A stretch of 64,000 nt of DNA from Ustilaginoidea virens (Eukaryota; Ascomycota; Sordariomycetes; Hypocreales; Clavicipitaceae), in contig NC_057316.1 in the NCBI RefSeq assembly GCF_000687475.1, positions 1,302,001 through 1,366,000 on the forward strand, written 5' to 3'. Numbering within the stretch: the stretch's first letter is position 1; the number at the start of each line of letters is the position of its first letter. The position numbers and the translations under genes are program-made. Of this stretch, positions 1 to 64,000 are shown piece after piece. The notes beneath the pieces are model-generated. The model was not told the origin of the DNA and did not search any database. It saw nothing but the letters and a program-made list of their open reading frames with translations.

Positions 1-1302
1 TCTCCTTTCTCTTGTATTAGGATATTATTATTGGATATTAGGGGTAGTATTAGGCGGTCGGGGTCGGCCTAGTGCCTCTATAGGGGCGGGTCGCTAAAGC
101 GATTAAGTAAGTTAGAACTAATCGAAGTGGTTAAGGCTAAGGATCTAATATATAAGTCGGTAGGTAAGGCTTAGCTTATTAAGGGTAATAGAGATCCCTT
201 AATAATCTCAGAAGAGGCTTAGGCTAGTCTTATATAGCTATTAGTACTATCGTCTATATTTTAGGCAAGAGAGGATTAGGTAATAATAGTCTTTAAGGGC
301 CTCCCTATATTAATAAAGAGGCGAGGGTATAATAGGGATTTAACGCTAATAGAGGAAGGAGTTTAATCTAATCTTTTCTATATAAAGCTAGGTAAATACG
401 GCCGATTTATATTTAAGGAGGCTATTATAGAGCTGAATTATTATAGCTATAGATTAGAAGTCTAAGGCTTTTTCTACCGCTATAGGCCTATACTACCACT
501 ATCTCGCTTTTATAGTAGTTTAGTATTTAGACTACTTAGTAAGCTACTCTTTTGCTAGGTATTCTTCGGCTATTAGCTATTATAGGTCGAGTTTTAAGAA
601 TAGGATATATATCTAGGGTCCTTTATAGTCGCTCTATTAATAGCGTCGGAATATTGCTATTATTGTAGTGGAGGCGCGGTTAATTTACTTAGCTATTTTA
701 GTCTTTACTATCCTTTCTAAGAATTGCTAGCAGATATAGTTTAGGTATAAATCGATAGGTGGTATAGCCGCCTCGATCTTAAGGATATCTATTAGTATAG
801 CCTTAAAGGCCTTAATAATAGTTCGAAGGTAAGATAATTATTCTATAATTAGTAATTTTGCAATACCTTTTGCTATCCTGCTAAGGGCGGTAGGGGTATA
901 CTAAACTCCCGTGCTGAAGGTAATAGTAGTGCGAATAACCTATATATAGACTAATCGGGCCTCCCTATATTGATATCCCTATATAGAGGCTGCTATTGCC
1001 GTAAGGGCGAGTTGCTATTACTTAAGCTTTTTAGCTATTTTTATGTGGTATTTACGCTACTAAAGTTTTTAGTAGATCTTAACCCCTAGGAAATAGGCGT
1101 GCTACTTTAGCTAAATCGTTACGGTCTTAAGTCGGACCGGCATCTTATTTGCCTTATAGGTATATATAAAATAGATAAGCTTACTCTTCCTTAGGTTAAA
1201 ATTAAGCCTAGCTTATTTAGACTACTCTTTATAGATTATCTATACTTTTTCGAGTAGGATCTAGGTCTCCCCTATGCTCCTCCTATATACTATAATATTA
1301 GT

Positions 1303-1314
1303 ATTATCTGCGAA
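1303..1314 (-). pseudogene. LINE A reverse transcriptase active-site remnant (FADN)
   Basis: The minus-strand codons TTC GCA GAT AAT give F-A-D-N, where LINE reverse transcriptases require F/Y-A-D-D. The following residues T-N-I match the FADDTNII motif seen in LINE C. GAT to AAT is a G-to-A transition of the kind RIP makes. The enzyme would be inactive even without the many stop codons around it. Confidence 0.85.
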
Positions 1315-3851
1315 CCCTAGGGTAATAATAGAGGCTACTTCTTTAAGCCTTTCGTAGAGTAGTGCGATATAGATTAAAAAAAGGATAAAAGAAAAGGGGG
1401 ACCTTTATAAGACCTTAGCGGTAATAAGTAAGTTATTAATTAATTTACCCTTAAAGTAAATTCGTACTATATAAGAGTCGGTAAAGCTATAGACCTATAC
1501 TGCAATTTATAGCGGTAATCCCTTTTCTAAAAGTAGGTAGGTAAATCGAATATAGTTTATTATATTAAAGGCTATAGATATATTAAGCTAGAGGAGCGAG
1601 GCGATCCCGCTATAGTGCTATACTATGCGAACTATTTTTACGAGAGTACTAAGGGCTATATTTATAGAATAATTGGCTCTATTTCCTATCTAAAGGTCTA
1701 GGAGTAGGTTGCCCTCCTTAAGGGCGGCGGTAAGCTGGCATACTATTGCGGCTTTTAGGATTTTATTAGTTAGGTTAAATAAGGATATTAGTCTTTAGCC
1801 TCCTACTTTAGAGTATTCCTTTAGTTTCTTTCCTAGTTTTCTTAGTATAACTATATAGGCCTCTTAGAATTAAGCTAAATAGTGCCTAGTATAGTAGGAT
1901 TCGTTAAGAAGGTAGGTAAAAGCTATGATTAAGGGGGGGCCATATGCCTTAAGGAATCCTATAGGTAGCCTGTCTAATCTAGGGGCCTTCTAGCTGGCTA
2001 TATAGTAAAGGGCGGTATAGACCTCTTTATATATAAATCTCTTATATGGCAGGAACTTTATGTTAGCAAATTAGGGGAAGGTTAGGTCTAATATATCTTT
2101 AAATATTATATAGGATTAAGGGAAGAAATATTAAACGAGGACCTATGCTTTTTCGCTATATATAGTTGCTAAAGGGTGGCTAGGGCTAGCGCATTTAAAT
2201 AGTAGGATCTCTTTAGACTTAAGGGGGAGGCCGCTATATAGTCTGGCCTATCGTTCTAGGGACTAAAGGTCTGCATTCTATACTATAGCTTTCTTTAATG
2301 CCTCTCTCTAGGAGCGTTATTACTTTTCTTATATAACCCGGGTTTAGGTAGCTCTTATATTTTAGGCGGCCCTATAGTTTTTAGGGGTATGGCGTATTGC
2401 CTACTTCTGGTATGCTTTCTTTATAGCGGCAGCGGCTATTTTTATGCGGTTATTCTACTATGGTTTTATAGTAGGGGCTCTAGGGGTTTTCTTTAGGGCC
2501 GCAATATCTATAATTTCTTAGAGTTGGTAAGTAAGCTATTTAGTATATATATCTATTTCTTCGGGAGAGTTAAGTGGGGCTATAGTGGCGGCGGGCGTAA
2601 GGTGGTTTTTAGCTTCTGCTTAAGCAAGGTATTAATCGAGGGATTTCTAGCTATTTTTTAGGTAGGCTTTAGCGGCTTATAGATTGCCGGTATCAATATA
2701 GATAAGCTGTAGGATATAGTCGGACCCGGCGAGGTCTATATTGCTAAGGTACTTAATAGTAAGGTCTTATATAACCTAGGTATAGTCTATAGTGCTATTT
2801 CTTTTATTTAGCGCTTATCGTATGATTTTGCCGTAAGGGGTTATTAGGCTGAGTCTCTATTATATTATAAGGTCGAAAAGGGTATCGATACTAAGTAAAG
2901 TTCTATTTAGGCTATCCTATAAGGGATAGTATATATTAAAGTCCCTAATAAATATGCTTTAGGGTTGGGGCGGGAGCCTTATAAGGTCCGTAAGGGGGGT
3001 AGTCTAATTATATTTATAGCCCGGGGAGTAAATAAAATAAATATCGGTTTTAAGGAGGCGGACCTTATACTAATTAGGTCCTTTCTTAGTAGTCTATATA
3101 CTGGGATTGTACCGCTTATAGATATATATTGCCGCTCGTCCGCTATAGGCTACTAATATATACTTGCTGAGGCTCGGGCTTAGTAGGGCGCGGCTAGGCG
3201 TGGCAGGTTTTTAGATCGCTATAATATTAGGTTCGCTTTAGTAGTAAAGCGCTATTTATATAAGGGAGGTTTTCTTTTATATATTCTAATAGAGGACTAA
3301 TATTATATAAATAGGTATATAGGGGTCGGTAGCGGCAGTATATTAGTGGTTATAGTAAAGGCAGAGGTTAGGGCTAGGGTAGGTACAGGCTCTAGGGCCG
3401 ATAGGGTCCTAATCTATCCTAATATCAGGACTAGTTATAAGAACGCAGTAAGGGTATAGTTTAGTCTGGCGTTAAATATTCCTCTAGAGATAAAGCCCCT
3501 TTAGCTAAAGCAGCGGCTATATTTATATAAAGAGGATCCTCTTAAGATAATATACTCGATTAGTTCCCTTAGGGGTAAAGCGCTAGCTACTCTATAATAG
3601 TTTTATTCCGCAATAGGAGTAGCATTTATAGATATTGTAAGAGGCGCTATAAAGAGCCTGGGTTGGCTAGTATAAGAATTCCTAGCTAACTCTGATTGCT
3701 CGTTTAAGGTTCTATAGAGGCAGGACTATACTAAATGCAGGCCTTTATAATTAAGGTATAACTCCCTTTGTCTATAGGAGATTATTAGGCAGGCCTACTC
3801 CCTTTCTAGGTGCCTTTTTATACCGTATCGGCTATACCGTAAGGCTACTAC

Positions 3852-3893
3852 GCAATAAGCCGCGATATATCTAAACTTAAAGCAGTTATAGCA
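3852..3893 (-). pseudogene. LINE A ORF1 zinc-knuckle remnant
   Basis: The minus strand reads C-Y-N-C-F-K-F-R-Y-I-A-A-Y-C, a CX2CX4HX4C zinc knuckle with His replaced by Tyr (CAT to TAT). This nucleic-acid-binding motif marks the C-terminal part of the gag-like ORF1. The same peptide recurs in LINEs B, C, D, E and I, which ties all copies to one superfamily. Confidence 0.85.
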
Positions 3894-5003
3894 CTATTTG
3901 GGGTATAGGGCGTTATTATAAGGTTTAGCTTTGAATATCTCTACCTAGTAGATAATACTAGACTTATAGAGCTTATTAGCGAGGTCAATAGAGTTTACGC
4001 CTATAATTAGGGGTGTATATATAGTAGTCCTATATAGGTAGCGGGGGGAGGCTCTAATGAAGCCTTCTCCGTTCGCTTTAGTAAGGTTTCGGCAGATTTC
4101 TTTAGTTGCAATATTCGCTATATAGCTAATAGGGAAATTCTTAATAATAAGACTAAATAAGCGTTGGTTTGGTTCTGCCTTTTACCTAAAGGCGGGTTAG
4201 ACCTAGGTTGTATTAGCGATAAGACTTTTTACTGCTTTTTCTATAAAAGTAACGATAGTATCGCCGCTATATAGCCTGCATACTGCGACCGCGGTATTCC
4301 TAGTGGTAGCTCTATTGATGGCATCTATAATTTCGATCGGTATTTAATTGCATAGGACCTTACTAATACTATTGCCTTTAATTAAAATTTCCCTATGGAT
4401 ATATAGCGGGACCGGAAGGGGAGCGATAGTATATTAGGGTGGTATAGTAGTAGCGGTGTGTCCTCGTGCCGCGATATTTGCCTAGGTAGTAGCTGGCGCT
4501 TATTTTAGGATATCCTAAAGGGCCGATTTAATAGCTTTTTCGATAATCTTCGAAATTATATTAGTAAAGGTGCCGATAGGGTCTAAAGTGGCCTCGCTGT
4601 AGGCTATATCGGCTATAGTTTCTATAATTTCTCGCACTCGTCCTAGCACCACTAGGGGGATATAATCCTAGAGCTTTTTTATCGATTCTTTAATTATAAT
4701 AGTAGTAGGTCGCTTCCGCTCCTAGGCAGGCTCGGTTTCGGTCTGGTTATACTATATGCTATTTGCAATCGTAGTAGTAGGGTTATAGCGGCTATATATA
4801 ATGCCGCCCCTATTCCCTCTATCGATATCTATTACTTCGTTCGCGCCCGCCGCGCCTACTCCTTGGATGTAATATGCTATAAGCGAGGGGGGTAAACAGA
4901 CGAGAGGAAGCGATTGGGATTATTAGAATTGATTTTAGAGGCGGTTCTGTGCCGCTACCTAGGTGCGGGCGAAATCGCGAAGAGTTTTTTTTACTCTATA
5001 TTT

Positions 5004-5498
5004 AGGTTACTAGTATTATGCTGCGATAAATAGGTTAAAAGACGCTTCGGGTTGATAGACTATAGCTATATAAGCGCCACGAGCGCGTTGTTCGATATAA
5101 TTACGCTGGGCCGTAGGCGTATTCTTGTCGATGGTCGTGATCTTCTTACTTTAACCTTTCTAGTATAATATTATTATGCCGTCGGTAGTGGCTGTTAGTA
5201 TACACCTGTTGAATATTAGGGGCATGGTTGGCGATAGCCTCGTCTTAGGCTTAGCGTTGAAGCCTGCTTTAGTAAGCTCTAATTCCTCTAATTGGAAGAA
5301 GGCATTATTACTTAGTCCAAGGGTATTATCAGTCTGCATACCTACGATACCGAAGCATATGCTAGTATCGTTGGTATTGCTAGTGCGGTTAGGAACGTTA
5401 GTATAGTTAGTATCGCCAGTGTGGTCAGGAACGTCAGTATCGTTATTAGCAGCAGATATTAACAAATAGGGGTTATAGGTTAAAATAGTTATGCCCAA
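5004..5498 (-). pseudogene. Copia-2 RT/RNase H connection region
   Basis: An open stretch at 5160-5498 contains ELELTKAGFNAKPKTRLSP followed by a TPLIFNGCILT-like motif, typical of fungal Copia polyproteins just after the RT domain. The same direction continues toward 5004 with QRARGAYIAIVYQPEASFNL after one stop, the motif that leads into RNase H in this group. The sequence ends where LINE A begins. It is a remnant without activity. Confidence 0.72.
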
Positions 5499-6125
5499 CT
5501 TCTTATGATAGTGCTGGAAGTACGTCGCCTACTAATAGGTGCCTGCCTTAGCTATTCCGTACAGTGGCTTTACTACTTCTATAATCGTATTATTGGGGTA
5601 TTGATGCGCTATCTGCTTAGGTAGCTTGGCGATAATCGATCTATTGAGGGTGGTAGATAACTGCATGTAAGCCTGTGTGATATTATGTATCCAAAGGAAT
5701 AAGCCGTGAGAGCGTTATAGTAATAGGGCTAATGATATAAGTAACCGTTGATTAGCCTATTGGATTATAGGGGACTGAGTTAATATCAATTGCTTTTTAT
5801 TATTACTGTGGCCTTGTATAACGAGTTGTGATTTCTCATATAGCGTATCTGTGCCTTTGCCCTTAATCTCTTGTATTATATGTGAGTTAAAGAGACGTTA
5901 GGCTCTATATTTACCGATATTAAAGGTAATAAATCGGAATATATCGCGGGCCTATAATGCTTCTATCTCTATACGGTCAGATTATTCGAAAGGGGCTCTA
6001 GGGGTTATGATCTTCCCTTCCTAGCGTAATTAGCTAGCAAGCTGCAGGTTGGCTTACTCTTTTGCGGTTAGGAAAGAGGTATCGATAATGGTATTAGAAG
6101 CGATAGTATTGACGAAAGCCTCTTC

Positions 6126-6428
6126 TTAGTCCTTATTGATCATAACATTGGATATTATATGTGCTGGCGGTAGTAATAGTGATACTGGCCTGACTTGACT
6201 AGAGCTAGTGGCTGGCGACGATAACGTCGCGGCTATAGGTATCATTGCGGCTGGAGGTGCGGGTGCAGCTAGTACCCTGACTTCTAGCCTGCCGGGGCGG
6301 GCCAGGCCTTCGGTATAGACGATATTTTTGGGATTATCTATACCGGGATTAGTATTATAATCGGGGTCGTGGTTATATAGCTTGACGACTGTAGACCGGA
6401 ACTTAACCGGGCCATATGGCATTTGCAC
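6126..6428 (-). pseudogene. Copia-2 integrase C-terminal tail and linker
   Basis: A 100-codon open stretch begins with LPYGPVKFRSTVVK-like residues (here MPYGPVKFRSTVVKLY). In fungal Copia polyproteins this motif closes the integrase module before a low-complexity linker to reverse transcriptase. The remainder (Ala, Pro and Ser-rich) fits that linker. The open stretch is part of a longer interrupted polyprotein, so the methionine at its start is not a real start codon. Confidence 0.75.
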
Positions 6429-6819
6429 GATACAGGTCTCACTATTGAGGCTGATTAGCCGGTATAGCCCGTGCCAGCCACCTTTCTCTCGCCATACCTA
6501 TATATCGGATTGTAGGGGTAGTCGGTGGATAGGCTGTGTATCTAGGCCATTCCGTTGGGCGAGGGCATCATGAACCTGGCGCTTGGCGAGGCATTTCCTA
6601 GCTTCATCAGTGGCCTTTCGTAACATTAAGGCGCGTTATAATACTAATAAGCTAGGGGGTGAATCGTCCGTAAGTCGAGGATATGCCTTAAAGATTAATA
6701 ACGTAGGCATTAGACCGTTAGGTCTAGCGGAATCGTTAATAGCCTTTATAGCAAACTATAATTTCTATTCCTTTATTATTAGGTTGCCTACTTTATTATC
6801 AATAATAGTATAGGCTCGG

Positions 6820-7424
6820 CATAATGGGGCGTGATATCTTTCGACCTTACTAATGCTATTATAGGCTTCTACCGGAATTTCATCCATATTGATAGATAGA
6901 AGCCAGGCATTATGACGGAATTTAGCGGAGGCGAAATTGGGGCTAGCATCGTGAATAATCCAATCCAGTAGGCCGAGGTATATATCTATCTAGTATTCCT
7001 TGAGGGCATTCTAAACATCGCGGGCCTTCTATCTTTATGGATTAAGAAATCTAGCTGCCTGGAAGCTTGTCGCAGTATCTATGATGTATAATACCGGCCG
7101 ATTATTAATATAAAGGATATCTACGATTATCTCGTAGTTAAATTAGTGGTTATCCTTTAGAGTGAACTTAAATCGGTTGGGTGCCTTTGCGTTTATCTAG
7201 CATTAATGGCATATATGGGTGATGCTCTCGATGATATTGCGGTCAATATTATTATAACTAGCCCGCTAAAGCAATTTGGTAAGCCTATTAATAGAAGGGT
7301 GCCTGAATCGATGATGTAGTTGACGGATCTCCTATGACGATAGATGGAAGGCTGTAGTATCCGTGGCATTGAGAGTCCACTATAGATGTCCCTATTTCCT
7401 AATAATAGGGACCTTAGTATCCCC
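6820..7424 (-). pseudogene. Copia-2 GAG-pre-integrase and integrase core
   Basis: The minus strand reads EIRQLHHRF-HPSINRL, then ITHICHQC-like residues (zinc-binding HHCC), then FNYEIIVDILYINNRPVLYI, DWIIHDASPNF and NSISKVERYH. These supply the three acidic catalytic positions of a D-D-E integrase (VDILYI, IIHDA, KVERYH), all still acidic. Stops of Gln type (TAG/TAA) interrupt the frame. The family inserts element cDNA into the host genome. This copy is dead because of the stops and the missing 3' half. Confidence 0.85.
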
Positions 7425-7793
7425 TTAGATTAATAGGTTGTTAATATTATTAAGCTTTACGCCTATCCTATCTATATCTGTAATAGAATATAGGAAGGGG
7501 GTGCCACTATTAAGGATGTAGAAGGGGATATTGCCGAATATCGTTGGAATATTTAATATGCCGGAAGTTATGGCAGAGCCTGCTCCGAAATTTACTATAT
7601 GCTTTTTGTTAGTTGTCTCGATGGTTAGGGTCTTTATTAATCGCATTAGGGCCTTTACTTGACCTAGGCCTACTGTTGATAGGCCGGAAGCGCCGGTATC
7701 CGGTAGGATTCTGTAGAAAGTGTGGTTACTATAGCATTCTTCTTCTAGAAAGGCAGAACTTCCGGGCTCGGGTAATAATAATAATAAGGGCAT
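7425..7793 (-). pseudogene. Copia-2 aspartic protease region
   Basis: A 122-codon open stretch with the protease active-site motif ILPDTGASGLSTVG, followed by NKKHIVNFGAGSAI and FYILNSGTPFLYSITDIDRI. The last part resembles the phrase VVPTNTPFLLCLADMDRLG typical of fungal Copia elements between protease and integrase. DTGAS is intact. It is one of the least damaged coding stretches in the window, but it is only an exon-like remainder of a disrupted polyprotein and not an independent gene. Confidence 0.85.
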
Positions 7794-7799
7794 TCGGAA

Positions 7800-10420
7800 G
7801 GGGTTAATCTATAGAAAGGCGTATCGGCATAATTTATCTTGTAGGGCTTATAATATCTCGATAGATAATGTTGGTGACGGGTCCTCACTAGGGGCTAGGA
7901 AATACTAAGTGGCTATAATCTATGGTATAGCAGCATTCTCTGCATCCTATTATGCATCCCCTGCTATTATTGCCTTGATATTACTGATAATATTATTAAG
8001 GTTGGCCTCTGCTTCTTCTTCGAGGCCTTAGGGGCCGGGCTCTTTGTATTCCTATAAGAAAATACGGAATTTCTTATTATTAGGGGCAGTGCAGTAGGAT
8101 CGGTTCTTTATCTATTAGTCCTTTAATTCTTATTGCTCTTTGGCAGAATGGTTGGATAACTAATATCCTGATTTATTGTAAACGAAGTATCTTCTTTAAT
8201 GAGGCCTAGCTGGAAAGGCGCGATTCTATTATTGCCGTTAAGGGGGTCTGTATTATTAGGGGCGTTAATACCGGTTATAGGATTAACCGTATCTACGATC
8301 TATGAATAACGCTATATTATTAGCGATATCAATATCTTCAATATCCTAATGTTATTAAGGCTGCTATTGAAGGAAATGATGCTGTTAAGTTATATGGGTA
8401 GTCTTATAAATAGAAAGTGATCGCTGTAGGTCAGCGGCGAGGCCTTCGAATGTAAGGGCATAACGGTATAAAGCCTGGCTATACTTAGGGGTATCCCTTA
8501 TAGCATTGAGTACTTGCTGATAAAGCTTTATATCAGCTGTAAAAGGGGGAAAAAGACCATAATATAGGCGTTAAAGTTCCTCTAGTAGGATGTTGAGGCA
8601 TTCTAACTTTGATTTATTAGGATATTTCGCGATAGTTAATTAGAGCGTTATTCTATTCTAACGGTGCAAATAGAATTACTTTATGCTCTTATTTTCGAAA
8701 TGGCTTTTAACTTTGCAGACTATATCGTCAAAAGTGAGGGTATTACGAATGCGTTCAATATTATCAAAGTAGTAAGTCTCAGCATTGCCGATTAGTATGA
8801 TTTAAAATGCTCTGGCGAATGTATTATTGGGTAATCCTAATAGGCGGCACTTACTCTTAAAGGATATGACTTTTAGTATAATAAAGTCATCTATTTTGCC
8901 GCTATATCTATCCTCTATACGATAGCTGCGTAAGAGGTCAGATATCTTTTTCGATATATCATCAAACCCATTTTAGGAATGATCTTCTTAGTCAAACCCG
9001 GCCTCTGTATAGGCTTTTTGGGTATAATTTTAGGGGTATTCTGGAGGGTATTCCGGAACGGCTTATCGGTTGCCTCGCGGTAGGCTGGCGGGGTTTCTTG
9101 CGGGGTTATCCTATAACCCGGGTCGGTCTGGGTTTACCGGTCCTCCCGTCAAGACGGTCCATTTATCGGCCTAAGTAGGCCGATATTGGCGGGAAGGGCT
9201 AGGTGCCATGCCTATTTTTGGCATTATCGGATGAGGCGTTTGGGCCTGCGGGCCGCGATACCGCGATTCGTAATATCTGGTATTAGGGGCGGCATTAGTG
9301 GCATTGGCTTAGAGGGTATTATTATCGGGGTCCTCTATTAAAGGAAGCACATTATTGGGGCCTATAACCCGAGCTCTGTTAGGTATACTATGACCTTAAG
9401 GGGCATTAAGATAGCCGCCTCGGCTAGCCCGGCTAGGGGTATAACCTCTAGGGTGTAATATTTAATCAGTCGGGCTATAGTCTTCGTCGGCCGTTATATA
9501 TTATTATTGATAATGCCGGGGGCTTTCCCCTATTTCGAATAGCGGCCTATTATAAATAGGTATCTTCCCTTTGGGTTATTAGGACCGGCCCCTTTCTTCT
9601 TCAATAGGGGCGTGAGGCTTCTTCGATATAGAAGGGGGGATAATAGGTTGTTATGACTGTAATCGTGCTACCCTTAGTGTTATGAAGTCCCTTATTATTG
9701 AGGCTTGTAAGGGTCTTTATGATAATATTCTCATAACTATTGTAGGTGCTTATGATGAATTCCGTGAGCCTGTGTGTAAGCCTGTGACTTCTTGGTCGAA
9801 ATTGCCGATAGGTACTGATGCTTCCCTATGAGGGTTGAGGCATGACCGGAATATCTTACGGCCTAACTGACGGTCGATCTCTTCTTGAGGCTATTCAGGG
9901 TTCTATTATTGTTGAAGGCATTCCATTAAGGTAGGTATTGTAATAGAGCCTGATGCTCCGACATATACGCCGTAATCTCGTAAGTATATGCGGAATTCGC
10001 GTAGGAATAGAGGGTTAACGCGGTTGAATAGCTATTCATCCTATTTACTACAGTCTTCGTGAAATAGTTCCTATAGGTCATCGTCAATTATATAATCCTT
10101 CTTATAGGTATAGATCAAAAAGGCTAGGCGGTTGTGTAATGCCACAGTAGTGGCATTAGGGGTAATTGGCTCTATCGCAGTAGCCTAATTGTTATCGAGT
10201 AAGGGGGCAAATCGTTATAGCCTTTCAGGTAGTGCCGGTTGTGATATTGATGATTGTGATCGTGCCATAGTGTTAAGAGGAGGGGGGGGATGTGTTGCAA
10301 GGAGTGCAATATTCACTCTTGCAAGGAGTGTAAGATTCGTGCCTCATAAGGTTGTTATAAGGAATATAAGAGGGCTTTTACTGGTAGGGGTAAAAGAGAG
10401 AAAAGAAGGGGTTAGTTAGC
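7800..10420 (-). pseudogene. Copia-2 gag and linker region, strongly eroded
   Basis: The position upstream of protease in the same element, and residual minus-strand peptides running into the protease frame, identify this as the gag half. Individual motifs are not clear. A GC-rich, Arg/Gly-type stretch around 9050-9200 suffers less CpA loss than its flanks. I cannot place the start codon. No other gene is visible here on either strand; the plus-strand open stretch at 10189-10419 looks like a shadow frame. Confidence 0.5.
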
Positions 10421-10424
10421 AAGA

Positions 10425-10645
10425 TAACCGTTTAACGGAATAGGTTATTTGCCTCCTATAGTAAGCAGGTGACCGTTCAACGGAATGGGTTAGCCGCCTC
10501 CTATATATACTAAGGGTATCTTTAAAGATCGTAATAGTCAGTATGTTTTCTTCCTTCGTAATAGACGGAGGTGGAAGAGGTCCACATCGTTCTTCCAATT
10601 AATTAGTAGCGTAACCATTCAACGGAATAGGTTATCTGCCTTCCT
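10425..10645. repeat. Three interspersed ~33-bp direct repeats
   Basis: Units start at 10425, 10470 and 10612. The shared core is ACCGTTYAACGGAATRGGTT followed by a Y-rich tail ending GCCTCCT or GCCTTCCT. Differences are mostly transitions. The third copy is separated by about 110 bp, so this is not a plain tandem array. The core contains the short palindromic segment CCGTT-NN-AACGG. The function is unknown; it may belong to the leader or LTR of Copia-2. Confidence 0.75.
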
Positions 10646-11092
10646 AATTAGTACGATTTGCAATAGAAATCGTCTCTTCGAGAGTAATCTTACTGATCTA
10701 TGATGAAACCGTCTTTATGGGATATTATCCTGTGAGTAGTGTCTATCACCACTGATTAGTGTTGATATAAACTCGGGGTACCCAGTTATACGTAGGGTCG
10801 CGCGTATGGTATCAAGTACCGTAAGGTCACCGGTCAAAAGTATGGTTACTTCTTTGATTATGACTGACTAACTAAGAGGAAAGAAAGGAAGCAAAAGAGT
10901 AATTACACGATGTGGCCTTTTTGTGCGTGCTGTAGTCACGTGCATCGGCGCGGTCGGGCCGGGCTGCCCGCGTGCCCTACCGGGCTTAGGGGCACAGGGG
11001 CAAAAGTGGCCACATCGTGCGCAACGGGTGTGCGCGGCACATCCGTCGCAATATGCCCAATTGGGCACCTTGCGACAGCGATTCCGACAATT
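10646..11092. other. Unassigned segment with a GC-rich, RIP-poor island
   Basis: 10646-10880 shows no gene. About 10880-11080 is GC-rich with many surviving CpA/TpG. It contains an 11-bp perfect inverted repeat (ACGATGTGGCC at 10907-10917, GGCCACATCGT at 11007-11017) and the palindrome GCCCAATTGGGC (11055-11066). The stretch 11029-11077 resembles the 3' end of the TRIM LTR at 24843: both have TGTGCGCGGCAC, then GCCCAATTGGGC, then a terminal ACA. A purine-rich run (10873-10897) precedes it. It could be an LTR of an unrelated small element cut by Copia-1 rearrangement. No open frame here looks real. Confidence 0.45.
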
Positions 11093-11462
11093 TGGGTAGG
11101 AATATCTAGGGATTTAAATACATAATATTCCAATATAGAACATCCCTAGTGAAATCAATCTGACGTGAATATCATGACCATACTGTGATATTATAGATAT
11201 GTGGCGAAATGTACATTTGTAGTGCATCGAGATTTGCGACGATAAAGTGGTGTAATCAATTTATAATGCATTATATGTTTTCGCGTAAAGGAATATGTGT
11301 AAGTACTGGGTACTTAACTTTACTAGCAGCCGCTATATAAATATAAGTACTAAATACTTAATACCTTTCTCAATCTGATGATGCGGCGATGCGTAAAGAT
11401 TATCGGCGATAGATATCCAAAAATAATAAAATAAAATAACAATAAATAATTTCATTCTGACA
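11093..11462 (-). repeat. Copia-1 3' LTR, truncated (370 of about 550 bp)
   Basis: It aligns with 17445-17814 and, inverted, with 17973-18342, each 370 bp. On the minus strand it starts TGTCAGAATGAAATTATT. Compared with the 5' LTR and the solo LTR it lacks everything beyond the TTTGGGTAGG block (plus strand). The sequence to its left is unrelated GC-rich DNA. The missing part removes the expected CA terminus and the target-site duplication. Confidence 0.9.
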
Positions 11463-11472
11463 TACCCCCCTA
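11463..11472 (-). other. Copia-1 polypurine tract
   Basis: On the minus strand the sequence TAGGGGGGTA lies immediately before the TGTCAGAATG start of the 3' LTR. A purine run directly upstream of the 3' LTR is where plus-strand DNA synthesis is primed in LTR retrotransposons. Confidence 0.75.
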
Positions 11473-11499
11473 GATAGGCTAAAATATAGCTCTATCTAG

Positions 11500-11736
11500 C
11501 TAGTCGGTATTACTCTTGTCATCTTCTGTTTTTCGTATTAGGTCCTCAATATCTACTAGGCCTAGTTGGTTACAGAAGGTAGTAAATCGTTGACCTATAA
11601 GAGCCTTTGTGAGCCCATCCGCTACTATATTATTAGTAGGAATATAAGTAAGGTCGAATAAACCCTGCTGATAAGCCTGTCGCAACCAGCTGTTATGGAT
11701 ATCAACATGCTTTAATATAGTATTAATACGGGGCAT
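11500..11736 (-). pseudogene. Copia-1 RNase H C-terminus
   Basis: Open stretch of 78 codons with LKHVDIHNSWLRQ, LTYIPTNNIVADGLTKAL and a C-terminal acidic tail. This matches the end of Copia RNase H (consensus KHIDIRYHFIRE, then YVPTxxQxADxLTKxL). It is the C-terminal part of the Pol polyprotein and ends just before the polypurine tract, as expected. There is no start codon of its own; the frame continues upstream through stops. Confidence 0.9.
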
Positions 11737-12399
11737 TATTGTTATTACTAGGCGTATAGCTTATAAGTTATCGCACTCAATAGTGACCTTATGATCAAGC
11801 TTAAGTCCTAGTTGTTCTATAAGACGGGTTATAGATATAGTAGTCTTAGCAGTTGACGATAGTGCTAATAGCTCTGCTTCGGTGGAAGATATAGTAACGG
11901 TATATTGTTTAGTAGTTTCCTAACCAATAGGTCCGCCAAATAGGCTAAAGAAAGAGCCCTAGGTAGACTTCCAGGTCTCTTTATCATCGGTAAAAGCAGC
12001 ATTAAAAGATATTAATAGCTCTTTAGTAGACGGTTGCTACTAAATATCATCATTTGGTTGTTGTATAGCAGTATATTGAATAGCTAAGTAACGTGTAATA
12101 TAAAGGTATATTGTGACCCCTATGGCTAGTAGGTAATAGTAAGGAGAAGGGTTGTATAAATATTCTGAAAGGCGGGAGACTGTCACAGCAGTATCAGGTC
12201 GGGTTATAGTGGTTGGGTAATTTATAGAGCCTATAAGCTTTTGATATTGGTATATCTCGTGTGCTATAGCGATACTAGTATATTTATTAAGAGGCTGTTC
12301 TGGAATTAGATAGTTTTTATATATAATATTTCTTCCTTTTAAGAAGTCGTGCGTAAGCTTTTCTATATAAGAGTCTTATAATAGCCAGGTCTTAGTAGG

Positions 12400-12963
12400 C
12401 TGATACCGTATAATTCGGATACCTAGGAACTATTTTAGAGTACTAAGGTCCTTCATTTTATAGGCTGCTTTTAATTTATTAACGAGGGATTCTACTTTAG
12501 GACGATTCTTTAGTTGAAATAGTACTACTATATTATCCATAAAATAAAAGACTACTATAGTGGTAGTAATCATAATATAAGGGTCTTCTGTAATAAGAGT
12601 AAGGTTGAGGGATTTAAGGGTTAATAAAAGCTCTTATTGCTATAGGTAAGGGGACCTGTAAAGACTATATAAGGCGCGCTATAATAATAGTGCCCATCCA
12701 GGTCTTTTAAATCTATCCGGATAATCGATATAGACGACTTCGTCTTATAGGCTATTAGTAAATGCCGATACAGCATCTATTTATATAGTGTTAAGGTCGA
12801 ACTTCGTTATAATAGCTACTAAGATTCGGAAGGATTTGGCAGCTAGTATAGCGGCATAAGTCTCTTTATTACTATAAGGTTGAAGATCACTATGCACACA
12901 AATTCGGGCTTTAAATTTAGTGAGAAAGCCGTATTTATTACACTTATATTTAAATACCCACAT
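12400..12963 (-). pseudogene. Copia-1 reverse transcriptase (RVT_2) remnant
   Basis: The N-terminal signature of Copia RT is open at 12781-12963: MWVFKYKCNKYGFLTKFKAR (consensus KWVFKxKxxxxGxxxKYKAR), then a SFRILVAIITKFDL segment. Further down, near 12530-12550, the catalytic YVDD box is degraded to FMDN. A FLGIRI motif follows near 12430. The loss of both catalytic acidic contexts plus internal stops make it inactive. Confidence 0.88.
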
Positions 12964-13559
12964 AAGTGGTATAGGCTTATAATTATTAGGAAGGTCTGAT
13001 AGTTATATAGGCTTAAAGGTTCCTTTATTCTAGTTATCGCAGAATTCGCTCTTTGCGGCCTCTTTAAATTCTAGTTCGAAATAGTAACCTTTTAGATCTT
13101 TCTAAAACCTAGGTTTAGGCGGTAGAGATGATCGGTATAGGCGTTCCTTAGTGCCTAGAAAAAAACTGCTAATAAAAGCTATATTAGAAGCATTCTTACT
13201 AGCTAGCCTAACTGACCTTCATAGTATAGGACTAATCTCAGCACTTTCTTTAGAAAAATATATAGAAGCTAGGGTAGGTAGCTAGACTATAAGATATTGT
13301 TGTTTACTAGGAATAGCTTATTTACTAGTAGGTATAGAAGTCGAAGGTAAGGTTAGGCTAGATAAGGTTGGGCTAGGTATAGAAGGCTAGGTAATAAGAA
13401 TAGGTATAATAGTAGTAGAAGGGTAAGATATATAGAGCTCGTCTATATCCTCATACTTAAATGCATTATCGATATATTATGGTAATTGTATTTCAAGTCG
13501 TTGTGGTATAGCGGCGGATTTACCACTATAGTAACTATTTTTATTAAAGGTAACATCGC

Positions 13560-14450
13560 GAATTCATTATACTTCATAAGGGTCGGGAATCCACACACAA
13601 TAGATATTAGTAGAATCGTAACCTATTAAATATCCTATCTTAGCATATAGTGCTAGCTTTAATTCTCGTCGATTAGTGCCTTTTAATGCTATTATTGTTA
13701 ATAGATAGGCCTTACAACCGTAAGCCTTAAGGAATAATATAGAAGGCCTAGGGTTAGTATATTAGGTATCCCTAGCGTTATTAGCTAGCCAGGAATGAAG
13801 TCGTTAATATAGTATAATCCACTAAAGGCCTTATTGTGGTGTGCGATTATATAAGAAGGATACGGCTTTCTATAGCTCTAGCTATAGATCTTTAGGTAGG
13901 TTAGCAGCTAGTCGTAAGGTCCTAGCTTTAATCCCTATAATACCCCCCGAGCGTTTAGCTAGGCCGTTTTAGGCTAAGGTATAAGGCACTATGACTTTAT
14001 CCTCTATACCTAAGGATGTCTTCTAATTATGGTATTATTACTGGAAAGCAGGGTCGTTATCGCGATGAACAATAAAGATAGTAAGGTTCTACTGGCGCTA
14101 TAAATAGTTATTAAGGTCTACTAGCTTTCCTAGGATTTCCGACTAGGTCCTAAAATATAAAGGATAATAGAAGATAAATTTAGTATTATCATCCCGTAGT
14201 AATAGTACTGTAATAGCACTATTGTAAGCTTGGTCTAGTATAAATATATCAATATATACCCGCTAGAAAGGTCTTGGGCTAGGTAGATGGGGCTGCCGGC
14301 TAATAATCCTAGTGGACTTAGATAGTGAGCACTGCTTATAATTAATAGTAAGTAATCCCTTAATTTTAGCGCTGGTAGTCGACTAGACTATCCTTTCTAA
14401 GGCTTCCTTATTAGGGTGGCCTAGTCGCTTATACTATATTGTAGCCGTAG
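13560..14450 (-). pseudogene. Copia-1 GAG-pre-integrase and integrase remnant
   Basis: On the minus strand: RLGHPNKEALERIV (zinc-binding region, about 14400-14450), RVYIDIFILDQAYNS (first Asp), FIVHRDNDPAF (second Asp), then VPYTL-QNGLAKRSGG, where the third catalytic Glu has become Lys (GAG to AAG, a RIP-type change). Then come AANLPKDL-L and NRTPQ, and AYGCKAYLL near 13700 with GYLIGYDSTNIYCVWIPD. This is the full length of a Copia integrase with its C-terminal GYD-VWIP tail. Confidence 0.88.
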
Positions 14451-15039
14451 CTTCCGAGGCAGACGCATTATAGGTATCCTTTGAGATAGCCACTGCTATA
14501 GCGGGCGCTATAATAGTTAGAATAGGATGAGATAATATGCATTATGTAGCCGCAGAATTGTTGATTGATAGAGACATATTTTTATCTAATATAGTAGGGT
14601 CTTCCCTACTAATAATAGATGAAGGCGGCGTAGTATCCTTAGAGGTATTAAATAAAGAAGGGCAAGATACTGTAGTATCGTCAGAAGGGTAAGATACCAT
14701 AGTATCCTTAATAGTAGTAGTAGTAGCAGTAATAGCGACTTCGCTATATTTAATAACCTGCTGGCTAAATATCCGGTTGGTATAAAATAAAGGGTCCTTA
14801 TTGTATATAATCTAGTCAGTCTGTGAGTTCTAGTGGTAATTTGTATGCATAAATCGTTCCAAGCTTGCCATATTAGTATGAAACGTTAGTATATATACTA
14901 CGTGTAGTAGCTCGAAGATGCTTTTATTAGTATTTAATCGCACTCTTCTATATCCTAGTATAAAAGGATTAGATTTACTAGTAAATACTATTTTAGGCTC
15001 GATATTTAGAATATAATCTAGTAACCGGTCCTTATTATT

Positions 15040-15085
15040 AGTGATATGAGTGTTAGAGCTACTATCCAGTATCTAGGAATCTTTA
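15040..15085 (-). pseudogene. Copia-1 protease active-site remnant (DSSSNTHI)
   Basis: The minus strand reads ILDSSSNTHITNN, matching the Copia protease signature WxxDSGASxHMT with Gly and Ala/Ser positions changed. It lies between gag and GAG-pre-integrase as expected. The catalytic Asp is kept but the essential Gly is lost. Confidence 0.78.
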
Positions 15086-15099
15086 AGTAGATAGGGTAT

Positions 15100-16324
15100 A
15101 ATTGAGAGAGATGCCTATGGGCTGGTAATAGATAGGGATGCCTATAGGCTTGCCTATAGGCTGGTAATAGTTATTGACGATATAGTCGGTTCGGGTTGCA
15201 TAAGGTTATATAATATATTACTATCCTTACTAGTAAATGCAATTCTAAGTGATGTAGAAGGAGAGGGTGGCTATAACATAATAAGATTAATCGTGATTCC
15301 TTTCGCTTGTAATGCTTTGATAATTATATCCTTAAAGCGCTAATTAGATAAAAACTTGGATTGGATTTTATTAAGTATAGTGGTATTAGGCTTCCAATCC
15401 TTAGGCGCCTTTTGCTAGTTTAAAACATAATAATCTTCCTAGTGATGAAAAAAGCTATAAACGCATGGTTGTTTTGGCTTAGTAATATCAGTTGTTTTTT
15501 GTTAATTATTTTATTGATTTTTATTTGTATTATTAGTTGTATCTATATCCTGGAAAGAGGCAAAGGCACCTTATGCTTTTTATTGTTATGAGGCAAACTC
15601 TTGCTCGAATAAATCACTAATATAATAACCATTAGGTATCTTTTTCTCCCATCCTTCTTTATTATTATATTACTTTTCTTTAATTCTATTCTTCTAATAA
15701 TTAGAAAAGGCTAGTATAATAGATTCTACAGCGTTAATAAAATCCTAGGTTGGTCGGAGTCCTTATGTATTTAGTAGGTTGATATTAATAGCTTCTGTAA
15801 GGACTTTCTTATAAGAAGTAATCTAGCTGGATATTTTAGTCCTATTAGGACTTCACAGTACAGCTATATAGCGCTGGCGGACATCTTTTTTATAGTCTTA
15901 AGTGGTGGGCTATAAGCGTTGTTTTAATAGGTATAACTATACGGCAATATCATTCTCCTGGCTTATAGTATCGTAGTAGTTGCCTATAGTTGCGATAATC
16001 CAGCATTAGATATTAACGAGAGCTTTTTTCTTATCCTTATAATCCTATAGGGCAGTCCTATAGAAATTCGTTATATACTGTAATCTAGTAAAATCAGAAT
16101 TATCGAGGTTAAAGATAGAGGAAGCATAAGGCTTAATGGTAGAAGCGGTAGGCTCAATGGGCTATTATAAGGTAGGCCTATTAGGTTCCTCTACGGAAGG
16201 GTTAATATAGGCCTAGATATTTTCGTTAATAGCGAACTTCTTAATAATTAAGATCTATTTAAACCAGTCTTTACTATTTAGTAGCTAGAAGTTTGCCGGG
16301 TTCCCTAGGTCGGTATTAGTAGCC
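15100..16324 (-). pseudogene. Copia-1 gag remnant with a CCHC knuckle
   Basis: The frame probably starts at the minus-strand ATG whose complement CAT is at 16322-16324 (followed by Ala-Thr-Asn-Thr-Asp). Near 15395-15460 a degraded knuckle CVYSFFHHQEDYYVLNQQKA precedes a PKDW motif. Fungal Copia gags typically have CxYCxxxxHxxxxCxxLxPxxRPxxW here. The second and last Cys are gone. Gag forms the particle and binds RNA in the intact family. Confidence 0.7.
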
Positions 16325-17248
16325 ATAGTAGAATAGGTAGGAAAGGCAGGATAGGTAGGATAGGTAGGATAGATAGGATAGATAGGATAGGTAAGATAGA
16401 TAGGAAAGAATAATAATAGGAAAGAATAATAACCTAGCCTTAGTCGAAGAAAATCCAATAGAATAAAAGGTCTAAGTTACACTAAAGGAATAAAAAGTCT
16501 AAGTAAATCCAAAGGGCAAAATAGTCCTAGGCAAAAGGGATTAATCTAGGTGGTCAATCTAGTTAATTTAATCATAAGATACCATACTTATGGTCTTCCG
16601 GCCTTAGTAGTTAAAAGTCGCTTGCCGGCTTCCTAAGTTAGAAGAAATATTTTATATAGGCAAATGTATCGGCATTGCTGCGTTCTTTTGGGCTGTGCTT
16701 TATACTAGCAATTTGTATGGTAGTACGGGTGCCCTAGCAGAACTTTTGCCTAAGGCTGATTTCTTCATCGGAAAGAATATTTAATTGTAGAAAATCGTTT
16801 GGTAAGATAACGACGATATAATAGAAGGTGCGTAGGTAAGCAGTCGGTATGCCTATTGCGTATTGCGCGGCGAAGGTCGGATTAAGGTGACAGAATTGCA
16901 ATATGAAAATACGCGATTATGCTAGTTTGCACGCTATTTATCACACATTTATACGGTCCTAGTAATAATATTAGCACAGAGGTATAAGAAATATAGCAGC
17001 AAGAAAAGATTGATATTGCATAGAATACGTAATTGCACTCTTGCAAACCTATACACAGCTGCGTGCAGTTAGCTAAAGTTAGTACGCAGTTATTTGCGTG
17101 TGTAATAAAAGGGGGAAATAGCTGGCAATCCGTCGGACCAGCTGGTAATTTATCGGTATGTAGCTGGCAATAAATGCATGCGAATAATAGTCGGAGAGAA
17201 ATCGATAGGATAAAATAGATAGAATAAAGCAATTTACCGGGTGCAAAT
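16325..17248 (-). other. Copia-1 leader with a short microsatellite
   Basis: Sequence between the PBS and gag, unusually long for a Copia leader at about 0.9 kb. Next to the gag start, 16330-16425 is an imperfect array of AGGATAGGT/AGGATAGAT units. The open stretches on the minus strand at 16882-17232 and 17079-17396 have no recognisable domain. The second overlaps the LTR, so I treat both as chance. Confidence 0.6.
16330..16425. repeat. AGGATAGGT-type microsatellite
   Basis: About eight imperfect 10-bp units (AGGATAGGT, AGGATAGAT) followed by AGGAAAGAATAAT repeats. It sits immediately upstream of the probable Copia-1 gag start on the minus strand. Slippage during reverse transcription or replication is the likely origin. 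Confidence 0.8.
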
Positions 17249-17260
17249 CGGGCTTATAAC
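17249..17260 (-). other. Copia-1 primer-binding site for an initiator tRNA-Met anticodon arm
   Basis: The plus strand reads CGGGCTTATAAC directly beside the 5' LTR end. Fungal and animal initiator tRNA-Met has GGGCTCATAAC in its anticodon arm (anticodon CAT). The single difference is C to T, a RIP change. Drosophila copia is known to prime from this internal part of a cleaved tRNA-iMet, so a half-tRNA primer is inferred here. Confidence 0.65.
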
Positions 17261-17814
17261 TATCAAAAAGGTTTCGCCTGCTAAGATAATGCAGTATGCG
17301 AAGGATAAAGGCAGTAGAATGGTAAAATCGCAGTAAGGTAAAATAACGGCATAGATAAGATATGAGACTAAGGCATAGGGACAATCTAATGTGCATTAAT
17401 TCTGCATACTTGCTTGCGTGTATACCTCCTTCCTTCCTACTATTTGGGTAGGAATATCTAGGGATTTAAATACATAATATTCCAACATAGAACATCCCTA
17501 GTGAAATCAATCTAACGTGAATATCATAGCCATACTGTGATATCATAGATATATGGCGAAATGTGCATTTGTAGTGCATCGAGATTTGCGACGATAAAGT
17601 GGTGTGATCAATTTATAATGCATCATATGTTTGCGCGTAAAGGAATGTGTGTAAGTACTGGGTACTCAACTTTACTAGCAGCCGCTATATAAATATAAGT
17701 ACTAAATACTTAATACCTTTCTCAATCTGATGATGCGGCGATGCGTAAAGATTATCGGCGATAGATATCCAAAAATAATAAAATAAAATAACAATAAATA
17801 ATTTCATTCTGACA
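17261..17814 (-). repeat. Copia-1 5' LTR (about 554 bp)
   Basis: On the minus strand it begins TGTCAGAATG and ends near CTTTTTGATA, where the solo copy has GTTTGACA (CA changed to TA). Length and ends were defined by comparison with the solo LTR 17973-18521. It contains TATAAATA-like AT-rich blocks but I could not fix a transcription start. Confidence 0.85.
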
Positions 17815-17972
17815 GTAAGTAGGCGTTTGGCGTTATTTACTAATCTAATAGACCCTATTTTAGGACCTAACTAGGCCTATTATAAGTCCTAATATCCCCC
17901 TATTTAGCCTTAAATATTTCTTATATAGTAATATTCTTAAAGTTTTCTAAGGGTTTTTATATTAATAAGTCG
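17815..17972. other. 158-bp spacer between inverted Copia LTRs
   Basis: No gene or repeat that I recognise. It is AT-rich, RIP-like sequence left between the Copia-1 5' LTR and the oppositely oriented solo LTR. Its last 5 bp (AGTCG, 17968-17972) are the target-site duplication of the solo LTR. Confidence 0.6.
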
Positions 17973-18521
17973 TGTCAGAATGAAATTATTTATTATTATT
18001 TTATTTTATTATTTTTGGATATCTATCGCCGACAATCTCTACGCATCGCCGCATCATCAGATTGAGAAAGGTATTAAGTATTCAGTACTTATATTTATAT
18101 GGCGAGTGCTAGTAAAATTCAGTACCCGGTACTTACACACATTCCCTCACGCGTAAATATATGATGCATTACAAATTGATCACACCACTTTATCGTTGCA
18201 AATCTCGATGCGCTACAAATGCACATTTCGCCACATATCTATAATATCACAGTATGGTCACGATATTCACGTCAGATTGATTTCACTAGGGATGTTCTAT
18301 GTTGGAATATTATGTATTTAAATCCCTAGATATTCCTACCCAAATAGTGGGAAGGAGGTATGCATGCAAGCAAGTATGCAGAATTAATGCACATCAGATT
18401 GTCCCTACGCCTTAGTCTCGTATCTTATCTGTGCCGTTACTTTACCTTACTGCGATTTTACCATTCCACTGCCTTTATCCTTTGCATACTGCATTATCTT
18501 AGCAGGCAAAAACGTTTGACA
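17973..18521 (+). mobile_element. Solo Copia LTR with 5-bp target-site duplication
   Basis: It runs from TGTCAGAATG to TTTGACA and is flanked on both sides by AGTCG (17968-17972 and 18522-18526). It is about 549 bp and alignable end to end with the Copia-1 5' LTR in reverse orientation. The direct repeat proves an independent insertion followed by LTR-LTR recombination, not a piece of Copia-1. The plus-strand open stretch at 18360-18590 is an LTR shadow that has a counterpart at 17079-17396. Confidence 0.9.
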
Positions 18522-18526
18522 AGTCG

Positions 18527-21083
18527 TACCTTTTTTACTTTACGAGTATATTATATTTCTATCTTTAGCCCTATATATTCTTTACTATAAGTATTTTTTT
18601 AACCTTATATTCTTTATATAGGTTTATAGAGTCTTAGGGGAGGATAAATAGGGGCCTAAATTATATATTAGTTATTACTTAAGTAAGTAATAGATTAAAA
18701 GCGGCTTATTCGACTAAATTAATATAGAAAACCAGATAAATGCCTTATAGGATATTAAGTTAGATATTAAGTAGTAATAAGATGGCAATAATAGTATGTT
18801 TAGTAGAGACCTAATTAAGCTTTTTATATAGGCAGTTCGTTTTAATATTTTAAAGGTTTAATTATATTTAGTTACTAACTTAAAAGCGCTCGGCTAGGCA
18901 TTATAAACAATTAATAGTATCTTACTATTATTATTATGCAAAGGCAATAGCAGCCTAGGCTAATTCCTATCCCTTTTTAAGATTACTAAAAAAGAGGGCT
19001 ATATGCCCCTTTAGGGTAGTTAAGCTTAAGGTTACCTATAAAGGTAAAGCGATAATTGGAATATTAAACCTATTAAACAGCCAATTTAGGCTAAACCCGG
19101 TAATAGATAATATCTAGTTATTTAACGCGAGTTAATATACCACAAGATAGTATAGCTAATTATACTAATTAAAGGAAACTATAATATAGAGGACTATTTA
19201 TACCTCTTAATTTATTCGTTTTATACTACTATTAGTTTAGGGGTGGTATACTATTAATAGAAGTTGCTTAGTCCTAATTGATTTATATAGTATAGACTAA
19301 AATTAGCCTATTTAGTCTAAACCTCGATTGCTAATAATCTCCTTAGGGAAGCTATAAAAGTGCTATTAGCACTATTAGAAGCATTTTATATAATCTTCTG
19401 CTTTTATTAAGTGTATAGCCTTAAGCTAGATATACTTTGATAAGCGGTCTATAATTACTATAAGAAATTATAGGTTAGAGACATTATAGATAGGAAGGTT
19501 AGTTATAAAGTCGATTGATATCTATAATTAGAAGTGGTCTGCAATTAGTAGCGGTTATAATAGGCCTTAACGTAATTAGCGGCTCTTATACATCCTATAG
19601 CATTAGTAATTCTAAATATATCTTACTACTTTAGATAATATATTATTAAAGTAATAATCCTATCGTAATAGTTAGAAGGTAGTGTTTTTCCCTAAATAGC
19701 CTACTATAGGCGAGTTATAGCAGTATTAGATTACTATAGTAGTTAAGGGCTTAAACGATAGAAGCTATACTTATACCTAATAAAGGAGCACGCTATATAT
19801 ATTTAGGATATAATTAGTAATTTGTTTTTATATTATTATTTCTATTAGAAATTGTTATTCCTTATTCGCGATTGCTATTTACTAGGCTTAATATATGCTA
19901 TCTTTAGATATTATTTAGTCCTAAATAGTTTAAAGGTAGGAATCGGCGAAGATATATAGGCTATAAGGTAGGGTAGTCTTTAGGGCCGAAATTAGTCTTA
20001 TCTTACCTTCTATCTTATTTATATCGAATATTAAAATAAATAGTAGTTTTAAGATCTAGCCGATTTATAGCTTTATCTTATCTACTTTTTATTTCTATCG
20101 AGAAAGAATATTAGGGCATTAGGCTTATAACTTTAGCCTATACTAAAGATAGAAATTAAAGAGTACTAGAGTCTTAGCCTATTAGGCTTATCGCTTAGAT
20201 ATTTCTTATAATTAGGCGAAATACTCTAGATTTTTATAGTCGGTAAAGATAATAAAAGGGGAAGCTACTAAATAGAGTTCTACTAATTATACCTTAAGGT
20301 AAAAGATAATAATAAGGAGTTCCTTATTATATATAGTATAATTTTATTCTATATCCGATAAGCGAGTAGAATAGTATATAATAGGGTAGAATATATTATC
20401 TTCCCTAACCTATAATAGATAGCTATTAAGGGCTATATTAGAATTATCTACCTTAAGGACTATCTCTTTATTAGGGTCCTATTAAGCGAGAACTAAAGAT
20501 AATATAAAATACTACTTAAGCGCTTAGAATACTACCTCTTTTTCGTTTAACTATTAGAATAAGATCCTTTTCTTTATTAACTTAACTAAAAAGTCGATAA
20601 GGCAGGAGAAGTCTAAAATAAAGTTGCAATAGAAGTTAGTAAAACTAAAGAAATTATAAATGCCTTTTAATTTTATAGGTACTTCCTAGTTCTAAATGGC
20701 TTTAATCTTTTTAGGGTCTAGATAGATTTCCTTTCTAGCTATTATAATATATCCTAAGTATTAGACTTCTTTTACTGTGAAATTATACTTATTAAGATCT
20801 AAATTTAAGCTGGCCTTTTATAATTATTAAAAGACTTCTTTAATACGCCCTATATAGTCTGCCTTTAATCCCCTAGTATAGATTAAAATATTATCGAGGT
20901 AGGTAATTATAAAGTCTCCTAATATATTCCCTAAGGCCTTATTAATATATCTTTAAAAGGTTATAAGGGCCTCGGTTAGGCTAAATAGTATAATAAGCTA
21001 TTTAAATAGTCCGAATCGTATGCAAAATATAATTAAATATTTATTGCCTTCTGCAATATATATCTTATAGAATGCTATATATA
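18527..21083 (-). mobile_element. Gypsy G1, left part: degraded Ty3/Gypsy pol
   Basis: Reverse complement of the G2 pol and integrase sequence, colinear from the integrase end (near 18530, matching 46400 of G2) to reverse transcriptase (near 21080, matching 30530 of G2). The RT active site at 20890-20901 reads YLDN in place of YLDD. The 14 bp at the right end (GAATGCTATATATA, 21070-21083) recur at 49800-49813, after which the same pol sequence continues. LINE B therefore split this copy. The left boundary abuts the solo Copia LTR site and no G1 LTR is visible. Confidence 0.87.
20890..20901 (-). pseudogene. G1 reverse transcriptase active-site remnant (YLDN)
   Basis: The minus-strand codons TAC CTC GAT AAT follow a GDFIIT context, the usual G-F/Y-x-x-Y-x-D-D block of Gypsy RT. 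The last Asp has become Asn, a G-to-A change. The neighbouring residues ILI match the G2 copy. Confidence 0.85.
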
Positions 21084-21210
21084 TTATTATTATTAAATTA
21101 CGCTAGAGGCTATTTAGAGCTAAATAACCTATCTAGTATATCTATGAAGATAATTCGGAAAGGAAAAACCTAATAGCCGGGAGGAAAACTCTTCCTATAT
21201 TCTTAATTAC

Positions 21211-21454
21211 TGTGAAGGACTGGCCCTAGGGCGGCTGCGAATAGGCGTCAATAATATGTATTAAATAGACTAAAGAGGAAGGAAAAGGATCCAAGTAGGA
21301 ACCTTCTATCTAGTCTATTTATATCCCGATTATAACACGTATCGGAGTCCTAGTATAGTCCCGTGACTCCGTCTGTTGCCCTTCTTAGGCTAGACACGGG
21401 CGCAGCCCGAGTCCTAGCCATATTGTGGCGCGGGCGTAGCCCGAGCCCGTGACA
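21211..21454 (-). mobile_element. Solo Gypsy LTR (G2 family) in LINE B 3' region
   Basis: The 244-bp sequence starts TGTGAAGGACTGG and ends CCCGTGACA on the plus strand, which is the reverse complement of the G2 LTR. ATTAC flanks both sides (21206-21210, 21455-21459). Reversing it gives TGTCACGGGCTCGGGCTACG at the 5' end. The flanking LINE sequence is continuous with LINE I once LTR and duplication are removed. It is less mutated than G2's LTRs: the terminal CA and several CpA are kept. Confidence 0.93.
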
Positions 21455-21467
21455 ATTACTGCTTTTT

Positions 21468-21489
21468 ATCGCCCCGCAGCAGGGGCGGC
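21468..21489 (-). other. LINE B 3'-terminal hairpin
   Basis: The plus strand reads ATCGCCCCGCAGCAGGGGCGGC, pairing GCCGCCCC with GGGGCGAT around a short loop. It is the same position relative to the 3' end as hairpins in LINEs I, D and F. LINE reverse transcriptases often recognise a 3' stem-loop in their own RNA, so that role is inferred. Confidence 0.6.
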
Positions 21490-21999
21490 GGGTATCTAAT
21501 GCATAAAAGGGTAGGGTGCGCAACCGCTTAAGACTATATCTAGCGGTATTGTATAGGAAAAGTGCGAGTAAGAAGTCCCGGAATATTAGATCCGGGTTAA
21601 TAGTCTTATCGGATAAGAAGTGAGGGGAGGGTAAAGCCAGAGGGGGTAAGGTCAGTAGTGCGCTTACAACGGGTATATTCTCGCCAGGCGTATATCTATA
21701 GTAGCCCAGGCGCTTCTCGGTATATATTAATTTTTTAGTCGGAAGAGAAAGTGAGCTAACTCTAAAGGTTAAAGCAGGCAGCCTTAGGCACTATATTAGT
21801 ATATAGGTTAGCAATACCCCCCGATTTAATACCTTTTCTTTTCTTTTTTTCCTCTATAGCGCTAATTTTAAGGTATATAATAACCCCTCTATTGCGGTAT
21901 AAGGCCGGTACTAACCCTATTAGTAGAACGGCAGCAGTAGTAGTAATAATAGCAGTAGTAATAATAATAATAATAAGAATAATAATAGTAAGAATAATA

Positions 22000-22759
22000 A
22001 TGCCTAAGCGGTTAGTAATACTAGATAAGGGGGTAAGTATAGATCTTACGTGCGGTAGAACCATAGTTAACCCTTATATAGTAGCCCGGCAAATTACGCG
22101 TATAGTCTTATAGGCTATATTTAATACGCTCGGAGGATCTTAAGTATAAATACCATAGCTAATAAGGTATAGACTAGATTATACCTATTCTCTAGCGAGG
22201 CTAATATAGGTAGGGATTAGTATAGCCTACTACCCCTATGCCTTAGCGGGTAAGATATATATACCCCTAAAAAAGACCCTAGGGAATTAAATCTTAATAT
22301 AAGAACTCTTAAATATATAAGAGACTATTGCTAAGGGGATAAAAATATATTTTCGATTTATATATAGTATGGGTTATTAGCTAATTATCTTTACTTTTAG
22401 GTAGACGATTATAAGGCCTTTTAGTAGAGGGCTAAATAGGCATCTGCCTTTTAGGGGCATAATTAGGTAGTAGTAATAGTAGTAGCGGCGGCAATAGGGG
22501 GCCTTAATGCTCCTAAGGCAACCTAAGAGATATTAGACCTTAAAGAAAAGAAGGTCCTTGCTTTAAAATAATAGGCCTATACCTAAAAGGATATTACCGT
22601 ATTATTATAGGTTTTCTTAGGCTAAGAGGGGGGGGAGGGAGTATTAAAAGGGGAGTAGACTAAAGATAATAAGGATAAAGGGGGGAAGGGCAATAAAGGG
22701 AGTAAAAGGGGGAAAAGAAGGAGGATACCCTTAATATTAAAATAATAACTATTGATTAA
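22000..22759 (+). pseudogene. Opposite-strand ORF in LINE B 3' region (degraded copy)
   Basis: Begins MPKRLVILDKGVSIDLT, matching the I copy (MPKRSAILNKGVSTDLT) codon by codon. It continues in the same frame to a GKI at 22249-22257 where I and the D/F copies have GKT. In-frame stops are TAG/TAA only. The C-terminal LDLKEKK segment and an acidic/Gly-rich end follow after apparent small indels. It lies on the strand opposite to LINE B transcription. No protein family was recognised. A trinucleotide run (GCA/GTA/ATA) precedes the ATG. Confidence 0.6.
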
Positions 22760-23857
22760 TTCTAGCCTATAAAGCCTAAAAGATTTACTTATTCCTAGGG
22801 CTCCTTATTCCTACTATAGAATTATTATAAATATTATATAGGGGCTATATAGGGGTATTTAGTGGCTTTTTTAGCTATATTATATTAAAGGGATCAAGCA
22901 AATTAGAATTAATTAAATCGATCGATATTAAGTATCTAATAGGCAATTATTTACATAAAATATAGTTTATTAAGTGCGATAGATATACTATATCGATCGC
23001 GAAGTAGGCTAAAGCTAAAACTAGGTCTAAAGAGTATATACCTTTATCTATAATACTTTAGGCAAGAGAGGATAATATAATAAAAGTCTTCTAGGCCTTC
23101 CCTATAGTAGTAGAAAGGTAATAATACTAAAGGTACTTATTAAAGGCAGAGGAAGGAGTTAAAGCTAATTTTGTCTATATAGAGTTAGGTAAGAATTACT
23201 AATTTATACTTTTATAGGCCTTCATATAATCGAGTTATTTTTGCTATAAATTAAAAGTCTAATGCCCTTTCGGCCGCTAAGGTTCTATACTAAAAGTATT
23301 TTACCTTTACTACTACCTAATTGCTTTACTAATGGTTATATTAGTCTTTTACTAATTGCTTTTCGGCTAAAAGCTAGCTAAGGTCGGGATTAAGGAATAG
23401 TATATAAGCTAAAGGTCCTTAGTAGCCTTTCCTTTATTAGTATTAAAATATCGCTACTACTACTACTAATATATAGTTAATCCTATTAGTTATACCTATC
23501 TTATCTATTCTTTTTAGGAACCGCTAATAGATATAATTAAAATAGAGGTCAATTAGGGGTATAGCTGTCTTAGTCTTAAGGGTATCTGGCGGTATAGCCT
23601 TAAAGGCTTTAATAATTATATAAAGGCAGGCTAACTATTTTATAGCTAGGGATTTCATAATACCTTTTGCTATCCCTCTAAGGGCGGTAGGGGTATATTA
23701 TACCCCTATACTAAAGGCTATAAAGGTCCGGATAACTTATATATAGATTAGGCGTATTTCTTAGTACTAGCAGCCTTAGGTTAAGGCTATTATTATTATA
23801 AATACGAGTTGCTACCGCTTAAGTTTCTTTACGATCTTAATATAGTATTCCCTCTAT

Positions 23858-24580
23858 TGCAATTCTAAAGGTCACTATATAAAGCAAAGCCTTACTAGCT
23901 AGCTAAATGGCACGAGACTGTCTGCGACCTGTGACTTAATCTTAGTATAAATACTAGATTCTTCACTAAGTCCTAAGACTATACAAGTGCTATAAAGCGA
24001 GGCAAGTGTAAAGGCAAGGCAAATATAAGATAACCAGAATAACGCAGGGAAGGTGGAAGTTAAGAGGCATGTAGTGCATTAATAGGTTCGATTGTGCTGC
24101 CCTTCTACTATCTAGAAAGAAGGGGGAAAGCTATCCTATATATACACGAAGGAGGGGTGGGCCCAGGCATCCAGGGTAGCCAGTAAGAGGGCTCCCCGTA
24201 ATGCTCGCTATGATACGTCAGCAACCCCGCTATATCCGGCCTTTCCAACCACCCTAACCACCGCACTAGTAATTAGTCACCGCACTAGTAACTAGCCACC
24301 ACGCTAGTGACTAACCACCACACTAGTGGACTAGCCACCATACTAGTAGACCGCCACCACGCTAATTTAGCAATGCCACACCTTTTTAACAAGGCCTACC
24401 TTAAGGCCTACCTTACTTGATATACAGTAAATAATCCACTGAAAATCCTTAAGGTAAAAGGCAAAGGCCTAAGGTTAGTAGGACTACCGTAAGTCCAAGA
24501 GGCGGTAGAAGGGCCAGAAGGTCAGTAAGCCAGTAGGGTATTAGGCCAGCAGCCTAGTAGGCTACTATAGGATTTTAACA
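23858..24580. mobile_element. 723-bp insertion of unknown class in LINE B
   Basis: Comparison with LINE I shows the LINE sequence broken at CCCTCTAT, which is repeated exactly on both sides (23850-23857 and 24581-24588; a ninth base T also matches if the start is shifted by one). The insert starts TGCAATTCT and ends TTTTAACA, so it could be a TG...CA element, but an 8-9 bp duplication fits DNA transposons (hAT or MULE) better than LTR elements. There is no coding potential. RIP is light. It contains a small tandem array at about 24255-24365. Confidence 0.7.
24255..24365. repeat. Tandem array of CCACCRCRCTAGTRACTAG-like units
   Basis: About six imperfect units of 17-21 bp built on CCACC-N-C-R-C-TAGT-R-ACTAG. 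Units vary by transitions and small indels. The array lies inside the 723-bp insertion and is not found elsewhere in the window. Spacers are not unique sequences between identical repeats, so it is a minisatellite. Confidence 0.8.
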
Positions 24581-24842
24581 CCCTCTATTTTAGCTTATAA
24601 TAGATTTCGATTTTTAGGAATCTAATATACTACTTTAGCTAGATCGTTATAATCCTAAGTTATATCTTAATCTTATCCGCTTTATATATATAGGTAAAAT
24701 AGATAAGCTTGCTTTTACTAAGGTTAAAATTAAATCTAGCTTACTTAGACCAACTATCGCAGATAAGCTATACTTTTTTAAATAGCGCCTTTATCTCCCC
24801 TATATCTCTCTTATAAGCTATAATATTTATATTATCGGCAAA

Positions 24843-25052
24843 TGTCAAGGATTCGGGCTACGCCCGTCTCATACTACTAAAGACAAGCTCATAGTAAGTG
24901 CGCGCGGCTAGTGTGATATAGGTGTCAATTGTACTAAGTCAAAGTAACTTGGTATAATACGTACTCTTTTGGCCGTATGGTCAAGAGAGTAGGTTTTTAC
25001 CTGGCGATGTGCGCGGCACCCGCTTAGGGCCCAATTGGGCCACTTCGTTACA
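24843..25052 (+). repeat. TRIM 5' LTR
   Basis: 210 bp. It begins with a hairpin-forming CGGGC-TAC-GCCCG and contains the inverted repeat TTGTACTAAGT / ACTTGGTATAA around a 7-nt loop (24928-24957) and the palindrome GGGCCCAATTGGGCC near the end. The orientation is set by the primer site and purine tract. Confidence 0.92.
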
Positions 25053-25053
25053 T

Positions 25054-25067
25054 TTGTACTAAGTTAC
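25054..25067 (+). other. TRIM primer-binding site, self-complementary to its LTR
   Basis: TTGTACTAAGTTAC starts 1 nt after the LTR. It is the complement of GTAACTTGGTACAA inside the LTR (25318-25331; 24944-24957 with one C-to-T), with 13 Watson-Crick pairs and one G-U. No tRNA 3' end (TGG...) complement is seen. Tf1/sushi-type elements prime reverse transcription this way from the 5' end of their own RNA. If the same holds here, transcription should start close to 24944. Confidence 0.65.
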
Positions 25068-25070
25068 CTA

Positions 25071-25097
25071 AGGTCACAGGTTCGAATCCCGTATGCG
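25071..25097 (+). other. tRNA T-arm-like segment with a consensus B box in the TRIM interior
   Basis: GGTTCGAATCC at 25079-25089 is an exact match to the RNA polymerase III B-box consensus (GGTTCGANTCC). The flanks can form a T-stem ACAGG/CCCGT with one mismatch. No complete cloverleaf is present: a D-arm, anticodon arm and acceptor partner are not visible upstream. I read it as a tRNA-derived fragment or Pol III promoter half. Confidence 0.55.
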
Positions 25098-25201
25098 ATG
25101 CGCGGGCTCTTCATCTAGGCTTACAGAGGACGTGCTACTAGCCTCTAGGGGGTGTGTGGTATCATATGGTCGGCGCCAGCCGCACGAGCTTAAAGGGCCT
25201 G

Positions 25202-25216
25202 CGGAGAGGGGAGCTA
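25202..25216 (+). other. TRIM polypurine tract
   Basis: CGGAGAGGGGAGCTA directly precedes the TGTCAAGG start of the 3' LTR. The 11-nt core GGAGAGGGGAG is the only pure purine run of this length in the interior and sits where plus-strand priming occurs. Confidence 0.75.
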
Positions 25217-25426
25217 TGTCAAGGATTCGGGCTACGCCCGTCTCATACTACTAAAGACAAGCTCACAGTAAGTGCGCGCGGCTAGTATGATATAGGTGTC
25301 AATTGTACTAAGTCAAAGTAACTTGGTACAATACGTACTCTTTTGGCCGTATAGTCAAGAGAGTAGGTTTTTACCTAGCGATATACGCGGCACCCGCTTA
25401 GGGCCCAATTGGGCCACTTCGTTACA
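25217..25426 (+). repeat. TRIM 3' LTR
   Basis: 210 bp, same ends as the 5' LTR, followed by the GCAAA duplication. It keeps CpA at two sites where the 5' LTR has TpA, and has TpA at five sites where the 5' LTR keeps TpG. Mutation was therefore independent on each LTR. Confidence 0.92.
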
Positions 25427-27977
25427 GCAAAGCCTAATATAATAGTTAAGGCTACTTTTTGCAGCCTCTTATAAAGCGGTATAATATAGATAAAGAAGAG
25501 GATAAAAAAGAGGGGGGACCTTTATAATACCCTAGTAGTAATTAATAATTTCTCTATAAGCTATCCCTTCAAGTAGATTTATACTATTTATAAATCGGTA
25601 AAGCCGTATACCTATACTATAAGCTATAGTAGGAGCCCTTTATTAAAGAGTAGGTAGATAAGGCAGGTATAGTTAACTATATTAAAAGCTACTAATATAT
25701 CTAATTAAAGGAGTAAAGCGATCCTATTATAGTACTAAATTATATAAATAATTTCTGCTAATATACTTAGTGCTATATTGGTTAACTAGTTTGCCTTATT
25801 ACCTATTTAAAGGTCTAAAAGGAGGTTACCCTCCTTAAGGGTAGTAATAAGCCGCTTTATAACCGTAGCTTCTATAACCTTCCCTACTAAGTTAAATAAT
25901 AATATTAATCTCTATCCTTTTACCTTTAAGTATTTTTTAGGCCTTTTCTTAAGCTTCTATAATACTATTACTCTAGCCTCCTAGAATTAAGCCGGGTAGT
26001 ACCTAATATAGCATATTTTATTAAGGAGGTATATAAAGGTTTAAATAAGTAGAGGGCTACATACTTTAAGGAATCCTATTGGGAGCCTATTAGGGCCTAA
26101 TGCTTTCCAGCCTATTATATTATATAATATAGTATATACCTTTTTATAGGTAAAAGAGTCTATAGAGGGGAATATAGTAGTAATAAGCTAGGGGAATATT
26201 AGGTTAGAGATATCGTTATAAGTAGCCTAAAAGGTAGGGAAAAACTATTAGGCAAGTATTTATACTTTCTCTTTATATATTATTACCTTTAGGCCTAAAC
26301 CGCTTTATTCTAGTAGGAGAATCTCTTTTAATTTAAGTAGGAGGCTACTATATAGGTGAGCCTATTTCTCTAGAGACTATAAGTTAGTATTCTAAGTGGT
26401 TATTTTATTAAGGGCCTCTCGCTATAACTAGTACTATTCCTCCTAGATAATATAGGATTAAATCGCTCCTACTTCTTAGGCAGTACTAAAATTCTCTAGG
26501 GTATAATATACTACCTATTTTCGATAGGCCTTTTTTACTGCTATTTAGGCTATCTTAGCGTAAAAGTTCTACTAAAGCTCTATATTAGGAGCTTTAGGTG
26601 CCCTTTTTAGTGCTATAATATCGGTAATACTTTAGAATTAACCGGTAAGCTATTCGGCATATATATCTATCTTCGTAGGGGAGTAAAGTAGGGCCCTAAT
26701 ATAGTAAATAGTAAATCGGTTTTTTACTTTAATTTAGGTAAAATATTAGTTAAAAGACTTTTAGCTATTCTTTAAAGGAGGGGCTTTTATATAATAATTA
26801 TCGGTCTTAATATATATAAGCTAAAAGATATAATTAGACCTAATAAGGTTAGTATTTTTAAGATATTTAATTATAATATTTAGTATAACCTATATATAAT
26901 TGATAGTACTACTTCTTTTTCTTAAGGCCTTCTTTATTATTTTACTATAAAGAGTAACTAGCCTAAGCCGCTATTATATTATAAGTTTAAAGAGAGTATT
27001 AATACCTAATAAAGTCTAATTTAAGCTATCCTAAAGAGGGTAATATATATTAAAATCCCTAATAAAGGCACTATAGGGATAGGGTAAAAGCTTAATAAAT
27101 ATAGTAAAAAGAATTATTTAGTTTAGCTTATAGCCTAAGGAATAAATAGAGTAGATATTAGTATATAATAGGGAAATCTTATACCAATCAGTTCCTTTAT
27201 TATTAGACTATATGCTAAGCCCGTACCGCTTATAAATATATATCGCTATTCTCCTATTATATACTACTAATATATATCTTCTAAGGCTAAGGCTTAATAA
27301 GGTCCGTCTAAGCGTAATAGGTTCTTAAATCGCTATAATATTAGGCTTATGCTAGTAATAGAATGCCAATTTTATAAAGGTGGTTTTCTTCTATATATTC
27401 TAATAGAAGACTATTATTATATAAATAATTGCAAGGAGGTTAATAGCGGCGGTATATTAGAGGTAGCTATAAGTTAGGCGTTTAAGGTAGGTATAGTTAT
27501 ACTATAGTCTTACGCAAAGGCAGCTTAAAGGAAAATAATAATATTACTATCGGCCTCAATACGAGAGGTCCCATTAATACTTCCGACCGGTCAACTTTAT
27601 TTCTAAGGGAAAGGCTCGCATAAAAGAGATCTATTAACTATATAGTAGTAGCCCTAATCCGCGATTAGGATAGTATTAGCATTTAATACTATATATAAGG
27701 CAAAAAGCCTTAGTCTATTACTATAGGAATTTCTAGCTTTTTCTTATTATTCGTTCGCTACTTTATAAAGGCAGGATTACGCTAGGTATAATCTATAATA
27801 GTTAAGGCAGGATTTGCATTAGTTCTATATAGCAGTTAGGCAGCTTTAATCGCTATCTAGATAGTATTTAGAGCCATACTAGCTGCAGTAAGCTGCCGCT
27901 ATATAGTATATAGCGATATAGCCGAATTTAAAGTAATTATAGCACTAGCGAGGGTATATAGTATTATTATAGGGTTC

Positions 27978-28229
27978 TGTCACGGGCTCGGGCTACGCCC
28001 GCGCCACAATATGGCTAGGACTCGGGCTGCGCCCGCGTTTAGCCTAGGCAGGGTCAGATGAGTCAACAGCATAGGGTCATAAGATTACGCCAGGACCCCG
28101 ACCTATACTACATAGGGATAAATAGGCATTCAAGAGGCCCCTATTTAGGTCCTCTCTTTTTCCTCTTTAGTCTATTTAATATATTCATTTGATGCCTATT
28201 CGCAGTAGCCCTAGGGCCAGTCCTTTATA
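27978..28229 (+). repeat. G2 5' LTR
   Basis: Starts TGTCACGGGCTCGGGCTACG and ends CCTTTATA (CA changed to TA; the 3' LTR keeps CCTTTACA). Two GC-rich hairpins CGGGC-TRC-GCCCG lie in the first 80 bp. The segment AGTCTATTTAA (28169-28179) is complementary to the primer-binding site. Confidence 0.93.
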
Positions 28230-29500
28230 TTTAAATAGACTCTTTTAGCTTTACTATTATAACCTTATATTATAGAGCCAATAATATAGGCTATATAAGA
28301 TATCGAGATAAGTATACCTGGAGAAATAGGTCTAGATAACCCGAGACTATAATGCCCCTAATGTAATATATATACCCGAATAGAGCAACTTGCAATAGGG
28401 TTATAATAGATAGAGGCGCAAATGTAGACTAATGCATAGCATTTTACTGCTATTGCTGCTTTACTATAGATCCTTTTTGCGAATTAGTTAAATAGCTCCT
28501 AAAATGCTACCTAATCGGCCCTAGTTGTATAATAGAATAACCTCCTCCCTATTATTTAAAATACCTAGCTAAAGCGTAAGCTGATCCTAATGGGAGACCC
28601 TTTTAATGGCAAAAAGGCTATATTTATAGTCTGGCGGACCTTTATATAATATAAGCTTAAGGTCGATAGGGACTTTATTAGAGACGAAAAGACCTAGTGG
28701 ATATTTATCTTTTAGAACCTATTGTCTATAGTCTAATTATAGATTGCAGCCTTTTTTGAGAATAGTACGGCTTATAATTATAATATAATAAAGTTCTTCG
28801 AATACCTTTAACGCCTCTTTAAGGATCTGCACTAATAGGATCGCACTATTATTAAGCTTAAGCATTTTTTATGCCAGGGCCTAAAGGAACCTTTTGCCGC
28901 CTTCTTTATATACTTTAAGGAAAAACTTATACTTATTAGCGGTCTCAATTGGCCTAAGGAAGTTAAATTAAAATACTTCTAATCGGCGTTTAATACTCAT
29001 ATAGCTAATAAGATTATTAGCCTTAGGGTCTCCTATTATAATTACTACTTAGCGGTAGACTACTACTAATAAATTGCTATCGATATTAAGACCAGCCTAA
29101 CTATTAACTATTAATTAGGCTTAGCCTATTCCCGATTAACTTACGCTTAAGATTCTAAAAGTAATATATAAATATCAGGCGTTAATAAGTTAGACTTAAA
29201 GGGTAATTAGTATATATTTAGGGCGATATAAGTTTCTAAAGAATAATATAAAAATTATAAAAAGAAAGGTCTTTATTTTTAGTATAACTCTCCTAAGCAT
29301 TAGATATTTATATATTACCTACTACTAGTAATCCGATCTAATATAATTAAGGTAGCCTCGCTCGACTTATAAATTATAGAGGTTAAAAGTAGTAATAAAA
29401 ATTAGGAAAAAGTATAGCCTTTAAATTTAATCTTATTAAAGGGCTTAAAATATATATATAAAACTTAGCCTAATTATAAAAGGAATTAAAAGAGATTATA
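28230..29500 (+). pseudogene. G2 gag remnant
   Basis: The region between PBS and protease. Helical, charged peptides around 28600-28900 fit a Gypsy gag core. Near 29260-29310 a degraded knuckle reads F-Q-Y-N-S-P-K-H-Q-I-F-I-Y when stops are read as Gln; the Cys positions have become Tyr (TGT/TGC to TAT/TAC). Start codon not determinable. Confidence 0.65.
28231..28241 (+). other. G2 primer-binding site, self-priming type
   Basis: TTAAATAGACT lies 1 nt after the LTR and is the exact 11-nt reverse complement of AGTCTATTTAA in the LTR (28169-28179); the match ends on both sides. Tf1 of fission yeast and the sushi group use an 11-nt match between the RNA 5' end and the PBS for self-priming. By analogy the RNA would start near 28169. 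Confidence 0.68.
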
Positions 29501-31700
29501 GAATAAATAGATAAATACCCCTTTTTAGTACTAATTTTATATAAATCCTATACCTTTATTAATACCTTAATCGATTTAGAATATAACTATTATAGCGCTA
29601 TAAGCGAAAAGATAGTATAACGGCTAGGCCTCTAACCTATCTGCCTATTATAATATAGGGAAATTAGAACGGTAGTAAATATTTAGAGCCATTTAGGAGA
29701 ATATAAAGTAATATATTCTTCTATTACCTATATCGTCTGTATAGTAATTAATATTGATAGATAGCTATCTATAGTTATACTTTATATTATCCTGGGCCTT
29801 ACTTACGATATTATTTTTAGGATATTTTAGATAGAGCACTATAATATTATATTATAGGCGAAGCAGTACTAATTAAAAATCGGATTAATAGGCGGCCTTA
29901 TTGTTAAGGAATCAATAAAAAGATAATAGGGCCTAGCTATAATAAATATCTTTAGCTTAGTCTTTTATAGTATACTAAAATAGGCGAAATACTCTAGGGA
30001 CTAATCGACTTCCTTTATTACGATAAACTTATAGGAGATAATATATATCCTCTATATTATACTGCCACCTTATTAAGATTCCGCTTTACGATTATAAAAG
30101 CTATAGGTACTCCTAATAGAATTATAGGAATTTGCCGACCTTTTTAATAAAGAGAAGGCTTTTAATCTCCCTTTACACTAAGGTATATTAGACTACTATA
30201 TCTAGCTCAAAAAGACTATAAATAAGAGCTAGCTAGACCTACCTTAGGGTCTATTATATAATATACTACGAGACTAATTACTTAAGGTTTAGAGATAGGT
30301 AATTAACCTAATAGATAAAGGATAAATCTGCATAAGCTCCTTATCGGTAGCGGTATTAGTCCTACTAGCTAAAAAGGGGAATAGTAGGTAGTATTTTTAT
30401 ATTAACTATTAGGCCCTTAATAAGATTATAGTCTAAGATTAATACCCCTTCCTTTTAATTAAAGAGACCTTATAATCCCTATTTTAGGCAAAATAGTTTA
30501 CTAAGGTTAATATATGCATAATATTCTATAAGATATATATTATAGAGGGCGATAAATACTTAACTGTATTCTGCATATAATTCGGACTATTTAAATGGCT
30601 TATTATATTATTTAGCCTAACTGGGGCCCTTATAACCTTTTAAAGATATATTAATAGGGCCTTAGGGAATACACTAGGAGACTTTATAACTGCCTACTTT
30701 AATAATATCTTAATCTATATTAGGGGATTAAAAGCGGACTATATAAGGCGTATTAAGGAAGTCTTTCGATAATTATAAAATGCCAGCTTAAATTTAGATC
30801 TTAATAAGTGCAACTTTATAGTAAAAAAGGTCTAATACCTAAGATATATTATAATAGCTAGAAAGGAAATTTATTTAGACCCTAAAAAGATTAAGGCTAT
30901 TTAGAACTAGGAAGCACTTATAAAATTAAAAAGCATTTATAGTTTCTTTGGTTTTATTAACTTCTATTGCGATTTTATTTTAGACTTCTCCTGCTTTATT
31001 GACCCTTTAATTAGGTTAATAAAGAAAAGGGTCTTATTTTAATAGTTAGATAAAGAAGAAATAGCATTCTAAATACTTAAGTAGTATTTTATATTATCTT
31101 TAGTTCTTGCCTAATAGAACCCTAAAAAAGAGATAATCTTTAAGGTAGATAGTTTTAATATAGCCTTTAATAGCTATTTATTATAGGTCGGGGAGGATGG
31201 TATATTTTACCCTATTATATACTACTCTATTTGCTTATCGGATGCAGAATTGAATTATATTATATATAATAAGGAACTCTTTACTATTATCTTTTACCTT
31301 AAGGTATAATTAATAGAATTCTACTTAATAGCTTCCCCCTTTATTATTTTTACCGACTATAAGAACCTAAAATATTTTACCCGATTATAAGAAATATCTA
31401 AGCGATAAGCCTAATAGGCTAAAACTCTAGCGCTCTTTAATTTCTATCTCTGGTATAGGCTAAGATTATAAGCCTAATGCCCTAATATACTTTCTTAATA
31501 GGAATAAAAGGCAAATAAAGTAAAGCTATAAATTAGCTAGATTTTAAAACTGCTATCTATTTTAGCATTTGATATAGATAAGATAGAAGGCAAAATAAAA
31601 CTAACTTTAGCTTTAAAGACCACCCTACCTTACGGCCTATATATCTTTATAAATTCCTACCTTTAAGCTATCTAAAATTAAATAATATCTAAAGATAGTA
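29500..31700 (+). pseudogene. G2 pol: protease, reverse transcriptase, RNase H remnants
   Basis: Protease motif at about 29567-29590 reads LIDLEYN, explicable as LIDSGCN with TCA to TTA, GGA to GAA and TGT to TAT. The RT active site at 30695-30706 is YFNN (from YFDD), in the context GDFITAYFNNILIYI. RNase H is recognisable from about 31140 (FKVDSFNIAFNSYLLQVGED, then AELNYIIYNKELFTIIFYL and FTDYKNLKYFT near 31360-31380). The domain order and spacing are those of a chromovirus-type Gypsy Pol. The frame breaks off at the LINE C insertion. Confidence 0.88.
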
Positions 31701-32418
31701 TATATTAGGCCTAACAGAAAAAAGTTTTCGCGATTTCGCCCGCACCTCGGTACCAGCGCGAATATACCCCTAAAACAGTTAAAAAGTTGCTAGATTAATC
31801 CCTTACCTCGTCTTACCCCATCCGCCGATAGCATATCGGCACCAGGAGGAAGGCGCGGTCAAAGCAGCGGAAATTATAGACTTAGATAGAGGAAATAAGG
31901 GTAGACTCGAGTCAAGCCACTATAACTACCGTATTACTATCGCTAACGATAATCACGGATAAATCAGCGGCAATACCATATAAACTAATATAGGAACCCG
32001 AGAAAAAACTGAATTGCTTAAATAGTATTACTAAAAGATCATAGACTATATCCTAGTAGCTATACTAGGAAATATATAGAATGCTATTACTAGCCTAGTC
32101 GATAGTATTAAATGCATTAACCGAACTAATTTTGCTTTAAACCCGAACTCAAACCTTATTACGACTGATAATCTGGAAAAAGTAGTAGAGAGTGCTATAA
32201 ATAAAACTTTTGCCTTAAAGACCCCCTTTAGAACGACTTAGGCTAGTATTGCTGCTAAAGGCATACTAACGATTATACTACTTAGACCGACTACCTTACT
32301 TATACCGCCGAGAATCTACCGTAAAATAATAATTAAAGGAGATAGTATTGCTAAGAACCTACGATAGAGAACCCCTATCGAGATTATAAAAGCGGTAAAT
32401 ACTACTACTAGAGGTATT

Positions 32419-33110
32419 GTTGAAATCAGCGCCTTTTTAGCTGTATTTTGGTACTGGTCTCGCCACCATACGACGTTTCTGCGTTGAGATATCGCGGTGG
32501 CTATACCAGGCGCTATGGTGGGGCACAGCGCCCCACAACGCCGATTACAGTGGGCCACAGCGCCGGTCACGGCACCGGCACAGCGCCCCACAGCCGGCCA
32601 CAGCGGCCGGTCACAGCGGGCCATAGGGCCCACAACAGGCGGCGCATTTCTACGGGATTACCAAATGGGCAAACCAGCACTTTCGGCCTTCTACATACAG
32701 TCACCCGCTACACCGGTCATTTACGGCAGACCAATATAGGGCTTCCGGCCCGTACGGCAGGCTGTTATAGGGCATCCGGCACACCGCTATAAGCCACTGG
32801 GCTTGGTTGGGTATGCACTGGGTAGGATATTGGGCAGACCGACTTTTCGTCGGGTTTTTCGCTATTTTTGCGGTTTTTCATTATTTTCAACCACTTTTTC
32901 AAGATGGTAGAAATATGCCTAAAATTCCCTCTTTCTAGCTAGAATAGTCACCAACAATTAGAATCAGATTTCCCTGACATCTTTGCTCTGGTCAACCTCT
33001 TGTGCGCTTTAAATCTTTAACCAGCTCTTTGTTTTATTCTGCAACGCCTTGTACGCCACTGTCGGTATCCAGTACATTTCCAATAGTGTTCTGAATCACC
33101 ATTTTGCAAC
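32419..33110. mobile_element. 692-bp GC-rich, RIP-poor insertion of unknown class in LINE C
   Basis: AGGTATT occurs on both sides (32412-32418, 33111-33117), an eighth base differing as G/A. The ends GTTGAAATC and, inverted, GTTGCAAAAT give only a weak terminal inverted repeat. The left half holds a GC-rich CACAGCG/CCGGCCACAGCGG minisatellite (about 32520-32640). The right half is ordinary mixed sequence with normal CpA/TpG, unlike everything around it. Open stretches up to 114 codons on both strands are made of the repeat and show no domain. A nonautonomous DNA transposon is the best guess. Confidence 0.65.
32520..32640. repeat. CACAGCG-based GC-rich minisatellite
   Basis: Imperfect repeats of CACAGCGCCCC, GGCCACAGCG and CCGGTCACAGCG with internal palindromes such as GCCGGCCACAGCGGCCGG. 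It is contained within the 692-bp insertion. The high CpG and CpA content marks it as not RIP-processed. Confidence 0.7.
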
Positions 33111-33516
33111 AGGTATTAATACTATTGCCGCTTACTGACTCTATAGTAGAGATATAGTCGTCACCTTTGTAGAAGCTATATCCTATTTTACTATAGAAAC
33201 CACCTAGATCCCCCTCGCATTCGGTATAGGAGCCGCACTAAATATCCATACCTTTAGTATTATTATTAAAGGATTCCCTATCTAATTCTCTAAGAATATC
33301 CCTATTAAAGATATTAAATTAAACCTAGCCTAAGCTAATAGCCTAGGCATTAGTAGAATCGCTATAAGGAAACCCCGCGAAAAAGTAATAAAAGCCCCCC
33401 TAATTATTAGAGTAATTAATATAGAAGTAGTAAACCGACTCTATAAGACTAGAGTTATCTATTAAATAGAAATCTTCAAGGCTAAACTATACGACGAAAT
33501 TATCTACCTAAGATAG

Positions 33517-33558
33517 TACTACTAATGCTTTAAATTCGGATATATTGCGAATTACTAT
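33517..33558 (+). pseudogene. LINE C ORF1 zinc-knuckle remnant
   Basis: Reads Y-Y-stop-C-F-K-F-G-Y-I-A-N-Y-Y, homologous to CX2CX4HX4C with two Cys and the His converted to Tyr and a Gln to TAA. It marks the end of ORF1 before the endonuclease domain of ORF2. Confidence 0.8.
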
Positions 33559-34019
33559 ATAGAGACCCCTCGATGCGGATAATATAGCACAGAGAGACAC
33601 CCTAATAGAGATAAAGACTGCCCTAATATTATTAGTAATAAAAAAGAGTACTGCCTTAACTGCTAGGGACCCTATCCGGCCTAGTCTTAATTCTGCCCTA
33701 TAGCAAATAGGCAATAGGATATCATAAGATAGACTTATAGCACTAGACCAATATAGTTTGTAAATACTAATATCTTATCGATATCTCCCTTTTTTATCCT
33801 AGAGGATAAAAGCTATAGATGCCTCGCTAATAACTCCCTAAGGGAGGACTCCCTAAGAAAACAAATTGGCAGACTATATAAAGAAAGCTCTATCGCCCCT
33901 AAGAGGACTAATAGTAGTAGCAATATCGCTATATTCTTCTAATCTAACTTATCTAAGCCTATTGCTACTAATATACCGAGAGCCCTAACCCCCTAGCCCT
34001 AATACTAATAATAGAGGTA

Positions 34020-36500
34020 CTATACTAGAATATATAAAAGAAATTACTACTAGTATACCTCGCCTTTAACTATAAATCTAAATTAGATATTATCGCCCTC
34101 TAGGAATTTATAGCCTTAGATAGACTCCCCCTATACTCTAGCCTTAATAAATACTAAATAGCCGCCTATAGCAGATACGCAGCGATCTATATCTATAAAA
34201 GATATACTTTTAGCTCTTAGGCAATAGATTTAGGCCTAAACTAATGCCGTATTATACTCTAAAATACTAATATCTACTTTATTTACTCCCTAATCCCTTC
34301 CCTAAATTAATCTACCCCCTTCTAGGAATTCGCCTAAATTACCCCTCGCTTCTATAGTATCTTCACTAGTAACTTTAATATCTACCACCCTATATAGGAC
34401 CGCTTTTATAAAACCTCTTTAGGCTATAATATCCTTTTTAAACTTATATTAAAATAGAAGCTAACCTTTATAATACTATAGGAAGAGATAACCAGATAAG
34501 CCCTAGGCAAACGTAATAGCACTATCGACTATATATAAAGCATAAGAGACCTTAATATAGAGTTTATAAGGGCGGCAGATATTACCAGATCCGACTATAT
34601 CCCTTAAGTAATCTAGGTAGAAATAAGACTAAATGAGTTTCGTAAATTACTACTAATATACTAATAGAAGAAACTTAATAAAACCCTCGCTTAAGCTAAA
34701 GCTAAAGTTAGGATAGCTATCCTATATGCCTTATACTTACCCTAGTCCCCTATAGAGATCAATGCTTTCGCCTAATAGTTTATAACCTAACTATAGGCTA
34801 TCGCTAATATTGCTATACCTAAAAGAGGAATTAAACTGCTAGAAAGGGCCCTATAGTAGACCTAAGAAGTATAGTCGGCCATAATAGCAGCCCGTAAGGC
34901 TATAAGAAATTAAAGAAAAGACTATACTAGCCTTAACTAGTTAATAGCATAAAGAGTAGAAATAAACCAAACTAAGGTTATCTAATAAAAAAAGCGCTAG
35001 ATATAAAGAGAAGCCGTTAATAAAGCTATAACGAAAAACGCAGACCTATAGTCCCTAGAGAAATAGGCCTAAATATACAGCAGACTCCCCCTAGAATTAA
35101 AAGAAATCCCTATACTTCTTTAAGGCAAAAAAGCCTAAATATAAGAAGCAAAAATATATTCCTCTAAAGCAGAAGTACTAATAAAAAGATTCTTCCTGAT
35201 ATTAATAGCCACCCTTAATAATATCCTAGACCTACGATTCCCCTATCTTATTAATATAATATTTGCCCCTAAAGATGAATTCTTTAAAGTAGATATCTAT
35301 AATACCCTCTAATATATAGCTAGCTAGAAAGTATTAAGCCCTAATAGTATACCAGTAGGATTCCTTAAAGCCTATAGAGAACCGGTTCTTAGAGCCCTAA
35401 TAATACTCCTTAATACTATATATAGAACTAGTTACTACCTAATATAATTCTAAAAAGCTAAAATTATAGTATTAAGAAAACCCGGCAAAATACCTAAAGA
35501 ATATTAAAGAGTAGGAGCCTAGCACCTAATATCCCTCCTAAACCTCCTTAATAAAGTCCTTAAAGCTATAGTAGCAAAAAGACTAATAATAATTATAAAA
35601 GAATAGAAATTACTATTAGATATATAAATAGGCAATAGAGCAAATAGATCAATAGATATAGCGCTATATACCCTAATAAAAGCAGTTAAGGCTACCTAGT
35701 AGCATAAAGGAATAGCATTACTACTATAACTAGATATCTCTATGGCATTCGATATTATTAACTATACTAAGCTTATATACCTCCTCCTCTAAAATAGCGC
35801 CCCCCGATAGATAGCAGCCTAGGTCTAAGGCTTTACTATATCGCGCTTAGCTAAAATCTTCTTTAAAGGCTAACCTACCTAAAGATTCTTAATTACAATA
35901 GGAATGCCTTAAGGCTCCCTAATCTCCTTAATTCTTTTCCTCTTTTATATTATACCCCTATACCGTAAACTTAAAGTAGTAGATAATTCGCTAACCTTAG
36001 GATTCGCAGATGATACTAATATAATCGCATATAGCAAAATAATATAAGATATAGTTATAACCCTCTCGAAAGTATAGAAGATTTACAAAAAATAGTCAGT
36101 AAAGGCTAGACTAAAATTCAACCTAGCAAAAAGCAAGCTAATATACTTTACTAAATAATACCGACTAAATACTATAATAATACGACTTAGTAATACGACT
36201 ATCTAGCCTATATAATACGCCTAATTCCTTAGAGTAGAGATTAACTACAAATTTAATTAGACTAACTATAGGGCCCGAATAGTAAAGAAGCTAAAAAGGC
36301 AGAAGCTCGCCCTTATTGCTTTAGCGGCCTCTATATAAGGATATTAGTTCTATAAAGCCCGACTACTATATATATAGGTCATTAGAATTATAATCGCCTT
36401 TAGCATTAGAATCTAGTATACTCCTATTAAGCTAGGAGAAGTAGCAAAAGGCATTATATATAATCTAGCCGCTAAATAGTCGAAGTGCCTCTATATAATT
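34020..36500 (+). pseudogene. LINE C ORF2: endonuclease and reverse transcriptase
   Basis: The endonuclease part has FNYKSKLDIIALQEF near 34065-34120, the N-terminal Glu block of APE-type LINE endonucleases. RT blocks follow: a K-L-G-P-N/D-G-x-P-V-G-F-L-K region near 35325-35370, the LDISMAFD-type block near 35730-35760, the GMPQGS block near 35905-35920 and FADDTNII at 36003-36026. The active site is intact but the frame contains roughly one TAG/TAA per ten codons, so no protein is made. Confidence 0.87.
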
Positions 36501-37174
36501 ATAAGAGCCTATTAAGTAATACCTAATGCAATCGTAGAAACTAAAATAGTAGTCCCCCTACTCGACCTCTACCTTAACCTAGCCTAATAACGATTCTTTA
36601 TTAGAACCTAAGAAAGTAGTATAGCCAACCTTATCTCTAATGCATATACTATTATCTAGACTTAGCTATAATAAAGACCTACCTATAGATAAGGGCAACC
36701 GACCGAGAATAAAATACTAAATTATATAGCCCTTAAAGATTCGATTTTACTTTAAGATAACGAACTATCCCCTATTTATTCTCTAGCTTTTAAATAGATA
36801 AAGAAATAGCAATCAAAATAATAATTCGCCTAAATATAATACCCGCTAAAGAACCGCCCCGCTACTAAATATACCCCTAACTTTACCTCTATAAAAAAGA
36901 TATTAAATCTCTATAAAAACCTCTATAAATATAAGTCCTCCCTCCTTACCTAACTTAAAATGGAAAAAATAGGCTTTAATAAGTTCCTATATAAAATAAA
37001 GGTCTTATCTATCTACCACCCGTATTGCCGATATAATTATTATTATTATTAAAATACGCTAGAGGCTATTTAGAGCTAAATAACCTATCTAGTACTTCTA
37101 TAAAGATAATTCGGAAAGGAAAAACCCGGTAGCCGGGAGGAAAACCCTTCTTGCGTTCTTGATTTCTACTTTTT

Positions 37175-37196
37175 GTCGCCCCGCAGCGGGGGCGGC
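37175..37196 (-). other. LINE I 3'-terminal hairpin
   Basis: Plus strand GTCGCCCCGCAGCGGGGGCGGC folds into a GC stem with a one-base bulge. It lies about 140 nt from the 3' end. The equivalent hairpins in D and F have a different stem sequence but the same place and shape. Confidence 0.65.
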
Positions 37197-37709
37197 GGGT
37201 ATCCGGTGCATAAGAGAGTAGGGTGCATAACCGCTTAGGACTATATCTAGCGGTATTATATAGGAAGAGTGCGAGTGAGAAGTCCCAGAATATCGGGTCC
37301 GGGTCGGTAGTCTTATCGGGTAAGAGGTGAGGGGAGGGTAAGGCCGGGGGGGGTAAGGCCAGCGGCGCGCTTACGATAGGCGTATTCTCGTCGGGCGCGT
37401 GTCTATAGTAGCCTGGGCGCTTCTCGGTACGCATCAATTTTTTAGTTAGAAGAGAAAGTAAGCCGACTCTAAAGGTTGAAGCAGGCGGCCTTAGGCATTG
37501 CGTTAGTATATAGGTTAGCAATACCCCCCGACTTAGTGCCTTTTCTTCCTTTCTTTTTTTCCTCTATAGCGCTAATTTCAAAGTATATAATGACCCCTCT
37601 ATCGCAGTATGGGGCCGGTGCTGACCCTATTAGCAGAACGGCAGCAGCAGCAGCAACAATAGCAGCAGCAACAACAATAATAGTAAGAATAATAATAGTA
37701 AAAATAATG

Positions 37710-38471
37710 ATGCCTAAGCGGTCGGCGATACTAAATAAGGGGGTAAGTACGGATCTTACGCGCGGCAAAACCGCAGCTAACCCTTATATAATAGCCCGGC
37801 GAACTACGTATATAGCCTTACGGGCTATATCTAATACGCTCGGAAGATCCCGAGTATAGATACCGCAGCCAATAAGGTATAGACCGGGTCGTACCCGCTT
37901 TCTAGCAAGGCTAATATAGATAGGGACCGGTATAGCCTACTATCCCTACGCCCTAGCGGGTAAGACATACGTGCCCCTAAAAAGGACCCTTAGGAACCGG
38001 GTCCCGGTATAAGAACTCCTAAATACGCAAGAGACTATTACCGGGGGGATAGAGGTATATTTTTAATTTATATGCGGCGCAGGTTACCGGCTGACTATCT
38101 TTGCCTTTTAGGTAGATAACTATAAGGCCCTTTAGCAGAAGGCCAAATAGGCGTCCGCCTCTTAGGGGCGTGGTCAGGCGGCGGTAGTAGCAGCGGCGGC
38201 GGCAGTAGGGGGCCTCAGCGCTCCTAAGGCAACCCGGGAGATACTAGACCTCAAAGAGAGGAAGGTCTTTACCTTAAAACGATAGGCCTACGCCTAAAAG
38301 GATATCGCTATATCGTTATAGGTTTTCCTAGCCCAAGAGGGGGAGGAGGGGGCTTCAGAGGGGGGGCAGGATAGGGACGATAGGGATAAAGGGGGGGAAA
38401 GCAACAAGGGGAGTAAAGGGGGGGAGGGGAAAGAGGATGCCCTTAATATTAAGATAATAATCGTCGACTAG
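37710..38471 (+). pseudogene. Opposite-strand ORF in LINE I 3' region (best copy)
   Basis: About 254 codons in one frame from ATG (MPKRSAILNKGVSTDLTRGK) with roughly a dozen TAG/TAA, each at a position where Gln fits, and no TGA. Recognisable parts: ANPYIIARRTTYIALRAI, then IAYYPYALAGKTYVPLKRTL (GKT at 37959-37967), ELLNTQETITGGIEVYF, VDNYKAL, an Ala-rich linker, TREILDLKERK (38244 on) and an acidic/Gly/Lys C-terminus. The frame stays open upstream to 37476 but that part is a trinucleotide repeat. Related peptides occur in LINEs B, D and F in the same place. No family recognised. The real start is uncertain. Confidence 0.68.
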
Positions 38472-39811
38472 TTTTAGCCCGCAGGGCCTAAAAGACTTAC
38501 TTATTCCTAGGGCTCCTTATTCGCGCTTTAGGATTGCTATAAATATTATACGGGGGCTGCGTAGGGGTATTTAGTAGCGCCTCTGGCTATACTATATTAG
38601 AGGGATTAAGTAAGCTAGAATTAATCGAGTCGGTTAATACTAAGCATTTAATAAGCGATCATTTATATAAAGTATAATTTATTGAATGCAATAGATATAC
38701 TATATCGGTCGTAAAGTAAGCTAGGGCTAGGACCAGACCTAAGGAGTATACGCTTTTATCTATAGTACTTCGGATAGGAGAGGATAATATAGTAGAGATC
38801 TTCTAGGCCTTCCCTATAGTAGCAGAAAGGTAATAGCACTAAGGGAACTCATTAGAAGCAGAGGAAGGAGTTAAGACCGATTTTTTCTATACGGAGTTAG
38901 GTAAGTATTACCGATTTATACTTCTATAGACCTTTATATAGTTAAGTCATTTTCGCTATAGATTAGAAGTCTAGTGCCCTCTCGGCTACTAAGGTCCTAT
39001 ACTAGGGGCGTCTCGCCCTTACTACTGCCTAATTGCTTTACTATTAGTCGTATTAATCTTTTGCTAATCGCTCTTCGGCTAAAAGCTAACTAGGGTCGGG
39101 ATCGGGGAATAATATATAAGCTAGGGGTCCTTAGTAACCCTTCCTTCGTCGGCATTAGAGTATTATTACTACCGCTACTAATATATAGTTAATCCTATCG
39201 GTTATGCCTATTTTATCTATTCTTTTAAGGAATCGCTAGTAGATATAATTAAGATAGAGGTCAATTAGGGGCGTAGCCGCTTTAGTCTTGAGGGTATTTA
39301 GCGGTATAGCTTTAAAGGCCCTAGTAACTATACGGAGGCAGGCTGATTATTCTATAGCTAAGGATTTTATAATGCCTTTCACTACCCCGCCGGGGGCGGT
39401 AGGGGTATACTATACCCCTACGCCGAAGGCAATAGAGGTCCGGATAATCTATATATAGACTAGGCATACTTCCCGGTATTAGCAGCCCTAGGTTGAGGCT
39501 ATTATTACTGTAAGCGCGAGTCGCTACTACTCGAGTTTTTTTGCAATCTTAATATAGTATTCCCTTTATTTTAGCTTATAGTAGATTTCGACTCCTAGGA
39601 ATCTAGCATACTGCTTCGGCTGGATTATTACGGTCCTAAGCTATACTATAGTCTCGTCCGCCTTATATACACGGGTGAAATAGATAAGCTCGCTTTTGCT
39701 AAAGTTAAAATTAAGTCCGGCTTACTTAGACTAGCTATTATAGATAAGCTACGCTTTCTTAAGTAGCGCCCTTATCTCCCCTATATCTCTCCCGTAGGCT
39801 ATAATATTTAT

Positions 39812-39823
39812 ATCATCGGCGAA
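39812..39823 (-). pseudogene. LINE I reverse transcriptase active site (FADD intact)
   Basis: The minus strand reads TTC GCC GAT GAT followed by I-N-I-I-A-Y. Only this copy and LINE C keep both Asp residues. The surrounding frame is still broken by TAG/TAA codons. Confidence 0.88.
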
Positions 39824-42297
39824 GCCTAGTATAATAATTAAGGCTACCTTTTATAGCCTCTCGTAGAGCGGCATAATATAAACGAGGAAGAGGATAAGGG
39901 AGAAAGGGGACCCTTATAGTACCTTAGCGGTAATCGGCAATTTCTCTATAAGCTATCCCTTAAAGTAGATCTATACTATTCGCGAATCGGTAAAGCTGTA
40001 TACTTATACTGCAAGCTATAGCGGGAGCCCTTTATTAAGGAGTAGGTAGATAAAGTAGGTATAGTTAACTATATTGAATGCTGCTAATATATCTAATTAA
40101 AGGAGCGAGGCGATCCCGCTATAGTGCTAGGTTGTATGAATAATCTCTATTAGCGTACTTAATGCTATATCGGTTGATTAGTTTGCCTTATTACTTATTT
40201 AAAGATCCGGAAGGAGGTTGCCCTCCTTAAGGGCGGTAGTAAGCCGCCTTACAACCGCAGCTTCTATAACCTTCCCTACTAGGTTAAATAACGATATTAA
40301 TCTCTATCCTCTTGCTTTTAAGTATTCCTTAGGCTTTTTCCTAGGCTTCTATAGTACTACTACTCTAGCCTCCTAGAATTAAGCCGGGTAGTACCTAATG
40401 CGGTATATTTCGTTAAGGAGGTATATTAGGGTTTGAATGAATAGAGGGCTATATACTTTAAGGAATCCTGCCGGGAGCCTATTAGGGCCTAATGCTTTCT
40501 AGCCTACTATATTGCGTAATATAGTATATACCTCTTTATATATAAAGGAGTCTATAGAGGGGAATATGGCAGTAGTAAGCTAGGGGAATATTGGATTAGG
40601 GATATTATTATAAGTAGCCTAAGAGGTAGGGAAGAACCGTTAGGCGAGTATTTATGCCTTTTCTTTATATATTATTGCCTTTAGGCCTAGACCGCTTTAT
40701 TTTAGCAGGGGGATCTCTTTTAATTCGGGCGGGAGGCTATTATATAAGCGGGCCTATTTCTCTAGAGACTATAGGTTGGCATTTTATACGGTTGCTTTAT
40801 TAAGGGCCTCTCGCTATAACCGGCGCTATTCCTCCTAGATAATATGGGACTAAATCGCTCCCGCTTCTTAGGCGGCACTAAGGTTCTCCGGGGTATAGCA
40901 TACTGCCTATTTTCGGTAGGCCTTTTTTACTGCTATTTAGGCTATCTTAGCGCGGGAGTTCTATTAGGGCTCTATACTAGGAGCTTTAGGTGCCCTCTTT
41001 AGTGCTACTATATCGGCGATACTCTAGAGTTGGCCGGTAAGCTATTTGGCGTATATATCTATCTCAATAAAGAAGTAAAGCAAGGCCCTAGTATAGTAAG
41101 TGGTAAATCGGTTTTTTACTTTAGCTTAGGCGAGGTATTAATTGAGGGACTTCTAGCTATTCTTTAAGGGGGGGGCTTTTATATAATAGTTATCAGTCTC
41201 GATATATATAAGCTAAGGGATATAGTCGGACCCAATAAGGTTAGTATTTCTAAGATATTCAACTATAATATCCGGTATAACCTATATATAGTCGATAGTG
41301 CTACTTCTCTTTCCTAAGGCCCTCCTTATTACCTTACTGCAAGGAGTAATTAGCCTAAGCTGCTATTGTGTCGTAAGTTTAAAGAGAGTATTGATACCGG
41401 GCGAAGTCTAGTCTAAGCTGTCCTAGAGAGGGTAGTATATATTAAAGTCCCTAATAAAGGCACTATAGGGGCGGGGTAGGAGCTTAGTAAGCGCAGTAAG
41501 GGGGGTTATTTAGTTTAGCTTATAGTCTAGGGAGTAGATAAAGTAGATATCGGTATATAATAGGGAAATCTTATATTAGTCGGTTCCTTTATCGCTAGAC
41601 TATATGCCGGGCCTATACCGCTTATAGATATATATCGCTATTCTCCCGCTGTATACTGCTAATATATATCTTCTAAGGCTGGGGCTTAATAGGGTCCGTC
41701 TAAGTGCGGCGGGTTCTTAGATCGCTATAATATTAGGCTCGCGCTAATAATAGAATGCTAGTCTTATAAGAGTAGTTTTCTTCTATATATTCCAGTAGAG
41801 GACTATTATTATATAGATAATCGCGAGGGGGTTAGTAGTGGCGGCATAATAGAGGTGGCTGTAGGTTGGGCATCTGGGGTAGGTGCGGTCGTACTATAGT
41901 CTTACGCGGGGGCGGCTTAGAGGAAGGCGGTAATACTACTATCGGCCCTAATGCGGGGGGTCCTATTAATGCTTCCGACTGGTCGGCCTTATTTCCGGGG
42001 GGAGGGCTTATATAGGGGAGATCTGCTAGTTATACGGCGGCAGCCCTAGTCCGCGATTAGGATAGTATTAGCATCTGATGCTATATATAAGGCGAAGAGC
42101 CTCGGTCTATCGCTATAGGAATTTCTAGCTTTTTCCTATTATTCGTTCGCTACTTTACAGAGGCGGGACTATACCGGGTATAATCTGTGATAGTTAAGGC
42201 AGGATTCGCGTTGGTTCTATATAGTAGCTAGGCAACTTTAATCGCTATCTAGGTAGTATTTAGAGCCGCACCGGCTATAGCGAGCTACTGCTATATA

Positions 42298-42336
42298 GTA
42301 TGCGGCGATATAGCCGAATTTAAAGCAATTATAGCA
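42298..42336 (-). pseudogene. LINE I ORF1 zinc-knuckle remnant
   Basis: C-Y-N-C-F-K-F-G-Y-I-A-A-Y (last Cys to Tyr just beyond) on the minus strand. It corresponds to the site in LINE B near which Gypsy G2 inserted. Confidence 0.82.
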
Positions 42337-43853
42337 CTAGCAAGGGTGTATAGCATCATTATATAGTTCGGCTTTAAATATCTCTACTTAGTATATAATG
42401 CCGGCTTTATAAAGCTTATTTGCAAGGTCGATAGAGTCTACCCCTATAATTAGGGGCGCCTATATTATAGTCCCCCTAGGGCAGCAAAGGGAGACCCTAG
42501 TAAAGCCCTCTCTATTAGCTTTAGTAAGATTCGACTAAATATCTTCTATCGCAGCATTCGCAGTATAGTAGGTCGGGAAGCTTTTAATAATAATACTAAA
42601 TAAGTATCGATTGGGTTCCGCCTCCTAGCTAAAGGCGGGGCATACCTAGGTTATATCTATAGCATATTTCGCTTTTTCTTTTTTAAAGGTAATAATCGTA
42701 TTGCTACTATAGAGCCTGCAGGCTGCAACCGCTACTCCCTCGGCGGTAGCCCTATTGATTATATTAACGATTTCGATTGGGGTACAGTTTTAGAGGATTT
42801 TGCTTATAGTATTTCCTTTAATAAGGACTTCGCGGTAGATATAGGGGGGTACTGCAAGGGGAGCTAAGCTGCATTAGGGTAGTATAGCGGCTGCGAGCCC
42901 TTATATAGCGATAAATGCCCATATAGTAAGGGCTGCAGTAGGTTTTGGGAGATTCTATATAGCCTTATTAATTGCGGTCTCGATCGTCTATATAAGGGTT
43001 CCAATAGGGGTGCAGATATTGCCTGGGTTGGCCTCTTGCCGGGCAGTCTCTACTATAAAGTTTATAGCCTCTCGCACTCTTCCCAGCACTACTAGGGGAA
43101 TATAGTCCTAAAGCTCTTTTATAAAATCTGTAATAATATCGGCTATTGGTTGCTTCCGCCCCTAGGTAGGTTCGGTCTCGGTCTGGTTGCACTGCATGCT
43201 GTTTGCGATCGTAGTGTTAGGGTTATAGCGGCTATATGCCATGCCGCCCCTATTCCCTCCGTCGATATCTATCACTTTATCTGCGCCTGCTGCGCCCACT
43301 CCCTGGACGCGATGCGCTATAGGTGAGGGGGGTAAACAGATAAGAAAAAGCGATTAGAAATATCAGAATTGATTTTAGAGGCGATTCTATGCCGCTACCT
43401 AGGTGCGGGCGAAATCGCGAAAGTTTTTTTATTGCCGATATAATCCTAATATAAAAAATATTAAATATATAATCTTAGAGTATAGTAATTATCTTAGAAA
43501 CCCTCCCCTCTATATCTAAAACCGCCCTATATTAGATAAATATAGTATTATTTAAGCACTTAAAAATAAAGACTTAGCTAAATAGGTTATTAAATAGGTC
43601 TTTAATACCTACTAGCTCGAATAGTTCACCCTAGCTATTATATTTACCGCCTATATAGACTTCGGTTCTAATAGCAACCTAATACGATTATACCCTAACC
43701 TTAGACTATATATATATATATAGATAATTATAGATAAAGATATGATTGACTATATAGATAGGGGAAGAATATCCTTTTTATATAAGCTACCTATATAATT
43801 GATAAATTTAGACCTTTAATCTTCTTAATACCCTTAACCCCCTAGACCCCTAC

Positions 43854-44960
43854 TTACTCTATATTACCCTCTTTATTACTATAGCTATTATTAGGGGCTA
43901 CTTTTGCTTTCCTTTTTCTTTTCCCCTTTCCCCCTAAGGAAGGGGATACTATAGATTTTAAATGCATCTTTCGTTTAATCCTAGCGGCTAAACCTAATAT
44001 TCCCTTTATAGGCAATTCTATTATCTTTAATCCCTCCCTCTTCCTCTTAAAGGGGGAAGGGGCAGGGGTATTAATATAGGGACGAGGAGAAAATAGTAAT
44101 AGAACTACCAATTTAGCTTATTTAGGCTATACCGATTAAGCAGTAGGTAGGAGAGGCTTTAAAGGCAGTATAAATAGCGCTTTAGAGGTAGATACTACTA
44201 GCTAAGACTCCGCTTAGGACTTTATAAACTTTAAAAACGCAACCATTTGCTATAACTTACTGGAAGATAGCATTATAGGAGTCTTAAACTATATTAGCAA
44301 GACCCCCTTACTGCGAGGTAGTTCCTCTATAGCAGTAGGCCTAGGAGTAGGCTTATTATCGATATCTAATACAATAATAGAATTAGTAGGGCTTCTATCG
44401 CTAGTAGTAGTAGCAAGAGGCTATAGTCCTTCGACCGACGAAAAAGGCTAGGGCTTACCGCTATAAGCACGCTTTAAAGCTAAAACCCCTCTCTTAATAA
44501 GCCTAAGGAAGTCGGCCGGCAGTAAGATAGGAACTATAGGCACTATTATTCGTATTATAATAGCAGAATTATTTTAACCCTTTTGAGGTACTAAGGTGAC
44601 TAGCGCAATAGACCGATATATAGCCTACTAGGCCTCATAGTAATTATCTTCGTCTACCTACCAAAGTTAACTATAAAGTTAAAAGATACTAGCAAACTAA
44701 TATACTTACTTCCTACTTACAAGTATAGGCCTTCTGCAATATAAATATACTCTCTACCGGTTCGCAGTTTATAGCATTACGCACTAGGATATAATAAGGC
44801 TTCCGCTTCGAAGTATAAGCGAAATAGGCACCCTTAAGCCCTACCTACTATTAGAAAAAGATAGATAACGATAAAAGAGAACCTCTTACCTTATTAGTTA
44901 TAATAATAAGCGGCTATATCAGCACCGCAGTATACGCAGGGACGATACGGCCATTTTCGA
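43854..44960 (-). pseudogene. Opposite-strand ORF in LINE C 3' region
   Basis: One minus-strand frame reads from at least 44890 down to a TAA at 43854, with about 20 in-frame TAG/TAA and no TGA. The last 85 codons (43854-44111) are free of stops. Peptides: RVYLYCRRPILVSRK, then W-VDEDNYYEA near 44650, IVLDIDNKPTPRPTAIEELP, a basic Lys/Arg-rich region KRKREGLKIIELPIKG and the end SYSNKEGNIE. VDEDNYYEA corresponds to VDNYKAL in the LINE I frame, so the two may be homologous although diverged. Function unknown. RIP removes TGA as well, so absence of TGA alone is weak evidence. Confidence 0.5.
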
Positions 44961-45654
44961 GCTAGGCTAAGACTTAATTCTAGAACAGTAGGCATATCGA
45001 AGAATAAAAGATGCATAAAAACTACTATAGTGCAATCGAGGCGGAGAAGTAAAGGAAAATTCTTAGTAATTTTTAATAAGAAATAAAAAGGGAAGAAGAA
45101 AGGAATTAAAAAGGTAGAGTAGGTAAGGGAGACTTTATACCGCTGTATGCCTATACTAGATTACTCGACCGTCCGCTAGCTACCCTAACCTATATTAGAC
45201 GAAATTAACAACAATAAAACGCGCGATTTACTGCGATACCGCCGCCCACCCGATACTAACGTTACTACCGCCTCCTATACCTAACAATATTGATTACGTC
45301 GGTTCCGATTCACACCCACCCTAGAGCCTGACCAATGCCCAATAACCAATGACCAATAACCACTAATGCAAATTACCGCGCCTATTGAGGTATGCCCACC
45401 ATCCACACTTTCCCAGCCCTGCCGCCAGACCTAGTCTCGCGCGACAGGATACCTCCTTGCAACGTATAGTAAACCCCTTTCAACTCCGAAGGGATACTAT
45501 CGACTATAGATAGTATATAGGTTTTCCTCCCGGCACTCGGGTTTCCTATATAGATTAGGCATAGAGGTACTAGCACTAGGCTAGATAGGGGCTTATCCCC
45601 CCCCTAGATAGCTTAGCTAGTGTAATATATATATATATATATTAGGCCTAATAA

Positions 45655-46450
45655 ATAGTAATCGCGAATAGGGAATAATAATTTCTAATAGAGGCGGCAA
45701 TATAAGAATAAATTGCTAATTATACCCTAAACGCATATAATATACTCTTTTACCGGGTATAGGTATAGCTTTTATCGTTTAAACCCTTAATTACTATAGT
45801 AATCTAATGCTATTATAACTCGCCTATAGTAGGCTACCTAGGGAAAAATACTACTTTTTAATTATTACGATAGGATTATCACTTCGATAATATATCGTCT
45901 AAGGTAGCAAGATATATTTAGAATTATTAATACTATGGGGTATATAAAAGCCGCTAATTGCATTAAGGCCTATTATAACTGCTACCGATTATAGACTATT
46001 TTTAGTTATAGATATTAATCGATTTTATAATTAACCTTCCTACCTATAATGCCTCCGACCCGCGATTTCTTATAATAATTATAGACCACTTATCGAAGTA
46101 TATCTAGCTTAAGGCTATATACTTAATAAAAGTAGAAAACTATATAGAATGCTTCTAATAGTATTAGTAGCGCTTCTATAGCTTCCCTAAGGAGATTATT
46201 AGCGATTAAGGTTTAGATTAAATAGGCTAATTTTAGTTTACGCTATGTAAATCAGTCGGGATTAAGCAATTTCTATTAATAGTATACCACCCCTAAACTA
46301 ATAGCAGTATAAAGCGAATAAACTAAAAGGTTCTATGAACCTATATAAGGAATATAAGGTTAAAAAGATACTTATAGTAAAGAATATATAGGGCTAAAGA
46401 TAGAAATATAATATACTTATAAAGTAGAAAGGGTATAATTTACTAATATA
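45655..46450 (+). pseudogene. G2 integrase remnant
   Basis: Resumes directly after LINE C. The zinc-binding part spans about 45760-45960. The core reads SIDFIINLPTYNASDPRFLI near 46000-46060 (first Asp), KEIISDQGLD near 46185-46215 (second Asp), and VYHPQTNSSIKRIN near 46280-46325, where the catalytic Glu position is Lys. G1 contains the same sequence inverted at 18530-19900. Integrase following RNase H confirms the Gypsy order. Confidence 0.85.
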
Positions 46451-46591
46451 AGAACCCTTAGAAAACTTTAAGGATACTACTATACGAGAAATATTTAAAG
46501 CTAAATAAAGGGATATTAAGACTTATAATAGGCCTAGCCGGGTCCCGAAATAAGGTTTATTAGACTAATAAATAACGCCAAATGCCTACTT

Positions 46592-48470
46592 AAAAAAAAA
46601 AAAAAATCTAAATACCCTTTAAATCAAAAAAAATAATAATAATATTAGCGCTAATATGCCCCTCCCTTAGGTTGGTACTATTTATCCCCCTCTCCGGCTC
46701 TATAGCTATATTATTCGCCCCTATATAGGCCCTCCCTAGTATTATATAGGTCGGTATACTCTGGCGGTAGCTACGGCTGCTATAAGTAGCCCTTAGGATA
46801 ATACCCCTAGGGGTTCGGATACATATATAGCAAATAGTTAGGGCGCGGATAATTGCCTATCCGCCTATAATGGGATAGTATCCCGGGAGATATACTATAG
46901 GGCGAATAAAGAGGGGGCTATAATAGGGCCCGAACCGAATGCTATAGGGTATATAGCGGGGGATAGGGCGGTAGCGGCTAGGATTACTATAATGGCGGCT
47001 AAGACTACTATAATAGCGGCTAAGACTATTGCGGCGGCAGCTGTAATAGTGGTATCAGCGGTAGCGGCTAATATAAAAATAGCGGCAGATACTATATATA
47101 AGCTTCTAGATAAGCTTATACTTCCTGCCTATATATAGGCGGCGCTTTAGGGTAGTATAATAATATAGGGTAAGCCGGCAAAGGTCCTAAACGAGGATAT
47201 ATAAAGGCTATTAGGAACCGCTTTATATAGGAGTAATACTCCTAGGCTTCCCTTTAGGTATCTTATATTATACTTAATATAAAAGCTAGATTAATAATCG
47301 ATTTAGCCTATTAGTAGGAAAGAGTTATAGCCTAAAAAATATTAGCCGATACCTCCCTAATAGCATTATAGGACCTAAAGGTAAGATATAGGATATAAGG
47401 GGTTATTTAATCGGCGGCTATAGTATAATACTATTAGTCGTTAAGGGCCTAAAAGGAGGGCGAAAAGATAGTAGCTTAGGCTTTAGTCGTTACTATTATA
47501 GGTTATATATACTTAATAATGGCTATCCTATCCTTATAGGCTTTTACCTATGCTTAGTAGATCTATTAGAGCCTTAGATTCCTAACTAGCTTAAAGTCTA
47601 GCTATATATATAAGCTATACGCACTCTAGCAGTAGGTATATACTTTACTTTTGCCCCTTTGCTTATAAATAGGGAAAACTCTAGTCGATTATATTTTCTT
47701 ATTATACCGCTTATATAGGAACTCTTTATTATAGGCGTATTTATACTCCTTATTAGATAAATTACCCTCGAATAGGTAATGGCTTATAGTATATTATAGT
47801 TTCGGCCTAGTTTCTAATAGGTTAGGATGCGCTAAAAACAGTCTGCTTATAGGTTATAGGATCTTTACGATATTAGGATCTATAGGGGTATTAATATCGC
47901 CTATAGTAGGACTACCACTAGGGTTCGAATCGGATATAATTAGATCCTAATATAATTAATTAAGAGAATCTATAGAGTCAGATTAGGTTAGAGTTAATAT
48001 ATAGGCTTATAAATAATAGGAATCGAATATAATCTTATCGACGATTAGCTCTAACATTTAAACCCTAGGCGGAAGACGATATTTATAATTATAATACTAA
48101 TGATAATTATAGCGGCTATAAGAAGGAAGAAGGAAAAAGAAGAGGTAGAAAGAATAGGCATAAAAGGAAAAATACCCTTACTTAAGGGGATCTCTTACTA
48201 ATAGCTAGCAGAAAATTTTTTATAATACTTTTAGCTGCTATAGGCGGTCTCTAGCTAGCGATACGATGCCAGACTTCTATATATTTCTACTATATTATAC
48301 CTAGGTTGACCACTCTATAAATCCTCTAATTATATAAGCCGAGCCTGATACCTATATAGATGTATACCGCTCTTATAACTTAAGGGTATCGCGATGAAAA
48401 TCCTGGCGACCTTATTGGTCTACGCAGAGGAAGGGGGGATTACGGGATATAATTAATCCGATTGCGATAC
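46592..48470 (+). pseudogene. Extra region between G2 integrase and 3' LTR, possible additional ORF
   Basis: About 1.9 kb, too long for a normal Gypsy 3' untranslated region. It opens with an A14 run (46592-46606) and TAATAATAATA. A frame starting near 46992 gives an Ala/Ile-rich then helical sequence (ADTIYKLLDKLILPAYIQ when one TAG is Gln). Another frame gives KEGEKIVAQALVVTIIGY. Near 48110-48170 a Lys/Arg-rich stretch KKEEGKRRGRKNRHKRKNT appears. No chromodomain or envelope domain was recognised. It may be a third ORF or the remains of another insertion. Confidence 0.4.
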
Positions 48471-48484
48471 GGAGGAGGGGGGTA
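48471..48484 (+). other. G2 polypurine tract
   Basis: GGAGGAGGGGGGTA immediately before the 3' LTR, the expected plus-strand primer site. Confidence 0.8.
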
Positions 48485-48736
48485 TATTACGGGCTCGGGC
48501 TATACCCGCGCCATAATATAGCTAGGACTCGGGCTATGCCTGTGTCTAGCCTAGGCAGGGTTAGATAAGTTAACAGTATAGGGTCATAGGACTATACTAG
48601 GACTCCGACCTATACTATATAGGGATAAATAGGCATTCGAGAGGCCCTTATTCGGGTCCTCTCTCTTTCCTCTTTAATCTATTTAATATATTCATTCGAC
48701 GCCTATTTGCAGTAGCCCTAGGGCCAGTCCTTTACA
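48485..48736 (+). repeat. G2 3' LTR
   Basis: 252 bp. The expected TGTCACGGG start is mutated to TATTACGGG (G to A, C to T). It ends CCTTTACA followed by the GGTTC duplication. Both LTRs differ mostly by C/T and G/A, with this one the more heavily changed. Confidence 0.92.
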
Positions 48737-49813
48737 GGTTCGGCTTTAAATATCTCTACTTAATATATAATACCGGCTTTATAAAGCTTATTTATAAAGT
48801 CGATAGAGTCTATCCCTATAATTAGGGGCACCTATATTATAGTCCCCTTAGGGTAGCGAAAGGAGACCCTAGTAAAGCCCTTTTTATTAGCTTTAGTAAA
48901 ATTCGATTAGATATCCTCTATCGTAATATTTATAATATAATAAATCGGGAAGCTTTTAACGATAATACTAAATAAGTATTAATTAGGTTCTACCTCTTAG
49001 CTAAAGGCAAAATATACCTAGATTATATCTATAGTATACTTCGCTTTTTCTTCTTTAAAGGTAATAATTATATTACTACTATAGAGCCTATAGGCTGCGA
49101 TTACTACTTCTTTAGCGGTAGCCCTATTAATTATATTAATGATTTCGATTAGGGTGTAGTTTTAGAGGATTTCGCTAATAGTATTTCCTTTAATAAAGAC
49201 TTTATAATAGATATAGGGGGGTACTATAAGGGGAGCTAGGCTGCATTAGGGTAGTACGGCAGCTGCGAGTCCTTATATAGCGATAGATACCTATATAGTA
49301 GGGGCTATAGTAGGTTTTAAGAGATTCTATATAGCCTTATTAACTATAGTCTCGATTATCTATATAAAGGTTCTAATAGGGGTATAGATATTGCTTAGGT
49401 CAGCCTCTTGCCAGGCAATTTCTACTATAAAATTTATAGCCTCTTACACTCTTCCCAGCACCACTAGGGGAATATAGTCCTAAAGCTCTTTTATAAAGTC
49501 TATAATAATATTAGCTATTAATTGCTTCCGCCCTTAGGCAGATTCGGTCTCAGTCCAGTTGCACTATATGCTATTCGCAATTATAGTGTTAGGGTTATAG
49601 CGGCTATATGCCATACCGCCCCTATTCCCTCTATTGATATCTATTACTTTATTTGCGCCTGCCGCACCTACTCCCTAAATGCGATGCGCTATAGGTGAGG
49701 GGGGTAGACGGACGAGAAAAAGCGATTAGAAATATTAAAATTAATTTTAGAGGCGGTTCCGTGCCGCTACCTAAGTGCGGGCGAAATCGCGAAAAGTTTG
49801 AATGCTATATATA

Positions 49814-49870
49814 TATCAACCTTAGTAAACTATTTCGCCTAGGATAGGGATTATAAGGATAGGGATTATA
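49814..49870 (-). mobile_element. Gypsy G1, right part (57 bp)
   Basis: Continuation of the G1 RT sequence after LINE B: the reverse complement of G2 around 30465-30520 (TCAACCTTAGTAAACTATTT and on). It ends in a tandem copy of GGATAGGGATTATAA, after which LINE H sequence begins. The join identifies the element split by LINE B. Confidence 0.82.
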
Positions 49871-49874
49871 AGGT

Positions 49875-50573
49875 CGGCCTCCCGCCCGAATTAAGAGAGA
49901 TCCCTCCGCTAGAACGAGGCGGCCCAGGCTCAAAAGCTATAACACATAAGGAAAAAGCATAGGTTCTCGCCAAACGGTTCTTCCCTACCTCCTAAGCTAC
50001 TTACAATAATATCCCCGACCCGACGTTCTCCTAGCTTGCTACTACTATATTCCCCCCTACCAATTCTTTTTCCTACGAAAAGATACGCATCGCATTACGC
50101 AATATAGCAGGCTAGAAAGCACTAGGCCCTAACGGGCTCCCGGTAGGACTCCTTAAAATATATAGCCCCCTACTTATTACCGCTCTTATATATCTCCTAA
50201 ATAAGATATACTGCATTAGGTACTACCCGGCTTAATACCGGGAGGCCAGAGTAATAGTACTATAGAAACTAGGGAAAAAGCTAGAGGAGTATTCTAAGGC
50301 AGGAGGCTAAAGACTAATATTGCTCCTTAACCTAGTAAGAAAAGTTATAAAAGCCGCGGTTGCGCGGCGGCTTACTATCGCTCTTGAAAAGGGCAACCTC
50401 CTCCTAAACCTCTAAATAAGTAATAGGGCAAACCGGTTAATTAATATAATACTAAGCATACTAGTCGAAATTATATATATAACCTGGCACTATAATAGGA
50501 TCGTCTCGCTACTTCAATTAGATATATTAGCTGTATTTAATACTATTAATTATACCCGCTTTATCTATCGCCT
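49875..50573 (+). mobile_element. LINE H, first fragment (5'-truncated, RT N-terminal part)
   Basis: Plus-strand LINE RT read through stops as Gln: IREIPPLERGG, KEKAQVLAKRFFPTSQATY, KALGPNGLPVGLLKIYSPLL, YCIRYYPAQYREARVIVLQK, LLNLVRKVIKAAVARRLTIA and LQLDILAVFNTIN. These are the fingers and palm blocks before the active site. RIP is lighter than in LINE E. It starts inside ORF2, so this copy was 5'-truncated on insertion into G1. It is interrupted by LINE D. Confidence 0.85.
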
Positions 50574-51670
50574 AAAAAACTTTCGCGATTTCGCCCGCAC
50601 TTAGGTAGCGGCACAGAACCGCCTCTAAAATCAACTCTAATATTCCTAATCGCTTCCTTTCGTCTATTTACATCCCCTCGCCTATAGTATACCGCATCTA
50701 AAGAGCGGGCACAGCAGGCATAAATAAAGTAATAAATATCAACAGAGGGAATAGGGGCGGCATTGCATATAGCCGCTATAACCTAACCATTACGATCGCG
50801 AATAGTATATAATATAACTAGACTAAGACCGAGCCTACTTAAGTGCGGAAGCGACCTACTGCTATTATAATCGAAGAATTAATAAAAGAGCTCTAGGATT
50901 ATATCCCTTTAGTAGTATTAAGATAAGTGCGAGAAATTATAGAAATCGTAGCCGATATAGCCTATAGTGAGGCTACCCTAGACCCTATTAGCATCTTTAT
51001 TAATATAATTTTAAAGACTATTAAAAAAGCTATTAAATCGGCCCTTTAGAATATCCCAAAATAAGCACCGGCTACTATTTAGGCAAATATTGCGGCATAA
51101 GAATACGCTACTACTACTATATTACCCTAATATACTATCGCTCCCCTTCCGGTCCCGCTTTATATCTATAGGGAGATTTTAATTAAAGGCAATAGTATTA
51201 GTAAGGTCTTACGCAACTAAATACCAATTGAAATTATAGATACTATTAATAAAGCAACCACTAAGAATGCCGCAATTGCGGCATATAAGCTATATAGCGG
51301 CGATACTATCGTTACCTTTATAGAAGAAGCAGTAAAAAGTCTTATTACTAATATAACCTAGGTCCGACTTACTTTCGGGTAGGAGGCAGAACTAAACTAA
51401 TACTTATTTAGCCTTATTATTAAGAGTTTCCCTATAAGCTATATAGCTAATATTGCAATTGAAGAAATCTATTGAAACTTTATTAAAGCGAATAGTAAAG
51501 GCTTTATTAAAGCCTCCCTTTACTACTTATGCAGGACCTTTATATAGGCGCCCCTAATTATAGGCATAAACTCTATCGATCTCGCTAATAAGCTCTATAA
51601 GTCTAATATTATCTATTAGGCAGAGATATTCGAAGCTGAACCTTATAATAACGCCTTATACCTAAAATAA

Positions 51671-51712
51671 TGCTATAATTGCTTTAAGTTTGGATATATT
51701 ACTGCTTATTAT
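51671..51712 (+). pseudogene. LINE D ORF1 zinc-knuckle remnant
   Basis: C-Y-N-C-F-K-F-G-Y-I-T-A-Y-Y: the first two Cys are kept, and the His and last Cys are changed to Tyr by C-to-T and G-to-A. It lies near the end of ORF1; an endonuclease-type ORF2 follows from about 52000. Confidence 0.85.
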
Positions 51713-53569
51713 ATAGTGGCCCTGCGGTGCGGCTGATATAGTATAGAAAGGTATTTAGAAGGGGAGTAGGCCTACCTAATAATCTCCTATAGATAAAGGG
51801 AGTTATACTTTAACTATAAAGGACTGTATTTAGTATAATCTTTCCTTTATAAAACCTTAAATAAGTAATAAAAGTCTATTAGGAATTCTTATATAAGCCG
51901 ATTTAGGCTCTTTATAGTGCCCCCTATAATATTTATAAATGCTACCCTTATTATAGAGTAGAACCGATGCTAAATAGCTAATGCTTTACCCCTAAGGGAA
52001 CCTATTAAGCGTATTATATTAAGAGGATCCTCCCTATATAAATATAGCTATTACTTTAGACTAAATTAAGGGGGCTTTATCTCTAGAAGAGCGCTTAATA
52101 TTAGACTAAATTATATCCTTATTGCGTTCTTATAACCGGCCCTAATATTAGGATAGATTAGGCCCCTATTAGCCCTAGAGTTTATACCTACTTTAGCCCC
52201 GACCTCTGACTTTATTATAACTATTAATATACTACTACTACCGACTCTTATGCATTTATCCGTATAATATTAGTCCTCTATTAGAATATATAGAAGAAAA
52301 CCTCCTTTATATAAATAGCGCTTTACTACTAAAGCGAACCTAATATTATAGTAATTTAAGAACCTACTATACCTAGCCGAGCTCTATTAAGCCTAAGCCT
52401 CGGTAAGTATATATTAGCAGCATATTACGGATAAATAGCGCTATATATCTATAAGTGGTATAGCCCTAATATATAGACTACCGAGAAGGGACCTGATTAA
52501 TATAAGGCCTACCTTTTTAAAACCGATATTTACTCTATCTACTCCTTAGGCTATAAATATAATTAGACTACCCCCCTTATAGACCTTATAGGGCTCCCGC
52601 TTTAGCCCTAAAGTGTATTTATTAGGGACTTTAATATATACTATCCCCTATAGGATAGCTTAGATAAAACTTTATTTAGTATTAATACCCTTTTTGACTT
52701 TATAATGCGGTAGAGACTTAGCCTTACGACCCCTTATAGCAAAATTATATAGTAAGCGCTAAGTAAAAAAAATAGCACTATCAATTATGCCTAGGTTATA
52801 TAAAACCTTACTATTAAGTATCTTAGTAGTATAAACCTTATTAGGTCTGATTATATCTTATAGTTTATTTATATCGATACTAGCAATCTATATACCACTT
52901 AAGCCCCCCCGAAAAATAGCTAGAAGTCTCTCGATTGATACTTTACTTAGGTAGAAGCTAAAAACCGCCTTATACTTACTACTATTGCAGCCCTATTTAG
53001 CTCCCCTAAAGAAATAGATATATATACCGATTAGTTTACCTATTAACTTAAAGAGATTATAAATATTACGGCCCTAAAGAAAACCCCTAGAGCCCCTACT
53101 ATAGAACTATAGTAGAATAACTGTATTAAAATAGCCGCTATTACTGCGAAGAAAGTATACCGGAAGTGGGTATTATATTATACCCTTAAAAACTATAGGG
53201 CCGCCTAAGATGTAAAAGCTACCTAAATCTGGATTATATAAGAAGAGAGATAATACTTTTAGAGAGAGGCATTAAGGAAAGCTATAGTATAGAATGTAAA
53301 CTTTTAGTCCCTAGAATGATAGGCTAGATTATATAGCGGCCTTCCCCCTAAGTCTAGGGAGATCTTACTATTTAAATATACTAACTTTAGTTATCTTTTA
53401 GTAACTATATATAGCGAAAAAGTATAAGTCTTTATTTAATGTTTCTTCCTTTAATCTTATATAATATTCGAGGATATATTAGACCTAACCTTCCTTTAGC
53501 TTACTAATATAGAATTCCTACTATATAAGAGATTTATATATAAAGAGGTCTATACCGCCTTTTACTATA

Positions 53570-54400
53570 TAGCTAGCTAGAAAGCCTTAGGATTAGATAG
53601 GCTATTTATAGGATTCCTTAAGGTATATAGCCCCCCCCTAATCATAGCTTTTACCTACCTTTTTAATAAGTTATACTATATTAGGCACTATCTGGCCTAA
53701 TACCGGGAGGCTTATATAGTTATATTAAGAAAGCTAGGAAAAAAACTAAAGGAATACTCTAAAGCGGGAGGCTAGAGACTAATATCTTTATTTAATCTAA
53801 CCGGCAAAATCCTAAAAGTTATAGTAGTATGCCGGCTTATTATTGCCTTTAAGGAGGGTAACCTACTTTTAGACTTTTAGATAGGAAATAGAGCTAATCG
53901 TTCTATAGATATAGCCTTTAGCACTCTTATAGAAGTAGTTCGTATAGTATAATATTATAGCGGAATCGCTTTACTCCTATAGCTCGATATATCTATAGCC
54001 TTTAATATAGTAAATTATATTCGATTTATCTATTTACTACTAGAAAAGGGACTACTGCTATAGATCGCGGTATAGGTCTATAGCTTTACCGCCTCTTATA
54101 TAATATGAATTTACTTTAAGGGTAAATTAACTAATAATTTATCTATTACCGCTAAAATCCTATAAGGGTCCCTCTTTTTTTTTATCCTTTTTTTAGTTTA
54201 TATTATACTACTTTATAAGAGGCTTAAGGAAGTAGCCTCTATTATTACCCTTAGGTTTATAGATAATACTAATATTATAGCATATAGGAGGAGTATAGGA
54301 GAGACTTAGGCCTTACTCGAAAAGGCGTAGAAGATCTATAATAAGTAGTTTAAATAAGTTAGGCTTAATTTTAACCTAAGGAAGAGTGAGCTTATCTATT
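53570..54400 (+). pseudogene. LINE D reverse transcriptase remnant
   Basis: KALGLDRLFIGFLKVYSP near 53580-53630, LLLFNLTGKILKVIV-type block near 53790-53830, LDISIAFNIVNYIRFIY near 53980-54030, LQGSLF near 54160, and FIDNTNIIAYR at 54256-54288. The active-site Asp pair has become Asp-Asn. The palm-thumb region continues to about 54900. Confidence 0.86.
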
Positions 54401-55699
54401 TTATGCGCGCCTATAAGGCAGACGAGATATTAGTCTGACTTAGGATTATAATAATCTAGCTAAAATAGTATATTTACTTCCTAGGGGTTAAGATCTACTG
54501 TAAACTTTAATAGCGTAAATACTATATAAAAATAGCTAAAAAGCTTAAGTAGTAGCGACTCGCCCTTATAGCAATAACGGCCTTTATATAGAGATATTAA
54601 TATCGGGAGGCCCGATTAGTCTATATATAGGTTATTCGCTCTACTATTGCTTTTAGTGCGGGAGTCTAGTATACCCCTACTGCTTTTAGCGGGGTGGCGA
54701 AAGGTATTGCAAAATCGCTGACTATAGAATAATTATTTTGCCTTTAAATTATTATTAAGGCTTTTAAGGCTATACTAATAGATATCCTTAAGACTAAAGC
54801 GGTTATACTACCTATCGATTTATATTTAAACTATATTTATTAGCGTTTTTTAGAAAGGATAGTAAAGATTAAGATAGCTAAGCAAATTAACCGCGCCTTT
54901 ACTATAGTAGTAGTAATACTTTAATACTATCGGTAGAGTGATTATAAAGGACTTTAGATATATATCCTATTCTTAGACCTCGACTTATAGTAGCTAATAG
55001 CTAAGGAATGCCTAATAAAAGAGTGGCTTACTAAATAGTCTAAATATTAAGCCGCTATAAAAGCAAAATAATAGCAATATAGGCTTATAGCGGTAGAAAA
55101 GGCCCCGGACTTCTAATCTATAGCTATAATAATTAAGCTCTATAATAGCCTCCTTAAATATAAATTAGCTATATTTACTTAGCTTCGTATAGAATAGATC
55201 GGGCTAAATTCCTTTCTTTATTAGCGCTAAATCCCTACTATACTTTTACCTTTCTACCGATATAAAGAGGCCCCTAAAGACTATTACTACCTAATCTTTT
55301 CCTACCTAAAATATAAACGATAGCGCTAATAGCTATATAGGACCGGCCTAAGCCTCTTCTGAGACTGCCTAAAGATCTCTATCGCCTTAAATAAGCTAAG
55401 CCTTACCTATCGATTTATATATTAGATCCTTAGCCTTAACTATCTTAATTAGTTCTAATTCGTTTAGTTACTTTAGCGATCTATCTCTATAGAGGCTTTA
55501 GGATAATTCTAATTATCTAATATTACCCTTAATATCTAATAATAATAACCTAATGTAGGAGAGAGGAGATATAGTAGGTAGATAAAAGTGATTAATTTTC
55601 AGTTATTTTGTAATTATAATATTAATATTAAAGCCCCCCTCCCCCCCCCTTTTCCCCCCCTGCTGGCCCTTATAGTGGCTTTTTTTCCTTTTCTTTTTT

Positions 55700-56349
55700 C
55701 TCTTTCTCCCCTTTTGCCGCCCTCTTCTGCCCCTAAGAGATAAATAGCTTTAATATAGCCTAGATGCCTTTTAATGCCTTTACTTTATACTCCTTAAGGT
55801 CTAGTGCCTTTTAGGTCACCTTAAGAGTAATATTCCCTCTTATTACTACTGCCGCTACTACTGCCTTCCCCTTGCCGTAGGTAGTCGATGCCTATTATAC
55901 TTTTAACTAGAGGATGTGGTAGTTCTTAACCTATTTACATTAGTATTTATCCTATGTAGCCTTTATACCTTATATATACCTCCCCCCCTATAGCTAATAT
56001 CTTTTAGGTATTTAGGAGGGTATAAATAGACTTTTAGTTTTTAGGAATCTACTTAAGGGGACAGCAGGTCTTCCCTATTGTGGTATATACGAAATACGCC
56101 GCTTTAGGCCCTATGCGGTATTATATTGTATTATTATCGCTTGAATATTGGTTAGATAAAGGGTTAATCGGTTAGGTCCTATTTTATTAAAAGTAGTATC
56201 GATAGTTAGGGTTTTCGGCCTATATAAGGTAAGGGTTATAGGGCTATCTTTACGGCTCGCTAGGCTAATAAAGATAGGTTAATAATACTAATATAGCGGG
56301 AGCAGGGAGTACCTACCCCTTTATCTAAAGACGCTAACTTCTTCGGCAT
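55700..56349 (-). pseudogene. Opposite-strand ORF in LINE D 3' region
   Basis: On the minus strand ATG at 56347-56349 gives MPKKLASLDKGVGTP, preceded in frame by a Ser/Asn-rich run (56350-56520). In a second frame lies AAYFVYTTIGKTCCPLK near 56065-56110, then a segment ending IGGEVYIRYKGYIG. These align with VAYFACAIVGKTCRPFER and GGEVYTRCGDCIGWV of LINE F and with IAYYPYALAGKTYVPLKR of LINE I. An LDLKE-type block lies near 55788-55806 and a C-rich (G-rich on this strand) tract closes it. Frame changes show decay. Confidence 0.6.
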
Positions 56350-56520
56350 ACTGCTATTATTGTTATTATTGCTGCTACTATAGCTGCTACTGTTATTGCT
56401 GCTAATGTTTCTGCTGCTGATGCTAATGCTGCTGCTGCTACTACTGCTACTGCTATTGCTTTTGCTATTATTATTACTACCGCTATTGCTATTGCTGCTG
56501 CTATTACTGTTATTATCGCC
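56350..56520 (-). repeat. Ser/Asn-coding trinucleotide tract (AGC/AAT) in LINE D
   Basis: About 55 codons of AGC, AGT, AAT and AAC without a stop, in frame with the MPKK start. LINE F has the same kind of tract in the same frame before MPKKSAS. LINE I has a related CAG/CAA run but with a frame offset. Stop-free in this frame only: the Gln frame is full of TAA/TAG in these copies. Confidence 0.75.
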
Positions 56521-57062
56521 CTACTGTATGGGTTAGCGTCGTCCCTATAGCACTAAAGAATGGGGCTTAAGGGGATTATATATAGAAAAAATAATAGCTT
56601 TATAGAAAGGAAGAAAAAAGGATTAAAAAGTCGGGGGGTACCTATACCTTTATATCCTCGCCTAATTAGAGGCCTTTACGCCTTCTTTTTATACTTAGCT
56701 TACTTTAATCCCCGATTTAATACTACTTGCCTTCTATTAAGCACCCCCCCTATAGCCGATTTACTGCTAATATGGCCTTAATAATAGAAAATTCCTTTAC
56801 TCTTGATTTAATGCCCCCGTGCGATATACATGCTATACAGCTAATATGCATACTATGTAGCTGGCGCTGCCCCGCCTATATAACCTCTACCTTACTTTCG
56901 ATTTATAGTATACCGACCTAGGACTACCTCTCCCCTATAGATACTAAACTTATTTTTTTCCGGTCCTATTTTTTTTAGACCGCTTTTACATTCTTTTTAG
57001 TACTATCGCTAGGTATAATCCTAAGCGATAGTATACTTACTTTTTTTATATGCCGGAAACCC

Positions 57063-57085
57063 GTCGGCCCCTCCGGGGGCCCGAC
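57063..57085 (+). other. LINE D 3'-terminal hairpin
   Basis: GTCGG-CCCC-TCC-GGGGG-CCCGAC, a 9-bp GC stem with one bulge, about 150 nt before the TAA tail. It is the counterpart of 62296-62318 in LINE F. Confidence 0.65.
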
Positions 57086-57227
57086 TTCCCTATTATTATA
57101 ATTATATTAGTAGGAAGGGTTTTCCCCCCGGTCCTTAGGTTTTTCCCTTCTGGATTATCTGCCGGAGTACTAGATAGGCATTTCTAGCTTAGAATAGCCC
57201 CCTAGAGTAATTTAATAATAATAATAA

Positions 57228-58460
57228 TACCCGCTTTATCTACCTACTGCTAGAAAAAGGGCTCCTGCTTTAGCTAGCGGCATAAGTATACAGTTTTACT
57301 AAATCGCGCTTAGCGTAAATCTACTTTAAGGGGCAATTTATAGATAAACTGCCGATTACCACTAAGGTCCCTTAAGGGTCTCCCCTCTCTTTTATCCTCT
57401 TCCTTATCTATATTATGCTACTCTATAAAGACTATAGGAGGTTGCATTAATTATTACGCTAGGCTTTACCGATAATACTAATATTATAGCCTATAGGAGA
57501 GATATAAGGGAGACTAAGGCGTTATTAAAGAAAGTATAGGCTATTTGCAATAATTAGTCTAAGTAAATAGGACTAAATTTTAACCTTAGTAAGAGCGAGC
57601 TTATCTACTTTACCTATATATATAAGGCAGATAAGACCTTAGTATAGCTTAAGACCGCTATAATATAGCTGAAATAGTATATTAGATTCTTAGGGGTCGA
57701 AATCTACTATAAGCTAAAATAGAGGGAATACTATATTAAAATCGCAAAGAAACTTAAGTAATAGCAATTCGCACTTATAGCGATAGTGGCCTCTACTTAG
57801 GGCTACTAATATTAAGAAGCATGCCTTATCTATATATAGGTTATTTAAACCTCTATCGCTTTTAGCATAGGGGTATAGTATACCCCTACCGCCCCTAGAG
57901 GGGTAGTAAAAGGTATTATAAAATCCCTAGCTATAGAATAGTCAGCCTACCTTTATATAATAACTAGGGCTTTTAAGGCTATACCGCTAAATACCCTTAA
58001 GACTAAGGCAGTTATACCCCTAATCGACCTCTATTTTAACTATATTTATTAGCGGTTCTTTAAAAAAATGGCTAAAATAGGTATAACTAATAGGATTAAT
58101 TATGCATTAGTAGTAATAATAGTAATACTCTAATGCCGATAAAAGAAAAGTAATTATAGACCTTTAGCTTATACCCTATTTTCTAACTTTAACTCCTATT
58201 AGCTTTTAGCCGAAGAAAAATTAATAAAAAACTAATATAACTAATAGTAAAGTAATTAAGCAGTAGTAAAAGCGAAATACCTTTAGTATAAAACCTTAGC
58301 GGCTAAAAGGGTATTAGACTTCTATTCTATAGCGAAAATAACTTAATTATATAAAGGCCTATAAAAGTATAAATTAGTAATACTTACCTAACTCTATATA
58401 GAAAAAATCGGCTTTAACTCCTTTCTCTACCTTTAATAAGTTCCCTTAATAAATAGGAAA
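57228..58460 (+). mobile_element. LINE H, second fragment (RT C-terminal part)
   Basis: Continues the RT of 49875-50573 after LINE D: RFIYLLLEKGLLLQLAAQVY-like residues, VPQGSPLSFILFLIYIMLL near 57365-57420, active site FTDN at 57465-57476, then thumb sequence to about 58440. LINE E begins at about 58461. The remainder of H would lie beyond the window. Confidence 0.83.
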
Positions 58461-59551
58461 TTCTTCGCGATTTCGCCCGCACCTAGGTAGCGGCATAGAA
58501 CCGCCTCTAAAATCAATTCTAATAATCCTAATCGCTTCCTCTCGTCCGTTTACCCCCCTCGCCTATAGCGTATTGCGTCTAGGGAGTAGGCACAACAGGC
58601 GCGAACGAAGTAATAAATATCAACAGAGGGAATAGGGGCGGCATTATATATAGCTACTATAACCTTACCACTATAATCGCGAATAGTATATAGTATAACT
58701 AGACCGAAACCGAGCCTACTTAGGAGTAAAAGCAACCTACTGCTATTATAATTAAAGAATCGATAAAAGAGCTTTAGGATTATATCCCCCTAGTAGTGCT
58801 AAGACGAGTGCAAGAAATTATAGAAACTATAGCTAATGTGGCCCGCAGTAAGGCCACCTTAGACCCTATTGGCACCCTTACCGATATAATTTTAAAGATT
58901 ATCGAAAAAGCTATTAAATCGGCCCTTTAGGATATCCCGAAATAAGCACTAGCTACTACCTAGGCAAATATCGCGGCATAAGGACACGCCGCTACTACTA
59001 TACTACTTTAATATACTATTGCTCCCCTTCCGGTCCCGCTATATATCTATAGGGAAATTTTGATTAAAGGTAATAATATTAGTAAAGTCTTATGCAACTG
59101 AATACCGGTCGAAATTATAAATACCATTAATAGAGCTACTACTAGGAATACTACAGTCGCGGCATATAGGCTATATAGCAGCGATATTATTATCACTTTT
59201 ATAGAAAAAGTAGCAAAAAGTCTTATCGCCGATATGACCTAGGTCCGACCTACTTTTAGGCAGGAGGTAGAACTAAACCGATACTTATTCAGTCTTATTA
59301 TTAAGAATTTCCCTACTAGCTATATAGCGAATATCGCAACTAAAGAAATCTACTAAAACTTTACTAAAGCAAATAGAGAAGGCTTTATTAGAGCCTCCCC
59401 CTGCCGCCTATATAGGACTATTATGCATATGCCCTTGATTATAAGCGTAAACTCTATTGACCTCGCTAATAAGCTCTATAAGTCTAGTATTATCTATTAG
59501 GTAGAGATATTCGAAGTTGAACCTTATAATAACGCCCTATACCCTAAATAG

Positions 59552-59593
59552 TGCTATAATTGCTTTAAGTTTGGATATATTGCGGCCTATTGC
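59552..59593 (+). pseudogene. LINE E ORF1 zinc-knuckle remnant
   Basis: C-Y-N-C-F-K-F-G-Y-I-A-A-Y-C: all three Cys are intact and only His has become Tyr. This is the best kept knuckle of the LINE copies, together with LINE A. Confidence 0.87.
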
Positions 59594-61429
59594 GTAGCGG
59601 CCCTATAGTACGGCCGATACAGTGCGGAAAGGCACCTAGAAGGGAAGTAGGCCTACCTAATAGTCTCCTATAGATAAAAGGAGTTATACCTTAACTATAA
59701 AGGCCTATACTTAGTATAATTCTACCTCTATAGAACTTTAAATAAGCAATAGGAGTTAGCTAGGAATTCTTATATTAGCCGACCTAGGCTTTTTATAATG
59801 CCTCCTATAATATCTACAAATGCCACTCCTATTGCAGAATAGAACTAATATAGAGTAGCTAGCGCCTTACCCCTAAGGGAATTAATCGAGAGTATTATTT
59901 TAAAAGGATCCTCCCTATATAAATATAGCTGCCGCCCTAGCTAAAGGGGCTCTATCTCTAGAGGAATATTTAACGCTAAACTGAACTATACCCTTACTAT
60001 ATTCTTATAATTAATTTTAATATTAGGATAGATTAGGACCCTATTGGCCCTAGAGCCCGTACCTACTTTAGCCCTAACTTCTGCCTTTACTATAACTACC
60101 GATATACTGCCGCTACTAACCCTTATATACCTATCCGTATAATATTAGTCCTCTACTAGAATATATAGAAGAAAACCTCCTTTATATAAATAGCGCTTTA
60201 CTACTAAAGTGAAGCCGATATTATAGCGACCTAAGAATCCGCCGCATTTAGCTATGCCCTGCCGAGCCTAAGCCTTAGTAAGTATATATTAGCAGCCTAT
60301 AGTAGATAAGCGGCAATATATATCTATAAGTAGTATAGTCCCGGTATATAGACTACCGAGAAAGGACCTAATTAGTATAAGGTCTGCCTCCTTAAAATCG
60401 ATATTTACTTTATCTACTCCCCAGGCTATAAATATAATTAAACTACCCCCCTTATAGACCTTATAAGGCTCCCGCCCTAATCCTAAAGTATATTCATTAG
60501 GGACTTTAATATATACTATCCCTTATAGGATAGCCTAAATAGAACTTTACCTAATATTAATACCCTTTTCGACCTTATAATATAATAGAGACTTAGCCTA
60601 GCAACCCCCTACGGCGAAATTATATAGCAAGCGCTAAATAAAAAAAATAGCACTATAGACCATGCCTAGGTTATATAAGACCTTACTATTAAGTACCTTA
60701 GTAATATAGACCTCGCTAGGTCTAATTATATCCTATAGCTTATCTATATTAATACTAGCAACCTATAAGCCGCTAAAGCCTACCTAAAAAATAGCTAGAA
60801 ATCCCTCGACCGATACCTCGCTTAGGTAGAAGCTAAAAACCGCTTTATACCTACTGCTACTATAGCCCTATTTAGCTCTCCTAAAGAAATAAATATATAT
60901 ACTAAATGGCTTACTTACTAACTCTAAGAAATTATAGATATTATAACCCTAAAGAAAACTCCTAGAGCCCCTACTATAGAACTATAGTAGAATAACCGTA
61001 TAAAAATAGCCGTTATTGCCGCGAAGAAAGCATACTAGAAGTAGGTAGTATGCTATACCCCTAAAAACTATAGGGCTGCCTAAAATATAGGAGCTATTTA
61101 AACCTAAGTCGTATAAAAAGAGCGATAACGCTCCTAAAGAGAGGCATTAAAGAAAGCTATAGTATAAAATACGGACCTTTAGTCTTTAGAATAATAGGCT
61201 AGACTATATAGTAGCCTCCCCCCTAAGTCTAAAGAGATCCTACTACTCGAATATACTAGCCTTAGCCACCCCTTAGCAACTATATATAGCGAAAAAGTAT
61301 AGGTCCTCGCTTAATATTTCCTCCTTTAGTCCTATATAATATTTAAAGATATATTAGACCTAACCTTCCCCTAACTTGCTAATATAGAGTTCCCACTATA
61401 TAAGAGATTTATATATAAAGAGGTCTATA

Positions 61430-62142
61430 CCGCCTTTTACTATATAGTTAGCTGGAAGGCCTTTAGACTAGATAGGCTACCTATAGGATTCTTTAAGGTA
61501 TATGGCCCCCTCTTAATTATAGCTTTTACCTACCTTCTTAATAAGTCCTATTGTACTAAGCACTACCTAGCTTAGTTCCGAGAGGCCTATATAGTTATGC
61601 TAAAAAAGCTAGGAAAAAAACTAAAAGAATACTTTAAAGCGGGAGGCTAGAGATTAATATCCTTACTTAACCTAACCGGTAAAGTCCTAAAAGCCGTAGT
61701 AATGCGCCGGCTTACTACTGCCCTTAAAAAAAGCAATTTACTCCTAGACCTTTAAATAGGAAATAGAGCTAATTATTCTATAGATATAGCCCTTAGTACT
61801 CTCGTAGAAATAGTTTATATAGTATAGCACTATAGTGGGATTGCCTCGCTCCTTTAGCTTAATATATTTATAGCCTTTAATATAGTAAATTATATTCGAT
61901 TTACCTACCTACTTTTAAAAAAGGGATTACCGCTATAAATTATGGCATAGGTCTACAGCTTTACTAACTCTTATATAGCATAAATTTACTTTAAGGGCAA
62001 ATTAATTAATAACCTACTTATTACTATTAGGGTCCTATAAGGGTCCCCCCTTTCTTTTTTCTTCTTTTTAGTTTATATTATATTACTCTACGAAAGGCTT
62101 AAAGAAGTAGCCTTTATTATTACCTTAAGGTTCATAGATAAT
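61430..62142 (+). pseudogene. LINE E reverse transcriptase remnant
   Basis: Blocks: KAFRLDRLPIGFFKVYGP near 61460-61510, LLNLTGKVLKAVVMRRL near 61665-61715, LNIFIAFNIVNYIRF near 61855-61905, LQGSPLS near 62030, FIDNTNI at 62131-62151. The active site has lost the second Asp. LINE F inserted a few bases downstream of it. Confidence 0.86.
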
Positions 62143-62295
62143 ACTAATATTATAGTATATTATTATTAAATTACTCTAGGGGGCTATTCTAAGCTAGAAT
62201 TGCCTATCTAGTACTCCGGCAAATAATCCGGAAGGGAAAAACCCGAGGTCTGGGGGGAAAACCCTTCCTGCTAGTACAATTATAACGACTGGGGA

Positions 62296-62318
62296 GTCGG
62301 GCCCCTAGGGGGGCCGAC
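62296..62318 (-). other. LINE F 3'-terminal hairpin
   Basis: Plus strand GTCGGGCCCCT-AGG-GGGGCCGAC type palindrome with one bulged base. It is flanked by AGG/CCGG-rich 3' end sequence also found in LINE D. Confidence 0.68.
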
Positions 62319-62867
62319 AGGTTTCCGGCATATAGGGAAGGTAGGTACGCTATCGCTTAGGATCGTACCTAGCGGTAGTGCTAGGAAGAGTGCGAAAGCG
62401 ATCTAGAGAAAATAGGTCCAGAAAAAGGTAGGTCTAGTATCTATAAGGGAGGGGTAGTCCCAGGTCAATATACTATAAATCGAAAGTAAAATAGAGGTTA
62501 TGCGAGCGGGGCAGCGCTAGCTGCACGGTATGCGCGCCGGCTATATGGCGTGTATATCGCGCGGGGGCATTAGAATAAGAGTAAAGGAATTTTCTATTAT
62601 TAGGGCTATATCGGCAGCGAATCGGCTGCAGGGGGGGTGCTTAGTAGAAGGCAAGCGGTATTAAGTCGGGGGTTAGGGTGAGCTAAGTATGAAGAAAAGG
62701 CGTAGGGGCCTTTAATCGGGCGAAGATATAAAGGTGCAGGTGCCCCCCGACTTCTTAATCCCTTTTTCTTCCTTTCTATATAGCCGTTGTTTTTCTATAT
62801 ATAATCCCTTTAAGCCCTATTCTCTGGCGCTACGGGGATAACGCTAACCTGTGCGGTAGGGCGGTAA

Positions 62868-63660
62868 CAATAGCAGCAGCATTAGCATCAGCGATAGCGG
62901 CAGCAATAGCATCAGCAGCAGCAATAGCAGCAGCAGTAATAGCTATAGCAATAGCAATAATAATAATAGCAGTAGTATGCCGAAAAAGTCAGCATCTTTA
63001 GATAAGGGGGTGGGTGCTGCCCGCTCCTGCTATACTGGCGTTGCTGACCCATTATTATTAGCCCGGCGAGCCATAAGGCTGGCCCTGCGACCCTTGCCTA
63101 ACGCGGGCCGAAGACCCCGAATATTATTACTGCTCTCAATAAGGTAGGACCCAATTAACCGAACCTTAATCCGACCGGCATTCGAATAATAGTAATACAG
63201 CATAGTACCATATAGGGCCTAGGGTGGCGTATTTCGCGTGTGCTATAGTAGGGAAGACTTGCCGACCCTTTGAACGGATTCCCGAGAACCGGGAGTCTAT
63301 TCACGCCCTCCTAGGTGCCTAGGAGGTACTAGCCGCAGGGGGGGAGGTATATACAAGGTGCGGGGACTGCATAGGATGGGTGCTAATATAGATAGGTCGA
63401 TAACTACTATACCCTCTAGTTAAGGGCGCGGTAGGCATCGACTGCCCGCGGCAGGGGGAAGGTGGCGGCGGCAGTAGTAGTAGTAGGGGGGAGCATTACT
63501 CCCGGGGTGACCTAAGAGGTGCTAGACCTCAAGGAGCATAAGATAGAAGTATTAGAGGGCATCTAGGCCGTATTAGAGCTGCTCGTCTCTTAGGGGCAGA
63601 AGAGGGCGGTAGAGGGGGAAAAGGAGAGGGGGGAGAGGGAGGGGGGGCTACTATAGGGGC
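62868..63660 (+). pseudogene. Opposite-strand ORF in LINE F (least mutated copy)
   Basis: Ser/Asn tract (about 62868-62976) runs in frame into MPKKSASLDKGVGAARS (ATG 62977-62979), GVADPLLLARRAIRLALRPL and PNAGRRPR. A frame shift then leads to VAYFACAIVGKTCRPFERIP (63224 on), ENRESIHALLGA and EVLAAGGEVYTRCGDCIGWV. After another shift, EVLDLKEHKIEVLEGI (about 63516-63565) and a Gly/Glu-rich G-tract end. The paired Cys (RCGDC) hints at metal binding. No family recognised. Confidence 0.65.
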
Positions 63661-63700
63661 CGGCGGGGGAGGGGGAGGGGGGGGGGGAGGGGGGCTCTAA
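63600..63700 (+). repeat. G-rich tract, G-quadruplex-capable
   Basis: Nearly all G and A with runs of 4 to 12 G, at the C-terminal end of the opposite-strand frame of LINE F. LINE D has the C-rich equivalent at about 55633-55668, and LINE I a GGGGGAGGAGGGGG-type run near 38340-38425. Conserved position suggests it belongs to the element. Confidence 0.75.
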
Positions 63701-64000
63701 TATTGAAATTATGGCTTCGGAGTAGCTGAGAAATGATCACGTTTATCCGCCTGCCAATATTATAGTATATAGGAGGAGTATAAGGGAGACCTAAACCCTA
63801 TTCGAAAAGGTATAGACGATCTATAATAAATAGTCTAAATAAGCCAGGCTTAATTTCAACCTAAGGAAGAGTAAGCTTATCTATTTTATATATGCCTATA
63901 AGGTAGATAAAATGCCGGTCCGACTCGGGACTATAACGATTTAGCTAAAGTAATATACCTATTTCCTAAAAGTTAAGATCTACTGAAAACTTTAGTAGCG

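What the first reader, a model, noticed from the sequence alone, without database searches (positions are those of the whole stretch)
37710..38471. Conserved opposite-strand ORF downstream of RT in several LINE copies
LINEs B, I, D and F have, antisense to RT in the 3' region, a frame encoding a shared protein. Segments such as MPKKSASLDKGV / MPKRSAILNKGV, VAYFACAIVGKTCRPFER / IAYYPYALAGKTYVPLKR / AAYFVYTTIGKTCCPLK and GGEVYTRCGD / GGIEVYF align between diverged copies. LINE C (43854-44960) has a long open frame on the antisense strand at the same place. Tad-like LINEs are usually described with two sense ORFs; I know of no description of an antisense third gene in this position. Within each copy all stops are TAG/TAA, but RIP would also erase TGA, so protein similarity between subfamilies is the main evidence.
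Basis: partly seen in the sequence, partly recalled or inferred. Interest (0 to 1): 0.78.

Follow-up and report, generated by a model that had tools for sequence, protein, structure and literature searches.

The report
Spliced backwards gene inside fungal LINEs
A family of LINE-type jumping genes in the rice false smut fungus carries a third, apparently spliced protein gene on its reverse strand, with a conserved stop codon in a small RNA hairpin that looks like a site of fungal RNA editing.

Summary
The window lies in Ustilaginoidea virens. A Tad-clade LINE at 37036-43432, flanked by the duplication TGCCGATATA, carries on the opposite strand of its 3' end a four-exon gene (37590/37710-38471, three GT-AG introns). 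Spliced, it gives one protein in subfamilies alpha, beta and gamma: alpha L013 and gamma L040 share 70 of 82 residues but 184 of 246 bases; pS 0.76, pN 0.08; 44 of 62 substitutions at third positions. Six cysteines have zinc-cluster-like spacing. No homologue was found. An in-frame TAG is invariant by exact patterns (alpha 111 TAR, 0 CAR, 0 TGR; delta 50, 0, 0) although the frame behind it looks coding, and in most copies it lies in a predicted hairpin loop. This fits premature-stop A-to-I editing known in Fusarium. Coding and selection are well supported, splicing strongly implied; editing and function are inference.

The parts
37036..43432 (-). Full-length alpha-subfamily Tad-clade LINE (sense on minus strand)
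   Evidence: Aligns end to end (82.5% over 6397 bp) with L039:2877-9271.
37026..37035 (.). Target-site duplication TGCCGATATA at the LINE 3' side
   Evidence: Identical to 43433-43442.
43433..43442 (.). Target-site duplication TGCCGATATA at the LINE 5' side
42121..43320 (-). ORF1 (gag-like; three zinc-knuckle-like motifs in L039)
   Evidence: tblastn with L039 ORF1; motifs read by eye; no Pfam hit
38477..41932 (-). ORF2 (endonuclease + reverse transcriptase)
   Evidence: tblastn; PF00078 and PF14529/PF03372 in L039
37540..37565 (+). CT-rich tract before the antisense ATG (possible fungal core promoter)
   Evidence: Read; counterpart in alpha and gamma rows. Promoter role is inference.
37590..37742 (+). 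Antisense exon 1 (in-frame ATG at 37590; conserved core starts at the ATG at 37710)
37743..37794 (+). Intron 1, 52 nt (GTAAGT..CTAACC..TAG)
   Evidence: GT 52/53 and AG 52/53 rows
37795..37876 (+). Antisense exon 2 (WPCxPC segment)
37877..37923 (+). Intron 2, 47 nt (72 in beta, 49 in delta)
37924..38054 (+). Antisense exon 3, 131 nt in the alpha, beta and delta models (gamma L041 has 9 nt more)
38055..38111 (+). Intron 3, 57 nt here (56 in 24 of 31 alpha rows and both gamma; 49 beta; 52 delta)
38112..38471 (+). Antisense exon 4; terminal TAG 38469-38471 overlaps the ORF2 stop (CTAG)
38133..38135 (+). Invariant in-frame TAG in a predicted hairpin loop (stem arms about 38126-38132 and 38138-38144); proposed A-to-I editing site
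22000..22756 (+). Second alpha copy of the antisense gene (exons 22000-22032, 22085-22166, 22214-22344, exon 4 from 22401; high end approximate)
50573..57229 (+). Full-length beta-subfamily LINE (sense on plus strand)
   Evidence: Aligns with L064:324-6919
55601..56349 (-). Beta copy of the antisense gene (exons 56349-56317, 56264-56183, 56110-55980, exon 4 from 55930; low end approximate)
62977..63725 (+). Beta copy of the antisense gene in a 5'-truncated LINE piece (62158-63752)
31828..37031 (+). LINE C (delta): ORF1 hits 31828-33729, ORF2 hits 33972-37031; interrupted by the alpha insertion
   Evidence: tblastn
43857..44995 (-). Delta antisense gene (exon 1+2 44995-44890; intron 44889-44841; exon 3 44840-44710; intron 44709-44658; exon 4 from 44657; TAG 44630-44628; low end approximate)

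Best explanation
These Tad-clade LINEs carry, beyond the ORF2 stop and on the opposite strand, a third gene with its own start and two or three short spliceosomal introns. Its introns survive retrotransposition because they are splice sites only on the antisense strand, so the LINE's own sense RNA keeps them (inference). The product has a conserved hexacysteine domain (C-x2-C-x10-C-x9-C-x2-C-x6-C) with a variable tail, acidic in alpha and basic in delta. I think it is a small nuclear, zinc-binding, DNA- or chromatin-binding accessory protein that helps the element's own expression or survival (inference, about 0.4). An invariant UAG, in most copies in a predicted hairpin loop, divides it into a short and a long form. 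I think the long form needs A-to-I editing of UAG to UGG, as in Fusarium premature-stop genes, and would then be made mainly in the sexual stage (inference, about 0.45; an alternative 3' splice site and a plain stop are the rivals). Shown here from sequence: position, splice signals, frame, purifying selection, occurrence in four subfamilies, the invariant UAG and a predicted hairpin. Not shown: transcription, splicing, editing, the protein and its role.
For: LINE integrity: in 27 of the 29 other alpha loci the best alignment begins at the same 3' end (L039 2864-2882), in the other two another piece does, while at least five end early at different 5' places; a 10-bp duplication flanks the whole unit including the gene. 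Splicing: donor, acceptor and mostly branch-like signals in alpha, beta and gamma; intron lengths differ (47/72; 57/56/49) such that the exon frames stay joined. Selection: L013-L040 substitutions by codon position 8/10/44, transversions 5/3/19; pS 0.76, pN 0.081; L013-L050 22/18/46, pS 0.744, pN 0.213. Control: L039-L041 3' UTR transversions 4/4/3. The six Cys columns read C or Y (the RIP product) in 317 of 318 cells. Delta was modelled after the alpha/beta/gamma model was fixed and has the same exon 3 length and intron 2 and 3 places; delta L073 scores 81 against alpha, 1000 shuffles 23 +/- 3.8, maximum 42. TAG: alpha 111 TAR, 0 CAR, 0 TGR; delta 50, 0, 0, all by exact patterns; TAG or TAA in 52 of 52 fetched rows, while the next codon keeps CAR in 8 of 32 alpha/gamma rows. 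Hairpin z -4.82 in alpha L013, -3.73 in beta L051 and -4.08 in beta L046; 332 of 364 cells paired against at most 206 when slid, the outer pair G-C or G-U in alpha (31 of 31) and C-G in 12 of 20 beta rows.
Against: No RNA data. No homologue among about 5.8 billion proteins, no Pfam family (one weak match below its cut-off for delta), no useful PDB match (best E 0.08). The alpha/beta/gamma gene model was fitted to the sequences on which it was then tested. In beta a branch-like CTRAY was found in the searched part of intron 2 in only 6 of 20 rows, and intron 2 ends in AG in 16 of 20. The L039-L064 UTR control gave 7/6/14, with 20 gap columns. The two more mutated delta copies score only 46 and 50 against alpha (shuffle maxima 40 and 42), and behind the TAG one of their sense frames has fewer stops (8) than the antisense frame (12 and 11). 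The alpha-beta codon signal behind the TAG is weak (7/7/9 transversions over 31 codons; pS/pN 0.637/0.344 against 0.647/0.392 in the next frame). Hairpin z is -1.57 in gamma and -0.52 in delta L073; mutated copies fold less well, window beta copy 56349 not at all; beta L046 reads TAA. 83 of 208 background TA sites also fall in hairpin loops, so loop position alone is ordinary. Alpha-gamma third positions differ more by transversion (19 of 82) than introns (5 of 155), which simple neutral change does not explain. I saw no report on editing in U. virens.
Confidence: 0.78

Rival explanations
1. The antisense frame is an accident of base composition and RIP, or mirrors constraint on the sense strand (an extended ORF2 or a structured 3' UTR).
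For: RIP makes copies alike; in some copies minus-strand frames also have few stops.
Against: The sense frame whose third positions coincide has pS 0.48 and pN 0.16 for L013-L040 and contains 1 and 3 stops; the antisense frame has 0.76 and 0.08 and none. Transversions, which RIP does not make, show the excess. Frame is kept only by removing GT-AG introns that are splice sites on the antisense strand alone. The six cysteines hold.
Confidence: 0.04
2. The gene belongs to an independent element or host locus that sits beside LINEs by chance or by insertion preference.
For: Short pieces with the gene but without ORF2 were seen (L040, L041, window 62158-63752).
Against: Those pieces share the LINE 3' end and look 5'-truncated; the boundary is fixed at the LINE 3' terminus, the duplication flanks the whole unit, and delta copies lie about 890 bases behind the six RT hits that I matched by coordinates.
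Confidence: 0.04
3. Only the antisense RNA matters (regulatory or siRNA-producing); the protein is not used.
For: Spliced antisense TE transcripts without coding potential are described in Blumeria hordei (PMC10648671, passages read).
Against: An RNA role does not predict pN/pS near 0.1 (L013-L040) or six kept cysteines, nor exon gaps in multiples of three between alpha and beta (6, 21 and 3 nt in the alignment).
Confidence: 0.08
4. The in-frame TAG is removed by a downstream 3' splice site (the TAG itself being the acceptor), giving two in-frame isoforms, with no editing.
For: From the first acceptor to the end of the TAG is 24 nt in alpha and beta and 30 nt in delta, always a multiple of three.
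Against: The first AG lies nearer the branch-like site; it does not explain the hairpin with a swapped outer pair.
Confidence: 0.25
5. The TAG is a plain stop; the protein is the short cysteine domain (about 89 residues from the second Met, 129 from the first).
For: Invariant TAG in alpha and delta by exact genome patterns and TAG/TAA in the 20 fetched beta rows.
Against: The frame behind it stays open in the least mutated delta copy: 4 stops in 242 codons against 8-27 in the five other frames, and no indels among three copies; alpha and beta remain alike in the same frame, though the codon signal is modest.
Confidence: 0.25

Closest known systems
Neurospora Tad1 and Tad-clade fungal LINEs
   Same: ORF1 with zinc-knuckle-like motifs, ORF2 with endonuclease and RT; RT part 37% identical over 95% of the query to N. 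crassa pol-like protein Q01375 (P0080; its identity as Tad pol is recalled).
   Different: Tad is described with two sense ORFs (recalled); here a third, apparently spliced antisense gene in four subfamilies.
[quoted passage not shown]
   Same: Antisense gene behind pol, conserved in families, function unknown, nuclear location or DNA binding suggested, Grande with its own promoter (PMC7264820 and PMC11963269, abstracts and passages read).
   Different: LTR elements of plants; no sign of the same protein; the word intron did not occur in either main text in my term search. Here a LINE and a gene with introns.
Antisense homing-endonuclease gene with a spliceosomal intron in a myxomycete group I intron (Didymium L2066)
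   Same: A mobile element with an antisense protein gene interrupted by a short spliceosomal intron, shown expressed (PMC9548176, abstract and outline read).
   Different: Group I intron in rDNA, endonuclease gene; not a retrotransposon.
Premature-stop-corrected (PSC) genes of Fusarium graminearum, e.g. CHE1 and PUK1
   Same: In-frame UAG, U at -1, hairpin loop, coding frame on both sides; CHE1 encodes a zinc finger transcription factor and its UAG is conserved in related species (PMC11156358 and PMC11169179, passages read).
   Different: Host genes with editing shown by RNA; here a transposon gene with editing only predicted.
LINE-associated AVRk1/EKA genes of powdery mildew
   Same: A protein gene family tied to a fungal LINE (PMC2759079, passages; PMC4641428, listing only).
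   Different: According to the title of PMC4641428 these evolved from LINE ORF1; not an antisense third gene.

Membership tests
Tad-clade LINE | RT closest to fungal Tad-type LINEs | tested here: met
   By similarity only, no tree: the 120 listed hits are mostly unnamed metagenome proteins; those named with an organism are fungal RTs, including the N. crassa pol-like protein at 37% over 95%
Tad-clade LINE | Apurinic-type endonuclease and RVT_1 in ORF2, zinc knuckles in ORF1 | tested here: met
   PF14529 and PF03372, PF00078; knuckles read by eye, no Pfam hit for ORF1
Tad-clade LINE | Target-site duplication and 5' truncation | tested here: met
Tad-clade LINE | Only two sense ORFs (recalled) | tested here: not met
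   Third, antisense gene
Fungal Zn2Cys6 (GAL4-type) cluster | C-x2-C-x6-C-x5-12-C-x2-C-x6-8-C (recalled) | tested here: not met
   Spacing is C-x2-C-x10-C-x9-C-x2-C-x6-C; the first loop is too long
Fungal Zn2Cys6 (GAL4-type) cluster | Match to the Pfam model (Zn_clus, name recalled) | tested here: not met
   No Pfam family at E <= 10 for three spliced proteins
Fungal Zn2Cys6 (GAL4-type) cluster | Zinc and DNA binding | not testable with these tools
   No bench data
Fungal PSC (A-to-I edited) gene | Conserved in-frame UAG with coding frame on both sides | tested here: inconclusive
   UAG conserved and coding before it clear; coding behind it supported but weaker
Fungal PSC (A-to-I edited) gene | U at -1 and A in a hairpin loop | tested here: met
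   A in a hairpin loop of the 45-nt MFE in 48 of 52 rows (two beta places counted twice) and 3 of 3 delta; strong stem in little-mutated alpha and beta copies, weak in gamma and delta
Fungal PSC (A-to-I edited) gene | A-to-G change in cDNA | not testable with these tools
   No RNA data
Antisense aORF of LTR retrotransposons | Located between pol and a 3' LTR | tested here: not met
   No LTR seen at the ends; the 3' end is a TAA-type repeat

The most novel reading that the evidence does not exclude
A LINE lineage has kept, across four subfamilies, a spliced antisense gene for a zinc-cluster-like nuclear regulator whose full-length form depends on the host's sexual-stage A-to-I editing of one UAG codon. 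The element would thus tie its accessory protein to the stage in which it is transmitted and in which RIP attacks it.
Probability: 0.33. Interest if true: 0.95.

Novelty: new variant of a known kind. Interest (0 to 1): 0.86.

Why it matters
LINEs are described with one or two sense ORFs (recalled). A third, spliced, antisense gene under purifying selection changes what counts as a complete Tad-type LINE, explains how introns can live in a retrotransposon, and would be missed by usual annotation because copies are RIP-mutated and the gene runs backwards. The invariant UAG in a hairpin makes a sharp prediction, a transposon gene corrected by host mRNA editing, that sexual-stage RNA-seq of Clavicipitaceae could test directly. 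In the listings and the passages I read I saw no description of an antisense coding gene in a LINE; that library lacks most subscription papers, and I read only part of the listed ones.

Tried and rejected
Rejected: (a) an independent 1.6-kb element inserted in LINEs, my first reading of the window self-alignment; full-length beta copies showed it is the LINE 3' end. (b) MPKR... as one long exon: in the first 165 bases alpha-gamma substitutions peaked at position 1 of that frame, which led to the intron 1/2 model. (c) A 43-nt first guess for intron 2 ending at the preceding TAG/CAG, which breaks the frame (reasoning). (d) RIP of a Gln or Trp codon as the source of the invariant TAG: 0 CAR and 0 TGR by exact patterns in alpha and delta. 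(e) Stop-codon read-through by a known leaky motif: the codon after UAG differs between alpha (CAG) and beta (TTA/TTG); not pursued. (f) CGG..CCG pairs in the LINE ends as possible binding sites: 6 in 600 and 7 in 555 bases, no control made, dropped.

Led nowhere: homologue searches, Pfam, PDB, viral and prokaryote contigs with an RT alignment (48, 49; one weak match in a bacterial MAG). The genome pattern for WPCxPC found mostly an unrelated short repeat among the 100 places listed. Rows: the 30 best alpha loci were fetched (L009 is the window copy and was replaced by it), plus window copy 22000, giving 31 of 150 listed hits; beta 20 rows are 18 places, since L047/L064 and L053/L065 are the same copies, so 53 rows are 51 places. 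In one search, 10 loci failed the start pattern; they were recovered. For delta only three copies were read (L073, L074, window). Checking this report, I found that two of the five stretches typed into (beta L051 and L046) differed from the loci in the last bases; I refolded the true letters and give those values.

Full report
WHERE IT IS. The window is G000:C1:1302001-1366000 of a 37.2-Mb genome in 8 contigs. A 433-residue RT protein named UV8b_03730 of Ustilaginoidea virens lies on a contig of 6,429,791 bases, exactly the length of C3, and matches the L039 element. I take the genome to be U. virens, a Sordariomycete of the Hypocreales. The region is full of mutated copies whose stops are mostly TAG and TAA, as expected from RIP.

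THE LINE. Window 37036-43432 aligns end to end (6397 bp, 82.5%) with L039:2877-9271, the least mutated alpha copy among those fetched. Sense is the minus strand: ORF1 with three zinc-knuckle-like motifs (read), then ORF2 with PF14529/PF03372 and PF00078. The RT part is 37% identical over 95% of the query to the Neurospora pol-like protein P0080, which I recall as Tad pol, so I call it Tad clade; I built no tree. The unit is flanked by TGCCGATATA on both sides. In 27 of 29 other alpha loci the best alignment starts at the same 3' terminus, and in the remaining two another piece does, while at least five copies end early at different places on the 5' side. That is the pattern of target-primed reverse transcription, and the antisense gene lies inside the unit.

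FROM ONE FRAME TO FOUR EXONS. Substitution counts gave the reason: in the middle part third positions varied most, but in the first 165 bases position 1 did (alpha-gamma). A model with three GT-AG introns resolves this. Intron 1 is 52 nt (GTRRGT, CTRAC, TAG) in alpha, beta and gamma. Intron 2 is 47 nt in alpha and gamma and 72 in beta. Intron 3 is 57 or 56 nt in alpha, 56 in gamma and 49 in beta. Most of the differences are not multiples of three, yet the exons stay in one frame. GT and AG ends are kept in 52 and 52 of 53 rows for intron 1, 47 and 46 for intron 2, and 49 and 51 for intron 3 (53 rows are 51 places). A branch-like CTRAY was seen in intron 2 of only 6 of 20 beta rows.

SELECTION. 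On spliced exons 1-3 (82 codons), L013 (alpha) and L040 (gamma) share 70 of 82 residues but only 184 of 246 bases. Substitutions by codon position are 8/10/44 (binomial P 1.6e-9) and transversions 5/3/19 (P 9e-5); pS 0.76, pN 0.081. L013 and L050 (beta) give 22/18/46, pS 0.744, pN 0.213. The three sense-strand frames on the same bases give pS/pN 0.134/0.289, 0.479/0.161 and 0.137/0.300 for L013-L040. As a yardstick, L039-L064 ORF2 gives pS 0.736 and pN 0.258, and the antisense exons of L013-L064 give 0.734 and 0.317 (L013 and L039 are the same copy), so in that pair the constraint is similar. Controls: L039-L041 3' UTR transversions by register are 4/4/3; L039-L064 UTR gave 7/6/14, but with 20 gap columns, so the register is not reliable. 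The model was fitted to these same sequences, with a choice among frames; the contiguous exon 3 alone still gives 23 of 33 third-position changes for L013-L040 (P 2e-5).

STOPS. In 53 rows the spliced codons 1-82 hold 283 stops: 195 TAA, 85 TAG, 3 TGA; 205 fall in columns where L013, L040 or L050 reads Gln or Trp, and the other 78 in columns where at least one of the three reads Arg. L013 and L040 have none.

A FOURTH SUBFAMILY. The ORF2 of locus L007, which I take to be delta from its place just before a delta 3' region, is 46% identical to alpha. Forty copies of the 3' region were scored; the six RT hits that I matched by coordinates lie about 890 bases before it. On its antisense strand the same gene appears: exon 3 is 131 nt, as in the alpha and beta models, introns 2 and 3 (49 and 52 nt) sit at the same places and phases, and intron 1 is absent. 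Delta L073 against alpha scores 81, 1000 shuffles 23 +/- 3.8, maximum 42; the two more mutated delta copies score only 46 and 50. Because delta was modelled after the intron positions were fixed, it is the best independent support for the gene model.

THE PROTEIN. Six cysteines stand at 20, 23, 34, 44, 47 and 54 of the core: C-x2-C-x10-C-x9-C-x2-C-x6-C. Across 53 rows these columns read C or its RIP product Y in 317 of 318 cells. The spacing resembles the fungal Zn2Cys6 cluster (recalled) except for the long first loop, and Pfam gives nothing, so I do not file it there. Behind it lies a variable part: in alpha a possible helix and an acidic tail, in delta a long tail with basic runs (helix by eye). 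A role as a nuclear accessory factor is inference.

THE INVARIANT TAG. Codon 8 of exon 4 (38133-38135) is TAG in 49 and TAA in 3 of 52 rows, although the next codon keeps CAR in 8 of 32 alpha/gamma rows. Exact genome patterns give for alpha 111 TAR, 0 CAR, 0 TGR and for delta 50, 0, 0. So the masters most likely carried TAG. Yet the frame behind it looks coding: delta L073 has 4 stops in 242 codons against 8-27 in the other five frames, and three delta copies differ there by no indel. Against this, in the two more mutated delta copies one sense frame has 8 stops and the antisense frame 12 and 11, and the alpha-beta codon signal is modest. The TAG sits in a predicted hairpin loop in 48 of 52 rows and 3 of 3 delta copies: perfect 7-bp stems in alpha L013 and L022, gamma L041 and beta L051 and L046 (the last with TAA), not in beta L050 or L044, and a 5-bp stem in delta L073. 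Folding z-scores against dinucleotide shuffles are -4.82 (alpha L013), -1.57 (gamma), -0.52 (delta), -3.73 and -4.08 (beta L051, L046). Mutated copies fold less well and the window beta copy not at all. In the natural register 332 of 364 cells pair, against at most 206 when slid; the outer pair is G-C or G-U in alpha and C-G in 12 of 20 beta rows, a change on both sides that RIP does not make. Loop position alone is common (83 of 208 TA sites). Fungal A-to-I editing prefers U at -1 and hairpin loops and corrects UAG to UGG in about 70 F. graminearum genes; editing likely occurs in many Sordariomycetes (PMC11156358, passages). CHE1, a zinc finger factor with a conserved edited UAG in a hairpin loop, is a close parallel (PMC11169179, passages). 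Editing is thus the reading I think most likely, ahead of an alternative 3' splice site and a plain stop, which I cannot exclude.

KNOWN RELATIVES IN KIND. Antisense ORFs behind pol are known in plant LTR elements (PMC7264820, PMC11963269; passages), extra ORF3s in rotifer LTR elements (PMC5408684, passages), an antisense gene with a spliceosomal intron in a group I intron (PMC9548176, abstract and outline), and spliced non-coding antisense TE transcripts in Blumeria (PMC10648671, passages). A 2026 U. virens genome paper counts LINEs; the word Tad does not occur in its main text (PMC13233505, passages). I saw no report of an antisense coding gene in a LINE in the listings.

VERDICT. The antisense gene is real to the extent that sequence can show it; its coding is strongly supported and its splicing strongly implied, while its function and the editing are predictions.

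Noticed in passing
L013/L040/L041 exons and introns: Between alpha L013 and gamma L040, third codon positions differ by transversion at 19 of 82 sites but introns at 5 of 155; the 3' UTR (L039-L041) at 11 of about 355. Between alpha L013 and beta L050 introns and third positions are about alike. Unexplained.
   Followed up: partly
window 37026-43442: The alpha LINE is inserted in LINE C (delta) near the end of its ORF2 with a 10-bp duplication, so the window shows nested LINEs of two subfamilies that both carry the antisense gene.
   Followed up: yes
G000 C3 about 1.5-2.7 Mb, C5 1.1-2.5 Mb, C1 1.2-1.4 Mb, C2 5.1-5.4 Mb: Many of the listed antisense-gene copies cluster in a few blocks per contig, perhaps centromeres or other AT-rich heterochromatin.
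   Followed up: no
G000 genome-wide, e.g. C1:656898-656969: A 9-base unit like TGGCCCTGY occurs in short arrays at many places: the pattern TGGCCNTGYNNNCCNTGY matched 291 times, its backward control 2.
   Followed up: no
L040 (C4:2978.6-2980.2 kb): Two antisense-gene pieces face each other in a GC-rich region; one has no stop in 194 codons.
   Followed up: partly
C3 near 1953.4-1955.3 kb (P0001): The public protein UV8b_03730 appears to be part of the minus-strand ORF2 of the L039 element, with stretches around stops left out.
   Followed up: no
window 38466-38471: The terminal TAG of the antisense frame and the ORF2 stop overlap in CTAG in alpha; in beta L064 candidate stops lie side by side, but 2 of 20 beta rows read CTG there.
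   Followed up: partly
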